Shown piece after piece: positions 1 through 64,000 of a stretch of DNA of 64,000 bases (its first letter is position 1; each line of letters opens with the position of its first letter). Position numbers and translations under genes: made by a program. The DNA comes from Rhytidiadelphus loreus. Its lineage: Eukaryota > Streptophyta > Bryopsida > Hypnales > Hylocomiaceae. Below the pieces are notes generated by a model. The model ran no database searches. It was not told the origin of the DNA and saw nothing but the letters and a program-made list of their open reading frames with translations. The stretch lies in assembly GCA_947034895.1 (NCBI GenBank), contig OX344764.1:2046001-2110000 (forward strand), read 5' to 3'.

Positions 1-950
1 GCAGCAATCAGTTTCGAGATGTCTATCTCCTTCTTTTGGCCGACTGGAAGCACATAAGCGTCTTCGCATGTTGTCCAAAATCTTTGATAAACCTTGCTCA
101 CGGATTTGAAGTACATTTTTTTCTCGGTCTTTCGTGAATGAGGAACATTCTGCATTTCGTCTACATAACTCCCCTCAACGACTTCCGATCCCTCTGTTGA
201 TTTTGTTGGCATCACCCGGTTTGATCCGGAAGCGCCAGACTTCTTTCCTTGCTTCTGAATGGAGGGTTTTGCTGGCTTTTGTGTCGATCTTTTCCCTCTG
301 CCTGACCTCGACTCAATAACTGAGTTACGTTTGGAGCTCTCACTCCCACCTAGGGTACCTGTATTCAGGGAGACGGAACGAGCTTTCTTCAACTCGTTCT
401 GTAAATCTAGCTTCCCTTTCAGAGTGCTCAAATCACTGAACATGAATCGAAGCTTAGCAACAAGGCGCCTGCAATTAATCGGTGTACCATCCTTGTTATG
501 CCACTCTTTGTTGTCTAGCTTCTTTTCAAGCTCTTTTACCTCATCCACGAAAATTGAAGTTTCAAGACTTTTGAGGAAGGGAGTTAAACTAAATGGAATG
601 AGTATGGAGTCCAAAACTATCGTAAAATGATACTGCTGGTCTCTTGGAATCTCCGGGACCATTGTCATGCATTTTATCTTAATGACGGGATGAGCGTCCG
701 CTTCAACATCTTTGACTTTCTCCTCAAAGGAAAGCTGTATATAAACGGTTGAGTTTTTGAACTTGTAGGAGAAAGACAGGTCGTTTTTGAACGGGATGAT
801 CTGGAAACTCTAGCCTTCGACCTTGTCCGGGTCTTTAAACTCCCAGAACTCTCCGTCACTGAGCATCATGTCCTCGGCATTAGTATCTGCTGGATTTTGG
901 ACCTCGCACCGCTGAAAGTATTGCTCGAGGCTTGCAACTTGCTCTTCCAT
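1..950 (-). pseudogene. Unrecognised ORF, runs off left edge, one in-frame stop
   Basis: A leftward reading frame starts at an ATG at 950-948 and stays open to the window edge, about 316 codons, except for one in-frame TAG at 810-812 (codon 47). I do not recognise the protein. Roughly residues 1-46 are acidic (SDGEFWEF). Residues 50-180 look like a compact beta/alpha region followed by a charged stretch with KELEKKLDNKEW. A Ser/Lys-rich linker follows, then a second folded-looking part (MYFKSVSKVYQRFWTTCEDA). The stop can be made from CAG by one C-to-T change. The start lies 36 bp from the first palindrome of the array at 986-1667, and the gene diverges from the DUF7869-like gene at 10073, so the two may be partners of one element. 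The frame is seen; the partnership is inference. Confidence 0.5.
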
Positions 951-985
951 CCTACATGATAGTTTCTAGTTAGATGATGTGTCTG

Positions 986-1667
986 TTCAACTCGAATCGA
1001 GCTAAAATGACAATTGCTCTCTTATTTGCTGAATAATTTTTATTAGCATTGTTGTTGTTCTTTATTTCATATCTTGAATTGCGGTTATTGGACATGGTCG
1101 TATGCTTTTATGTGAAAATTGTGTGCGGACATCTGAGACTGTATATGATGAATACTTGCATTCAATTTGATTACTTGTTTTCCTATCTTTTCAGTTGTTT
1201 TAGCTCGGGTCGAGCTAAACCTACTGAGACTGAAGTGATTAATTCTTTATTTAAAATGAATTAGTTATTGCTCTTTGTTTCTGGTGTAATTCTAGGTTTT
1301 TAATAGTTAATTTCTATGCTATGTGTTTTTTAGTTAATGTCTTTTAATGATTTTGCGCTTAATCATATGCTAGGTTAATTTATCTTTTCCTTGTAAGTAA
1401 TTCAGCTCGATTCGAGCTGAATCGTGTTATTGGTCTTGATATCTTCGTTCATTCGTTTTTTGTTCTGTGTTTTTTTTTGTAACGTTACGTCATAATCTTC
1501 TAATGGAGAGTTGTAAGGTGTCCATACAGTTTAGCTCGAGTCGAGCTAAACTGTATGTGAGTACATAATTTTTTTTTGATTTATTTGATTTTTAGCTTAC
1601 GATTGTTTTTTGAAGCTCTGATTGTGGTTTTCCTCTGCAGTTTAGCTCGGGTCGAGCTAAATTGCAG
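986..1667. repeat. Palindrome array A (5 copies)
   Basis: Five interspersed palindromes share the core AGCTCGAnTCGAGCT with a single central base, extended to TTTAGCTCGA/TCGAGCTAAA. They lie at 986-1006, 1199-1219, 1400-1422, 1523-1557 and 1635-1667. The copy at 1523-1557 is a perfect 35-bp palindrome. Spacing is 80-215 bp and the sequence between copies is not repeated. They sit upstream of the leftward frame starting at 950. The same motif forms array B at 9174-10006, so they are likely binding sites for a shared dimeric protein. Confidence 0.9.
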
Positions 1668-1686
1668 GGAAGAACCACGACCAGAG
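1614..1686. repeat. Extended imperfect hairpin around a palindrome
   Basis: The fifth palindrome of array A is the centre of a larger imperfect inverted repeat of about 73 bp. The left arm, GCTCTGATTGTGGTT, pairs with AACCACGACCAGAGC on the right, and TTCCTCTGCAG pairs with TTGCAGGGAA. No other copy in the array has arms this long. The transcript would fold into a stem of about 35 bp. Confidence 0.75.
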
Positions 1687-1689
1687 CGT

Positions 1690-2340
1690 ATATGATGTGG
1701 AAGTCATTTTTACTGTGATTAGGTTTAGGGCTTCATATCTACACTTCCTAAAGTTCTTTAGTTTAGGACTTCTAATACTGCACTAGAATTCACTTCCAGA
1801 CGAACTTAGCACTTATTTTTCAAGCCTAAAACTTTAGGGTTTTTGGACAGGAATCCAAAAACAAAATTCTTTTATTCTTATGCAGTCTGGAATGCCAATA
1901 TCTTCACCAAAAATATGCTACTGTAGCTCTTCAATTATAGAAACATGCGTATCTTCTGAGTACGAAAACATAACACGTTCAATTGGCAAGTTTATGACAC
2001 TTACCTCAAGGAAAAAGGTGCACAATCTTGAACACCTTACTGTATACACAGGTAGATCCAAAATTTGTAGGTTACAAGGCATTTGCAAGATATCAAAACA
2101 CTATTGAAGGTGACAAATGAATGAATCCAACGATTAGGTAATACTACAATTTATTTAGGGTTCCACATTTACAATAAAGAAATTCATGAATTAGAAATCT
2201 ACAGAGCTGGTACATAAAAATTCATGAAGCTTCATATCATTCACGTAAACTAATAGAAAGTGAAACTATGAAACATAACCTGTCAACAATGAAGAAGACA
2301 ATATGAAGCATTCAAGCAATGAAACAATGAACTAGTAGTT
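1690..2340. other. AT-rich stretch, nothing recognised
   Basis: AT-rich DNA with short TTTAGGG-like words near 1722-1850. No supported gene and no palindrome copies. It may be the left part of a block that separates arrays A and B. Confidence 0.4.
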
Positions 2341-2351
2341 TCCTCACCTGT

Positions 2352-3545
2352 ATGTTAAAGTTGCAGGTGATGCACTTCGTGATGTTCAGCGAAATAATCC
2401 TACTGCATCCGTAAACTGTGGAATATTCCAATCATGATGATTTCAGCAATACCGAAATAAAAAATTTCAGAACACGGAATCCCAAATGACGAAGTGAAAC
2501 CCGAAACCCCAATGTCGATAAAGCACACTGCAGAAATTCGAGGGATAAAGTAGAAATTCACGGCATGCAAACATTCTGCTCAAAGAGGTTTAAGAAGCCT
2601 ACAATTGATATCAGGCAAAGAAATTTAGAGAAGGAGATGACGTCCAATACATGTACACAGTCACACGGTGTAACACAAACTTGAAACTAGAAGGTAAGAG
2701 ATTGAACTTACAACGTTCAATTGACACTTTCTTCACGCCAGCCACAATCATCCCAGACCACGGAGCTGCACTTTCTTCAAGCCAGAAATCTGCACAGACC
2801 ACCAATTAGCAAAGATCAGGAATCTCAACAGGCCATGAAGCTCACCACGAGAAACAAGGAAACCTAATTCAAAGCGAAACACTTCAATTGGCGTTTCGGA
2901 GACGCCCTAAACCTCCAGCTGAAACACCTCACTCACAACAAAACATTTCAATTGCGCCAAACATGTGACAAACCCTGACAAGCAAAACCCTCGAACACAA
3001 ACCCTGACTAGCCAGCCCTTGAATCGGCAGACCCTGACGGCAATTTCAACAAACAGATTGCGAACCCTTGCAAAAGCCTACTTAACGCAAACCCTATACG
3101 CAATTGCCGATCCAATTACTGGGAAATGCGAGAACTGAACTGAACGGAATTGAAAGATCAACGCTGGATTGGAGAGGCAGTAACAAACCTGAAGTCAATC
3201 CGAAAAGGAAGCGCTGGAATGATGTCCGAAGTTGAAACCGCACCCGCAAACTAGCGCGCCCCGACGCTCCAATGACGTCCGACGATGAAACCGCACCCTC
3301 GAAATGAAGAAACAATGAACGTGCACCGACGAGGTGGAAGCACACAGAAACGAAGAACACGCCCCGACGAAGTGGAAGCACAGAATCACGTACACAAACA
3401 GTCTCTACAAGCGGAGATCGGACGCATCGTGTACTACTCGGAAACTGAGAATACACGGAAGAGAGACAGGTGCGCACCAAACCCTAGCTCCCCGTTTACT
3501 CTGTTGCAATAGGTAGAATCCTCATCCATAAACCGTGGTCTTCAT
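2352..3545 (-). other. Candidate spliced transcript, unknown
   Basis: Read leftward, this stretch has the grammar of the 5' part of a plant gene. A TATA-like GTATAAAGGG lies near 3570, followed by a GC-richer leader containing CTAGGGTTT. A possible donor (TTCAG/GTTTGT) is near 3188. An acceptor (GTGCAG) at about 2790 is followed by a donor (GTT/GTAAGTT) at about 2714. An acceptor (TTCTGCAG) at about 2531 is followed by a donor (ACAG/GTGAGG) at about 2352. Joining the last two exons gives only a roughly 55-codon frame (MIVAGVKKVSIER...). I recognise no protein; it could be a non-coding RNA, a 5' leader or a dead gene. Splice sites are seen; transcription is inference. Confidence 0.3.
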
Positions 3546-3699
3546 CCAGAGACCCAGCCCCTCCCTTTATACCCGAAACTCCATCCGGATACCCACTATG
3601 TGTCAATGTATCTGGTCTTCATCCAGATACCCGGCCCCTCCCCTTACCGAAGATTCATGTTATCGAAGATTCATCTTACCTTCATCTTACCGAAGATTC

Positions 3700-6600
3700 A
3701 GGTTATCCTAATTTAACCCCTTAACGCCTCAATCCTTTTTCAAAATTTGGCACATTTTTGCTTATATTTTTGTACAGTAATACCATTTACCAAAATTTCA
3801 TGAAATGGAGCATAAAATAAAGTTGTCTTTTCAAGATTCAAGTGTTACTTTGGATGATTGACAAGGTTGTTGGATGAAATAGTGATGCAAACCCTCTGTT
3901 CATCGCCAGAATATGGACGTCAAAGTGTTTAAGGGTAAAAACTTTGCTCATCATATACTCATCCATTATTGGTAACCTCTACTACTGTCATGTTTGTTTT
4001 TTAAGGAAGAAATACTAAAGAAGTTTGTTTAAACCATAAATACCATAAAACTTCCTTTCGTAAACTAATAGTTCATGTTGGTAACTGCGGTCAATTTTGT
4101 AGGTTGATATCACCTAATATCTAAAACCTTCTTCATATGGAATTCCATGTTGAATGCATAGTTGCATTCCTTAATTTCTGAAGAGGGATTGAAAATGAGT
4201 CATTTTCTTCTTTTAAGTACAAACTAGTGCCATAGAAATTATTCTTTTCTTTACCATGTGAATCAGTGACTTTGGAAATACTGAAAACATTCATTTGTGT
4301 ACTACCTTTGACCAACTAGAGCAGACCTCACAATTTGACAAAAACAAATTACAATGATTAATCGCAATGCAATTTGGCTCGATATCTTCTAACAACCTTT
4401 GGATTGAGAACATGCTTATCTTTTTCGATGGTGATGATGGTAATTATTTCTTTCCTTCATTGTTTGACATAGTCAATGTATTTTTTTTAAACTGGAAGTA
4501 TACATTATAGATCCAACAATTCTATACAATGGTTCCTTCAAGACTAGAATAAAAAAAAAGGACAAATGCACTTCCATGCTATGTAGTAAAAGAAATTGTC
4601 ATAAATAGCCCATAAGAATGGGCACTTGTTACCTTATGATCTTGTACAAAATGAGGGGAACTATACTTCAATTATTCTTTTGTGTATGAAAAAGTGTCCA
4701 AGTCTTAATTTTTGTTTAGCTTACATTTATTGAAAGCTTTTTATTTGTAGAAATCCAAATATTGCCCTAAACTTTGCTAAATCGTAAACATTGGTCACAT
4801 TTCATTAGATTAGAGTTTAGGGAACATTTTTTTGGGCTACTATCCAAAATTTACCTCTGAATAGATTACTCAAGAAAGACACTTTTCAAATATTATTTAT
4901 TAATTAACTGAGTATAAGTATACGATATACCTAAAAACAACTTCCACAAATAAATAATCTTAGAAAAATAAAAATCAAGAGCATTAAATTCATATATTTT
5001 GAAATCTACATATAAGCCAAAAGAATTTTTTGAGAAATACAAATATTGATGGAAAATTTAATGTAGAAGGAGCTTTAAATTTTTGCCTTCATATTCTTCA
5101 TCTAAAAATGTTGGTAAAAGGAGTAAATACAAATATAATGATGCACATGAATATAAGAATGTGATTCAAAAGTTCTTGTTAGGAACTTTTTGTAGAAAGA
5201 AATTATAATTATTTTAAATTTTACTTTATTGTAGAACTTTACATTTTCTTATGTTTAGAATATTAATCCATTCAGAAGTAAATGGATAAACTCTACATTT
5301 AAAAGATAAAGTATGAGGTTCATAAAGAAACAATGAAATATTTCATTTGTAATTTTGAAGAGTTTTAATTCTTGAAATATTTTTCTATAAACTTTCATTG
5401 GATGAAATTAGAATTTGTAAAATGACTACATGTTTTCCATATGTTTTAGATGAAAGTTTCAGATGCCTTTTGATCGGACCCCTTACATATTCGAAGGTAG
5501 GAAATTCTTGTATTGAATACACTTTGAGGTTAACGAAACCCTTTTTGAAACACAAACCATTTTTAGATTATTTTTAGATCAATAGCCTTTTAATACTATT
5601 TTATTCACTTAAAAATACAGGATATTGAGGTACATATCTGTATGGGATGTGAACAGATGTATCGAAGGCAATATTAAATCCAAACTATATTTTAGTCATT
5701 CACTAAAATCAGTCTAGAATTGTTATGAGGAAATTTATCTGTATGATGCTTTCTGTAATATTCTAATAAATATTATATACATATAGAGAGAGAAAGTTTT
5801 TTTTTAAAATAAAAAAATATTGGAACTATTTTTCATTAGGGAGGAAATTTTTGTGTTCAAATAATGAACAAAAAATGTTTGATTATTTTAAACATGAAAG
5901 GTTTACTCCCTTTCAATGATACATGTTGGTTTCTATCCACTAAAAGTTCCATTTCCAACATAATAGTGCATGTAAGGTGTCTCACTATTAGTGCATGTAA
6001 GGTGTCCTTCTATTACGCCATGATTATGGCTTCATGCTAGAGTCTATCATTGATTTGTAATAATAGTGCATGTAAAGTGTCCCACTTTCATGCAATGATT
6101 ATGGCTTCATGCTAAAGGCCATCATTGATTTGTAATGAAGCCAACTACAAACATAGAGAAATACACAAAGACCCTTATCAAAATTATGTTGGTTTTTGAA
6201 AGTTTGTATATTTCAAACTTAAGTCATAACTCATATGAGGTTCTACATTTATAAAATAGATGAGCTTTTGTCTTCATTACTTTTTGAACATTACAATTCT
6301 AAAATAAAGGTTTCATTCTAAGATTCATTTCTTTGGTAATTATAGGTAATTCACTATGAATTTTTGGTGCTAACAAACGTGAAGTTCGGAAATTATTCCC
6401 AACTTACCTCCAAGAATGACTACCAAACCATTTTGCATTTCATGAGTTTAACAATGTGCATTTTTTGGATCTTTCACGAATCCAAGGTTCACTATTATTT
6501 TGGGTGGTTGTCTAGGAGAAAAAAAAATACCCTAAACTATATGTGCTATTACAACCCACATCTTTTAAACTTCTACATTTTTTTCCCATCCAAAAATGTC

Positions 6601-8080
6601 TTATATTTCCTCAATTCTAGAATAATAGTTGTATAAACTACAACAAAGGGTTCTGACTTATTTTTTGGGGGTTTATTTTGTACAGAGGGTAAATGATCAT
6701 GTCTTTTGTTATTTTTTATTTAATCTTTACATTTCTTTTAAGTCCTTCATTTTATTCCCCACCCCATTTTTTTTCCATGACTTTTGGAATTATAGTTTTC
6801 TAAACTACATTGGAGATTCCCTAGAAAAAAAATTCGTTCACGTTGTATGAAAAAAAATTAGCATTATTTATGTGTAGTTCTGTACTATTGTAATTTAGTC
6901 TTAACTTTATTTCCAACTTCATTTTTCTCATCCAAGAGTGTGTATTACTTAAAGAAGTTGGAGAAAGTTAGAAAAATAAAAGATGAATCATTCAACATTT
7001 CAAATGTTTAAGGATCTCATAATTCAGAATATTCCGCCACTTCAAAAGAAATAATTTTTTTAATTAAAAAAATGCCATGAATGCATCAAATTGTAGTAAG
7101 AGCAATAATCTATTCATTTGTAAATGCATGAAATGAATCTCTACATTAAAGGCAAACAAGAATGAGTAGAATTTCTTTTTGGTTCTATCAATAAGTTGCA
7201 CAGAAAAAAAAATAAGGATAATAGCAGGTTTACAAACTCTAGTAGTAATTGCTTTGCAAGTGGAACATGTTCATTCATTTTTTCATGTATATCATAAGAA
7301 TCACTAATTTTATGGCTACTAAAATCACATTTCCTTATAGCTAACAATTAGAGTAAAGATATAGAGTACATGAAAGTAATTTCTTCATTTCTGATTTCTG
7401 ATTTTAAGTAAAATACACACAAAAGTAATTTCTGAATTCATCAGTAGATGAAATTTCTATTTCTATTGATTATTGAAGCCTATCTAGAAGTATTTATATC
7501 ATATTTGAAACTTTGGAGAAGCTAATTGCATCAATGAATGACTTTATCTAATGCTTGGAGCACTAATTTTAAAAACTTAATGAAAGCACGCATTTTTTAA
7601 TTTTCCAAGGAAAATTTATTATTGCCCCTCACTTCTAGAAGTGTGCACATCATTTGTAAAACTCAATCATGAGAATTTACTTAAAGTAGCCATTGTATTC
7701 AATAGTTCTTTCCAACCATTTTAAATAATACATTAGTTGTTAAAGTGTTTTGGTTAAGAATAAATTGACACAAAAGTTGTTAATTTTTTGGGAGGTTAAA
7801 TTCATATTCATATTGAAGCATTGAAGCAATTAGATGATTTTGAGCATTCATAAGAAGTTATTCAAAGGATCTATTGTATTTAGTACTTTGATCCAATTTA
7901 AATAGTACAATATATGCAGTGTTTTCTTCTTAGATAAAAAATTTACACACGACGTATACATTTTTCGGAGGGTGGCATTTTAGTTTTTTAGAAAGCTTGA
8001 TAGTGCTTAGATCATAAAAGAAACAATTAGGGGACTCGTAATTTGCAAAAGTTTCATTTTATTTCATTCAGATCCGGACA
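3700..8080. other. Long AT-rich region without recognisable genes
   Basis: About 4.4 kb of strongly AT-rich DNA with many poly-A and poly-T runs. The short open frames lack protein-like composition and are not supported as genes. The only clear structure is the 100-bp duplication at 5961-6136. It probably consists of old, decayed insertions. Confidence 0.6.
5961..6136. repeat. 100-bp tandem duplication
   Basis: Two diverged copies of a unit beginning TAATAGTGCATGTAAGGTGTC start at 5961 and 6061, exactly 100 bp apart. Each contains ATGATTATGGCTTCATGCTA and ends in TCATTGATTTGTAAT. A third partial copy of the opening words lies at 5989. Confidence 0.8.
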
Positions 8081-8082
8081 TT

Positions 8083-8105
8083 TAAACCCTAAACCCTAAA
8101 CCCTA
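8083..8105. repeat. Interstitial plant telomere-like repeat
   Basis: Just over three units of CCCTAAA in a row. This is the Arabidopsis-type plant telomere repeat. So short a block inside other DNA is more likely an internal telomere box or a repair scar than a chromosome end. Confidence 0.8.
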
Positions 8106-9170
8106 CAGAAAACATGGAACTTACAAAGTGGGACTTCCTTTCATTATTATATGCGCATTATTCTTTTTCTGGACTGTGGCGATGGATAAAACATTCCCGC
8201 TCCCTATAAATAAGATGGCGTAGACAATGAAAGTCCATCATTACTTGAAATAACCTGGACCCCTTTTTTGGAGTTCAAACAGGAAAACCGCACGAAATAA
8301 CAATGAAAATGCAAATAGTCTTTGAACTTTGTGATTTAGGAATCTGGCATTATTGGTAGAAGGGCACAATACCTGAATTGGAAAGAGTAGGTGAACGTTA
8401 ATATTACGAATGCCCTGCAGCCACGATAGTCCTCAAAAGTCAACAAGTCATCATGAGAGGAATCCCTCAGTAATAGACAAGGCCACAATTTTCGTGGCTT
8501 TACTTTATGTATAGTCTCCACTACTATCATGATTCCTGGGTTTTTCAAAATTGAAAGTTATGTGGTTGAAAACGCGCGATGAATTGGCGCTCTTCTTTTC
8601 CAGCGCAAGAAGTTGTGTACAAGTGACCATCCCATTTGCAAACACCTCTTCCGACCGTACTCCTCATCTCTATCGACGTTGGCGTTTATTCGTATCTTGC
8701 GCAGCTCCTTATTCGACTTGTGTCGTTACGCCGTGTGAATTCTGTGAGGAGTTTGTTTATTGTTTTGCTGTATTCTCCCGTCCTCTTCGAGAAAGCATTT
8801 GTTGCAAGCAGTTTGTGGTTAGTCATTTAGACCTGTGCGGTCACTTTTACTTGTCCATTCAACACAATGTATTCGATGTGGCGCTTACACGTTACCAATA
8901 TTCTTTCACTGTCAATGACTTGTACAATGTGTTTTCTCAACTTCTGTGTATTAGACTCTATCATCAGTTGTAAATGTACAACTTCCGTCAAGCTCCATTT
9001 CGATAGTTTATTGTACAATGAATCTGTACCTGTGTTTGAGTGTCCCGTATTTGTCGCCGGAATTTACGGGCCATTGAATGTCGAATTACTTGGGAATAAC
9101 TACGTAGATGTTGAACTCCGGAAATCACGGAATGTTTTAGCCTGAACTGTCTTCTTTGCATGACTTCATC
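8106..9170. other. Intergenic DNA left of palindrome array B
   Basis: A more GC-rich block (8550-9150) holds an open frame of about 140 codons at 8551-8973. Overlapping frames of similar length exist on both strands, and no motif is recognisable. I do not call a gene here. Confidence 0.35.
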
Positions 9171-9173
9171 GCA

Positions 9174-10006
9174 ATTCAACTCGATTCGAGCTGAATCAAC
9201 ACATGAGATTCTCTTTAAGACTAACGTCATTACAAATTAACTGAACTCAAGCTAAATGGAGATCAATCACTTCTAGGATTAATTTTTTAATAAGTGATTC
9301 GGAATGAATTGTATTAGATTTCATTTGGCTTATACATTTGTGAATTGCAGAACATAATCTATCTATATTTGCAGTTTAGCTCAATTCGAGCTAAACTGAT
9401 ACATTACATTTTGGACTTGCCTAAATAACAATATTTAAAATCATGAATTTCTTTATACTCTGACGATGTCATACATAATTCCTATTATGAGATTTGGACA
9501 TTGAAAAAGGTCCTGTATTTAATATTGCAGTTCAGCTCCATTCGAGCTAAACTGACATATGGCGCACATCATCACATTCTGTTTCGACGTCTAAATCAGA
9601 CTGGACTGATTATGTGATATGTCAGAACTATTGCAAGATCCAACTTCTGATCCAAAATCATTATGAAAAAATATCAAGAATGTTTAACAGATTGAAATTC
9701 AACAATGTAAAAGAGGATTGGTTCTGAGAATGCAAGGGACTAGACCAGCAGTTTAGCTCGATTCGAGCTGAACAGTTGGTTTGGGCGTTGGTATTTCTCA
9801 GAAGCAAATATTTATTCCAGGTTTAATACCCAATCGTTTTGAAATTCTTTCTTGTTTACTATATTCTACAGTCGTACAGGTTACATTTGTTCCCTATTAC
9901 ATTGATATACCAGTAGTCATCACGATATGATATCATGAGAGATATTAGTTCTTTTCTGTATCGCAATATTCATTCGGAATTAAATTTAGCTCGAGTCGAG
10001 CTGATT
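9174..10006. repeat. Palindrome array B (5 clear copies, 1 degenerate)
   Basis: The same motif as array A (core AGCTCGAnTCGAGCT) recurs at 9174-9196, 9372-9398, 9528-9554, 9749-9772 and 9983-10006. A degenerate half-site copy is at about 9237-9258. The copies at 9372 and 9528 extend to CAGTTTAGCTC/GAGCTAAACTG. The array ends 67 bp before the ATG at 10073 of the DUF7869-like gene. That mirrors how array A abuts the start of the leftward gene at 950. Confidence 0.9.
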
Positions 10007-10072
10007 TGTGACTATTTCAATTTCTGTCTATTATACTTATTTTTTATGTCTACCTCGTCATAAATAGGTACC

Positions 10073-12910
10073 ATGAGTTCTACAGAGGATCCAATCAACA
10101 TGATCTTATCATCAGACGATGAGATCCTGGATTTTGAAGAGATGAATGTTGGCGTCCCAGAGTGTGAAGGTCTTCCGCGTCGACTGTGGATTACAAAGTG
10201 TGTGACTTTGTACAACAACCAGGGTGTACTCGTGGGTGAAGGTACTTGCCACAGTGTGAACTCTGACTTGGTTCTTGGCGCGAACGGTCCACTCGGAGAC
10301 ACGCACGTTGGGATCCACATTTCCAAGACACATTGTGAAGAGGACATCCCCCAAGAGCAGGTGTACTCGCTAGTAGCATGGCCTATCAAACTAGTCCACT
10401 GCCGCGGAGCAAATCTATACGATCATGATGCCCGAGACACGTTCAATCGTCTTCAAGCTAGTCTGTAGAATCCACCCTCTACGTCCACGGCCCGACCATA
10501 TACAAGTATCATACGGAATGCACCTCGCGATACTGGCTTGAAGGCAAAAGAACTCCTCACAACAGACTCTATCAATATGGTGTCTAGCAATGTCTACTGC
10601 AGCAAGAATTGTGTGCAGCCATTTCCAAGGGAAAAAATTCGTGCCTTTCGTGAACGCATGTACGAACGATCGAGCTTTAAGTTCAGAGCCCACATGAAGA
10701 CAGATGTTCATAGGTCCACTCATCATGACTCGCGTGGGAGGAAGATGGTTACGGTGGAAGGGATCAATGTTTGCATGCGAGCATGGATGCTTATTGCTGG
10801 AGTCCCTGAAGCGACGTTCTACCGTTACCAAGCATATGCGAAGAATCAACGAGAAGCCAGGGATCATGGTAATTCGGGATTGCTTAAGCCAAGGAAGCAC
10901 ACAGAACAAGCTGCTACGACGCTGAAGTGCATTCTAGACAAGGAGGCTGATCACATGCCACATAAGACTAGGACCTTGAAGTCAGGAGACAAAGTTGTGT
11001 CTATGATTCTCCCGGCTACCTTTCAATGGAAGGATCAGATTCCGAAAATCAATGAGGCCAATGTTGCTTTTGGACTCAAGGAGGTCTCCGCTTCCAACTT
11101 AAGTAAGATTAGATCTACCAAGTTCCCAGAGTATGACGTCAAGAGGCCAGGTGATAATTTTGCTAGGTGCGGCACTTGTGACAAATTGCAAGAGCTTAGG
11201 AAGGGTGCATTGGCCGGCTCCCAAACTGCTTTGAAATGGTCGATCAGGTTGGACAAGCATCTTGCAGTTGCTTGCGCTCACAGAGAGTTGTATTATGCCA
11301 ACCGTTATATGTCGCATACTTATCCGCATGAGTGCCTTACAATTATGCACGACAAGATGGATCATGCCAAGACCGCTTCTCCAGTCTTTTCTCACAAGAG
11401 CAAAGAGACGGATGGTTTAGTGAAGTTGCCCGTTTCTATCACTAGCATGATTGCGCATGGTCATGGAGATGTTCGTTATGCACATTATGGCTTGGATATC
11501 TTCCCCCACGATTCGAATTATACTATAGGATCAATGGCAAAGTTGTTGCGAGACTTAGAGGAACCACCAAAGTCTTCTTCTCGCCAATTGTTTGTGGGGT
11601 CTGCGTCGGCGCCTTTATTTCGCAATGTCCTCAAAGGTGCAGAGATGTGCGAAGCGTCGCTACCCCCCACCCCGGCAACATTAGTTCCGGCAACACAATT
11701 GCCACCCATTCTTAACGTGCAAATGGATAATGCCACTGGGGACAATAAAAATAGATATGTCTTTTGTTTTTGGTCTCTACTTGTGGCAAACAAGATTTTT
11801 CGTGAAGTGTACGTGAACTTCATGATTGTGGGTCACACGCATGACGATATTGATGCATTGTTTGGAAGATGGAGTATGTTATTGAAGAAGGAAAACTTCC
11901 CAACAATCCCAGCTCTCATGAAGTCTTTTATGGATGTAGAGTCCATTCCCACTATCCCTCACCTCATTGAGGAGGTGCCAGACTTCAAGGGATTCATTGC
12001 AGGTGCATTTGAGGATGGTGATGATATCCTTGTCGGACATACAAAGCCGCAACAAGTGAAGTTCTATTTGGATTCAAATGGAACTCCAGTCATGAAGTAC
12101 AAATTGTTGTGCACTGATGTGGAATGGTTGGGAGGAGATGGAAGAGGTATTAAGTTGTGGAAGGAGGATTCTGAGGGGCATAGTATGTGGCCTCGTGGAG
12201 TGCCATTGCCAATTCCTCCAAAGCCAATGAGAGGTGTCGAGGACATTATGAAGGGCATATCTGGGTTTGTAAAGTATTGGGAGAACTTGTGCAATGCAGA
12301 TGTCACAGGAGAGTGCTGAAGGCGTTATGAGCATTTGGTTTACTATTGGCGCGATGTGAGGGATGCTTTGCTGGAACCAATCACTGCCTCTCATGTTCTG
12401 AAGAATGGGTTTTGGCCCGCTACCCGTATTCAAGCAAATGCGGTAGATCGATTAGGAGAAGATGGCGAGGATCGTGAAGAATTCGGGGAGGATGACGTGT
12501 ATGTCGGGCCTTTGAGGGGTCGTCCCCAACCATCCTTCAGGGTCGGTCGTGATGTCTTTGAAGGATATTTTGTCGCAGTTCGTCCTGCAGATGGTGACAC
12601 ACGACCGGTTTGGATTGCACGGGCTTTGTCCAATCCAGATTGTAACCCTGAGAAACCGAATTGTGTTCTCATTCAATACTTTCGCTCGACATCAAGGAGT
12701 CAAGATGTTCAAGACTACTACACTGGATGGGATAGTGAAAGAGGTTTACGTTGGAAGGTTGATATAGCTGATCCACCTATTTGGGAAGAAACCAACGCTC
12801 TCATGACAGAATGGAAATCTCAAATTCGAAAGGATACTCGACAATGTTTGCTCAAGATCCCAGCTCCACAAATTGAAATCATCAACCACAGCCTCGCTTC
12901 ATATGTTTGA
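10073..12910 (+). pseudogene. DUF7869-like transposase-like protein, two in-frame stops
   Basis: One reading frame of 945 codons from ATG 10073 to 12910, broken only by TAG at 10466-10468 and TGA at 12317-12319, with no frameshift. The first 130 codons resemble the DUF8039-like module of some plant transposon proteins (GVLVGEGTCHSV, LGDTHVGIHIS, LVAWPIKLVHC). The middle has a CGTCDKL zinc-type pair, then HDKMDHAKT (about 11348), MDNATGDNKNRYVF (about 11723) and VGHTHDDIDALFGR (about 11834). Those three blocks match the conserved core I associate with the DUF7869 family; their Asp/His spacing suggests an RNase-H-like nuclease fold. The C-terminal 190 codons include a chromatin-reader-like stretch (FEGYFVAVRPADGDTRPVWIARAL). 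Both stops can come from CAG or CGA by C-to-T. Array B lies directly upstream. Family call is moderate; transposase activity is inference. Confidence 0.65.
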
Positions 12911-14113
12911 TATTTTTGGATTAGATTCATTTAATTTGTTTTAGTTTTTGAATTTATAGTGTTTTGTATTGAATATTTCATATATTCCTTTGATAGTAGT
13001 TTTGTTCTATGGAGATAGTGTGCCTCTATATATTTTATTATATTCACTATTATATTTTTCCATGTTGTTTTCTGTATAATTCTTGAAATTGTTTTTTTTG
13101 TTTTTTTGTAAAAATTGTATTTAGAAATAAGTCAAATAACAAGTGATTACAAAAAAATGATTAGTAGATTTGAAAAAATGATTAGTAGATACAACCACTT
13201 TTAATTTTGTCAATGTGTTGAGCACTTGTCACCTTTTCAGGAAGGGAGGTGGTTGGTTGGTGCAATTTTCCTACCTATAAATCTCACTTAGGTACTTCGA
13301 TTCATGTATTTTTTCAGCTGCTCATACGAATTCAATGTGAATGGAACTCAAACCGCCTGAAGAAGATAAATTGCCTCATTCAACCAACCATTCAACTCAT
13401 GCCTTGGTGTTCATTAAAAAGTACAGTATTTACTTGTATGAATCAGACCACTACTTCTACAATAAATTGAAACTACAAAAAGACTCTCAAATTTTGCAAA
13501 ACTATCATTTTAATGGAAATTGTTGTTATCTAAAAAAGAGAATTTGGTGTTCATTAGATAATTTGGTTTGCAATTGCGCTAAATCTAATGGTACTAGAAT
13601 GCAAGTTTTGGGAGTCCCATAGGTAATATGATTTTGAGAGGGTCCTAAGGTCTCAAAATATTGAATATGATGTTTTCACAAGTAATTCATAAGTTGGACC
13701 GAAGTCTTATGGGAGTTGTGCTATAGTAGCGAAGTGAAAGTTGGGCGAGGGTGAGTGGCCATGTAGTCATTAGGGAGATGGGTCCTTCTCGCGTGTTGGT
13801 TTCGGTTCAGAGGACATATTTTTACTATAGAGGATTCATCAAGCTATATCAAGGAAGAAGGAAGAAGATAGGGCAATACAAAGACGCACTTTTAGAAATC
13901 ACAAAGAAACATATAAGACAGTCATTCAGTCTAACATGTCTGAGGCAACATCAGAATGGATTCATAGGCTACCATTTACATTCCAAACATGGCAAAACGA
14001 AAGGCGGTTCCTGAGGTAGGAGAAGCCTTCACTACAGTTGAGCTTCAATATTTACAATAGCATAGTCATCATACAAGAGTCCCAACAATGCCATCTAATT
14101 GACCAAGCCCACG
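12911..14113. other. AT-rich spacer, no gene
   Basis: A 3' flank after the DUF7869-like frame, AT-rich, with a small direct repeat (AAAAAATGATTAGTAGAT twice near 13151-13192). Neither palindrome copies nor the left CACTA terminus could be found here. CACTAC at about 14028 is not followed by sequence like the right terminus. Confidence 0.5.
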
Positions 14114-14383
14114 TTAAAGTGTAAGCTTCAAGTATTTCTGGTCCCATATTGTGGAGGTCCCCTTCACATCTTCCATCTTCTCCTGGTCAGCTGCGTCGTT
14201 GGGATACATTAGCGGCACCTCAGAGTGGAAAACCTCCTTGATGTCTACTTTGAACCATGTCTCAGGAATGTCCATGAAATGGAACTTGTGCTTCCTTGGG
14301 ATACCGCTAATCTTGCCCACCGCTGCTTTCTGCCTTGTTGCATGTGGGTTTATGAGGAAAACCTCGTCTCCAAGCCGATACTG
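14114..14383 (-). CDS. Terminal exon of CACTA leftward gene
   Basis: The exon begins after an acceptor (TTCTCTACAG) at 14384 and runs to the stop at 14114. It encodes YRLGDEVFLINPHATRQ, then GKISGIPRKHKFHFMDIPE, a VDIKEVF segment and PLMYPNDAADQ. This pattern (cell-surface-free, globular, with KFHF and MYPND) is the C-terminal domain often seen at the end of plant CACTA second-gene proteins. It belongs with the exons at 15141-18494. The join to the exon at 15141-15221 is not in phase as I read it, so another small exon between 14384 and 15140 is possible. Confidence 0.6.
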   Translation of the reverse strand, partial: QYRLGDEVFLINPHATRQKAAVGKISGIPRKHKFHFMDIPETWFKVDIKEVFHSEVPLMYPNDAADQEKMEDVKGTSTIWDQKYLKLTL

Positions 14384-15140
14384 TAGAGAAGGGTTTAAGT
14401 TAGATAATATAAGGGTGGGGTTAGAAACCGGACAAGGGTTACTGCACACACATTCCTTCTACTTACCTACTTCTCCGTGACTTCCACGTGACTGACACAT
14501 AACACACATTCCACTATTGAATGACTTGGATGTCTGTCGTAACTCAAACTTCACTTCCATGCAACTTCGACCCCAAAGGTATAACATGCCCGCACACGGG
14601 AATTGAACAGCATGTTTAGGGTAAGGGTGGAGCACGACCTGTGCTAAGGTGTGCTCTTACTGTATTTGACTAAGGCATTGCCTAGCTACCTAAGCCTGTG
14701 TCTGGGAAAGGCACACCCAATAATGCACACAAATCCAACACGAAATAGTGAAGGACACTCAACGAATAACCGTCAACGTCGCGGGATTATGGCCATTGCC
14801 GGAAGGCATACAAAGGAAAAATAAGCCCAGTTCAAGAGGATTTCAATCCTATAGTCTCGTAAGATGATTCTACTTTGGATGGTATAGAGCGAATGTTCAA
14901 GGGTCGAAGATGACCACGACTTTTGCCTGGCAGGTTGAAGGGGCGTACAATCACTAGAACCTAACTTCCACACGACTGAAGTATGACACGTATGTCACTA
15001 CAGCGATACGGAAGGCAACATGAATTTCCTTTTTCAGGATTCGGTGACTTAGGAATGACTAGAAAACAACTTCTCGGGACTTGAAAATGACTTCGCCAGG
15101 ACATGAAGGAAATGCACATTACAATTTGTGGTGACTATAC

Positions 15141-15221
15141 CTTCTTCGTTGATTGTCCGGAATTCTTTTTCAGGACCACGGCTTCCGGCTTGGTCTTCAC
15201 CTCCCGCTTTTGTCCCTTTAC
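15141..15221 (-). CDS. Small internal exon of CACTA leftward gene
   Basis: 81 bp between an acceptor (GTGTAG) and a donor (GAAG/GTATAG). It continues in phase from the exon ending at 15319. The encoded stretch is short, hydrophilic and Gly/Glu-rich, with no recognisable motif. It is supported by splice-site fit and phase only. Confidence 0.4.
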
Positions 15222-15318
15222 CTACACATGCATGTGCAAGCTAATTAGAAATGCAGATCAAAGGAAGGTGAGGGGACGCCGTCACAGGTGCAACCGTATG
15301 GTTTGTGAGTCCCCTCAC

Positions 15319-17101
15319 CTTCCACAATGTCTAGAAACTCATATGCATGTCTGGCTCGGCGTCTTTGTATCATTTGTAACATGGATTCGTTGACTAATTC
15401 GGGGAATTTAAATCGGAAAGCAGCCACGTCCGGGCATGAATTAAAAGCCTCCAACAACGGCCACAGATACCGTTTCAGGTACTCCTTATCATCTGGCAAT
15501 TTGGAAATCCACTTCACATAGAAAGGGGTAGTGATGATGACATTAGCGTCAGGGTTGCACTCGACTCTACTTGGCTTACTATCTACAATCAATGTGTTTG
15601 TCGCACAAAAACAAGGCCAAGTTGCATACACTAATTCCAACTGTTTACCCTGCCCAGTCATGCAACCATTTCCAACGTCTGCAGCTTCCGAGTCTTTGGC
15701 AGACCATGCAAATAATGGGACAACATTGATACTCTTGAATCCCCCAAGGAGCGTTGGCAACACGTCATCCATGTGTAATGCACTGCCACTTCCCCAGAAA
15801 CCGACTGAAAAGGATGCAAAGCATCGTTGAAGGAAGGATTTCACCCATGGACGGAAAACCACTCTCCTCTGACCGGTCTTTGTGCTACTACGGATGGCAA
15901 GGTTCGGATTTTTCTCACACAGCTTGCTGTAGTCTAATAAGGTTCCGTGCACATTGAAAATAACTAACTTACACTCCCCGTCACCCCTAAAACGAATTGT
16001 AGGCCAAGAAGCATCGGAAGGTCTCACCTCACTCGGCGTACGTTGAAGAACGCCGGGAGGGGAAAATACCTTCGCCGGTGAAGTGGGGGTTCTCTTGGAA
16101 TTCCGCGGTGACTGCGACGGTGCAACTGCACCTTCTCGTCCTGCCTTGCCAACGTCGACTGCTGAGTCCACGTCGTTTGTGTTCTCGGGGCTCTTCTTCA
16201 CCACAGGGTCGTGTCATCCTACCTTGCCAGCGTCGGCTGCTGAGTCCACCTCATCTGTGTTTACGGGGCTCTTCTTCAGCACAGGGTCGTCTTGTCCTGC
16301 CTTGCCAACGTCGGCTGCTGAGTCCACCTCGTCTGTATTCACAGGGCTCTTCTTCACCACAGGGTCGGGTTCCCCTCCGCACTCCAACTCCTCACCGTCG
16401 TCGCCAGGACAGGAAGGACCACCGCTATCGGGCATGGGCGGGTCGCATTTTGGTGAGACACCAACTTCATCAGCCTCGGCGTCTTCGTTTGGCATGGGGT
16501 CTGCACTCTTGTCTCGCTCTTCAACCACTCCCGCCTTTCCTTTCAATGCCATTGTGCCTTCATTGGTCGTGGGAGTTTCTGCAATTACTAGATCTTCCTG
16601 CAGCACTTGAGCCTTCTTCAAGGTCCCCAATGCACCCTCGATGCGGGACTGGGCAAGTAACTCGACTTCAGACTCCCGTGTCATCTCAATTACAGGCTGC
16701 AAGGCCACCTTGGACTTCGGTGCCCTGGGCGCAACACGCATGTGTGTTTCCGGTCTGGCAGTTAGATCTGACCCTGAATCCGACAGGGTAATGTCTGCTC
16801 GACTTGTTGTAACCTTGGAGTGGTGCTTCTGTCTTGCTCCACCGCCGGGCCCTTTCTTTTCTGTCACAGAAGGATGCCGAGGACGGGACCCTTGGTTCTC
16901 CAACGCAGATTGCGTAAAGGAGGGGCTGCCATCTTGTACGCGTTCACGGGAGCCCATGAAGCTCTGGAACATGGAGCGCAATTCATCAATTGCTGCGTTT
17001 TGAGCTGCTGAGTTGGCAAGGAACTGCCCAATCTTCACATCCACCTCATTCTTCCAAGTTTCCATGGCTTCCCAACGAGCCGACTCCCCTGCCTCCGCGA
17101 T
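15319..17101 (-). pseudogene. CACTA-gene exon with FCP1/NIF (HAD) phosphatase-like domain
   Basis: Read leftward from an acceptor at 17102 to a donor (GAAG/GTGAGG) at 15318, this is one frame with a single in-frame TGA at 16214-16216. The N-terminal part (IAEAGESARWEAMETWKNEV) looks like a helical oligomerisation segment. A disordered acidic linker follows, including three 26-codon repeats (KKSPVNTDEVDSAADVGKAG type). The last 230 codons match the FCP1/NIF branch of the HAD phosphatases: LVIFNVHGTLLDY for motif I, PLFAWSAKDSE, and IVDSKPSRVECNPDANVII where family members read DDSP..NP.N. In motif I both catalytic aspartates of DxDx(T/V) are replaced (N and H), so phosphatase activity is unlikely. 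A host gene piece captured by the transposon is the likeliest origin; the domain match is seen, capture is inference. Confidence 0.6.
16146..16379 (-). repeat. Three 78-bp in-frame coding repeats
   Basis: Three copies with a 78-bp period begin at 16146, 16224 and 16302. Each encodes a 26-residue unit with KKSPVNTDEVDSAADVGKAG at its centre. The period is a multiple of three, so the frame is kept; one copy carries the in-frame TGA. Confidence 0.85.
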
Positions 17102-17924
17102 CTATTCACACGCACCAAAGACAACGGCGGAAGTCATGGACAAGTTACCAAAAAGTCACACAGTTTGACTTCAACTCTCGCAGACCACATGAATGACTGA
17201 GACTTGACAGCGTGACTGAAAACCGACTTCGGCGCGACTACAATGTCACTGCAGTGCGACTTCAAAAAAGGGAGTTCAACAACTACATCGCTTCCTCAGT
17301 CACATGACGACAACCAGACTTTGCCTTCAAGTCTCATCACTCTCGTGACTCTCTATCCAATATGAATTACTTCCTTCCTTACGCTCGCACAAGCTCTGCG
17401 AGGACCAAACATTGACATGAAGGCAGCTATAGACACCATCTCAAAAACGCCCAAGTTCAAACCGATAGCCAATACAGTGGTACCGAGGAACACACTGCAA
17501 TATGGAATACAATCTTCTTCCTCAACGCTTTACAGTGGGAGCTCGCCTACAATCACGCATTGGTCAAGTAGACCTAACTTTGGAACAAGTGGAGAGAGTA
17601 CCTCACTCACTTAGGCTGATGTTGAAGGAAGATGAACAAACAATAGTGCAAGGAGAAGAAACAGAGAAAGGTAAATTGTAAATTACATGGCTCCTAGCTC
17701 CTTGCTGTGCACTTGGGAAACTGCCCTCGCCTCCATGCATGACGTCTGGGCGATATTCCATGCCTTCTCTCTAATAAGGTAGCCATAAGAATGAATTCAT
17801 CGGGGGCATGGGTTAAAATTTTGGCATGTTCATACATACACACATCCTCACACCAAATATGACAGTAGCAGTTATTGGATACATTAGCTGAATATAGACT
17901 TACCTTAAATGAATACAAACTTAC

Positions 17925-18494
17925 CAACAAGACTTCTTTCCCAGCCTTCCCTCTCCTTCCTACAAACGTGGCATTCTTCACGTTAGACCGCGCTATGGAC
18001 ATTTTCCGTGCCTTCACCTTCTGTGCGTCCGTGTTCCAGTACTGCTTCAATCGATCCCACTCTGGTTTGTCCACGTGAAGAGGTGGACTGTCAATGCCTT
18101 TCAAGTACCTGCATTTCAAGCGGGATCTTTCTGATTTCAGAAAACGGGTGACAGCCAATCGGAATCCAGTCATACTTAGGGGAGAACCCAAGTATTCAAA
18201 CTCTGAGTCCAAGGCAGCTCGAAGTTTCTTCAACTTGTGAGGCTCGTGCTTGGACCACTCCACAATGCTCATGTCCAAGCACTTGGGAACCAAGTCACGC
18301 AGTGCTTCGTCCCAGGCATTTTTGCCTTCACAGGTACAGTCGACCTCTCCACCTGGTAGTACCATCACCCGGTTTGGCTTCGCTCCCACAGTAGCCCGTT
18401 GCGTCCGTGCCATGTCATAACTGGTTCTCCTCTTGCGCCTTAGGAAGCGGTCATCACTGTCTTGTGATGCAACAGGTGCACATGGCCCTGGCAA
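17925..18494 (-). CDS. CACTA leftward gene exon, Transposase_24-like core
   Basis: The frame is open from 18494 leftward to a donor (TTGTTG/GTAAGT) at 17924. It begins in sequence and not at a convincing ATG, because the upstream part is cut off by the insertion at about 18.55-22.4 kb. It has a basic stretch (RRKRRTSYDMARTQR), then WDEALRDLVPKCLDM, and PPLHVDKPEWDRLKQYW followed by ARSNVKN and GRRGKAGKE. The last block is the hallmark of the plant Ptta/En-Spm Transposase_24 family (PL.VD...W..FV.YW ... A.N......GR.GF..KE). The role would be TNPA-like DNA binding at element ends. Confidence 0.65.
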
Positions 18495-19796
18495 ACCTAA
18501 GGGCGCGCTTGTCCATGCACTTTGGAATGGTGGAGTGTGAGCCCCAAATTCGTCACTTGGGACTCATTGTTTTCTTTTTTTTTAGTTTATTACAAATTAA
18601 GGCATAAAGTAGTACAAAAAGCCCAAAAAAGAGTGTAGAACCAAAATAGGTATGTCACGTACCAGTATAGCATTTGATCATAAATAGCCTTTTATCCATA
18701 GATTACCCATAAAACCCACTTGTATATAGGTTAGAACCCGTAATTAGTGGGAAACAATAGGGCTACTGGGAACTTACCCAAAATAGCCCAAAACCTAGTG
18801 CATGTGACCATGATAGGCTAAATTAGTCTTAGGAGAGTTAGGGGAATCCCCACGTAAATCTCCAAAGATAGGTTCTAGTTTCCCCATTCCACCGACGAAA
18901 CATTAGGAATCCAAATTGTTAGCTTACAGGTGTTACTTGTCCCAGACAGGCCGCATGGAGGAATCCACAGCCGCCGGATAGTGTTCTCGGATCTGAAGCA
19001 TGTCGGGATGTCCGCGGCAAAACCCATTCGCCAAGATTCCCTCACATGTGAAAGATTCCCTGACTACCGGTGATTCAACCGAAGTCAGTTTTCACCACGC
19101 CACCAACTGTGTGCCAGAATAGCCTAAGACTTGGCACATGGCTTGGGGGACTCCATGAGAGGTTCTCCAAAAAGTCTCGGTTTTTTCTGATCTCCAAAGG
19201 ATCTTTTTCCGAGCGGTCAACCGCCAAAGGCCACGTTGGGAAATTCATAGAAAATACCCAGGCCGCGGTAAAATCTCACTAAAAATTAGACTAGCATCTT
19301 TTATGTTAATAACGCGCCCCGACAAAATTCATGAAGTTCCAATAGCGGGAAGCAGCCGAAACTGACAACATCCCCCCACTTAATATTTACGACAGGATCT
19401 TTGCGGGGTTGACCGGCGTCCCGGGAGCGTACGAAGTCGGAACGAAGACATCAAGGAGCCTTTTCTTACTCCCTAGAGCCTCCCCAACAACCCTAGCTAG
19501 TTACCCAAGCCAAAAGAGGTAAACCCCAAAAGTTAGGTTTTTACCCTTTTAATTGGCTCTAGTTAGCACTAGTTTCCGAGGGGTTTTGTGATAGAAATAG
19601 GGGGTAGGGGATTCTTGAGGCTAAAAATGGCATTCTGAAGCCATTGGCGCAATCCATTTGCAATTCCGAGCTAAACTCCAAAAGTTAGAGACTAGGACCA
19701 GCGTAAAACCCAAAATTAGGTGAAAATCTCAAACTTGGATGAAAATCCGGATGGATGAGGTTACTCGTCGAGGGGGGGAGTGGGCCCTTGGAAACC

Positions 19797-19803
19797 TATA
19801 AAA
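19797..19803 (+). promoter_or_regulatory. TATA box of LTR-like copy A
   Basis: TATAAAA preceded by GGAAACC and followed by GGGGGCCC, about 30 bp before a likely start of the leader. The equivalent box in copy B is TATATAA on the minus strand at 50618-50624, also beside a GGCCCTTC word. Confidence 0.5.
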
Positions 19804-20204
19804 GGGGGCCCTTCTCTCTCCCAAAACACCCCCAATACTTGTTTTGGGTCCGTGGGTCCAAGTTATCTTGGAATTTTTGGCGTTTCAAGCCAAGAAACCT
19901 CTACGGTGTTTTCGGAGCACTTTTGGCTCCCTTTGTTGTTCTATCTCAAGCTCTTTGAAGGTCCTTTGAGGTCTTTCCATCTTACCTTGTACTTGTTGCG
20001 AGTCAAGAGAGTTTCACTTGCTTTTTGTGCATCTTGGACTAATCCTAAAGTTACCCCCCACCGTACCTTGGCGATGCCGCTTTGGGGGGCCTTTAGTGTG
20101 TAAAGTGTTGTCTGGTTTATGCTTACCTTGTGGGTACGGTTGCCTCGTGTGTACACCCTGACCATAGTCACCCCTTCCATGTTGTTTGTGTGTGGACCCC
20201 ACCG

Positions 20205-20360
20205 CCCGTGAGGCGGCGAAGCTTTGAACTTACAACTTACCCTAGTCTTAGAGTGTGTGTCAAAATAGGCCCAGACGGCGGAGCTTTGAACTTAGGGACA
20301 TTGCAAGTCTTAGAGTTGGTGTCCAAACCAACCTTACGGCGAAGCTTTGACCTCCTACGT
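20205..20360 (+). repeat. About 60-bp leader repeats with GGCGAAGCTTTGA
   Basis: Three diverged copies start near 20212, 20274 and 20336. Copy B has the same word in four tandem 80-bp units (49651-49930, opposite strand). Confidence 0.6.
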
Positions 20361-20635
20361 ACTTTAGTTCCAAAGTTTAGTTCCCAAGACCTTCTTGGGA
20401 AAGCCCAAAGTTTAGCCCCCAAGACAAGTGTGTTTATTTTTCCTTTTTTTTAGTGGTTGACAGGCCCCCGGGCCCAGTTAGAAGTAGTGAAGTCTTTTTC
20501 CTTTGCTTTGACAACAAAACCCCCGTTCCTTTTAGAAAAGAAAGTCTAGTCCTGGGGAAAACCACCCCCAAGAAACAAAGTTAGCCAAGCCCTTAAAACA
20601 CCAGCCAGCCCCCTAAAAACACCAGCCAGCTAGGG

Positions 20636-20800
20636 TCGCTGGGCACTGGGGAGTCGGGACTGGAGCGTCGGTATTGGGGAGTCGGGACTGGGGCTGCGGG
20701 TACTGGGGCTGCGGATACTGGAGCTGCGAGCACTAGGGAGTCCGGGTACTGGGGAGTCGGGTGCTGGGGAGTCCGGGTCTGGGGCGTCGGGACTGTGGGG
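20636..20800 (+). repeat. GC-rich minisatellite
   Basis: Imperfect units of about 18 bp of the kind TACTGGGGAGTCGGG / TACTGGGGCTGCGGG. Long proline- or glycine-rich open frames here are by-products of the repeat and are not called. Confidence 0.8.
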
Positions 20801-21825
20801 GGGGGGAATCGCTGTGGGAGGGGAGGTCGCTGTGGGAGGGGGGGGTCCAGGGAGTCCAGGGCTTGGGAAAGGGGGTAGCCCACAACAAAACCCAGCCCAT
20901 AACCGCAACTAGGGGAGGGGGGGGGGGAAATGACTAAAAGTTGGGATTAGGAGAGACTTAGGAGGAAGCTAAGGCCCGTAAGGTCAACGAGGAAAAGGGG
21001 GAGGAAGGAATAGAGGCGACATCTCCACGGCCACACCTACAAAACACGCACCTCTCACTCTCTCATCACCACCAAAACGACAAAACAAGAATGGTAGGAG
21101 ATTAGGAAGAGATGTTGAAATAGGAGTGAGAAGGAGAGAGACGATCCATAGTTACTTCGATTAGAGTGCACGGGAATCCCCAAAGCTTTCCACGGCCATT
21201 AGAAGGGAGATTAGAATGACGCAAAGATGACAACGTAAGAGGGGGGGTGAATTTGCAAGGAGTTAGCGTCATAGCGTAAGACCCCCATTAAGGGGTTGGT
21301 GGGAATAGTACCAAGGCAAAAGAAAAGGGGGAGATAAGGAGGGGAGAGAGTGCTATAGGGTACTAGAGTGTAACAGTTTCCACCACTAAGCCGTAGGCAT
21401 TGGACCACTTAAAAATACTTGTCCACTATGGAATACGAGCACGCGGCTAGAGGTATGGAGGAAAATGCCGCGCATGCTAACGACGATCAGGTGAGTCATT
21501 AAACAGATCCCCGGTGTTTTGTTCCCTTCTAATTTACGCTAGACCCTGTTAGGTAGTGAATAATTTTGATTAGCAAAGAGGGATTAGGGGTGGGCCTTAA
21601 GTTTAGACATAGAAGTTTATTGATAAGACTAGAAGTATCCAAACCCATCTCATACATAGAAGTTGACCATAAGAGCAACCAAATTAGACTAGGGTAGGAT
21701 AGGATTAGGAATTAGTAATCGTTAAGGTTAGCACTCAACCAAGAAGCGAACACTAGATTAAGACAAAATAATCCAATTAGGAGCTCGGGTTAATTTAGCA
21801 AAACGGACCTTGCCTTAGGTAATAA

Positions 21826-22030
21826 AAAAATTAGATAAAAGATAAATTACATTAGAAGATTAAATTAGGAGATAAATTAGATAAATTAAATTAGAAAATT
21901 AAATCAGGAGAAAAAGATAAATTAAATTAGAAGATTAAATTAGGAGATAAATTAAGAAATTAAATTAAAAGATAAATTAGAGAAAAGATAAATTAAATTA
22001 GAAGATTAAATTAGGGAAAAAGATAACTTA
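21826..22030 (+). repeat. AT-rich tandem tract
   Basis: Degenerate repeats built from TTAGAAGATTAAATTAGGAG and AGATAAATTA words. No coding potential. It lies after the short ATG segment at 21429 and could be part of an intron of the LTR-like element. Confidence 0.75.
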
Positions 22031-22399
22031 GATTAGGAAAAGATCCAATCAACTCAGGAAACCATGGAAGGGACTTAGGTAATCCCTCCTTAGTCTTAGG
22101 AAAGGTCAATTAGCCTCAGATTCCCATAGATTAGGATAGATTCGGTGGTAGTTCGCATAGGCTGCCGTTAGGGGACGGTGAGCCCGAACTATTCCCTCGC
22201 CAATTGGGGGCAACTCCATTGTCACCTGTGGAAACTAGGAACTTAGTAAAGAAGATCCATTGCTTGGAAGGCACAATGGACCGACGCTTAGTCACCCGTT
22301 AGGTTAGAATTTAGTTAACCCCTAGAACCTGGTTGTGTCCGATTAATTACCAAGGGTGGGTAATTAAGCGCCCACATGGAGGCTGACCTACAGCCTAAT

Positions 22400-22699
22400 G
22401 ACCTTGTGCGGGAGCCTGGTTTGCTATGTAGTGCCCCGGGACCCAAAGGCAGTTCGACGGGCCGTAGGAATTTGGATCGGAGGTGGGATTCAGAAGTAGC
22501 GCAGCCTTCTGTGGCAATGTGTCCACTACCAGCTGCTTTCTTCTCTTCAGACGGAGGTCTATAGGGGAGTCGTTGTCGTCGCGATACAGGTCCTTTTCCA
22601 CAACCTGTTTTCTTCTCTTGTTCCTTTTGTCAATGAGGGGCTCCCCCTCGTCCCGTGCCAGGTCGTCATCGGACGAGTCGAAGGCATCCTGGCGGAATT
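22400..22699 (-). CDS. Second exon of CACTA leftward gene, cut by insertion
   Basis: After an acceptor (TATGTAG) at 22700 the frame reads FDSSDDDLARDEGEPLID, then two basic clusters (KRNKRRKQ and RLKRRKQ), and continues until the LTR-like block begins near 22400. The basic clusters look like nuclear localisation signals and the rest is acidic and probably disordered. The gene resumes at 18494. The exact break is not fixed. Confidence 0.5.
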
Positions 22700-22950
22700 C
22701 TACATAGGAGCATCGCCCACACACAATGCTTCAGACAAGTCATTCATCAATCCAAATCAGTGGTTTTAGGAAAATATGCCGATGCACTCTGAATTGGCGA
22801 GGAGTAATTCTGAAATCAACCATGAATGATTGAGTTGGAAATCTCAATTGCCTTAAAGAGTAAAGACTAGAACAAACATTGCAATTCAAAATGTACAGCG
22901 CAAAACCCTAAGCCCAACCAAAGAGTAAAGAAGTGTGATCCAGCGATTAC

Positions 22951-23257
22951 CTGTGGCTTCAGCCTCCTTGTCGGATTGCCACTCTACATGGGTACAAGCA
23001 ATTGCAAGATGCATCATACCTATGGCGATGGCCTCGCCATCGGACTTCGTGGCATCCGACGAAGAGTCCCGTGCACTGCTCATCGGATTGAAGTTTGGAT
23101 CGGAGTCGGTGACCCAATTTTCCCTCCTCGTCCTCTTGCCTACCCGTCCTTCAAGGCCATGCAGCCTTCCACTCCTTCGTGGACCACTTTCAAGGCCCTT
23201 CACCGGTGCGCAAGATTCAGGAGGATTCTTCTTCGCTACGTCGTCATCCCTGCGCCG
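22951..23257 (-). CDS. First recognisable exon of CACTA leftward gene
   Basis: The frame is open from just after a TGA at 23258-23260 to a donor (CACAG/GTAATC) at 22950. It encodes a basic stretch with GPRRSGRLHGLEGRVGKRTR, then a Ser/Asp-rich part (DSDPNFNPMSSARDSSSD). There is no ATG in frame at the left of the open part, so either translation starts in an upstream exon or a frameshift separates it from an ATG just upstream. Confidence 0.45.
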
Positions 23258-23269
23258 TCAACAATGGAA

Positions 23270-25548
23270 AGCCCTAAACCTTAAAAAATGGGAGCGTGAT
23301 TGAACATGCCTACCACGTCACGTGCTTCAACAAAACTAGCAGAGACAATGGTGCAACGGTGGGAAGCAAGAGAAACAATAGGATATGGCACCCAAACCCC
23401 TGGGGTCCACTTCTGAGGCAACGTGCAAGGAGTGCAACCACGTGGCCGCCAAGGTATTTATGGTGGCATCACGATTACCCTAAAACCCTTGCGACTAGTC
23501 TGCAACTTCTCCGTGACTTCTTTGTGACTACAGACAAGTTGCATAGGAGTCACGAGGCATGTAAAGCAACTTCCGATTCACTCAAAAATGACTTCAGAAC
23601 AACTGAAGGGACTTTGAATGCCCTCAGCCACTGTGTTCGTTACCCAAAACCCTAGAGAGGCGTCGCCTGCTTGCTTCGAAGACTGTGCAATCCTAAACTC
23701 AAAAGACAATGGTAATTCTGTCTTCGCAAGTAGTGCTCCTGACGCTCTGCCACAAGCTGAGGACGGTAGAAAGCTCTTGAACCTCTGCAGTCCAGACCCT
23801 TTAGTACCCCTTTGCCTCCTCCACGATCAAAATTAATCCATGTTGTGCACTTGGGAAGGCACGACAGGTGCTCATGAGCATAGACGCAAGTGCTCTTGAA
23901 ACTTACAACTCTTTTCTTGCCTCCACAACTGGAGCAAACAACTTCTGCACCTCAGCCACGTTCTTGTCACGTAGGAGCTCGTACTCTGATTTCTCCGGTT
24001 CAGCTTCCTCCATCAGGAAATCTCTACTTGATAGGTCATCCATGATTGTCTTGTGCACACTTCCTTGGCTCGCTTCCTGAACGTTGGTCGTGCGGAACCG
24101 CTTCTAGGGATGGAGCAAGTCTGACTGTTGTGGACGTGGGCTTCCCGGCGCGCACCTTGAGCGTTTGCAAATTTGAGAGGATTCACAATCGGCGTCCAAG
24201 ATAGGCAAACAAAGCCTAGCGCCTCAGCATTGAAGCTAAGACCCCGGAAATGAGTTGCCCAGGTCACGGAGGAGACTGTTAGGCAGCCACAGGAGAGCGT
24301 CCACATGATGAGGTAGGCGCGTTTTGGCGGCTCCTAATTAAGTTTTGAACCTAGCAATTAGTAGTTATTTTTTACTCGAAGTTCAACTTTGCAGGATCAC
24401 TGCACTCAGTCATTCAGTGGTTTAGGGTCGTGGGAAAAGAAGGCTGCAGTTACTGCTCCTAGTTGGGCAACTATTTCCACTGAATTACATACTTGGCCAA
24501 TCGAAGACGTGAAATAAAAAACGGGAACATTTATGGACCACGTTTTAGCTTGAGGTAGATCTCTTATGAGATGCATGCGATGTGGAAGAACATTGACGAT
24601 TCAGAAGATGTCGCCACCCTAATTCACTTCGGATGCATTTTGCAGAGCAAGTACCACTACATGCAGAGGAGTTTCTTACAAATTGTAAACACCCAAGGAG
24701 AAGTTCCGTGCTAAGAGTTTCATGGAGAGGTAAGCTACAATCTCAGTTCATTTACAAAAATGTACTGGTGGAAGAGTTTTTGGGTGCTTTTCTTTTTTGG
24801 AGTGGGTGGGCAATGGAATCCTAGAAACATTCGTGAGCATTTCTACGTTTAGAAATGATGTAGGCTACAAGAATGACTTCAGGGTGACTTCTTGTGCACT
24901 TTTGAGTCACCAAGAACTTGCGAATTAGTTATTTGGTAGTCATATTGAAGATGAAGTTGTCATTTCTGACTTACATATGACTTACGTATGACATTTTCCC
25001 ACCAAGTGTAATTAAGTACCAGTGGATAATACTAAAGTCCGGGCAAATCCATTCAATTCTTTCTTGTGTATTTACCATGTCACTTAGAAAAAAAAATGTG
25101 ATTTATGTCGCATTGGAACGTCGCCTTCTACTGTACATTGAAGTATTTCATTTAAAAGCCTGGGCATGCAGTAGCCTTTATGAGATGTTTCCATCGTGGT
25201 TCGTCATCATTTGTTACTTGGAACCCCTACATTTTCAAGATTCGCCAAGTTTATAAAATAAATCAAAGGAATTCCTTTTGAGTTTTCATATGCATGTCGT
25301 TGGATCCAACGTTGCTCATGATCGTGATCATTTTGCTAACATATGCTAGTCACTTACAAGTCACATTTTCTCATTTTGCAGTTATTCAGCAGTTGAGTAA
25401 GTCATTTTCTAGTTAGTCTCCAGTTACAGAAGCCATTTATCAGTCATTACCCATTGTACACAAGTACATTCAGCCAAATCATTGTCCGTGACAATGGGTC
25501 ATTAGCAGCGGTGGCTAATGTCACTCAGCTTCCGGGATCACACGCGAC
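23270..25548. other. Spacer between the divergent CACTA genes
   Basis: 2.3 kb between the start regions of the leftward gene and tnp2. It is rich in GTGACTT / AATGACT-type words (for example 23515-23600 and 24850-25000). It probably holds both promoters. A few open frames of 60-120 codons lack recognisable motifs. Confidence 0.5.
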
Positions 25549-28500
25549 ATGATACCCACCAGACTACCCCTATCAGACACTCGCAGGCAGCAACTACGAG
25601 ATGACCGTCTTTGGCTTAGAGAATTGCAGAGGGCCAGGGAGTATAATGTCAACAAGTTGCATTGCCCGTGCACCAACTGTCGAGGTCGTAAGAGACTTTT
25701 CATACGAAACGTACGGCAGCACCTCATCCGCCACGGTCGAGATCCACAGTCCAGGATTTGGAGAGGCCCAGATGCACAAGACTCCTCAGACGAGGAATGG
25801 GACCAACAGTTTTGGGGACTAGTTGTAGTGGAGCCGGAGGAATTGGATGCTACAATTGATACTCGTGGGATGGTCGACCAAACACTACACCCACAAGAAG
25901 TTTAAACATATTCAGCAGAGAGAGTTCAGGAGGAAGTCATGGACGCTTTTGCCACAGTAGACTCTATCCATGCAGAGTTCATGGAAGTGGACGGTGGTTA
26001 TGCTGCAGAGGGTGAAGAATGTTGTGACGACCAGGTGGCTCCCGACATGGGCCCGAATAGGGGCGATGTTGATCCCAATTTTGATGGGAGGGCGTTGGAG
26101 GAGTTGCTGGAGCATTTGTATGCTGGAGCTCGGTCCAGCAAGCTTGCGGCCACAGTTTTGCTGATGAACTTGTGCACCGTGCACGGTGTTAGCAATCAGT
26201 GCGCGAACGAACTCTTCAGCATTTTGCATTCCCATCTCTTGCCGGAGAACAATACGTTGCCTCGAACCCACCATGCAGCGAAGACACTTACTGGCAAGTT
26301 GGGTTTGACGTACAACACCATCCATGCATGCGAGCGCGGGTGTGTGCTTTTTCGTGGATCCAATGCAGATGCCCTTTGTTGCCCTAAGTGTGGTGGTTGT
26401 AGATACCGAGATCCAGATTGCCGTTGGTTTCCAGTGAAGGTCCTCCGTCACTTTCCGATTATCCCACGACTCCAGCGAATGTTCAAATCCAGCAATTTCC
26501 AAGTTGATGGTGTGGCATGCAAACAATCGGAGCAACAAAGAAGGAGGGGATGGCTTAGTCAGACACCCTTGCGATTCCAAAGCGTGGCAACATTTTGACA
26601 AGAACGTGGATCCTTCCTTTCCAAATGATCCATGGAACACTCACTTTGCCTTGGCAGCAGACGGAGTGAATCCTTTCAAACAAAACCGATCAGCATGGTC
26701 AACATGGCCCGTTGTGTTGTTGAATTACAACCTCCCACCATGGTTGAGCACAAAGAAGTTCTTCATTATGTTGGCTCTTCTGATTCCAGAGAGAGAGTCC
26801 ATCACAGGTGAAGTCTTTGACGTATATTTAGAGCCTCTCATGGATGAATTGCTGGAATTGTGGGCCGGGGTTCCAGCATATGATGTATCAAAAGATGCAG
26901 GATCAAGGTCTTTCCAATTGAGGGCCATGTTGCTATGGACTATCCACGACTTTCCCGGGTATGGCACAGTAGGAGGCTTCTCTCATCAAGGGTATGCAGC
27001 ATGTCCGTGGTGTGGCGTGGATTTGGGTGCTGAGCATTCAATAGAGCTTGGTAAGCAAATTTATAGTGGTACTCGGCGATGGCTCCCTGAAAATCATCCC
27101 TACAGATCAGCAGAAATGAAGGACCATTTCAACGGATCAATTGAAACCCGCCCCAAACCACGCACAGTGATAGTAGAGGAACAAATTCAGCATGCCCTGG
27201 AGTGCGAGGCGTGGAAAGCAGCGGGAAATAGAGACGGTGCTGCAGGGGACCCATCCAAAATATATGGCTTGAAAAGACTGAGCATCATTTTCCGCTTGCC
27301 GTATTGGAAGGTCAGTATCACTAGTCGGCAGCACGGCCATGAAAAATGACTTGCCTGTGACTAATAGGTGACTATGATGCCACTTGTGAGTGATGAGGAA
27401 GTCATTTTATAGTATTAGTCCAGTTGAAGTCATGATTAATGACTAACGTATGACTAGTATATGACATAGTCACCAGTGTTTGACCATGAGACGTGCGTGC
27501 GATGTGAGAACTGCCAGGATCTCCTCATTTGGTACACGCTGGACGTCATGCATTGCGAATTGAATCTGGCAAAGAACTTCCTAAAAACTATAACAGGGAA
27601 GAAAGACACAGTCAAAGTCAGGAGAGACATGCAAAGGCGCAATGTTAGGAAGCACTTGTGGCTCACCCCACACCCCCGAAAGGCAGGGAAGATGGTGAAA
27701 CCGCGTGCTTCGTATGTGTTGTCCGAAGAGGAGTTTGAAAAATTTGCTAAGTGCATAGAGTCCTTGAAGACACCTTCTGGCTATTCTTCTGACCTAGGGA
27801 AGTGCATCCGGAAGAAGAACTTTGGAGGATTGAAGTCCCACGATTACCATGTCTTAATGCAACAGGTAATGCCACTTGCGCTTCGCGGCTTGATGCAACC
27901 TGGTCCTCGCATGGCTATCATGAGAATGTGCAGGGTATTCAAACGCTTGTGCACGAAGGTGTACAATCCCGCGGAATTTCAATCACTAGAAGCAGATGTG
28001 GCAGAAAGTATGGCGTTGTTGGAGATAGAATTCCCACCATCATTTTTTGACATAATGACACATCTTCCCTACCATCTTGCAAAAGAGTTGGACTTGTGTG
28101 GACCAGTTAGTGCGAGGTGGATGTATCCAGTGGAACGTTACATGAAGGTGTTGAAGAACCATGTCCGCAATTTGGCCCGCCCGAAGGCGTGCATGGCAGA
28201 GGGCTACTTGAAAGATGAATGCCTTGGATTCATTACTAAATACCTCCAGAGATTTGAGGAGACTCAACGGCGTATATGGGATGAAGATGAAGAGTATGGA
28301 GATGCGGAGGAGGTTTTACAAGGAGCGGGCTGGCCATATATCATGAGCCCGGAGCTGAGAGACATAGCCCACCAGTATGTGCTATCCAATTCAACTACTA
28401 TGCAAGACTTGGTGACGTAAGTGCTTTGCACAATTAGTGTATGTGATGCCCACCTGAATCCACTGTTGCTCTGTGAATAGAGTTGTACTCTTTGTGGATT

Positions 28501-29473
28501 CCATGCACATGCTAGTGCCAGAGTTGTTCATTAGATGTTTTTAAGTCATTTGGAAGTTGCAAGCTCTCTTTTCGTGACTTAGGAATGACTTGGTGGTGAC
28601 TATCTACAGTGAGGAGAGAGTCAGAGAACAACCTTGAACCACCTCATGAATGTGGGGTTTGCCAGCCAAATGGGACGGCATTATGATCTGTATATGTCTT
28701 CAAGTTTGGATCTCATACTGTCATTGTGACTCTTCTTCTGTAGGTCCTGGAGGGCAGAATCCATCACAAATCCAGAAACCGCCACTTTGTCAGAGTGGAT
28801 TCAACGCACGATGCAAGATGCCGACTTAGATTTGCGGAACCAGATAGACATGGACCGATTTCTTCTAAGCAAGAAGCCTGCACAGAGAGCCACTCGGTAC
28901 ACACGCGTCACTGCATTTGGTAAACACTTCAGAGTAGAAGATGAAAGTACGTCGCATTTTGTGAGCTACAATAGTGGTGTAGCTTCTGTTTTTCAGGAAC
29001 CATCATCCCAAATTGAGGATTCATCTATGAACTACGTGGGGGTCCTGAAGGACATTCTAGAGCTAGATTATGGTGCACTGAGTACGCGCATTATTCTATT
29101 GCGCTGCGAGTGGGTGAAAACCCAGGACAATCGAGGGAATCACACATACACTAGAGACGAGTCCGGCTTCCTTGTGGTGAATTGTCGGCATAAACTACCT
29201 CGCATGCAAGATCCCTTCATTTTTCCAAGCCAGGCGACGCAAGTATTCTTTTCAGATGTTCCGGAACGACCCGGCTGGAAAGTAGTCTTATGCAAAGAAG
29301 CCAGAGCACGCCGTGAAGTCGTGGACACGTCGGATGCATTCATCAGCACCAACATAGAGAGCAACGGACTAAGAGCTCCCCATAGGTTACCAGTTCCGGC
29401 ACAGATGGTTAATCTAATCGGGGCCATCAAATTGACGGAGGAAGAGAATTTATTAGAACAGGAAGGGTATTAG
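25549..29473 (+). pseudogene. tnp2-type CACTA transposase (spliced, decayed)
   Basis: ATG at 25549. The N-terminal part has the Transposase-associated pattern (WLRELQRAREYNVNKLHCPC, HLIRHGRD). A Transposase_21/tnp2 core follows with CPKCGGCRYRDPDCRWFPVK, FALAADGVNPFKQNRSAWS, VVLLNYNLPPWL, LLWTIHDFPGYGTVGGFSHQG and CPWCG. Intron 1 is 27311-27469 (AAG/GTCAGT...ATAG). Exon 2 holds LDVMHCELNLAKNFL, LPYHLAKELDLCGPVSARWM and VERYMKVLKNHVRN, as in DUF4218. Intron 2 is 28417-28743 (GTAAGT...GTAG). Exon 3 has the DUF4216 type (YGVLKDILELDY, LLRCEWVK...FLVVN) and stops at 29473. Damage: an in-frame TAA at 25903-25905 (CAA-to-TAA type) and one +1 frameshift near 26495. In life it would cut at CACTA ends in the nucleus. 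Confidence 0.85.
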
Positions 29474-30402
29474 TGTGTTCGGGCGCAAATTATGCAGTCA
29501 CTAAGAAGTGATAGCACAGTCGCGGCTTAGTCACTTATAGTCACTCAGAAGTGATAGAGTAGAGGCGGCATAGTCACTACGAATTAATCGTTCAGAAGTG
29601 ATAGCTCCAAGGTACTGCACGCTGGTTTTCAAGTGCAACTTGATCTAACAACCATCTTCATGCATGGAAAGATTCCCGTCTTGTATATGTCTTTCATTAA
29701 TTTCATGTTAGCTCATTTCTGGCAGAAGGTGCATGAAAGTGTCAGTGAAAGAATCATCTAGTCCGTCGATGACACTAATGTGTATCGTGTGACCATACAG
29801 AAGACATTAGAAGGAAATTTGACCACTAAGCCTATCAATGGTTCCATTTTTATTTTCAACCTAAGGACTGGATCAGACAACTGTTATTGAAGGTCATTCA
29901 CACTACCTAGGTTTCATCTGCAAAAAAAAATATCTCTATTTCCCAGAAGAAGTCATTCAGCAGTTGTGTTGAAGTTACTGTCAGTCGTCAGACGCAGTCG
30001 CTTCCCGACATACCTTCTTGGAAATTGACCCGGGCAACGCACTGCCCTACCCGCACTTTCTCCAAAACAATGCTCTACACCCTAAACCACCCCCAAGTCG
30101 TGACAAAGTTGTTCACAAGTCATTTGGAGTCACAAAGAAGTAGAGCACAGTAGTCGTTAATGACTTTAGCGTTACTTCAGATTCCTTACAGACTTCTCTG
30201 CGTCATTTCCAACGAATGCAGGCCATTCAAGTCATCCTCTATCAGAAGTTCATCCCGCAGTCGTGATAAATGACTTCAGAATGACTCGCACACTGTGGAG
30301 ATTGCGACCACGGTGCAATTACAAAGGATCTAGTCATTTTCTAGTGAAACCGGACAAGGAGTCATTCTCTGGAGTCATAGATACCCCTGTTTTTTTGTAG
30401 TG
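29474..30402 (+). repeat. Right subterminal region and terminus of CACTA element
   Basis: The non-coding end carries many direct and inverted copies of GAAGTGATAG / AGTCACT and AGTCATTT words (29490-29610 is densest) and finishes in CCCCTGTTTTTTTGTAGTG at 30384-30402. Such repeats are where TNPA-type proteins bind in En/Spm elements. Confidence 0.8.
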
Positions 30403-31340
30403 AATATTGTCGAATTTGACCCAAATCTGGGTGGTTTGTTGAAGGCGCTAGAGAGCCTAAGATGAGCTTTGAGCTGTACAGCACATCCTAAGTCAAGAAG
30501 TGATTCTACAAAATAGTGTGAATAAGCTTTAGAGGCCAGGGAATCTAGACAAAACCCCTATTGTTACAAGAAATCCACATAAGCCAAAGTGAGGAGCCCC
30601 GTAGAAGTGTCCAAATCATCCTAACTTTCTGGAGTCTCTTGGAAATTGGGGTTCCAAAAATGCATTGGAAAAGATTGAAATGAGTGTAGGTTCACCCATT
30701 AGGTGGAACCTCTAAGATTTGATGGAGGATTGATTGAACATAGTCCCAAATTTCTTGGGTTCTTAGATAAAAGAAAAAATTGTGAGAGGGAGTTTCTTTA
30801 CTGTTAGAGGAATAACAATTACATTTGGTTTCAATACTTAGTACAATCTTCACCCCTCAAGAATGTATTGCAATTGCATTTTGCCACACTGACCACATAA
30901 AAGCCACATCTTTTTGAAATTAGGTCCTATACCATACTTCTTTTGAATCATGAGAAAAAAATAGGGGAAAGATGTTCTGACCATTTTGAGGGTATGGACT
31001 GCTTTAAAGTTCAATGCTTGGTGAGCAAACTCTGTCCAAGAGCTGTGGTGTATACCATAAGTGGTTTCTCGTCATATCATTGCCAATGAGCTAGGTTGAA
31101 ATTCAAAGATTGAACTGCTTCAGAGAAGACTAATAAGGAGAATGTTTTCTTCTCTTCTTAGTCTTTAGGACTCAAATTCTTTGAATAACTCCTATGTGAA
31201 CTGCAACTCCTTCTGATGATAGATTGGTGGAGAGTTGTTTGGATATAGTTCCAATCATTGCTTAACAAAATGAGGATTTGGGATTGTGGAAGTAGAAAGT
31301 TGTGGTTAGGAAAAGGATTTAGCTAGGCTAAAGAAGGAAT
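30403..31340 (-). pseudogene. LINE 3' fragment (zf-RVT region)
   Basis: Read leftward, broken frames show the pattern of the zinc-binding and tail part of plant LINE polyproteins, for example WLLCGQCGKMQLQ-like, TQEIWDYVQSILHQILEVP, and LRGSSLWLMWISCNNRGF. Several stops and shifts make it a relic. It has the same orientation as the LINE part at 58240-61535, which lacks exactly this 3' portion. The two are best read as one LINE split by the gypsy insertion. Confidence 0.6.
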
Positions 31341-32159
31341 AATGTTGTCAAGTGTTACGACTAGGTCGGAACAGTTGGACGAATATCACTAACGGTTCCA
31401 GGGTAAGGACGTTATAGCGGTTAGGTTGTCTTCCTTAAAGCTCATTGAGGGGAGCTTTGTCCCTCACTTCGCATTCTATCAATACAATGAACTATTCATG
31501 TTTATGCTTGCATTGAATCTTGGAATTATATTAGAGAGAGAGGAGAGACTTAGGTAGGCCTCTAGTTGAGTAAAGAAGGAACTAGAATGGAGCACTAACA
31601 TGAATTTGATCATGAATCTTGAACCTTAACATTATGCAAAGTCTTTATCATTTCCACGCTCTAGGACTGTTGTGTATGATTTGATGAGGACAATTATAGA
31701 TTCGATTAATTTTGTTGTGGTCATGTTATATTAGAGTAGAAATATTCCTTAGGGTATGTTTTGAACCTTGCGGTTGCAGTGAACAAGAGAATTGATGTTG
31801 TTTGTTGATTGAGAATGTGTAGAGATAATTCAGGGTTGGCACTTGATTGGTGTGAATGAATTTTTTATGTTGCAAATCTCTGGCATATGCATGAACCTAG
31901 GTGCCGCCACAGTTGTTTTGACTTTTCTCAAGGCCATGTACTCTGGCCTACAAATGTTGATGCAGCATGGTTGCCATGAGATAGCTGAAAATGTGGACTA
32001 TGGGCGCAGTCACGGTAGTCCCTACAAATGTTGAAGCAATGTAATCTCGGTGAGATTGTTGGAAATGGAGGATATGCGGTGGTTGCTCCGATTGATGCAT
32101 GCGTTGCATAGGTTCATTGATGAGATTCAATTTGCGATGGTTGCGGTTTGATTGGGCAA

Positions 32160-33980
32160 TTTAATCCATCCTATTGTGGACCTTGTAAAAGATGAACCGG
32201 GAGAATCTGCTACAGGAGGAGGGCCACTGGGAGTGGAGGGGCCAAACTTTGAATTGGCAACATTCATACAACAACAGATTTAATCGGTGTTCCAAGTGGC
32301 CATCCCACATTTGGTACAATAAATTTTTGAATTAGCAGTTGCATCCGCATCAATTGCCTTACCTTTTGTACCTGCGCGGGTGGGTGATCATGGTTACAAG
32401 AAAGCGAGAGGTTTCAATGCTTTGGAATTGGCAAGCAGAGAATCAAAGGTAGCACCACCCGAGAAATTCTCAAGGAAGAAGGAAAGGGAGGTCTACAAAT
32501 GGTTTGCCCAACTTCGGTTAGTCTTTCGAGGTAAGCCATGAGCATATCGAATGGATGAGGATAAAATTGCTTATGCCCTGTCGTACATGACAAGGGTGGC
32601 ATAAAATTGAGCAATGCCAATTTTACAAGCATTGGATGAAGGATGCCCTCATGATCTATTAGGGTGATTGCAAGAAAGACTGGTCCTATGAGGCGTCACA
32701 ATTGAAGTGACGGAGTTGGTTTTGGCCGTAACTTTTGGAAATTAAAGCCAATAGACTTGAAATTTTTATGGAAGATTGCTAACTCAGAAAACATGAGATT
32801 TGTTATTTTTCAAAAAATTTGATGAAATAATTTTATAATTAAATATCAATTTAGCTAATTTGTCACACTTTGTGGTTTAGGGGTTTTTAGTACTGTGAAG
32901 TATCCAAAAAACATAATGTTCACTTGACTTTTTTGTGGCCTATTTCCACACTAGATGGGCATATGCCTACCAAAGGAAATTAAAAAAAACACAATTCTTT
33001 GTCCTCAACATGTATGCAAATAGGGGTCCCTTGTACATAGCACTCCAAACTTTCATGATGGTTTCAACTTCTAGTTTTTGGTGAAATATAATCACTATCA
33101 AGTCTTTATAAATGGTCAATTTTTAGTTTTTTTTTATTCATGATTTTCTAATTTTTATTAATTTATACTTAATTTTATCTACTTTCTGTGACAAACTTTC
33201 ATTTTTTTTAAGTAGTATTGTTTCAGTATTCAAAAGTATTCAAAAGTATTCAAAAGTACTATTGGCCGTTGATTTTTCAGATCAACGACTGAGATTGCTC
33301 CATTTTGTAGTACTCCTAGTATTAGGCAGAAAAAACGTAGTTTTTGACCAAACGCTACCAAAATCATTCAGTCTTTCTTGCAATCACCCATTAGTCAATT
33401 ATGATGCTTTTATAGAGGTGGTTATACTGTTATAGCGGTTTACGGGGAGATTGATCGTCGTAGCACTACTGGAAACCGCCTTGGCAGGATTAGACAAATT
33501 GGATCTGTGGCAAATTATATTTCAACCTTTGATGAGCATGCTGTGCAAGTTGAGTGGAATGAGGCAAGCTTAGTGGCGCATTTTCAAGGAGGGCTCAAAG
33601 ATGAGGTCCTTGATTCCATTGCCATAGGCCACAGTTGAAGCACAACCACGAAAACTTCATGAATGGATGGCAATGGCATCAAGAATTGATGAACGGTTGT
33701 AGATACGATGCTAAGGTCAACGTCCCCCCAATGTTTCTTCAAATGCACGTGAACATGGTGGGTGGTTTTAAGCGAGTCCAACAACTTCAAGACCGATTTC
33801 CATAGAGATTGATGCTATTCAAGGAAACGACTGCATTAGCAAAGACGGTTGCTGAGCATCTGAATTATCAGAAGCAAGGAAAGTGTTGGGGATGCATGAA
33901 TTTCCCCACCAACCTTCCAAACCTTTGTCCTTAGCTGCATTGGGAAAAAGGAAGGAGAGTCGGAAAAAGGTGAAGCTCGG
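32160..33980 (+). pseudogene. Gypsy gag remnant
   Basis: Frames before and after the 728-bp insertion read like a gag polyprotein: PEKFSRKKEREVYKWFAQLR, MDEDKIAYALSYM, and after the insertion ISTFDEHAVQVEW and HEWMAMASRIDERL. Several stops and shifts break it. The reading frame continues exactly across the insertion once one copy of the 4-bp duplication is discounted. Confidence 0.6.
32662..33389. mobile_element. 728-bp TIR element inside gag
   Basis: It starts with GGGTGATTGCAAGAAAGACT at 32662 and ends with the inverted copy at 33389 (21-bp perfect TIRs). The flanks are ATTA at 32658-32661 and 33390-33393. The interior is AT-rich and non-coding, with a small 11-bp triplication (AGTATTCAAA) at 33232-33258. 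A 4-bp duplication does not fit the usual 3 bp of PIF/Harbinger or 8 bp of hAT, so the superfamily is open. Confidence 0.85.
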
Positions 33981-33982
33981 GA

Positions 33983-34699
33983 TTGAGAGTATGGCCTCAG
34001 TACCCGGGAGCGCCTCAAATAGCAGTGGCGATGGTATTGGGTCGAGGTTTGATTGAGGGTTGTAAAAAAGGCTGGAGGCAAGGCAGTGCTATAGTCCGAT
34101 TAATATCCCTACTAGCAAGGAATCTTGAGGAATTGACGGATGATCCCCAAGAAGTTGAAGATGGCTTTGATGAGTCCGTAGGGATATCGGAGGATGCCAC
34201 ACATGGCCCTGAAGAGGCTGTAGATGGGTATGTTGGACCTTCTTATTTGCGAGCCACCATCGACCCAGAAGCACATTTGACGGTGGAAGCAATATTAAAC
34301 TCCGTATCGGCGACAACACTCCTAGACTCTAGGGCTACAAGGGTGTTTATATATCCAAATTTTGCTCGAGAATGCCATGCTGAGATTCAATCGAAGGAGA
34401 GGCCGAAGGAAGTGCGGATTATTGATGGGCGAGTTATAAATTCGGGACTTATCATCCAAGAAGCTACAATTCAATTACAAATAGGAAAACATCGAGAGAC
34501 ATGCATGGCAGACATTACTAATACGGGACGGTATCCTTGCATATTAGGAATACCATGGCTTGTACATCATGATCCAATTTTTCATTGGTCCCTAAAAGAG
34601 GTTAATTTTGACTCTAATTATTGTCACCAAAATTGCTTGCAGCAAGTGGTGAGGGTTCACAAACTAAGGCATGACAAGCAACGAAAAGAAGGAACTTGA
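33983..34699 (+). pseudogene. Gypsy aspartic protease region
   Basis: A frame of 238 codons. The active-site word that should read DSGAT is DSRAT here (TLLDSRATRVFI), followed by the usual second half with CMADITNTGRYPCILGIPWL and HDPIFHW. The glycine loss at the flap-side of the catalytic motif suggests it is inactive. Confidence 0.65.
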
Positions 34700-34783
34700 C
34701 TTGCCATTGTTAAGGAAGATGGGGGTAGAACAACACCTAAGAACCCTAAGGTTTTCACGATTGGAAAACGGGAGTCAAATAAG

Positions 34784-36300
34784 ATGGTAGCTCTAAAACA
34801 CGCCATGGTATCGTCAGCAGCTTTCAGGTTGTCAGCAAAGGAGGCGGAAGTATACACCTTGGTTGTATCTGAAGTTATTGATATTGATTCTACTACTACA
34901 AGAGGTGGACTTGATTTTGTTCCAACAGAATATCATGATTTGTATGAGGCTTTCAGTGAAGAATCATCCAATGCATTACCAGAGCACGGAATTTTTGACA
35001 TGAAAATTGAATATAAGGAAGGATAAGAGCCCAAGAACACAAGATTGTGACCTATGTCCCCCGTGGAATTGGAAGAATTGAGGAATTATTTGGAGGAAAA
35101 CTTGAGTAAAGGATGGATTCAGAGATCTAAGTCTCCGGTTTCAGCATCAATAGTATTTGCTCGTAAAAAAGATGGATCAATCAAGATTTGCATCAACTAC
35201 CGAAATCTTAATAGAATCATCGTTCAAAATCGCTATCCGTTACCTTTAATTCCGGAACTCACCGACTAGTTGGTAGGAGCCAAAATATTTACCAAGTTGA
35301 ATGTGCGATATGCTTACCATTGGATACGGATGGCGTAGGGTTATGAATTTAAGACAACCTTCAAGATTCGTTATAGATTATTCAAATATTTGGTAATGCC
35401 ATTTGGGCTCACAAATGCCCCAACAAAATTCCAAGCCACATGCAAAGCATTTTTGTTGATCTTTTCACTAGAAGAAAACCAGAAGAAATTGCGTTTTACT
35501 TCACAAAAACTGCGTTGTACTCAACATAAAAGTATCATCTGGATTTTGTTGAGTTCTCCCTTTATAACGCAAAATTCTACGTTCCAATGGTTCAACACAG
35601 AATTTGACAAGTAAAATGCAGATTTTTGACAAGTAAAACGCAGAATTTTGTATTAGAGTGCAAAATTTTGTGTTACAAAGGAAGACCTCAACAAAATCCA
35701 GATGATACTTTTTTGTTGAGTGCAACGTAGTTTCTGTGAAGTAAAACGCAGTTTCTTCTGGTTTTCTTCTAGTGTTTAGACATATCTATCATTATTTATT
35801 TGGATGATATTTTAATCTTTTCAAAGAATATCAACAAGTGGTAAGAGATGTCCTCCTATGGCTTTCTATGAACTTCAAGTCCGGTTTTGTCAAGCACCAA
35901 TGTTGATGCATTTGGATTTTTAACGTCCTTTTATTATTGAAATCGATGCATTTGACACTACAACAGGGGGGATTCTCTTTTAGTATAGGGAAGATGGGCA
36001 TATGCACCTATGTGCATATCGTAGTTCAAAAATGTCTCCAGCAAAACAAAATTATGACATGTATGACAAGGAACTTTTAAGTATTGTACATGCATTTCAA
36101 AATTGGAGGGTTTATTTGGAGGGGTCGCTACATGAAGTTCGGGTGATTTCAGGCTATAAGAACCTTGAATATTTTCTTACTATTAAACAACTTGATCGAC
36201 GCCAAGTTCAATGGTCCAAATTATTATTTGCATTTTATTTTATTATTCAGTTTTGACCAGGGTCAATGAATGGACGAGCTAACACCCTTTCCAGATGAGT
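34784..36300 (+). pseudogene. Gypsy reverse transcriptase and RNase H, split by a MITE
   Basis: RT words in order: WIQRSKSPVSASIVFARKKD, IKICINYRNLN, YLVMPFGLTNAPTKFQ (about 35387), then, past the 309-bp insertion, YLDDILIFSKN (about 35800). RNase H words follow: FIIEIDAFDTTTGG and YDMYDKELLSIVHAFQNWRVYLEG. In-frame stops sit, for example, at the codons before LVGAKIF and before GYEFKTT; both are TAG where family members often have CAG. Confidence 0.7.
35466..35774. mobile_element. 309-bp CACTA-type MITE
   Basis: It begins CACTAGAAGAAAACCAGAAG and ends with the inverted complement. The two arms match for about 90 bp with few changes. It is flanked by TTT on both sides (35463-35465 and 35775-35777), the 3-bp duplication typical of CACTA elements. 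It is too short to code for anything. It interrupts reverse transcriptase between the MPFGLTNAP and YLDD motifs. It differs in sequence from the large CACTA element's end (CACTACAAAA). Confidence 0.9.
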
Positions 36301-36346
36301 TGATGTCATTGAGGAGGGAACACAAGAATCAAGACCTTTATTAAAA

Positions 36347-36841
36347 TTGGTAGCTTTGGAAGCTTGTGAACGAGTTTGGACCGATGATCAAATTTTAGAG
36401 TGCGTTCGAGTGGCAATAAAGAAAGATCCGACACTACAACCAATCTTGGCATATTTTGAGAATGGAGCTCAGCACGCCCCAATAGATATATGTCACCGGT
36501 TCCACTTGTATAAGTTTCAGAAGGGGATTCTTTGGTTTCAAGACACGGTCTTTGTTCCAGATGACGATGAACTCCGGCGGCAAATTCTAAGGTCTCGACA
36601 AGATGCCCCAACCACAAGACATCAAGGTCGAGCTAAATCTCTAGATTTGGTTGCAAGAAATTTCTATTGGCCAACAATTCATAGGTATGTACACCGTTAT
36701 GTCGACGGTTGTAATACTTGCCAAAGATCAAAATCTTCTCATCATGCACCTTATGGATTGCTACAATCTATTCTGACGGCGGAGGTCCCATGGAAACGAG
36801 TCACAACTAATTTCATTGTGAAGCTACCCAATAGCAATGGC
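36347..36841 (+). pseudogene. Gypsy integrase, N-terminal part
   Basis: It holds the H2C2 zinc-binding part of integrase: HQGRAKSLDLVARNFYWP and CNTCQRSK, then VPWKRVTTNFIVKLP. The frame runs straight into the hAT insertion at 36842 and resumes after 57628. Confidence 0.8.
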
Positions 36842-36935
36842 TAGGGTTGTCATACCAGACGGGTCGGAGTGATCGGACCGGACGGACGGACGCTCCGGAC
36901 ACCTTTCATTTTTGAAATTTTCCAACACTGAAATC

Positions 36936-37010
36936 AAGGCGCGGACGTTTCCCTCAGGGCGGGGACGTCTTGTCCAGGGCAGGGACGTCTTGGACAAGGC
37001 GGGGACACAT
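36936..37010. repeat. GC-motif array near left end of hAT element
   Basis: Four copies of the RGGGCGGGGACGT family (GGCGCGGACGT, AGGGCGGGGACGT, AGGGCAGGGACGT, AGGCGGGGACA) lie about 100 bp inside the left terminus. The same motif occurs upstream of the transposase and between the two cargo genes. Confidence 0.8.
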
Positions 37011-37093
37011 CAGTTTAATCCGAATTTTTGTAGAATTTTTGTACTTCATTTACGAATTCTTGCTTTCATAGGGTGAAAAACATTCTCTGCTGC

Positions 37094-37976
37094 CATCTTT
37101 GATGCCCTACCTAAGGCTGAAAAATTGTTATTTTAACATGAATTTTTTTTCATAAAATGACCTCTTTGCTATTAATATGTTGTACCAAATTAGAAGGCCA
37201 AAAGATTTACACATAAAAAGATATTCACAATCTACCAACATGTGTACTTGTGTGGTTCAGACTTTAGAGAAACAATTTCAATGCTACCAACTCCCGGAAA
37301 TTGAGAAATTAGAATTTGGCCATGAAATTTGTGGCATGAGATCATGACTTTGTTGATAACATTTGTGTCAAATTTCAAGTTCAAAGGATTTGTCCATAAA
37401 AAGATATTAAAAATCTACCAACGGACAAATGTATTTGAGACTTGAGAGAAACAACTTCAATGGTGCCCACTTTGACACCTTCCGAGGGACACAATTTTCT
37501 TTTTGATATCATGAAATTTTTGTCATGAGATCACCTCTATGTTCATAATATGCATGCAGAACTTCAAGTTCTAAAGATTTTTCTAGAAAAAGATATTTGA
37601 AATCTACCAACATGTGTGGGTGTGAAATAATTTCTAGGAACTACCTCTGTTGGTAGATTTCCAGTATCTTTTTATAGGCAAATCCTTTGAACTTCAAATT
37701 TGACCCACATGTTATCAACATAGACATGATCTCATGATAAAAAATTCATGGCCGAATTTTGATTTCTCAATTTCTGGGAGTTGGTACTTGGTAGCATTGA
37801 AATTGTTTCTCTGAACCACACAAGTACACATGTTGGTACATTGTGAATATCTTTTTATGTGTAAATCTTCTGGCCTTGAAATTTAGCACACATGTTATTA
37901 GCAAAGAGATCATTTTGTGAAAAGAATTTCATGTTTAAATAACAATTTTTCAGCCCTTCGGAAGGCATCAAAGATG
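37094..37976. repeat. Long inverted repeat (arms about 330 bp)
   Basis: The left arm at 37094-37423 pairs with the right arm at 37649-37976. Matching words include GATTTACACATAAAAAGATATTCACAAT and ACATGTGTACTTGTGTGGTTCAG on one arm and their complements on the other. The 225-bp loop is itself a diverged third copy of the about 185-bp unit that ends in CTACCAACATGTG. A transcript through it would form a long hairpin. Confidence 0.85.
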
Positions 37977-38366
37977 ATAGTAGTGAATGTTTTTTTCTAC
38001 GTGAATGCAAGGATAGTAATAAATTTAGTACACCTTACTTACAACATTCAAACTATACAATATAACTACACTCATGAATGTCATCTTCATGCATGGCAAA
38101 TGTGATAATTCTACAAACACAATTGGAAACTTTTTTATTTTAGATAACCAAAAACATTTTTATATTTCAAGCGTTGTTCAGTACAATAACAAGTTCACAA
38201 CACAATGAATATACTGCTCTCAAGATACACCTCCTCTTCTACTGGTTATCTAAGATTCTCCTTCTTCTTCTTGTAGATCTTCATTACTTCATGTTTCAAT
38301 TGGTGCAACTGTCTTGAACTCATGATGAATGAAGGTCTACAGAACACAGATGCTGTCAGGTGCCCC

Positions 38367-41300
38367 TCAATTGTTGAAACGACTTGATCTGTGAACTTCT
38401 TGTGTACCCGGATCTAGTAATGCAACATCTCGAATGACCACATCATCATCTGTTGGTGCCTCATCACAATCAGGGTCGTCTTCATCATCACCAACTTCAC
38501 TAGTTCCACGTTCATCTTCTCCATCGTCACTGTCTGTGGTCCACTGGTTTTTCACTTTCCAGTTCTCATTTCGAAGCTCCACAGCTGTTTGACCATGCCT
38601 ACGACTACGTTTAAACCTCTTGTGCCATTGAGCTCTAGGGTCCTCCGCGTCAGAATTTATAATGGGGCCTCCTTGTACTCGAGGAACGACATACGTTGGA
38701 GTGGACAAAGTTGGTCCTGGGACATACGTATTCAAAAATGGCTCTATCACCACGTTCGGGTCTCGGACCCCAATTCCTAGAAGAGGGTGTTTAGGGGGCC
38801 TCGATGACGACGCTTCGTTATTGTTTCATCCACCTCTAATATCACGGCCTCCAATCGTTGCACGACCTCTTGCTCTTCCACGGACGAAAATCCTTCCACG
38901 TCTTTGTTGATATTCACCCATAGTGTGGTGAATTGCGGATTGAAGGGCGGTACAGTGTCTACCACCCGTTGTAACATTTGAAATGCTTTGAGGCGTCATT
39001 GCAACATTTCCCACTGAGCCTAGCACTTCTTCGGAAGGTCGACAAGGAGCACTTGAAGTTGCGGGAGATGAAGGGTTAGAAATAATAGTATGCACTGCAA
39101 CTGGTGGTGGTATATGGGCTTCATCTTCAAGCGGGTCAGTAAACGCAAAAACATCATTGTGATCTAAATGTTCAGGGTCAAAACGCGTTCTTCCCATTGC
39201 ATTAACCTCCACAACATGTCTTGTGATCGGTCGTGCCATCCTTGTATTTCCAATGTTCTGGCCATGGCGTCCTCCAACAACTCTGTTGCTATCGCGGCCC
39301 CCCACTCCTCTGGGCCCCCTATTGCCATCACGATCGCAAACGGATCCTTTAGTATTCTGAGTTGCATTGTTCTTCAGATTCTCACTGCCATTTCCATTTC
39401 CCCCTTCGTTTTCCAAAGGGAGGTTGTTGTCATTGTTCGAGATAACATTATCATCATCGGCGTCCACTGTGGCCGGGTGATCACTCTCGGAAGACGATGA
39501 CAAAGGTTGCACTTCAGAAACAACTACATTTTCATCGCCAATGGGTGTAGGACTTTGGCGAGGATCGGCTCCCCAAGGGCCCCAGCGACCAGGGAGGACT
39601 TCCTCTTCCACTTCATGACCATCTCTGTAGTAATTTCTAGCTTCTGCAAGGTAATCAGCCCCCGTCCTCCACAACTCTGGATTTGGTCGGTATTCTCGGG
39701 GTGCTCGGTTAGCTTCCACATCAGCCTCTTCCTCTTCCTCAGCTACCATCGCGTCAAATTCACGATTGCGTTCAGCCACTGGAACGAAGCCAAGGGCATC
39801 TGGATCAGAATCCTCCGAGAGGATATTAGCATCATACCAACGAACAGGATTGGCCTCTGGTCTTTGCTGAAGTACACGGCTATTGGTATAAATATATACC
39901 AATGACTCAACCTTCTCGGGGGCTAACCGATTCCGGACCTTGTTGTGGACGAAGGAATACATACTCCAATTCCTTTCACATGAACATGCTGAACATGTCA
40001 ATGACAAGATACGAACGGCAATCTTAGATAGTGCTCGATCTCCAACCCTGTGCCACCATTGGTGAGGAAGCATCTGTGTCACTCGGATGTCAGGTGTCTC
40101 TGCTGCACTGTATGGCCCTGTGCCCTCCTCGAATTCTGTTAATTCCGCCAACACGTTATTAAACTCCACACCCACTACATTTTCCATTTTGCGGATGACT
40201 CGATACAATGCACGGAGGGCAACTCCATCAACCCTAAGTGCCACGTTATCCAAGAGATACGGATTTAGAAGGGCTCCAGCATAGTGAACATCCGTGAACA
40301 CCATGTCCCACCTAGATGTGAAAGACTCCTCCATGGTGGTGGCTATGTCATCTCGTAGGTTGAAGGGTGGCCCTCTTAAAGAAAACACATGGGCTCTCAA
40401 ATTGTGCATTACGAGCCACGCCCGACCCATAGCTGGTTCTCGGCCATCAAATATGCGCAATGCCTTCAACACGTCTTCAGTCATGTGCACGTAATTTGCA
40501 CATCGTTGCCAGAAGCCCACGTCTTCGATAGTTGACACCACATTACGTGAAGTTGTAGCTACTTGCTCCGCATTTTGTCTGTCTCGCAGACCATCAAAAT
40601 AATTTTGAACGCGCGCATGGTCTTTTAACCGTAGCAGTACTCCGTGAAGTTTCTCCAATCGATGCAACATGAGAAAATTACAAGCAAAGCGGGTTTCGCT
40701 GGGCACTACTAACTGAAGGGTCGGACTCAACTCCCAGAATACCGACATGGTCGCGTGATGGTTCCGAATGTTGGATAACGTGGCACTTAGGGTTGATGGA
40801 TAACGTGGCACAATCTTCTTGCCCTTTGAATTAAATAAATGTTGGATAACGTGGCACAATCTTCTTGCCCTTTGAATTAAATCTTTGAATTCTGGTACTT
40901 TGGTCCAATCTTCCAACATGAGATCCAAAGCATGTGCCATGCACCCCTGCTTGAAAATGTGTGAATACGTGCAAACGATATCATCCAATGCTCCAAGCAT
41001 ATTCGCTGCATTATCCGTACAAACCTGTGTCATGTACTTTGAACCCATTTTCTCAATGAATACCTTCATCTGGTCCGCTATGTAGCGCATGGACTTCTTT
41101 TGCCCGGTGGTGTCAATGGCCCCCCAAAATACATCACCGGTAGGGCACGACATCATTACATTCATTAGAGGCCTCCGGTTCACGTCATCCCAGCCATCAG
41201 TGCATATTGTCACCCCATAATGTTTCACTGCAAAACCAACTTTGGTTTCAATTTGCTTCTCGATTTGCAACCTCTTCGGTTCAATCAATTTCGTCCTGAA

Positions 41301-41927
41301 CTGATGGTAAGAAGGTGGACTGTATTCAAACCTTGCCATTGAGGTTGCCCTCACTACCTCAATAAAGGCTGGATTTCTTGCCACATTAAATGGCACGTTC
41401 GCCTCGTAAAAAAATGATGCCCACTTGTCATCCAACTCCTTCCTCTTCGCAACATTAAAAGCATCCTTCATACGTTGCTGAAGTAATGACCCAGATCTTG
41501 TGGAATTTGATGCAGCGAGACTTTGGGACCTCTGTATTGCATCATTCCCTTCAGGGAGAGTAACCCCTTCAGCTTGGGCGTCACCTGAACCCCCTCCCGT
41601 CACTTCGTTTTGAAAGGATTGGCTTGAACTTGCAACTGGAGTTGCTCTTGATGGACCAGTGGGAATTGATTCTCCTTCATACATGTCCTCGGGGCTCAAT
41701 CGTTGAGGAACAAAGTTTGCACAATTTGCAAATCGGTGGCGCACGGCTCGCGGTGCATTACGACAAATTGACCTCTCGGACTTCGCACCATATCCAAAGT
41801 GAGCAAAAGCGCGCTCGCGTTTATAGCTGAATGTTGCATTGCAAAATACACAACTCACTTTCCCCCCGTTCTCAGAGAAATTATACCACGGTTCCCATTC
41901 TTTTGTTTGCTTTCGTTGACTTCCCAT
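38367..41927 (-). CDS. hAT-family transposase with long acidic/RGG tail
   Basis: ATG at 41927 (MGSQRKQTKEWEPW). The frame is open for 1033 codons to a TGA at 38826-38828, then open in the same frame to 38367 (about 1186 codons in all). N-terminus: a BED-like zinc finger with CVFC and following His/Cys. Residues about 235-310 are the DUF659-type core, with TDGWDD (about 243) and TDNAANM (about 304), the first two catalytic aspartates of hAT enzymes. Residues about 618-686 are the hAT dimerisation region, with CERNWSMYSFVHNKVRNRL; its Glu at about 651 is the likely third catalytic residue. The tail is acidic and ends in RGRARG and RGG words, where the TGA sits (CGA-to-TGA type). The catalytic core is uninterrupted, so activity until recently is possible. 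Promoter: TATA and GC motifs at 42178-42310. Confidence 0.9.
40771..40882 (-). repeat. 46-bp duplication plus partial third copy inside transposase
   Basis: GGATAACGTGGCACAATCTT and the following 19 bases occur at 40798-40836 and again at 40844-40882 (period 46). A third copy of the first 14 bases lies at 40771-40786. The period is not a multiple of three, so the copies are read in different frames, yet no stop results. The insert lies after the RARRL word of the core, where family members pass directly to the RNHH word. Confidence 0.85.
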
Positions 41928-42177
41928 TGCGTTCACGACGAATGCAAACGTTTTCTTGGAGGAGGTAGAACTGTAGAAGAGGCTATTACACCAAATGAAA
42001 AGGACAAAATAGTAGTTAGCACCAATCAACTGCTTGAACTGACTTTTACATCACCTCAACAACTAACTAGGGCCATTTGTCACCCAAGTAGACTCCCAAG
42101 GAGCTCAAAGTGAATTGAAGTCCAAGATGATGAGGCCAAGATGACAAATGTAAAGAAGTCAATCTGACAAGCTTGGC

Positions 42178-42310
42178 TTTATAGCCTGGGAGTGCAGGGG
42201 TGCGGACCTCTTCTGCAGGGGCAGGGACGTCAGGGGCAGGGACGTCACACAATTCCGACGCGTCCCCGCCCCGGCGCAACGCATTCCCGGACGACAGGGC
42301 GCGGAGGTCC
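42178..42310 (-). promoter_or_regulatory. Transposase promoter: TATA box plus GC motifs
   Basis: On the minus strand TATAAA (42183-42178) is preceded by GC-rich words GGGCAGGGACGTCA (twice) and a CGTCCCCGCCCC inverted copy. It lies about 250 bp before the ATG at 41927. The arrangement (motif array, then CTATAAA) is the same as at 54614-54833. Confidence 0.55.
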
Positions 42311-42334
42311 TACCATAGACTTTGGTATGAATTC

Positions 42335-43760
42335 AGTTGTGGGATTCTTCCTTCCCATAGAGAGAGGAGAATCAACTAATGTAGTCAGCTCTTAATTTGA
42401 GCACAGGGAATATCTTCAAGTCAATGGCTGCATTAAGAGGTCCAACTACTTTTTGAGTTCAATGACAACGTATTAAAGCATGTCACTCCCTTCTTGAGGC
42501 CAAACTTCAAGTTCTTGCTTTCATCAAGCACTTGAGAAGTAGGACCCATGTAAAGTTGGAACCCAAAATAAAAATAAAAAATGAAATTGAACTTCCAAAC
42601 AAGAAAGACTAAATTTGTGTAACTAAAATCCCAAAAGATTTCGAGTCCTAATGAAAGTCAAGGTACATAATTGTTTAAATTCAAGTTCAAAGTTTATATT
42701 TCATTCTTATTAAGAAAAGATATTTGTGATTTTGGATTTGAAGTTTACAAATCAAACTATTACCAACGTATACTTCTCAAGCTTTTGGTTTAAGTCTTCA
42801 TTTTTTAAATACAAAGCTACAAGGTTTTGGATTTAAATCAAATACAAATTATAATGCTTTAGAATATGCTTGAAGGGGTTTTTTCCGTGAAAAAAGGGTA
42901 CAAGGATTTAGGGCTTAAAGACTTTAACCAAAATTTCTTGTAATGGGTAAAATAGGAGGGGTGGGTATTGAAATGAAATACTAGTTAAGTGATTTTTTAA
43001 TTCAAGGGCAAAGGTTCATTTCATTATTTTGGGTATGGGGATAGCAAAGCGTTTTGGGTCTTTGGGAATGAAATGAAGCAAAATTGTTTATGATTTCAAA
43101 TATTCAATCATTAGACTCCACCCTCTAATTTGTGTAATGGGATCCTAGAGCTCTAAACTCTAAAGTAAGTCTAGGACTTAGGAGGGGTGGGTATTGAAAT
43201 GAAATACTATTTAAGTGAGTTTTTAATTCAAGGGCAATGGTTCATCTCATTATTTTGGGTATGGGGATAGCAAACCCTTGGAGGGAGTTCAAATTTGGCT
43301 TGGAGGGAGTTCAAAATTGGCTTGGAGGGAGTTCAAATTTGGCTTGGAGGGAGTTCAAAATTGGCTTGGAGGGAGTTCAAATTTGGCTTGGAGGGAGTTC
43401 AAAATTGGCTTGGAGGGAGTTCAAAATTGGCTTGGAGGGAGTTCAAGGAGGGAGTTTAAGACTGGGTTCAAAATTGAAATTGGAATCCGCGTCCTGACTT
43501 CACGTCCCCGCCCTGACGAGACGTCCACACGTTCATGCCCTGACCCTCGGATGCAAGAACTCTCTCCACCAACGACGGGGGGGAATGGAATTGACCTTGA
43601 GATTTGAAATTAGCATAGGATTCTTCCTTCCCATAGAGAGAGGGAAAGAGGGAAACCAATTAATGTAGTCAGCCATTAATTTGAGCTCGGGGAATTTCTT
43701 GAAGTCAATGGCTGTATTAAGAGGTCCAACTACTTTTTGAGTTGAAAGAGAATTCATGGA
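42335..43760. repeat. Direct segmental duplication inside hAT element
   Basis: The block at 42345-42470 (ATTCTTCCTTCCCATAGAGA to CCAACTACTTTTTGAGTT) recurs diverged at 43615-43742, about 1.27 kb away. Within it, 42955-43050 and 43181-43277 are also copies of one another (GGAGGGGTGGGTATTGAAAT...). No gene is present. A GC-motif pair lies at 43488-43550. Confidence 0.75.
43277..43465 (+). repeat. 22-bp minisatellite, alternating variants
   Basis: Seven full units of CTTGGAGGGAGTTCAAATTTGG or its AAAATT variant plus a partial eighth. The first six alternate strictly between the AAATTT and AAAATT forms, which suggests growth by doubling a 44-bp pair. Open frames across it are by-products. Confidence 0.9.
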
Positions 43761-43764
43761 AAGA

Positions 43765-46250
43765 TGTGTCTCCTTTCATGTATCGCCCTTGGTCTTCTTC
43801 GCTTCTCCAAGGACTTGAGAAATAGTCCCCACATCCCAAAAATGGGATTTCTAGAGAATTAAAACTAAGTTGCACACTTTCAAGAAAACAAATATAATAA
43901 GATGCTAGAAGTTTTAGGATTTGTAACGGTAAACAAGGTACTCGTTTTTGAAAATTCAAGTTGAAGACTTAAAGGATGAATGTTATAGTTCTCCAAAATA
44001 GAAGCTAAAAGGGTTTGGAATTCCAAAAAAAAGGGTTTTAGAAATGTTTCGACGAAATTTAAGAGAATTTGAGCAAGTATGGAAATTTGGGGTATTCAAT
44101 GATAACAATTTCAGAAAATTTGAGCAAGTATGGAATGTATTTGAATTTTTTTATAGAAGCATACCAAAAAAAATCCTACTATATTTAGGATAGTAGGATG
44201 TGTGTAATTAATTATAAAAAATATTGACTATTCAAATTTTAGCTTATAAGAATTTCGGATGATGAATGGTGGAGGCAGAAAATGGTGGTTATTCTATGAA
44301 TTCATTCTTCATGGCAAGTTGGCTAAATGAGTACATGACTACATGCTTCAATATTTTTACAACCAGTCAACTTTCCCAAAACAATTCCACCCTACATTCT
44401 TAATTTAAACTTTACACTTTACAGGCTTACAACACAAATTATGGATTACTCTAATATATATTTTGTAATTCATATAATTTTATTTCCACCTTTACCTTTA
44501 AGAAATCAGAATAATTTTACTTTTATTCCTAAATTATTGTAAAAACAAAAAATAAGAAGAAAAATTATCGGAGGAACTAGCAAAATGTATATAAATTTTG
44601 TATATCAATTACATAAAAGGATTCATTTGGTTTCAACTTCAAGTTCAGGACATCAAGATGGAATTCGACTTCAAGTTGTTTCACTTATTTGATACTTTGA
44701 TGTGGCTTTCTTTTGTGTGAAAAATAAAATAAGCAATTGGATTTTTTTTTTGGTTCACCTCCATTACTACTTGCACCTCCCCCCAAAATTTCAAATTAAC
44801 CCCTAAAGTCCCATTGTCCCCTGAGGGGACACTTTAGAATTCGGGCAGGTTTCTATGGGCTGAAATTTTATCCTAATTTTGCAAAACTTTTTTTGAAGAT
44901 AGAAAATGTAATAAGCTTTGTGGGAATATAATTTTTATTTCAGTCGGTGCCTGGAAGCCAAAGTTATACCACAAGATGCGTAGAATTGAATTCGGTGGGC
45001 AGCAAAAGAAATTGAATCTTTAGAATGCAATTTTCAGATTTTTGGTTTTTTAAAAGGTTATGTTTGCTTGCTAGAACAATCTCACCATTGGGATTATTGT
45101 ATTTCAATCCCATCTAAGAGCTATTAATTGTTTAGTTTTTCTTTCAATTTTGAACGTGCTTCTACAATTCTACACTTCTACTTGACAATTTCTTGAAGTA
45201 TGAAAATGAAGTTGTTATTTTTTGAATTTTTTTTCATAGACTCCCAACTCAAGTCTTCAACACAATAAATTTTTAATTCAAATTCCATAGTACACATTTT
45301 TTCTACAAATAGCAATAAAAGTCATCTAAAATTGCAGTTTAGTGTTGAAGAAAACTTGTTTTTTAAACTTTGAATGCTCATATAGTCATATCTCTCAATC
45401 TGTACAGTCTAACTTCATGAAATTTTAACCACATAATTTCAAGCAAGTAAATTTCAAGATCCTACGGTTCAGTTTCAAAAATAGAATTCTTTTTGAATCT
45501 TGGACAACATAGTAGAAATGGCAGTTTTTATTGTTTTTAGACAGAAAAAATGTCATTAGGGGGGTGATTGAATTGTTTTCCTCTTTTTCCTCATATATGA
45601 TTATATGTTGATTTTCTGCAATAGAAAGTTAGAAATGATATCAATTAGAAACATTCGCAAACAAAATTGCAATTTCTGTAAATGATATAGAATTCAAAGT
45701 TTTAAGCAATAAAAATACCTGATTGTTATTCAAGCTAAAATAAGAAATTTTACCATTTTTGGATGGATCAAGTCATTCAAAGGTTAATGTATCCCTTCAT
45801 ACATTAACATCAATATATTTGTAACAAAATATATATTAATGTTAAATTGTTAATATCTTTTTAATTTTTATACACATACAATAATATTAATACATATATA
45901 TTTACATGAATATATACCTTCACACACTCAAAATCCGAAATGCACTTATTCTTAGGCCATGAGTACATTATTATATTCACATATCACACATGCCATATCA
46001 TGCAAAGGAATTCAACAATTGAATATATGTATTTCATATGCATCATGTAGTACAAAAATTGAAAAGTATACAATACTTTTTCCACAATAAAATATGCATA
46101 TCCACAAGTCTTTGTCTAATACTGTTTGTAGTACCGAACTACCAAAGTAGCAATTCTATAAGCCTCGGTAATGATAAGTGCCAAAGTCTATAACTGTATA
46201 TGCAAAACATGCTTTGTTAATTAGTAATTACTAGTTTAGCACACTAAAAA
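43765..46250. other. AT-rich non-coding stretch
   Basis: About 2.5 kb without supported genes. It holds ordinary AT-rich intergenic-type words and a short dyad near 45830-45900 (ATATATTAATG...). Nothing else is recognised. Confidence 0.55.
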
Positions 46251-46256
46251 ATGCAC

Positions 46257-46745
46257 TCAGTCGATGTTCATTGGACTGTTTGCAGTGCCACTAGGTCCAA
46301 CCTCGTCGTCGTGTGTGCCTCGTTGCATTGGAAAGTCTTCGTTGGAGCCTAGTTGAAGTCTACGAATCGCAGACCGAGTTCTCCTCGCTGGTCTGTCTTC
46401 TTCTAGAATGGCCCTCATGATTTGTGATTGCTTGAGACTCTCCAGAGCTCGGCGTATATCCGGGCTATGTTGTTCAAGCAAAAAATCCAGCCCTTCGTTT
46501 CTGAAAGTTTCCCTCCACTCAGATTCCGATAATTGAGCAAGCTCCGCGGGGTCGGGCATGTCAGGGTCTTCCCCAATACGAATTCCATTGTCATCGGTGA
46601 CTCGAACTCCATCAACGCCCCATAACCATCGCCGAGGGTGAGGTCCAAATTGAAACTTGAGTCCAACCTCGTCCCAATGTCCATTGAAGCATTGAAAGAA
46701 AAAATTCCGCCGTCCTTGGCTATACTTGTCTTTCATCGGAATCAA
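46257..46745 (-). CDS. Unrecognised ORF in hAT element
   Basis: A leftward frame of 162 codons with protein-like composition. Aromatic-rich start (GRRNFFFQCFNGHWDEVGLK), then RRWLWGVDGVRV, an acidic helix-like middle (ELAQLSESEWRETFRNEGL) and a basic/acidic tail. No family recognised. The frame just upstream (47050 to 46826) may be a preceding exon, since only 80 bp with two stops separates them. It could belong to a separate insertion together with the LTR-like copy B. Confidence 0.4.
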   Translation of the reverse strand: MIPMKDKYSQGRRNFFFQCFNGHWDEVGLKFQFGPHPRRWLWGVDGVRVTDDNGIRIGEDPDMPDPAELAQLSESEWRETFRNEGLDFLLEQHSPDIRRALESLKQSQIMRAILEEDRPARRTRSAIRRLQLGSNEDFPMQRGTHDDEVGPSGTANSPMNID

Positions 46746-46825
46746 ATGGTGTCAGACTTGGACAATTTGATTGGGGTCAGTCTCCCAACCACATTCAGCA
46801 GCGACCTATGTCTTGTCCACCGATG

Positions 46826-47050
46826 TCATTTGTAATTTCCAACTCCACACCAAGTCTGTTCCCCACATTCTACGGTGATCTGGGGCATTCGTGGCATTGT
46901 ATTCCCAATGTGGTGGCATGTATGGAACCAAGCTGTGAGTGTTTCTAACTCCACCCTTAAGTCAGAAATTTGCACACAAGTTCTAGCGGCATAAGTTAGC
47001 AAATTGTAAGGGTGAAATGTAAACGTAGTGTTCTTTGGCCTTCCAAGCAA
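46826..47050 (-). CDS. Possible upstream exon of unknown gene
   Basis: A 74-codon leftward frame with TFTFHPYNLLTYAARTC and ELETLTAWFHTCHHIGNTMP. Composition suggests a folded protein with a Cys/His pair. No family recognised. No clear ATG; it may be joined by splicing to the short segment at 48158-48087. Confidence 0.3.
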   Translation of the reverse strand: MLGRPKNTTFTFHPYNLLTYAARTCVQISDLRVELETLTAWFHTCHHIGNTMPRMPQITVECGEQTWCGVGNYK

Positions 47051-48086
47051 TGGACACTTTGTTATGTTGATTTTTAGCTAATTTAAGTACTTCAAAACAC
47101 TCTAATAGTTAAGAAATAAAGGTTGTTGAGGGTTAGTTAATTGTGAATTAAACTTCTAGCTAAACTAAAATTCTACCTAAACTAAATCCAAGAATACAAT
47201 TTGCCCTTTCCAAAATGGTAAAGCAAGTTGGATTCTGATATTCCTAATGAAAGTTATGTGTGGATGAAATTCGTACCTAATTCTATCCTAAAAACTTCAT
47301 CCGTCAACTAAAAATAGCAAAATAATATAAAATAAATCTAAATTTCAGGGTTTAAAGGTTAATTAAGTTATTTAACGGAATTTTTAGAGAAAACCTAATT
47401 TTGACCTATTTTAGGATTTTTCATCCAAAACTAGGTCAAATCTTCATCCACACTTTTATCCTTCAAATTAAAGTAATTTTAAAAGTAAAAGGTGGATTTG
47501 GAATCTTCAAAAGATTCCCTAGAAGATTATGGTTTCAAAAGATTCCCTAGTCGTGCCTTGAGAATATTCCTAATTGTTCTTTAATTAATCCTAATTCTAA
47601 GTTATTATTCTAATTTTAGTGAATTTTTAGGGTTTTATAGTTTTTATGAGTAAAATGATTAATTAACTTCTTGTTAAGATAAAAAGTAAGAATTTAGAAC
47701 TTTTAGGTGAAAACTTTTAAATGGATGAAAATTCCCCTTGGTTGGATGGAATTCGTTCCTTTAATAATTTTCAAGAGAATAATTAGATAAATTAGGTTTT
47801 GACTTCCCCTAATTATTATAATATTCCTTAAGTTCCTAAATTAAATTAGATTCCTTTTGAGATTCTTTTGGATGAGATTACTATTTTGTTTTCCAAATTA
47901 ATTCCAAATTAATCTAATTATTACCTTTACGAATTTAGTTAAGTTTTTTGAAAGGCTTTCTAACAATTTAAATTCTACTAGCTATTGGATTCTTAATAGT
48001 TAATTTTGTTAGTTTTAATTTTCTAATCTAAATTTTTAAAGAATGAAAGCAAAAGAAAAGACAAAAGATAAATTTTGAAATCATAC

Positions 48087-48158
48087 CTCGGTGTCAAGAA
48101 TGTCGATTGTTCCGCCATCGCAAAACACCATCATGATGGTCTCCTCGAAATTCTCCAT
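48087..48158 (-). CDS. Possible short first exon (24 codons)
   Basis: ATG at 48158, then MENFEETIMMVFCDGGTI to a donor (ACCGAG/GTATGA) at 48086. The layout (LTR-like leader, short ATG segment, donor, AT-rich intron) parallels the segment at 21429 in copy A. Support is weak. Confidence 0.25.
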
Positions 48159-48699
48159 CGTCTTTCATGAATTTGAAAGAAATCTTAGTATTATTGTTTC
48201 TAAACCTATCTAAAAAATCCAAGTTTGTTAGGTTTGGCAATTTAAAACTAATCCTTTGATTTTAGGAATTTAAATTAAATGATAAATTTAATTCATTTTT
48301 CCCAAGTTTTCAATGAATAGTAGTTTTATTCGATTGCCAATTTTTAAATAGTTGTTTTGTTAAATATTCCAAAATATTAGTTGTTGTTTGTTTTTATTGT
48401 TTTGGCTTATTAGGCCTAATAAAACAAATCCCCCAAACTACAAACAAACAACTAATTTGGCTTTGGAATCCTAATTAATAACTAAAACCAACCGAATGAA
48501 TAGTATTCTAATAAAATAATCTTAAATAATCTAAAACAAATCTATCAATGAATAGGAAAAGGAATAAAAGGATGAATGACAATCCAAATGAATAGTAAAA
48601 AGAATAAAACAATCCGAACAATTCCAACTTCAATAGTAAGATGCCAATGAAACAATAAAATAATTAATTAGGAAGATTCTCACCTTGATCCTTTGTTCT

Positions 48700-51600
48700 C
48701 CTTGGCTAACTTCTTATAATCCTTCTCTCTTCCGTTTGCTTTTTGTTTAATTGTTGTGGTTGGCAAGCTATGGGTTTTTGAGACGCTTGTGAGGTTGGAG
48801 GTGATCCTTGGTGTTCAATTTTTCTCTAAAAAGACCAAAAGTTGTGTGCGTGGCAACAACCGCCTATGCTTGGTATTTGTTTTTGGTTATATGATGATCC
48901 CTTGATTTGTAACCAAGTTTTTTCTGATTTCCCTTATGCTATCCCTTATGGTTAGTTCACGGACTGAGGCCCTGGATTATCAAGACTCCCCGCTGTTTCC
49001 AATCATTCAGTAAGCGTTGGGCTCCTCGCACAACAGTCACTGGTTCCCCATACAGTAGTCACTGAGCTCCCCGCACAGCAATCACTGGGCTCCCCGTCGC
49101 AGCTGCCACGTGTCGGGCCATGGTTGGCCGGCAACCCCCTCCCCATCTGACCTTCCCCGTCGGTCCTTGCTCCATCCTTCTAGCTCCTCCGTCAGTCCTT
49201 CGCTGATCATGTATGATTATTGGAACTACCGATTTGGCTCTCCAACCTGGCTTAACAGGCTTTTAAGCTTTGGGTAATATCAATAAACTGAGATTTTCCT
49301 TGTAAAAAAGAAACTCAATCCATTAAGAGAACTTTTCTAGAAAATTAAAGGAAGATCAAATTTTTTTGTAAGTAGCACTCAAACCCACAAAACTACAATG
49401 AACTATTTTCTATGGAAATTAAAGGTAATAAATCTAGCAATTTGAAACGAAATTAAAGCAACAAAGAGTTGGAAGCAAAGTACCTCCAACACATGCACAA
49501 GCAAAAGAGAAATCAATCTTTGAAATTTGGACCTTAAATAAGTTCCATGAGAATCTTATTCTGTTGATTCCTTGGTTTCAAAACTTCGCCATGTAGGTTA
49601 AATTCACGATTAGATGGTCAGTTTAAAAGTAAATTTAAAATTTTTTAAATCAAAGCTCCGCCGTGCGGAAGCAACCCTAGGAATTAACAATCAAATCAAA
49701 GTTTCAAGTACCTGTTTCCAGGTTTCAAAGTCAAAGCTCCGTCGTGTGGGAGCAACCCCAGGAAATAACTGACAACTTAAATTTCAAGTACCCGTTTCCA
49801 GGTTTCAAAGTCAAAGCTCCGCCGTGTGGGAGCAACCCTAGGAAATAACTGACAACTTAAATTTCAAGTACCCGTTTTCAGGTTTCAAAGTCAAAGCTCC
49901 GCCGTGCGGGAGCAACCTCAGAAATAACCAGTATCCAAGGACCCAAACTAGTATTTTGAAACTTAATTCTTAAAGGAGGTACACATGATAGTGTTTAACC
50001 GAACATTAAAAACTAATTTCCAAAATTCAAGGCAAAGTTCTAGTTTAATCACTAAAGGAGGTACACATGACAGTGTTTAACCGAACATTAGCAATTATTC
50101 AAACCAAACACCCGTTATACAACGAGTTTTGGCACGTGGTGATTCTCAAAACCTTTTGGCAAAGTCCAGCCTTGCCGCTTTAAAGTTTTAAGTTCACAGA
50201 CTATTCTCAATTCACACAAATGGTTGGTTAGTATCCAAAAGAACAATAAAATCAACTAGAGTTTGAGAACTACTCCCACAACTCCCAAAATATCAAAGTT
50301 TTGGGGCTTGAAGCCTCCAAATTCAAGAAATAAGCTAGTTAACACAAACAACACTAGAGTTAGGGGATTTCCTCCACCTAAACTCTTTGAAAAGCAAAGT
50401 TTTGGGGCTTGAAGCCTCCAAATTCAAACAAGAAAAGAAAACAAAGCTTTGAAAGGGCCCTCTGGACCTTCAAAGTACAAGATAATAGAAGAAAATAGAA
50501 GAAAATAGCCAAAACTTGGCTTAAAAAGTGCTCCGACAAGTGTCGGTAGCACGACAAGAGCAACAACAAGAATGAAATAAGAGAATGAGGGCCACGAACA
50601 ACCTCGAGGAAGGGCCTTATATACTCGCTCCCGGCCCCCCCCTGGTAAGTTGTTCGTAAAATTATCTTTACTTTCAATCTAGATATTTCGCTAAACTACC
50701 TAAACGTATTTTCTAAATAATCTTTGTTTAATGGGAAGGAAGGTTCTCAAGCGAGTTCCTTCTAGGCCCTAAATGGCCTTAGAATCTTTTCCCAAATCAA
50801 ATATTTGATTTTCCCAAGATATTTTGAAAACCTACCTAATTAACCAAGATATTTTGTGTTTTAATCTAGGGTTAATTCTAAATTGGCTTTCTTTAGTCCA
50901 AAAGATGGCTTCTTACACAAGACAAGTATCTTGGGCAAATCCAATCTTCGATTTTACAAGAGATATTTGCAAAATCAACCCAAATTAATCCAAAATTACA
51001 TTTTAAAAGTCAAACTAAGGGCTGACCCTCTCTATCTTTTGAGGGACAACTCGAAACTGAAAACAAACTGCGCCATCGCGTTCAAAAAATCCCAATTAGC
51101 CTAAAGGACCCCTTACCCTTACCTCTCCAGCCGTTTTAAAGCGCAAATTTGAGTCACGGTAACTCAGAACAAAAGTTAAAAAGCTAACTTTTGGAGTTTG
51201 CGTCTTTTGATGAAACTGTCGGTCTTGGGTGGTTTAGAATATTCGTGGGAGTAAGAATTGACCCTTGAAACGCTCCGTTCAGACACCACTAGCTCCTGGT
51301 TCGCCGGTCAACCCGCCGTCAAGTTGTAAATTCTTATAAAATTCGCTATCGGTCCTAATTCTGGTAGTTGGGAATGTCGGAATGTCTTCAAACTTGACAG
51401 GGCTCTTTATTGGCACACAAAACACTATCCTAATTTTTAGTGAGATTTTACCGCAACATTGGTAATTTCTAGGAATTTACAAATGCAGTTTTAAGCGGTT
51501 GACTTCCCATGGAGTCATCGTGGAGTTTTGTAAAATCCCGAAACTTTTGGGCAATCTTCTACAAGATGTCCATCAACTAAGGGCAAAACCAAATCTCCAA

Positions 51601-51750
51601 TAAGAATGCTATTTCTAGCAATTCTTTAATAATTTCCACCCGGGGGGAAAATTATTCTTGATACCGGGGGAGTCTTGGATGATCGGGCTTCTATTTGACC
51701 TCCTGGCATGCTTTGACCTAGAAAAGCACCATTCTGTATGTTCCAATCAT
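48700..51750 (-). mobile_element. LTR-retrotransposon-like insertion, copy B
   Basis: Minus-strand relative of the block at 18.55-22.4 kb. Shared landmarks: GCGGTAAAATCTCACTAAAA (51454-51435), the GGGTTGACCGGCG word, a TATA box (50624-50618) beside GGCCCTTC, CTTTGAAGGTCC, leader repeats with GGCGGAGCTTTGA, and then CCCCGCACAG-type GC repeats (48990-49110). Edges are approximate and no target duplication was found. If real it is nested inside the hAT element. Confidence 0.5.
49651..49930 (-). repeat. 80-bp tandem repeats (4 copies)
   Basis: Units start at 49651, 49732, 49812 and 49892, each with CAAAGCTCCGCCGTGTGGGA and TTTCAAGTACCCGTTTCCAG. They are nearly identical, so recent or homogenised. 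They lie in the leader of LTR-like copy B. Confidence 0.9.
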
Positions 51751-51840
51751 CATTTCCTCCATCTTGGTCTGTGAATGAATGTATTTCTCAAAATTACCTG
51801 CAAACAATAAATCTAACTCTTTCGAGTTGGATTTGGACTG

Positions 51841-51900
51841 ACTCGGACTAGACTCAAACTAGACTCGGACTAGACTCGGACTAGACTCGGACTAGACTCT
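51841..51900 (+). repeat. 11-bp minisatellite
   Basis: Five and a half units of ACTCGGACTAG, one with AA for GG. Confidence 0.9.
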
Positions 51901-52195
51901 AACTTTTAACCAGTTTGTTACATGTATACTTATAGCTGTTGTATTACATGAACAAGACACTAGGACTGGTTAACTCTCAAATTCTCACATCGCTCGGAAT
52001 TACTGACTTAACTACTTATTTATACTAATAAGACCTAAAATTAGTGAAAATGTAACGTCTTACGTGTTTCACGCATTTAAGGCCATGACACACCCCTTTG
52101 GTAGGGACTTCTACCAAAACCCACAATAATTGTATTTTTATATGTTTTTTCTTATTTTTCACTTAAAAATTAACTAAAAATCGCGAAAAATAAGT

Positions 52196-52627
52196 TCAGA
52201 ATTCCAAGTGCCAACTTGAGGGCCCACACAAGCCAAACAACTCGTACAAGCGCTCGTGGAAGGGAGCCTTGCACATTGCGCACCGACGACGAACAATCAT
52301 GAAACTGATGAGGCAAAATGGGTGGTATACATGGTTGCATGTGCCCAACTACATTCCACCTTCAGGGCCAAATGGATTCATACAAATGGGACATGTGGTC
52401 CCGTCGTGCACAAAACTTGAAGGATTTGGCCACTCCAACAACGGGTTGCCTTTGTAGTCGACCTTCGACCCAAGTTGGTTTTTGAAATCCCAATTGTGTT
52501 TGGACCAATCAATGATTATTTTTCCACCATCAAGCTCAATGATTGCCATGTTGGGACTGAAAAGATCATCCACAAGGGCCCATGAAGTCAAGCCAAACAC
52601 CCTTTCTTGATTGTGCTCAGTGCTCAC
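52196..52627 (-). pseudogene. RING-H2 zinc finger frame with one in-frame stop
   Basis: One leftward frame from 52627 to a TGA at 52198-52196, interrupted only by TAG at 52351-52349. Before the stop it has VDDLFSPNMAIIELDGGKI and ends CPICMNPFGPEGGM; after it, LGTCNHVYHPFCLISFMI and RRRCAMCKAPF. The metal ligands fit RING-H2: C-x2-C-x13-C-x1-H-x2-H-x2-C-x10-C-x2-C. RING-H2 proteins usually act as E3 ubiquitin ligases; that is family knowledge, not shown here. The stop falls inside the finger and could come from CAG. It is probably the 3' part of the coiled-coil gene upstream (54521 to 52716), joined by an intron or a shift near 52640-52710. Confidence 0.65.
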
Positions 52628-52715
52628 TGTAGTAGTGGTCCAATTTCTTGAACTCTACTACCAGTTGTCATGTCTTGTCAACGGTGAACACGCATGCCAA
52701 CTTCCACTGGTAGTA

Positions 52716-54521
52716 CTACTCCACCAAGGCATGCAAACGATTTTGTAATGTTTGATTTTCGCCTCGCAAGTTGTTGAGCTCAAGGTTGTTGTCCATAACC
52801 ATGCCCCGAACTTTAGTCTGCATTGGTACGTTGCCGGTGGCAATTACTTCGGGAAAGGCCAATGAATCTTCTTGTGTAGACATGGCAGCATCACTTGGAG
52901 CATTTTGAACCGGAATTTGAGAATCCCGAGGAGGTCCTTGTGCATGTCCTCGTGGATCCTGACCTTCGTTCACCCGGGGAGGACACTCCCTATGTTTTAG
53001 CAACCTACGTGCGGCGGAAAAAGTAAAACAAGTAATACACCTTAAAATTTAATTTCTTTTTCAAAAAAAAAATTATGGATAGATTTTACTACTTTAGAAG
53101 TTTATGTTTTGAATTATTGGTATTTTTTTGTGCTAATAGTAATTAGTTATAAATTTTTGAAGAAAAAAGATACACTGTAAAGCTGAAAATAACTTTCACA
53201 CCTCTATATTATATAAGAAAAAAAATTTGAAAAATGAAAAAAAAATTATATAGAATAGCTTTCTATTGAAAGTTTATTTTGGTTGAATATTGATGCAATA
53301 GTCATCTTCATGTGAGCTCTATAAATATTTTAGTTGGAGAACATGCCATTTTAGTTTATTTTTCAACCCTTTCTGGAAAATATATCTTATGTTATTTGGA
53401 ATTGAATTTTTTGTCAATAGAAACCTTTAGTCATTGTTAAACAAAGCTCAAAATTTTAGAATGAAATTATAGTTTATTCAAGGTGAATTACATGTATTAC
53501 TTTTTCCACCGCCACACGTGGGTACCCCAAATGTAGTGAGAGTGTCCTCCTCTAGTTCGTTCATCATTTGTGCTGCTTGTAGAGCTTGCCGAAGCTCCTC
53601 TATGTTACGTGCTTGTTGAGCAATTACTCTGTCTTTGAGCGTGATGTCTTCTCGTAACTTGCCCACATCTTCATATAGAGAATGTAGTTCATCACCTCGG
53701 TCTTGTAACTGCACCCTCAAGCTTTGTATGGTGTCTGCAACAGCCATAACATCAACAACTCCAAGAGTTGGTTCATCAGGTGCTTGGAATTGCGCCTGAG
53801 CAACTCCAAGTACTGGTTCAATGGGGCCTTGGACCTCTACATGAATATTTGGTTCTGGAAATTGTTCACGAGGTGCACATTGCGCCCTTCTCCTTTGTGC
53901 ACGTTGTTGTCCTCTGGGGGTTAATTCCACCACAACATGAGATCCATCAGAGTCATCATCAGTAGTAGAATCCGTTGTCTCATATGTGTTAGGCGGCTCA
54001 ATACGTGTGTTGACCCTGCCCAACCCTCCTTCGGGATATCTCATAACCCCCCTTGGAATCATTCCATTTGCTGGTGTTGGTATCTTGATACCATCTGCTG
54101 TGGTTGGCGTGCCCTTCAAAGTGGACCAATCCACCCGCTTGTTCAATCTCACCTCCGCATGTACACCTCGTGTAATGAAAAGGTGAATTTCATTCTTTTT
54201 CACAGTGGGTTTTTCGTATAACACTTGGTATACTTCGATGCATCTTTGTTTAAAGGCCTCATCGATGCAGTGTTTCAAATTTGCTTTGTGAAATCGGCGG
54301 TGGTAGTTGTGTCGCTCTTCAGGGAAGGCCTTGTCAATGTGGCACCATTCTATGTAAGTGATGCAAGTTTCGAAACTCCACGATTCTGGCACGTCATTCC
54401 AGCCCCTAAATGCCAGTTTTTCGGGGTTTCGAAGTACATGTAACCTCTTCCGATGTTTGTTACCCGGCCTTAGTCGAATCCTGTCTCGTTCATCTTTGTT
54501 GGTTCTTGGTGGTGTGGCCAT
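52716..54521 (-). CDS. Coiled-coil protein gene of hAT element, two exons
   Basis: ATG at 54521 (MATPPRTNKDERDRIRLRPG). Exon 1 is open to 53478 (347 codons). A basic globular-looking N-terminal domain (WSFETCITYIEWCHIDKAFPEERHNYHRRFHK) and a proline-rich linker precede a C-terminal coiled coil (VQLQDRGDELHSLYEDVGKL, AQQARNIEELRQALQAAQMM). A donor (GGAAAAA/GTAATA) near 53490 and an acceptor (GCACGTAG) near 53010 would join exon 2 (53003 to 52716), which has another coiled coil (NNLELNNLRGENQTLQNRLH). I do not recognise the family. It is divergent from the kinase-like gene at 55007 and shares its promoter array. The intron is almost wholly homologous to a MITE at 60529-61113. Confidence 0.55.
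53038..53478. repeat. 440-bp repeat shared with the TIR element at 60.5-61.1 kb
   Basis: It aligns along its length with 60597-61037; shared words include GAAGTTTATGTTTTGAATTAT, TGAAAATAACTTTCACACC and CAAAGCTCAAAATTTTAGG. Homology also reaches left to a diverged end, CCCGGGGAGGACACT at 52973, matching the TIR CCCGGGGAGATCACT. No right TIR is seen here. Confidence 0.85.
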
Positions 54522-54613
54522 CGTGAATTTTTTTGGCAAAAACCTGTATACTGTAAAGGGCCCTGTACAACGCCAACGACCAGCTCAATGAAGAGGTGGA
54601 GGATTTGGAATAC

Positions 54614-54833
54614 GCAGGGCGGGGACTAATGGGGCGGGAACGGACTTTTATAGTCCTCAAATTTGCCTGTCAAGGCGGGGACGTCTGGGGCCAGGGCGGG
54701 GACGTGTCCGAGCCAGGGCGGGGACAGGTCCGAGCTAGGGCGGGGACGGCTCGGGCGGGGCAGGGACGTGTCGGGCCAGGGCGAGGACATGTGGCGGCCA
54801 GGGCGCGGACGTGGGAGAGGCGGGGACTATAAA
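54614..54833. promoter_or_regulatory. Bidirectional promoter with ten GC motifs
   Basis: About ten copies of RGGGCGGGGACGT lie in 220 bp, all in the plus orientation. At the left edge the minus strand reads GGACTATAAAAG (54656-54645), pointing at the coiled-coil gene whose ATG is at 54521. At the right edge the plus strand reads GGACTATAAATCC (TATAAA 54828-54833), pointing at the kinase-like gene (ATG 55007). TATA-to-ATG distances are about 125 and 175 bp. Motif array and divergent TATA boxes are seen; shared regulation is inference. Confidence 0.7.
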
Positions 54834-55006
54834 TCCTAAAGGATCCCTCATTTCTTCTTTGCCAAGTCCACGCCCTACGCCTCACACCTTTGTTTGCGCA
54901 AGCGACCCTTGGAAGTGAGTTTGGTGGGTGATTGGGCTTGGCCCACATATAGCACCCGGTTTTTTTTATTTTCTCCAAAACTTTGGTGGTTCCGAAATAT
55001 TGTACA

Positions 55007-56587
55007 ATGGCAAGACAAGGGAGTGGGTCATCGGGTCACCGCTCGGTGTTTGAAGACTTGGATGCAATTTTTGAGGTGGTGCCTCCAGCCACGAATGTGT
55101 CAGGGGCTTCAGGGTCATCCAATCCCTCATCATCCAGCAGGTCGAAGCGTAAAAACCAACCCACTCCTGACATGCCCCCTCACGAATATGTGCTCGAGGC
55201 TAGAGCAATAGCGGTCAATTTTTACACACGACGAAGTGTGGGAATGATGTGCAAAGAATACGTGAATTTCAACGAAGAAGGGTACCACAAATTGAATGCT
55301 GAAGTACGGCGAGAGTTGGAGACCAAATTTAGAGCATCCGAACGATTCAACAACTATTAAGATTACTGGTTGCACTTTGAGTGGTTGGATAAACAAGTGT
55401 CGCAGTTGACCACCAATATTGTGGCGAATTGGTGTTATCACACGAAGAAGAAAGATGATGGTAGTGATTGGGACACGCATGACAAGGAATTTGGTTCAAG
55501 ATTGTACCAAATTCAGAAGTTCTCCCAACAATTTTCTTCCTCGCGTAGAAAGAAACAAGCACCATGGAAAGCGACGCTTGAAGACCAAATACGAGCTCAT
55601 TGTGTGAGTGGAACATTCAAGTGGTTGGAAAGTTGCGTGAAAGTGAATCCCATGCCGAATCAAACTATGACTAGATCATATGGGACTATGAGGAAGGTGG
55701 TGCTCACGAGACTACAAAGCATTCCCAGTTGAATTTGCTTCGCCGGAAAGACTTTGAAGACCTCGAATTAAAAGGAGAAGCGCCAAGCTATTGTAAGCAA
55801 GGCGAGGGGGTGTCCAGTGATACATCCTGGTATCGTAAGACTTGCGTACATCCATCCAAAAACAATGGAAGGCTATACGCTATGGTGGAATGGAGGGTCT
55901 TTGATTTCTTTCTTGGCCAAGTACAACTCAAAAGTGAGTGAATCGTTGGATGTGGATGACATCACGAGACAACATGATGCAGGGTTGACACAGGAAGAAC
56001 TTGGTTGGGTTGCAACTTATCGTTGAAAGAGCGTGAATTTGGCTTTATCATTGCTTGTCATAGTGGGAAAATGCCATGAAGCAAAATATTTACACAATGA
56101 CATTAATCCATCCAACGTTTTGCTCCATTTTGATGAATGGAAAGAAAACACAGTGTACATTGGGATTTGCGATTGGGGGCTTTCTGGTCGAGTTGTAGAG
56201 AAGGAGCCATCAAGGTATGGTTATCGAACCATGGAGGAGCTCCAACAGGAGAAAAAACAACGAAAACATGCAGCCCCTGAGTTGTTCTACATGTATGGAA
56301 AGAAGGGGTCAGAGACCTTACTTGAAGTCATGCAGAAAAAACACTTCTACTCCGTGGCTGCTGATGCATATGCAACTAGATGGATAGCATATCAAATTTG
56401 GAAAGAAGAGTGGGATCCAAAGTATTTTACGACCAAAAACCCAGAGCAGTATCAGCATTTGAGGATTCAACTACTGAGCCTCCAGAAAATAGATGTAGGC
56501 GAGAGGGCATCTGTGCCTGATGTTCTAGACACTTTGAGGAAGGCACCTCATTGTTGGACTATGCCCGACTATTGTTATCGTACGTAA
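55007..56587 (+). pseudogene. Protein-kinase-like gene of hAT element, four in-frame stops
   Basis: One frame of 526 codons from ATG 55007 (MARQGSGSSGHRSVFEDLDA) to TAA 56587. It has no frameshift but has stops at 55358 (TAA), 55730 (TGA), 55769 (TAA) and 56024 (TGA), each one C-to-T change from CAA or CGA. The first 220 codons are an unrecognised region. Then come kinase landmarks in order: RSYGTMRKV (glycine loop), ICFAGKTLK (ATP lysine), HPGIVRL, LWWNGGSL (hinge), YLHNDINPSNVLLHF (catalytic loop, HND for HRD), ICDWGLSGR (DWG for DFG) and HAAPELFYMYG (APE motif). The catalytic Lys and both Asp are present. Substrate unknown. Its promoter is the shared array at 54614-54833. Confidence 0.75.
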
Positions 56588-57540
56588 TATATTGTTTTTA
56601 CTTTTTGAGCTCTAGTATGTGATAGTTTTATAGGCAGACCACACATTTTTGGTTAGAAGAGCATCAAGCATGTGTATTTCATGGTTGCTACACATTTCAT
56701 ACATAAAGATACGGACATATGGTGAAAATCTTGTAATATGCAATTTGGTCTTTCTTCCATCAAGATAGTTGTATGACTTCTGTGAATTTGTGAATGTGTA
56801 GTAAACAAAGTAGCAAACAACTAATTAGATTTGAAATTGATTTTTTAGAGTTTGATATACAAAAAAAGGCAAAAAGCTTAGAATCATTCCGTTTTGATCA
56901 ATGAGTCAAAAATTATGAGGATTATATGAGGATTTTCTGTTTGCGGGCAGTTTTGGATTTCCTGCTCTAAAATAAACTTTGACATCCTTTATCTTATCCA
57001 ATTTTCAATATTTTTGGACAAAAATAAAATTATAGGATGTACATACATTATTACAACATTTCGACCATTGGAATTGTAAATTTTCAATTCCATATTTAAA
57101 TTGTAAATAATTTAGTATTTTTAATCATTCTCTAGTACTACCTACTTACTATTTTTTTCCTATATGTTGTACTATTCCAAATGATCTGAAATTTTTCAAG
57201 CATGTGGCCAACTTGTCTAGGAAAACAAATCCAAAGAAGCACCACCATTTAGGTCATTTTTTCATAGAAATGTGAGCTTGTGAAGTGCAGCTGCCCTGCT
57301 TTTCGCAGGGTCAAAAAAATGATTTTAGTTAATTTCAAATTTTGAATGCTTATATCTTGCAATTTACCTGGTGGAAATGTCTGAAATTTTTACCACAAGT
57401 TTTTGATACTATATAATACAACATCCTACGGTTAGATATGTCAAAAAAAGTTTTTTATCAAAATTTTGGTAGTTGTACTAGAAATGACAGTTTTAGAGAG
57501 TTTTTGGTGAAAACATAGTGACGGTCCTTTAAGGGTTAAA
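56588..57540. other. Non-coding right part of hAT element
   Basis: AT-rich, no supported gene. CGGACGGG words appear only in the last 70 bp (57570-57615), beside the right TIR. Confidence 0.6.
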
Positions 57541-57636
57541 AAAAGTCAACTTTAGTGTTGACCACATCGGACGGGCGAGACCTCTATCGGACGGGCAAAC
57601 CGGACGTCCATCCGGTATGACAACCCTGGCAATGGC

Positions 57637-58239
57637 TACAATGCAATTCTAGTGGTCGTAGATAAGAATACTAAACTAGCACATTTTATTCCTACCAATG
57701 ATACCATTGATTCCAATAGAACCGCCAACCTATACCTCCATTATGTATGGAAGCACCATGGGATACCCAATGAAATCATTTCTGACCGCGATTCGGTGTT
57801 TGTTTCCAAATTCATGAGGAAGCTATATAAACTCTTACGTATTCGACCCTCCCCTACACGGCATTCCATCTCTAGTTAGATGGACAGATGGAGCGTGTCA
57901 ATTAAGTTCTTGAGCAGTTTCTTCGTATGTTTACCACAAGGCAACAAGATGATTGGGTTGATTTGATACCCATGGCTAAGTTTGCCTATAACAATGCAAT
58001 TCATTTGGATACTGGATTATCACCATTTTACACGACCTATGGGTATCATCCTTCATTTTCTTTTATGACCCCATCAACGTCAATGGTTCCTGCTGCAGAA
58101 GATCAAATTCGATATTTTCATGAAATACATGAGGAAATAAAAACTATGATAAAAGATTGTTGGGGAACAAGCAAAGAAGCGATATGATGGTGCTCCTCGA
58201 CAAGAATTTGATCCTAAATCTTGAACCTTGACATTAAGC
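57637..58239 (+). pseudogene. Gypsy integrase, C-terminal part
   Basis: It resumes the integrase frame after the hAT insertion: AILVVVDKNTKLAHFIPTND, HGIPNEIISDRDSVFVSKF (second catalytic Asp region) and FAYNNAIHLDTGLSPFYTTY. One frameshift near 57880 and a stop near 58187 break it. The catalytic Glu region (about 57880-57900) falls at the shift. Similarity ends about 58239, where LINE-like sequence takes over. Confidence 0.75.
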
Positions 58240-61200
58240 TGAGGATAAATCCCTATCCATTCATCTACATGGTTCCATAGAGAGTGCTCGGAAAGCATTA
58301 CAATCCACTCTAGGGGTATCAATGAGATAAGATAATGCCAGCTATGGTGTTTCCTGAAGTAAGGAAAAACCTTAAAAACACATCCTCACACAATCTAAAG
58401 TCAAGCAATTGAGGGTCCTAAAGATCTCCAATCATGTGCATGCTACCTTGTGCAAGTGCCCTAGCCCTCTCTATACTAAAGTTAAGAAGTTAAAATCTAT
58501 AAAACTTGTAGACCACCCAAGACTAGTTGTGAGGACTTCATCTACATTAGTTGGTGGAGTGGGATCTATATGTTTGACAATTAGTCTTTAAGCACTAGTA
58601 ATTCTATTCCAAACCCTAAGCCACATGTGATAGAAGGATTATGAACTATAAGCCATGTTTAAGATGGGTACCAATAGTTTTGTTTAGTATGGGGTTTCAT
58701 CCTATGGATTCTGTATCTAAGGAGGATCTTCAAGTTAGATATCCATAGTTCAATGGCAAAAAGTATCCACTTGGCTAATAGGATTGTGATGGAAATCTCA
58801 AAATCAAGTAGCTAGCTTGAAGCCTCCAACATGTTTAGAAAGACAACAATCATCCCATGTCACTTTGGTTCTAGTCATATGTTCCGTGCTACTCCAAAGA
58901 AAATTCCTTAAACTTCCATGTATTGAACGAATGGCTTGGCGAGAGCTACTTCATATGGCAATAAAATAGTACAATGTAGATAGAAGCACCGCATTAACCA
59001 CAGTGACCCTACCAACAAGGGAGAGGCATTGGGAAGTCCAGTAGGTCAGTTTCTTTGTAATTTTCTCCTTGAAGAAGCCATCAATATCTGCAGTTTCTAG
59101 AGTGATGCCAAAATGAGCACCTAGTAATTTTGACAAAGACCCTAGGGGGGCCCAAGTAAGGTCAAAAGAAGATACCCATGCTAGAAAGGGATTTTTGAAA
59201 AACCAATAGGCAATGCTTTTGGTCCAATTAATGATCAACCCAGAGGTAGAACCGAATCTCTGGAGAAGAGAGATAGTGTTGTGGAGGTCATCTTTTGTAT
59301 TAAAGAAACCACATCATAGGCTTTGGTAAAATCTAGTTTAAGGAAAATGAAGTCTTGGTTAGAGTCCTTGGCCCATTTAATAGTCTCGTATTACAATAGG
59401 ATATTCCCTAAAATATGTATAAAAAGGAACAATGACTACTTAGGACTAATGACCTCTTTGAGAAGGTGTTGTAGGCTTGTCACCTAATTTGTAGAGCCTT
59501 GGCAACAATCTTATAAGAGACATTTAAAAGGGTAATAGGTCTCCAATTAGAGAGGTCAACCTTGTCACTTCTCTTGAAGATTAGCACTATGATTCATGTT
59601 GTCATGTCTAGAGAGAGGTTGCCTTGATTAATCAAAAGCTTCGCCATTTCCATAAAGTCATCATCAATTAGGTCCCTAAATTGACAATAAAACTCTATGG
59701 AGATGCCATCTAGGCCAAGGTTGCAACCCTCTACCATCATAAGAAGAGCCTGATGAAGTTCTTGTTTTAACAATGGATGGTCAAGCTCTTGGATCATAGA
59801 TAGAGAGAATTTGCAATTGACACTTGATAGAATATGTTCTTTGTCTATCATTACCTCCAAGGTCATTGTTTCTTGGAAATATAGGTGGGAGTAGAAACAA
59901 GCACAAACATTCTCAAATTCAACGCAATCATGCCATATGCAACCTTACTCATCTCTTAATTTGATGATGGACAATGTATTGGGGTCCTAATAACCCATTT
60001 GATTTTTGTAAAGAAAGAGGCATTGTTGGGTGAAGAGTCTCAAGCTCCACATATCTTTGTGTCAATATTGACAAAGTAGAGGCTTAACATCACCCAACTA
60101 CTTGGCCTAGTCAAAGGTTTGGCCAATTCCAAGATAATAGATAATGGACAATGATTAGAGTAGGTGTAGTCATCCCGGATCCAATACTCTAATATGGTCC
60201 TCTATCAAGTAGGGGAATCTAGGAAAATATAGCACCTATCTAAACACACCATGACACGTGAATTGTCACTTCTTACATTGTCCCAAGAGAAGGATAGGCT
60301 AAGTGAAGAGGATAATTAGAGAATTGGAAGGAATCTTTCAATCCGTTGAAGAAGAGTTGCTCATGTGCCGATAGGGATCTACTAGAAGAATTGGTTTTGT
60401 TACAACACCTTTTGACCATATTGAAGTCACCTAACATGACCCAACAACAAGTGGATGGCAATTCCCGCATCATCAATCTCCCATACAACTTTGTGGGATT
60501 GAGGCTCATTAGGTGCATAAACATTAATCCCGGGGAGATCACTTAGAATGTCCATTTAGAACTTACGTGCATTAAGATTTTGGACCCCCTATCTTATATC
60601 CTAAAATTTAAATAAAAGGAGGAAAAAAAAATATCAATATATTTCCCTACTTTGGAAGTTTATGTTTTGAATTATTGATAATTTTACTCATTAATTATAA
60701 TTAGTTACAAATTTTTGAAGTAAGAAACTACACTGTAGAGGTGAAAATAACTTTCACACCCCTATTTTATATAAGAAAAAATTGTCTAAAAAATAAACAA
60801 AAAATTCTTGAAAATAACTTTCTATTTAAAGTTCATTTTTCTTGAATATTGATGCAATGGTCATTTAAATGTGTTCTCTATAAATATTTGAGTTGAAAAA
60901 CATGCTATTTTAGTTCATTTTTCAACCTATTCTACAAATCATTTCACATGTTTTTTGAATTGGGAATTTTTGGCAATAGAAACCTACAACCATTATTAAA
61001 CAAAGCTCAAAATTTTAGGTTCAAATTATAGTTTATTAAAAAGTATATAGGGGGGCAAAAAATCACTTTAACACACATAGTTACTTATAGATACACTAAG
61101 TGATCTCCCCGGGACATTAATGAATCCTAGATCCCCTCCTAGTATTCTAGACAATACAAACCAATGGACTCTACCTCCAAAAAGAGAACCAAATAGGGTA

Positions 61201-61535
61201 ATAAGCTTGGCCCACCTTGGAGAGATGAGCAAGGCCACACCACCTTTGCCTACATGTGAGCCGTCTTGAGTGTAACCAAGTTCCACATCAGTGTGGAAGG
61301 TTGTGGCACATTTCCATAGCATCTTTTCTAAATTAATTGCACTTGTACCTCAAAGCTTATATTCTTGTAGAAACAGATTCTTGTGTATATAATGACGTAG
61401 GTTATCAATCACTAGCGGATCATTTAGACCTCTAACATTATGAGACAAGATCCTAAGTTTCATAATGTAGCTGGATGGGGGGTATACTGAGCGCCCCTTG
61501 CGTGGTCTGCAGAATGATTCCTTTTGCAGCCCCAT
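58240..61535 (-). pseudogene. LINE endonuclease and reverse transcriptase remnant
   Basis: Read leftward. An AP-type endonuclease start, MKLRILSHNVRGLNDPL, at about 61462, then FLQEYKL, GGVALLISPRWAKLI and CWVMLGDFNMV (about 60440). Reverse transcriptase words follow: LDGISIEFYCQFRDLI (about 59700), then LGAHFGITLETADIDGFF and LSLVGRVTVVNAVLLS (about 59000). Numerous stops and shifts. The missing 3' part lies at 30403-31340, across the gypsy element. A 585-bp TIR element interrupts the endonuclease. Confidence 0.75.
60529..61113. mobile_element. 585-bp TIR element (hAT-like MITE) in LINE
   Basis: Perfect 18-bp TIRs, CCCGGGGAGATCACTTAG at 60529-60546 and its complement at 61096-61113, are flanked by an 8-bp duplication ACATTAAT (60521-60528 and 61114-61121). 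Removing the insert and one duplication leaves the endonuclease frame continuous. The interior is AT-rich, non-coding and homologous to the intron region at 53038-53478. Confidence 0.9.
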
Positions 61536-61539
61536 GAGT

Positions 61540-62010
61540 CCACGTTAGGTTCAGTACTAATGTAACGGGTACCTATGGGGGATGATTCTGATCGATGCCC
61601 CGAGATCTTGCCAAAGCTTTAATATTCCTCAAGGAGAGATCACTTGATGGACGTACCTCGAAAGAAGATGGATCGTTCGCCAACCACCTCGGAAGAGACC
61701 CCAATATGTGGTCAAAGACTCGGAGACTTGTGCAAACCTTGAGAATGTATAAACGGTTATTGAGTCAAACTGATCTTATTGCATTTAGTGTCATCCCTAA
61801 CATAATGTCTCCGTGCAAGGTGTCAAAATTTTTGTCATTCAGTGATTTCCAATATATGGATGCTAGATAATTGGTCCATAACTTTTTGAGTTCAAAATAG
61901 TGTATGATACACTGAAAGAGTATGAAGAGTGTAGTTCGCACAAGAAACTAAAAACGCAGGAGATCCAGAACATGCTTTATGCAAAGTTAAGGAATTAAGA
62001 CAAGCTCAAC
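61540..62010. other. Spacer between LINE and FAHD1 exons
   Basis: It may hold the LINE 5' leader. The expected last FAHD1 exon (after the ILTG donor) was not found here. Confidence 0.4.
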
Positions 62011-62017
62011 TGTTTAC

Positions 62018-63863
62018 CTGTGAGAATAATGTCGCCTTCATTTAGTGTCATGATGGTGCTGATATAACTAAGAAGGACTAGGACGCTGAAAATCATGTCA
62101 TTTGTGCTGCCTTTCTGCCTTAGCTTTCCATCCACCTGAACATCCAAACAACTCAAACCTCAAGAACTAATCCCAATTGCAAGACCTATTACTTAAACCT
62201 TAATCGCTCCACAAAGGCCCTTCACAGAAATCAACAGTACATACTGAAGATCATTCAAAACTAAGTTGTGATCACTTAATAACATAATGAACCAATCAAT
62301 TTCATAAATTAGAAATATGAGGTAATCCAGACATATTAAAAAGTACCTCAAGCCAAAACTCCAAGTCACTGAGATTTGGCACCTGCTTTTAAGAAAATGA
62401 AAGAAAAAGAAGATCAGACGCTAATTAGGAGGCAACCAAAGCGCTGACCAGTACGAAGCCATTGACCTAAATCAAAGACCAAAACAGAGACCATGGAGTC
62501 CAACTTGCAACTATTTGCATTAAGTCATAAAACAGCATACTAGGTTCACTCAGTCTTCTTGGTATGAAAAATCATCACTCTTCAATAAAGAAGATTTTGG
62601 GCCACACTGGGGTGTGAATTTAGCACTAGTCAAAGTTTCTAGTGATAGTAAAGGGGTGACTTATTGGCAAAGAGCAATAAGGCCTCAACATTATGTTGAT
62701 CTGAGCTAAATATTGTAGCCCACAATATATGAGTGAGAAGACCATCATGGATGGAATTTTTGCCAATTCTAACGATTCGTAACAAAATAATCCATACTTC
62801 ACTAAAAAATGATTCGAATTCCATTCCTTATCATTTTCATTGCCTTTGCTAGAAAAAGATTCATGGCTTCTTGAAGCAACACTATGAAGTCAGATCACTA
62901 ATCATTGAGCCGTATTAGATATTCCTTCCTTATCTCTGAAGATACAGAAACTCAAAGAGGGAATGGCCAGCTCTCATACCGGAAACACGATCCATAGCTA
63001 GCGTTCCCGGAATGTCCCGACCCTTCTTGTCAATCACAACCCCAAGCTCCACCTCGTGATCCAGAAATGTACAAGATGACGGAATCTCAACAGATGATCC
63101 CTCTCTGACGTACGATGACGTCCGGCTTCAAAAAAATCAGAGGCCCCTGCACCCCACTTCGAATTAATCTCAGTCCCAAATCCGACCTAAAATTCACAAT
63201 AAAGAGACACTTGTATCAATTTCAGACATATACTACGGTGGTGACAACAGAAGCAGAGGTGAGTTCAATTAGAGATCTTCCTACACCGTTCAAATGATGC
63301 CAGGATCTGTCAATCATTCAAAACAGAGACATAGGTTTACGAAGACACAAAAAAACGAAAGCCCGTCATCGTCACTAAACCCTACCCTGGGTTTTAGGAG
63401 GAAGAGAGAATCCTCAGCTGATCCTTCGCATTAAGTAACATGCTCCAGAGAGTGAATATAAAAACCTCGAACAGCTGCAGACATACGGCTTTGAAAGGCG
63501 CAAAACATGAAATTCAGGCTCAAATCGTCAGGGCATATTTGTCCAAAAAAAGGGAGGATCCGTCTGTCGCATTCGGCGATTAAGTTCCAAAATTCCTCGA
63601 GAGATGAGCACGAAAATTTCTAAAGGAGATTGATATGCAAACGAAGAAGCAACACCGATTGACTATTACTCTAGCAATAAAACGACAGTACCAGGCACTT
63701 GTTTGATCGTGGTGACGAAGAAGGAGTTGGCGTAAAGAACGACTGTACCTTGGGGATCGCAGCACCCATTTCTTTTGACATGCGCAGCGTAGTTCCGGCC
63801 CATGCCCATGATCTTGGTGCCCATTTGCATCAATTTGTTGCCCAGATAACTTGAAGCAGACAT
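62018..63863 (-). pseudogene. FAHD1-like gene, incomplete (four exons seen)
   Basis: Leftward exons of a fumarylacetoacetate-hydrolase-domain protein of the FAHD1/acylpyruvase kind (hydrolyses acylpyruvates and decarboxylates oxaloacetate, mitochondrial in relatives). Exon 63863-63749 begins MSASSYLGNK and holds TKIMGMGRNYAAH, the family's opening motif. Exon 63146-62980 holds LIFLKPDVIV and LDHEVELGVVIDKKGRDIP (metal-binding HEVE). Exon 62382-62347 is VPNLSDLEFWLE. Exon 62135-62018 is VDGKLRQKGSTNDMIF...NEGDIILTG. All sites are GT-AG. Problems: the exon with the ALDMT...PW region and the last exon (TP.GVGPV) are missing, and joining exons 1 and 2 at their best sites is off by one base. A dead or truncated duplicate is likeliest; LINE insertion just downstream may have cost the 3' end. 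Confidence 0.75.
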
Positions 63864-64000
63864 GACAGACAAAACAGTGCAAGAAAGAAGAACAGCGAAG
63901 TAAGAAACTCTTGTGACGTGAGAAAAGGGGTTAGCGGTGCAGAACAACCGCAAGCTCTTGCAAATGAGAGAGTGAGTGAAATTCGAACATGAAGAGCAAG

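Follow-up and report, generated by a model that had tools for sequence, protein, structure and literature searches.

A decayed copy of a large hAT element with RING-H2 and kinase genes in the moss Rhytidiadelphus loreus

Background

Transposons of the hAT superfamily are usually regarded as small, one-gene elements with terminal inverted repeats (TIRs) of the CAGGG type. Maize Ac is 4.6 kb long and, unlike the moss element described here, is not known to carry accessory genes. In other respects the two systems are alike, as Ac/Ds too are hAT elements with short TIRs, subterminal repeats and an autonomous element alongside its non-autonomous derivatives (described in part in PMC3260210).

Among fungal transposons, IS3EU elements are reported to carry genes for a transposase, a TET/JBP protein and an alpha-kinase, and hAT7 elements to carry TET/JBP and to be flanked by 7-bp duplications (PMC12730594). 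They resemble the moss element in having conserved accessory enzyme genes in a fixed order, one of them with a kinase and the other being a hAT; however, they are fungal, the kinase is an alpha-kinase rather than one of the Pkinase fold, and the published description, as cited here, includes no RING gene (PMC12730594). The VANDAL elements are likewise plant DNA transposons with an accessory protein, VANC, and with tandem-repeat arrays in non-coding regions, but they belong to MuDR rather than hAT, and VANC is described as an anti-silencing protein, neither kinase nor RING (PMC5735166). ToxhAT, at 14 kb and with extra genes, was once described as a hAT element, but it is flanked by TA duplications, is reported to occur just once in every isolate newly sequenced, and is no longer regarded as a hAT by its authors (PMC12506042). 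A literature search at the level of titles and abstracts, with most subscription journals and Repbase Reports outside its coverage, found no description of a hAT element with RING and kinase genes.

Boundaries and base unit of the element

The element lies in a window of 64,000 nucleotides of the R. loreus genome (Table 1). The short sequence YAGGGTTGTCATACCRG terminates it at both ends, and its 8-bp target-site duplication is perfect, both as in hAT elements, whose TIRs are 5-27 bp long (PMC12506042). In the 407-Mb genome a 17-base pattern of the ends has 136+146 occurrences, compared with 0+1 for the reversed control. The hAT ends and perfect duplication that a sequence-only reading had proposed as bounding 36842-57628 are confirmed. 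The same holds for its placing of the insertion inside a gypsy integrase: when the flanks were scanned separately, the gypsy frame was seen to be cut between Integrase_H2C2, in the left flank, and rve, in the right one (29.9 bits for rve, below the cutoff of 32.6). The repeated GC motifs noted inside the element were also recovered, as three arrays situated in its control regions.

A base unit of 20.8 kb had to be rejected on comparison with other copies, which resolves the 20,787 bp of the window copy into a unit of ~14.1 kb and three stretches inserted later, of 0.57, 5.3 and 0.58 kb and ~6.4 kb in all. The smallest of them is missing or rearranged in copies E1, E5, E9 and E10, and copy E9 holds sequence related to the 5.3-kb insertion at a different site.

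Table 1. Features of the hAT element, in positions of the window
Feature	Position	Strand	Remarks
Target-site duplication, left copy	36834..36841	.	GCAATGGC, 8 bp, perfect
Left terminal inverted repeat	36842..36858	+	TAGGGTTGTCATACCAG at 36842
Subterminal GC-motif array	36934..37009	+	20-bp unit, GGGCGGGGACGT type
Later insertion or variant stretch, ~570 bp	37085..37656	.	inverted-repeat-rich; boundaries approximate
Transposase gene	38367..41927	-	DUF659, hAT dimerisation domain, D-D-E residues
GC-motif array upstream of transposase gene	42216..42251	+	–
Coiled-coil RING gene, last part	46257..46933	-	copy comparison
5.3-kb later insertion in RING gene	46934..52228	.	TG..CA ends, 5-bp duplication CAAGC
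Coiled-coil RING gene, middle part	52229..52972	-	RING-H2 finger; in-frame stop 52349-52351
583-bp later insertion in RING gene	52973..53555	.	8-bp duplication TTCGTTCA
Coiled-coil RING gene, first part	53556..54521	-	start codon 54519-54521
GC-motif array between divergent RING and kinase genes	54674..54813	+	–
Kinase gene	55007..56587	+	~525 aa; divergent from RING gene
Right non-coding terminus	56588..57628	.	portion retained in short copies
Right terminal inverted repeat	57612..57628	-	reverse-complemented CAGGGTTGTCATACCGG, ending 57628
Target-site duplication, right copy	57629..57636	.	GCAATGGC, 8 bp, perfect

Transposase, RING-H2 and kinase genes

All three genes of the window copy carry in-frame stops, and the RING gene additionally bears two insertions. 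The transposase gene has a premature TGA at 38826-38828 and about 80 extra bp near 40772-40851; its frames at other loci encode 1201 aa. In Pfam searches the window transposase matched DUF659 (6.9e-32, 110.7 bits against a cutoff of 34.7) and, as in hAT transposases, Dimer_Tnp_hAT (9.4e-10, 38.6 bits against 21.4). Across 18 aligned rows D346 is invariant, and D285 and E692 are kept at 90% or more; we take these to be the catalytic D-D-E positions by analogy.

The "RING" and "coiled-coil" frames, which had been counted as separate genes, are one gene of ~790 aa divided by the two insertions, as a single 809-aa frame in copy E9 rules out the two-gene version. Of the three further protein frames seen earlier inside the element, the kinase and RING frames therefore stand, making two extra genes in all. 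Database searches gave 26 relatives of the RING protein, and 15 of these cover at least 93% of its length; 24 of the 26 were aligned, at 35-69%, with the ligands mostly retained, and precomputed RING models exist for 9 of the 26. The C3H2C3 ligand pattern of RING-H2 fingers is present in P0040, and the protein is predicted from these features to be ubiquitin-ligase-like. Its structure model is weak (pLDDT 60).

The kinase gene of the window has in-frame stops at 55358-55360 and 56024-56026, with a frame change between them. Its window piece falls short of the Pfam Pkinase cutoff of 31.7 (30.3 bits), and copy E2 (P0023) exceeds it (39.8 bits). The HRD-, DFG- and APE-type motifs take the form HND....N, CDWG and APEL. 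The structure model is weak here too (pLDDT 38), and a search against the sequences of solved structures gave no match at 0.001.

Could one of these proteins be a catalytically dead enzyme that acts as a scaffold binding DNA or the transposase? The glycine loop and beta-3 lysine of the kinase N-lobe are uncertain, being poorly retained with a variable motif in the only 4 rows that reach this region; 4 of 23 RING relatives have a different residue at H552; and the Pfam RING scores (22.9 bits in the window copy and 24.9 in copy E9) are both below the cutoff of 27. Against this, in the kinase alignment, which took in 11 of 19 kinase relatives, D383 and N388 of the catalytic loop and the DFG-type D407 are invariant in all 12 aligned rows, and the four RING cysteines are retained in 23/23 rows, with the other ligands kept in 19-22 of 23. 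We regard a dead scaffold as unlikely.

Copies in the moss genome

Other full-length copies with the same ends were looked for as the sequence-only reading had suggested, and they were found, mostly with 8-bp duplications and with the same gene order. The TIR pairs, long and short, were selected manually among the first 100 of the 282 end places listed, with facing ends at most ~21 kb apart. Transposase, RING and kinase genes occur in one order in all 10 long pairs analysed, of which 7 have perfect 8-bp duplications, 1 has a duplication with one mismatch and 2 have none. Across the genome, the order of the window copy, with the RING gene on the transposase strand and the kinase on the opposite one, recurs at no fewer than 29 of the 37 transposase loci; this count treats the two transposase rows of the window as one and leaves out 7 kinase rows that represent the other part of a split copy, together with 1 short fragment of transposase. 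An opposite-strand kinase is present at 35/37 transposase loci, and a divergent kinase lies within 12 kb at 52 of 56 RING loci. Whole reading frames of the RING and kinase genes survive in some copies.

None of the 16 short TIR pairs fetched contains any of the three genes, and 12 of them have perfect 8-bp duplications. Copies with these ends but without the cargo had been named as evidence against a cargo-carrying unit, and in form such copies exist; however, since the short copies are without the transposase as well, we rejected them as a refutation. Six short copies compared with E1 share its ends and part of its internal non-coding block. The larger ones have 1-2.5 kb without a match in E1, and so are not simple deletions. 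Judged by their sequence, the short copies look like non-autonomous derivatives, standing to the long ones as Ds does to Ac.

With stops in all three genes, no clear selective constraint was evident by N/S among the first-family copies, the normalised values (singleton, shared) being 0.83, 0.83 for the transposase, 0.83, 0.96 for the RING and 1.09, 0.51 for the kinase gene.

A second arrangement of related genes

A second type of kinase, 36% identical, is accompanied by relatives of the RING and transposase genes in a different arrangement, namely RING, kinase and transposase, all on one strand. Among the matches listed, a related transposase follows 32 of 52 second-type kinases, downstream and on the same strand, and in 25 of these cases the spacing is 8.0-9.9 kb (mean 0.2 and maximum 2 in 1000 random placements, for which estimated lengths of C3 and C5 were used). 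Likewise, 16 of the 32 listed RING loci of one group have such a transposase, against a random mean of 0.17. Both partners, however, are present at only 5 of the 37 listed RING loci of the two groups linked to this arrangement, and for a third group of RING sequences, comprising 60 of the 150 rows, no link to a transposase was found among the matches listed. These counts leave out the rows of the first family (53/150 for the transposase and 53/150 for RING). The RING gene was absent from the 1.8 kb read upstream of one second-type kinase; position searches place it ~10.4 kb upstream. Uninterrupted frames are numerous in this group. Judged by place, the second arrangement brings together relatives of the RING, kinase and transposase genes, regularly spaced. 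In viral contigs 11 pattern matches were obtained, and none was a relative.

Origin and possible functions of the proposed accessory genes

The related genes in a second order, together with the relatives of the RING protein, argue against chance cargo and for the RING and kinase as accessory genes that a hAT lineage has had for long. We consider it probable, at roughly 0.7, that the window element is a decayed member of a family of large, once autonomous hAT elements with three genes of their own, in which RING and kinase are accessory factors. The earlier proposal, a large lineage of hAT elements with kinase and RING genes as cargo, is supported, with the corrections that the base unit is ~14 kb and that the copy is decayed. 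In such a family the transposase, with its finger and D-D-E core, would bind the TIRs and GC arrays and mobilise the element, along with the short copies, by a cut-and-paste mechanism. The accessory genes would serve the element rather than being passenger host genes, their role most likely lying in anti-silencing or in the control of transposition: most probably they would mark and remove host silencing or checkpoint proteins, or else tune the transposase.

Host gene pieces can occur in hAT elements, and it is conceivable that a host RING and kinase were taken up by one hAT copy through Pack-type transduplication and were amplified without any function for the element. The lack of visible constraint among first-family copies agrees with such a capture. 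Yet pairs of related genes are found again beside a related transposase in a different order, some copies have the genes as complete frames, and the 26 RING relatives include no named host gene, all of which make it improbable. As signalling-type genes, the kinase and RING might instead benefit the plant, like the cargo of some fungal Starships, but the high copy number and the decay of many copies fit a selfish element better, and no conserved single-locus copy was seen among the matches listed; we hold this to be very unlikely. Least likely of all, the two genes could be part of another mobile element within the hAT, as the window copy does contain nested insertions, but the spacing and strand of the genes are nearly constant in 29/37 loci and the block is common to all 10 analysed long copies.

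A bolder form of the accessory-gene reading is possible, if on balance doubtful. It envisages an old hAT lineage with its own offence module of a kinase and an E3, in which the kinase would mark silencing or checkpoint proteins of the host for removal by the RING protein and the GC arrays would serve as the element's address label; this module would have stayed with the transposase through reshuffling of the gene order. A large cluster of related kinases is present in a moss, which raises the possibility that the module is spread across land plants.

Implications

A hAT lineage with two more conserved genes of the signalling type, occurring in two arrangements within a single genome and having relatives of its proteins in further datasets, would make counter-defence by plant transposons directly testable. 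The present system offers for this a pairing of autonomous and non-autonomous elements, as well as a second group in which many frames are uninterrupted. It also carries a warning for genome annotation, in that such kinase and RING genes may belong to mobile elements and not to host gene families.

The first family and its window copy

A family of elements with a common gene trio, bearing hAT signatures, has moved in the genome of Rhytidiadelphus loreus. The hAT ends and target duplication assigned to the window copy by the sequence-only reading were confirmed on a sequence check (Table), as was the interrupted gypsy frame, with the H2C2 finger recovered on one side and the integrase core on the other when the flanks were scanned separately. 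The 17-base end pattern has 282 matches in the 407-Mb genome versus a single match for the reversed control. Ten long facing TIR pairs (E1-E10), hand-picked among the first 100 end places listed, were compared with the window copy. The proposed cargo-carrying lineage holds up, in that all ten analysed are further full-length copies with the same ends, carrying transposase, RING and kinase genes in identical order and orientation. Eight of these span 13,962 to 14,318 bp, while the two with insertions reach 18.1 and 19.5 kb. Their duplications are perfect in seven cases, show one mismatch in E7 and are absent in E2 and E10. Protein pieces are mostly 84-97% identical to those of the window copy, with one E7 transposase piece at 77%. 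The kinase frame of E3 has 544 aa, and transposase frames free of stops within the match have 1201 aa at three loci and 1212 aa at one. The 1240-aa frame of E2, which served as transposase query, diverges from most copies past residue 1110, and its end has therefore probably been shifted.

The window copy contains several additional pieces of DNA (Table). The separate RING and coiled-coil genes originally read from it do not stand: E9 has a single 809-aa RING frame, and the window gene appeared as two because the 5.3-kb and 583-bp insertions lie within it. No recognisable Pfam domain was found in scanned frames of the 5.3-kb insertion, which may be a solo LTR or else an LTR element devoid of genes; related sequence is present at another place in E9.

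Features of the window copy and of the first family
Feature	Position or size	Remarks
hAT element, window copy	ends at 36842 and 57628	target duplication GCAATGGC
Inverted-repeat-rich extra stretch, window copy	~0.57 kb	compared with E1-E10
Insertion in RING gene, window copy	46934-52228 (5.3 kb)	TG..CA ends, 5-bp duplication CAAGC
Insertion in RING gene, window copy	583 bp	8-bp duplication TTCGTTCA
Extra DNA in transposase gene, window copy	~80 bp	
22-bp tandem repeat array	43277-43446	7.7 copies, 96% matches; non-coding, between transposase and RING genes
GC arrays	left end; before transposase; between divergent genes	sequence repeats

Genome-wide distribution, short copies and age

Place searches of the genome gave lower bounds of at least 37 transposase, 56 RING (window copy not included) and 91 kinase loci (first or intermediate type, 7 split pieces not counted). 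Among the matches listed, 35 of the 37 transposase loci have an opposite-strand kinase and 29 combine it with a same-strand RING gene; likewise, a divergent kinase lies within 12 kb of 52/56 RING loci, 47 of them at 1.2-2.5 kb. Two first-family copies 75.8 kb apart (G000:C1, around 90.43-90.45 and 90.51-90.52 Mb) have identical match scores and spacing, and are hence probably one segment duplicated together with its surroundings.

Sixteen short facing end pairs (1.4 to 11.3 kb) were also fetched, none of which holds a complete gene, one having two fragments of about 30 residues each. Their duplications are perfect in 12, have one mismatch in three and are lacking in one. Six short copies compared with E1 share with it ~390-980 bp at the right end, 110-145 bp at the left end and portions of a non-coding block located at ~4.8-6.5 kb; the three genes are absent, and the larger ones contain a further 1-2.5 kb for which E1 has no match. 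Judged from these sequences, short and long copies stand in an Ac/Ds-like relation that did not arise by simple deletion.

First-family copies have a mean likeness of 97.9% in each gene, and their variation is without clear constraint, as expected following a burst. Deeper constraint on the three genes would rest on protein conservation: relatives of the RING protein are 35-69% identical (24/26 aligned, ligands mostly retained), those of the transposase 22-63% (16 aligned) and those of the kinase 42-80% (11/19 aligned). Among the last are two clusters from the moss Ceratodon purpureus, one of 95 members and the other of 1; the size of the larger suggests that these kinases are repeats. The related kinases P0014 and P0016 of this moss are annotated as hypothetical, under U and V locus tags.

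A second gene arrangement

The kinase matches listed include 52 second-type loci at 35-36% identity, many being 552-aa frames with equal scores; all are more than 30 kb away from every first-family locus listed. A diverged transposase query gave 97 further rows in 150. Among the matches listed, one of these transposases follows downstream of 32/52 second-type kinases, on their own strand and at no more than 30 kb (for 25 of them at 8.0-9.9 kb); one kinase has it upstream and none has it on the opposite strand. Random placement gave a mean of 0.2 and a maximum of 2 in 1000 runs.

With a diverged RING query, the 150 rows listed include three more RING groups, of 32, 60 and 5 rows. Within these matches, the 32-row group has a transposase within 40 kb downstream at 16 loci (random mean 0.17; 11 at 17.8-20.3 kb) and a kinase downstream at eight (random mean 0.07; six at 10.3-10.7 kb). 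The 5-row group has a transposase at three loci, and both partners occur at 5/37 loci of these two linked groups. Among the matches listed, no member of the 60-row group has a transposase or lies near a second-type kinase; this group matches query residues 1-211 (e.g. C2:13892734, C4:15688732), with many 843-aa frames of near-equal scores.

Read from these positions, the second arrangement runs RING, kinase, transposase along a single strand and covers more than 20 kb. By its gene positions, it may constitute a single hAT element. In L044, a fetched stretch at one second-type kinase, a GC-rich repeat array (1262-1801, units like CCACCCGAAGTCGCC) lies upstream of the kinase; its position is comparable to that of the GC array preceding the kinase in the first family, and its motif is a different one.

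Possible mechanism

The encoded transposase would move the first-family element by cut and paste, with the GC arrays as putative binding sites and the RING and kinase proteins as possible accessory factors of the element. Two published systems are among the closest in logic to this proposal: VANDAL elements, in which VANC targets often form tandem repeats (PMC5735166), and transposons of fungi that carry TET or alpha-kinase genes (PMC12730594).
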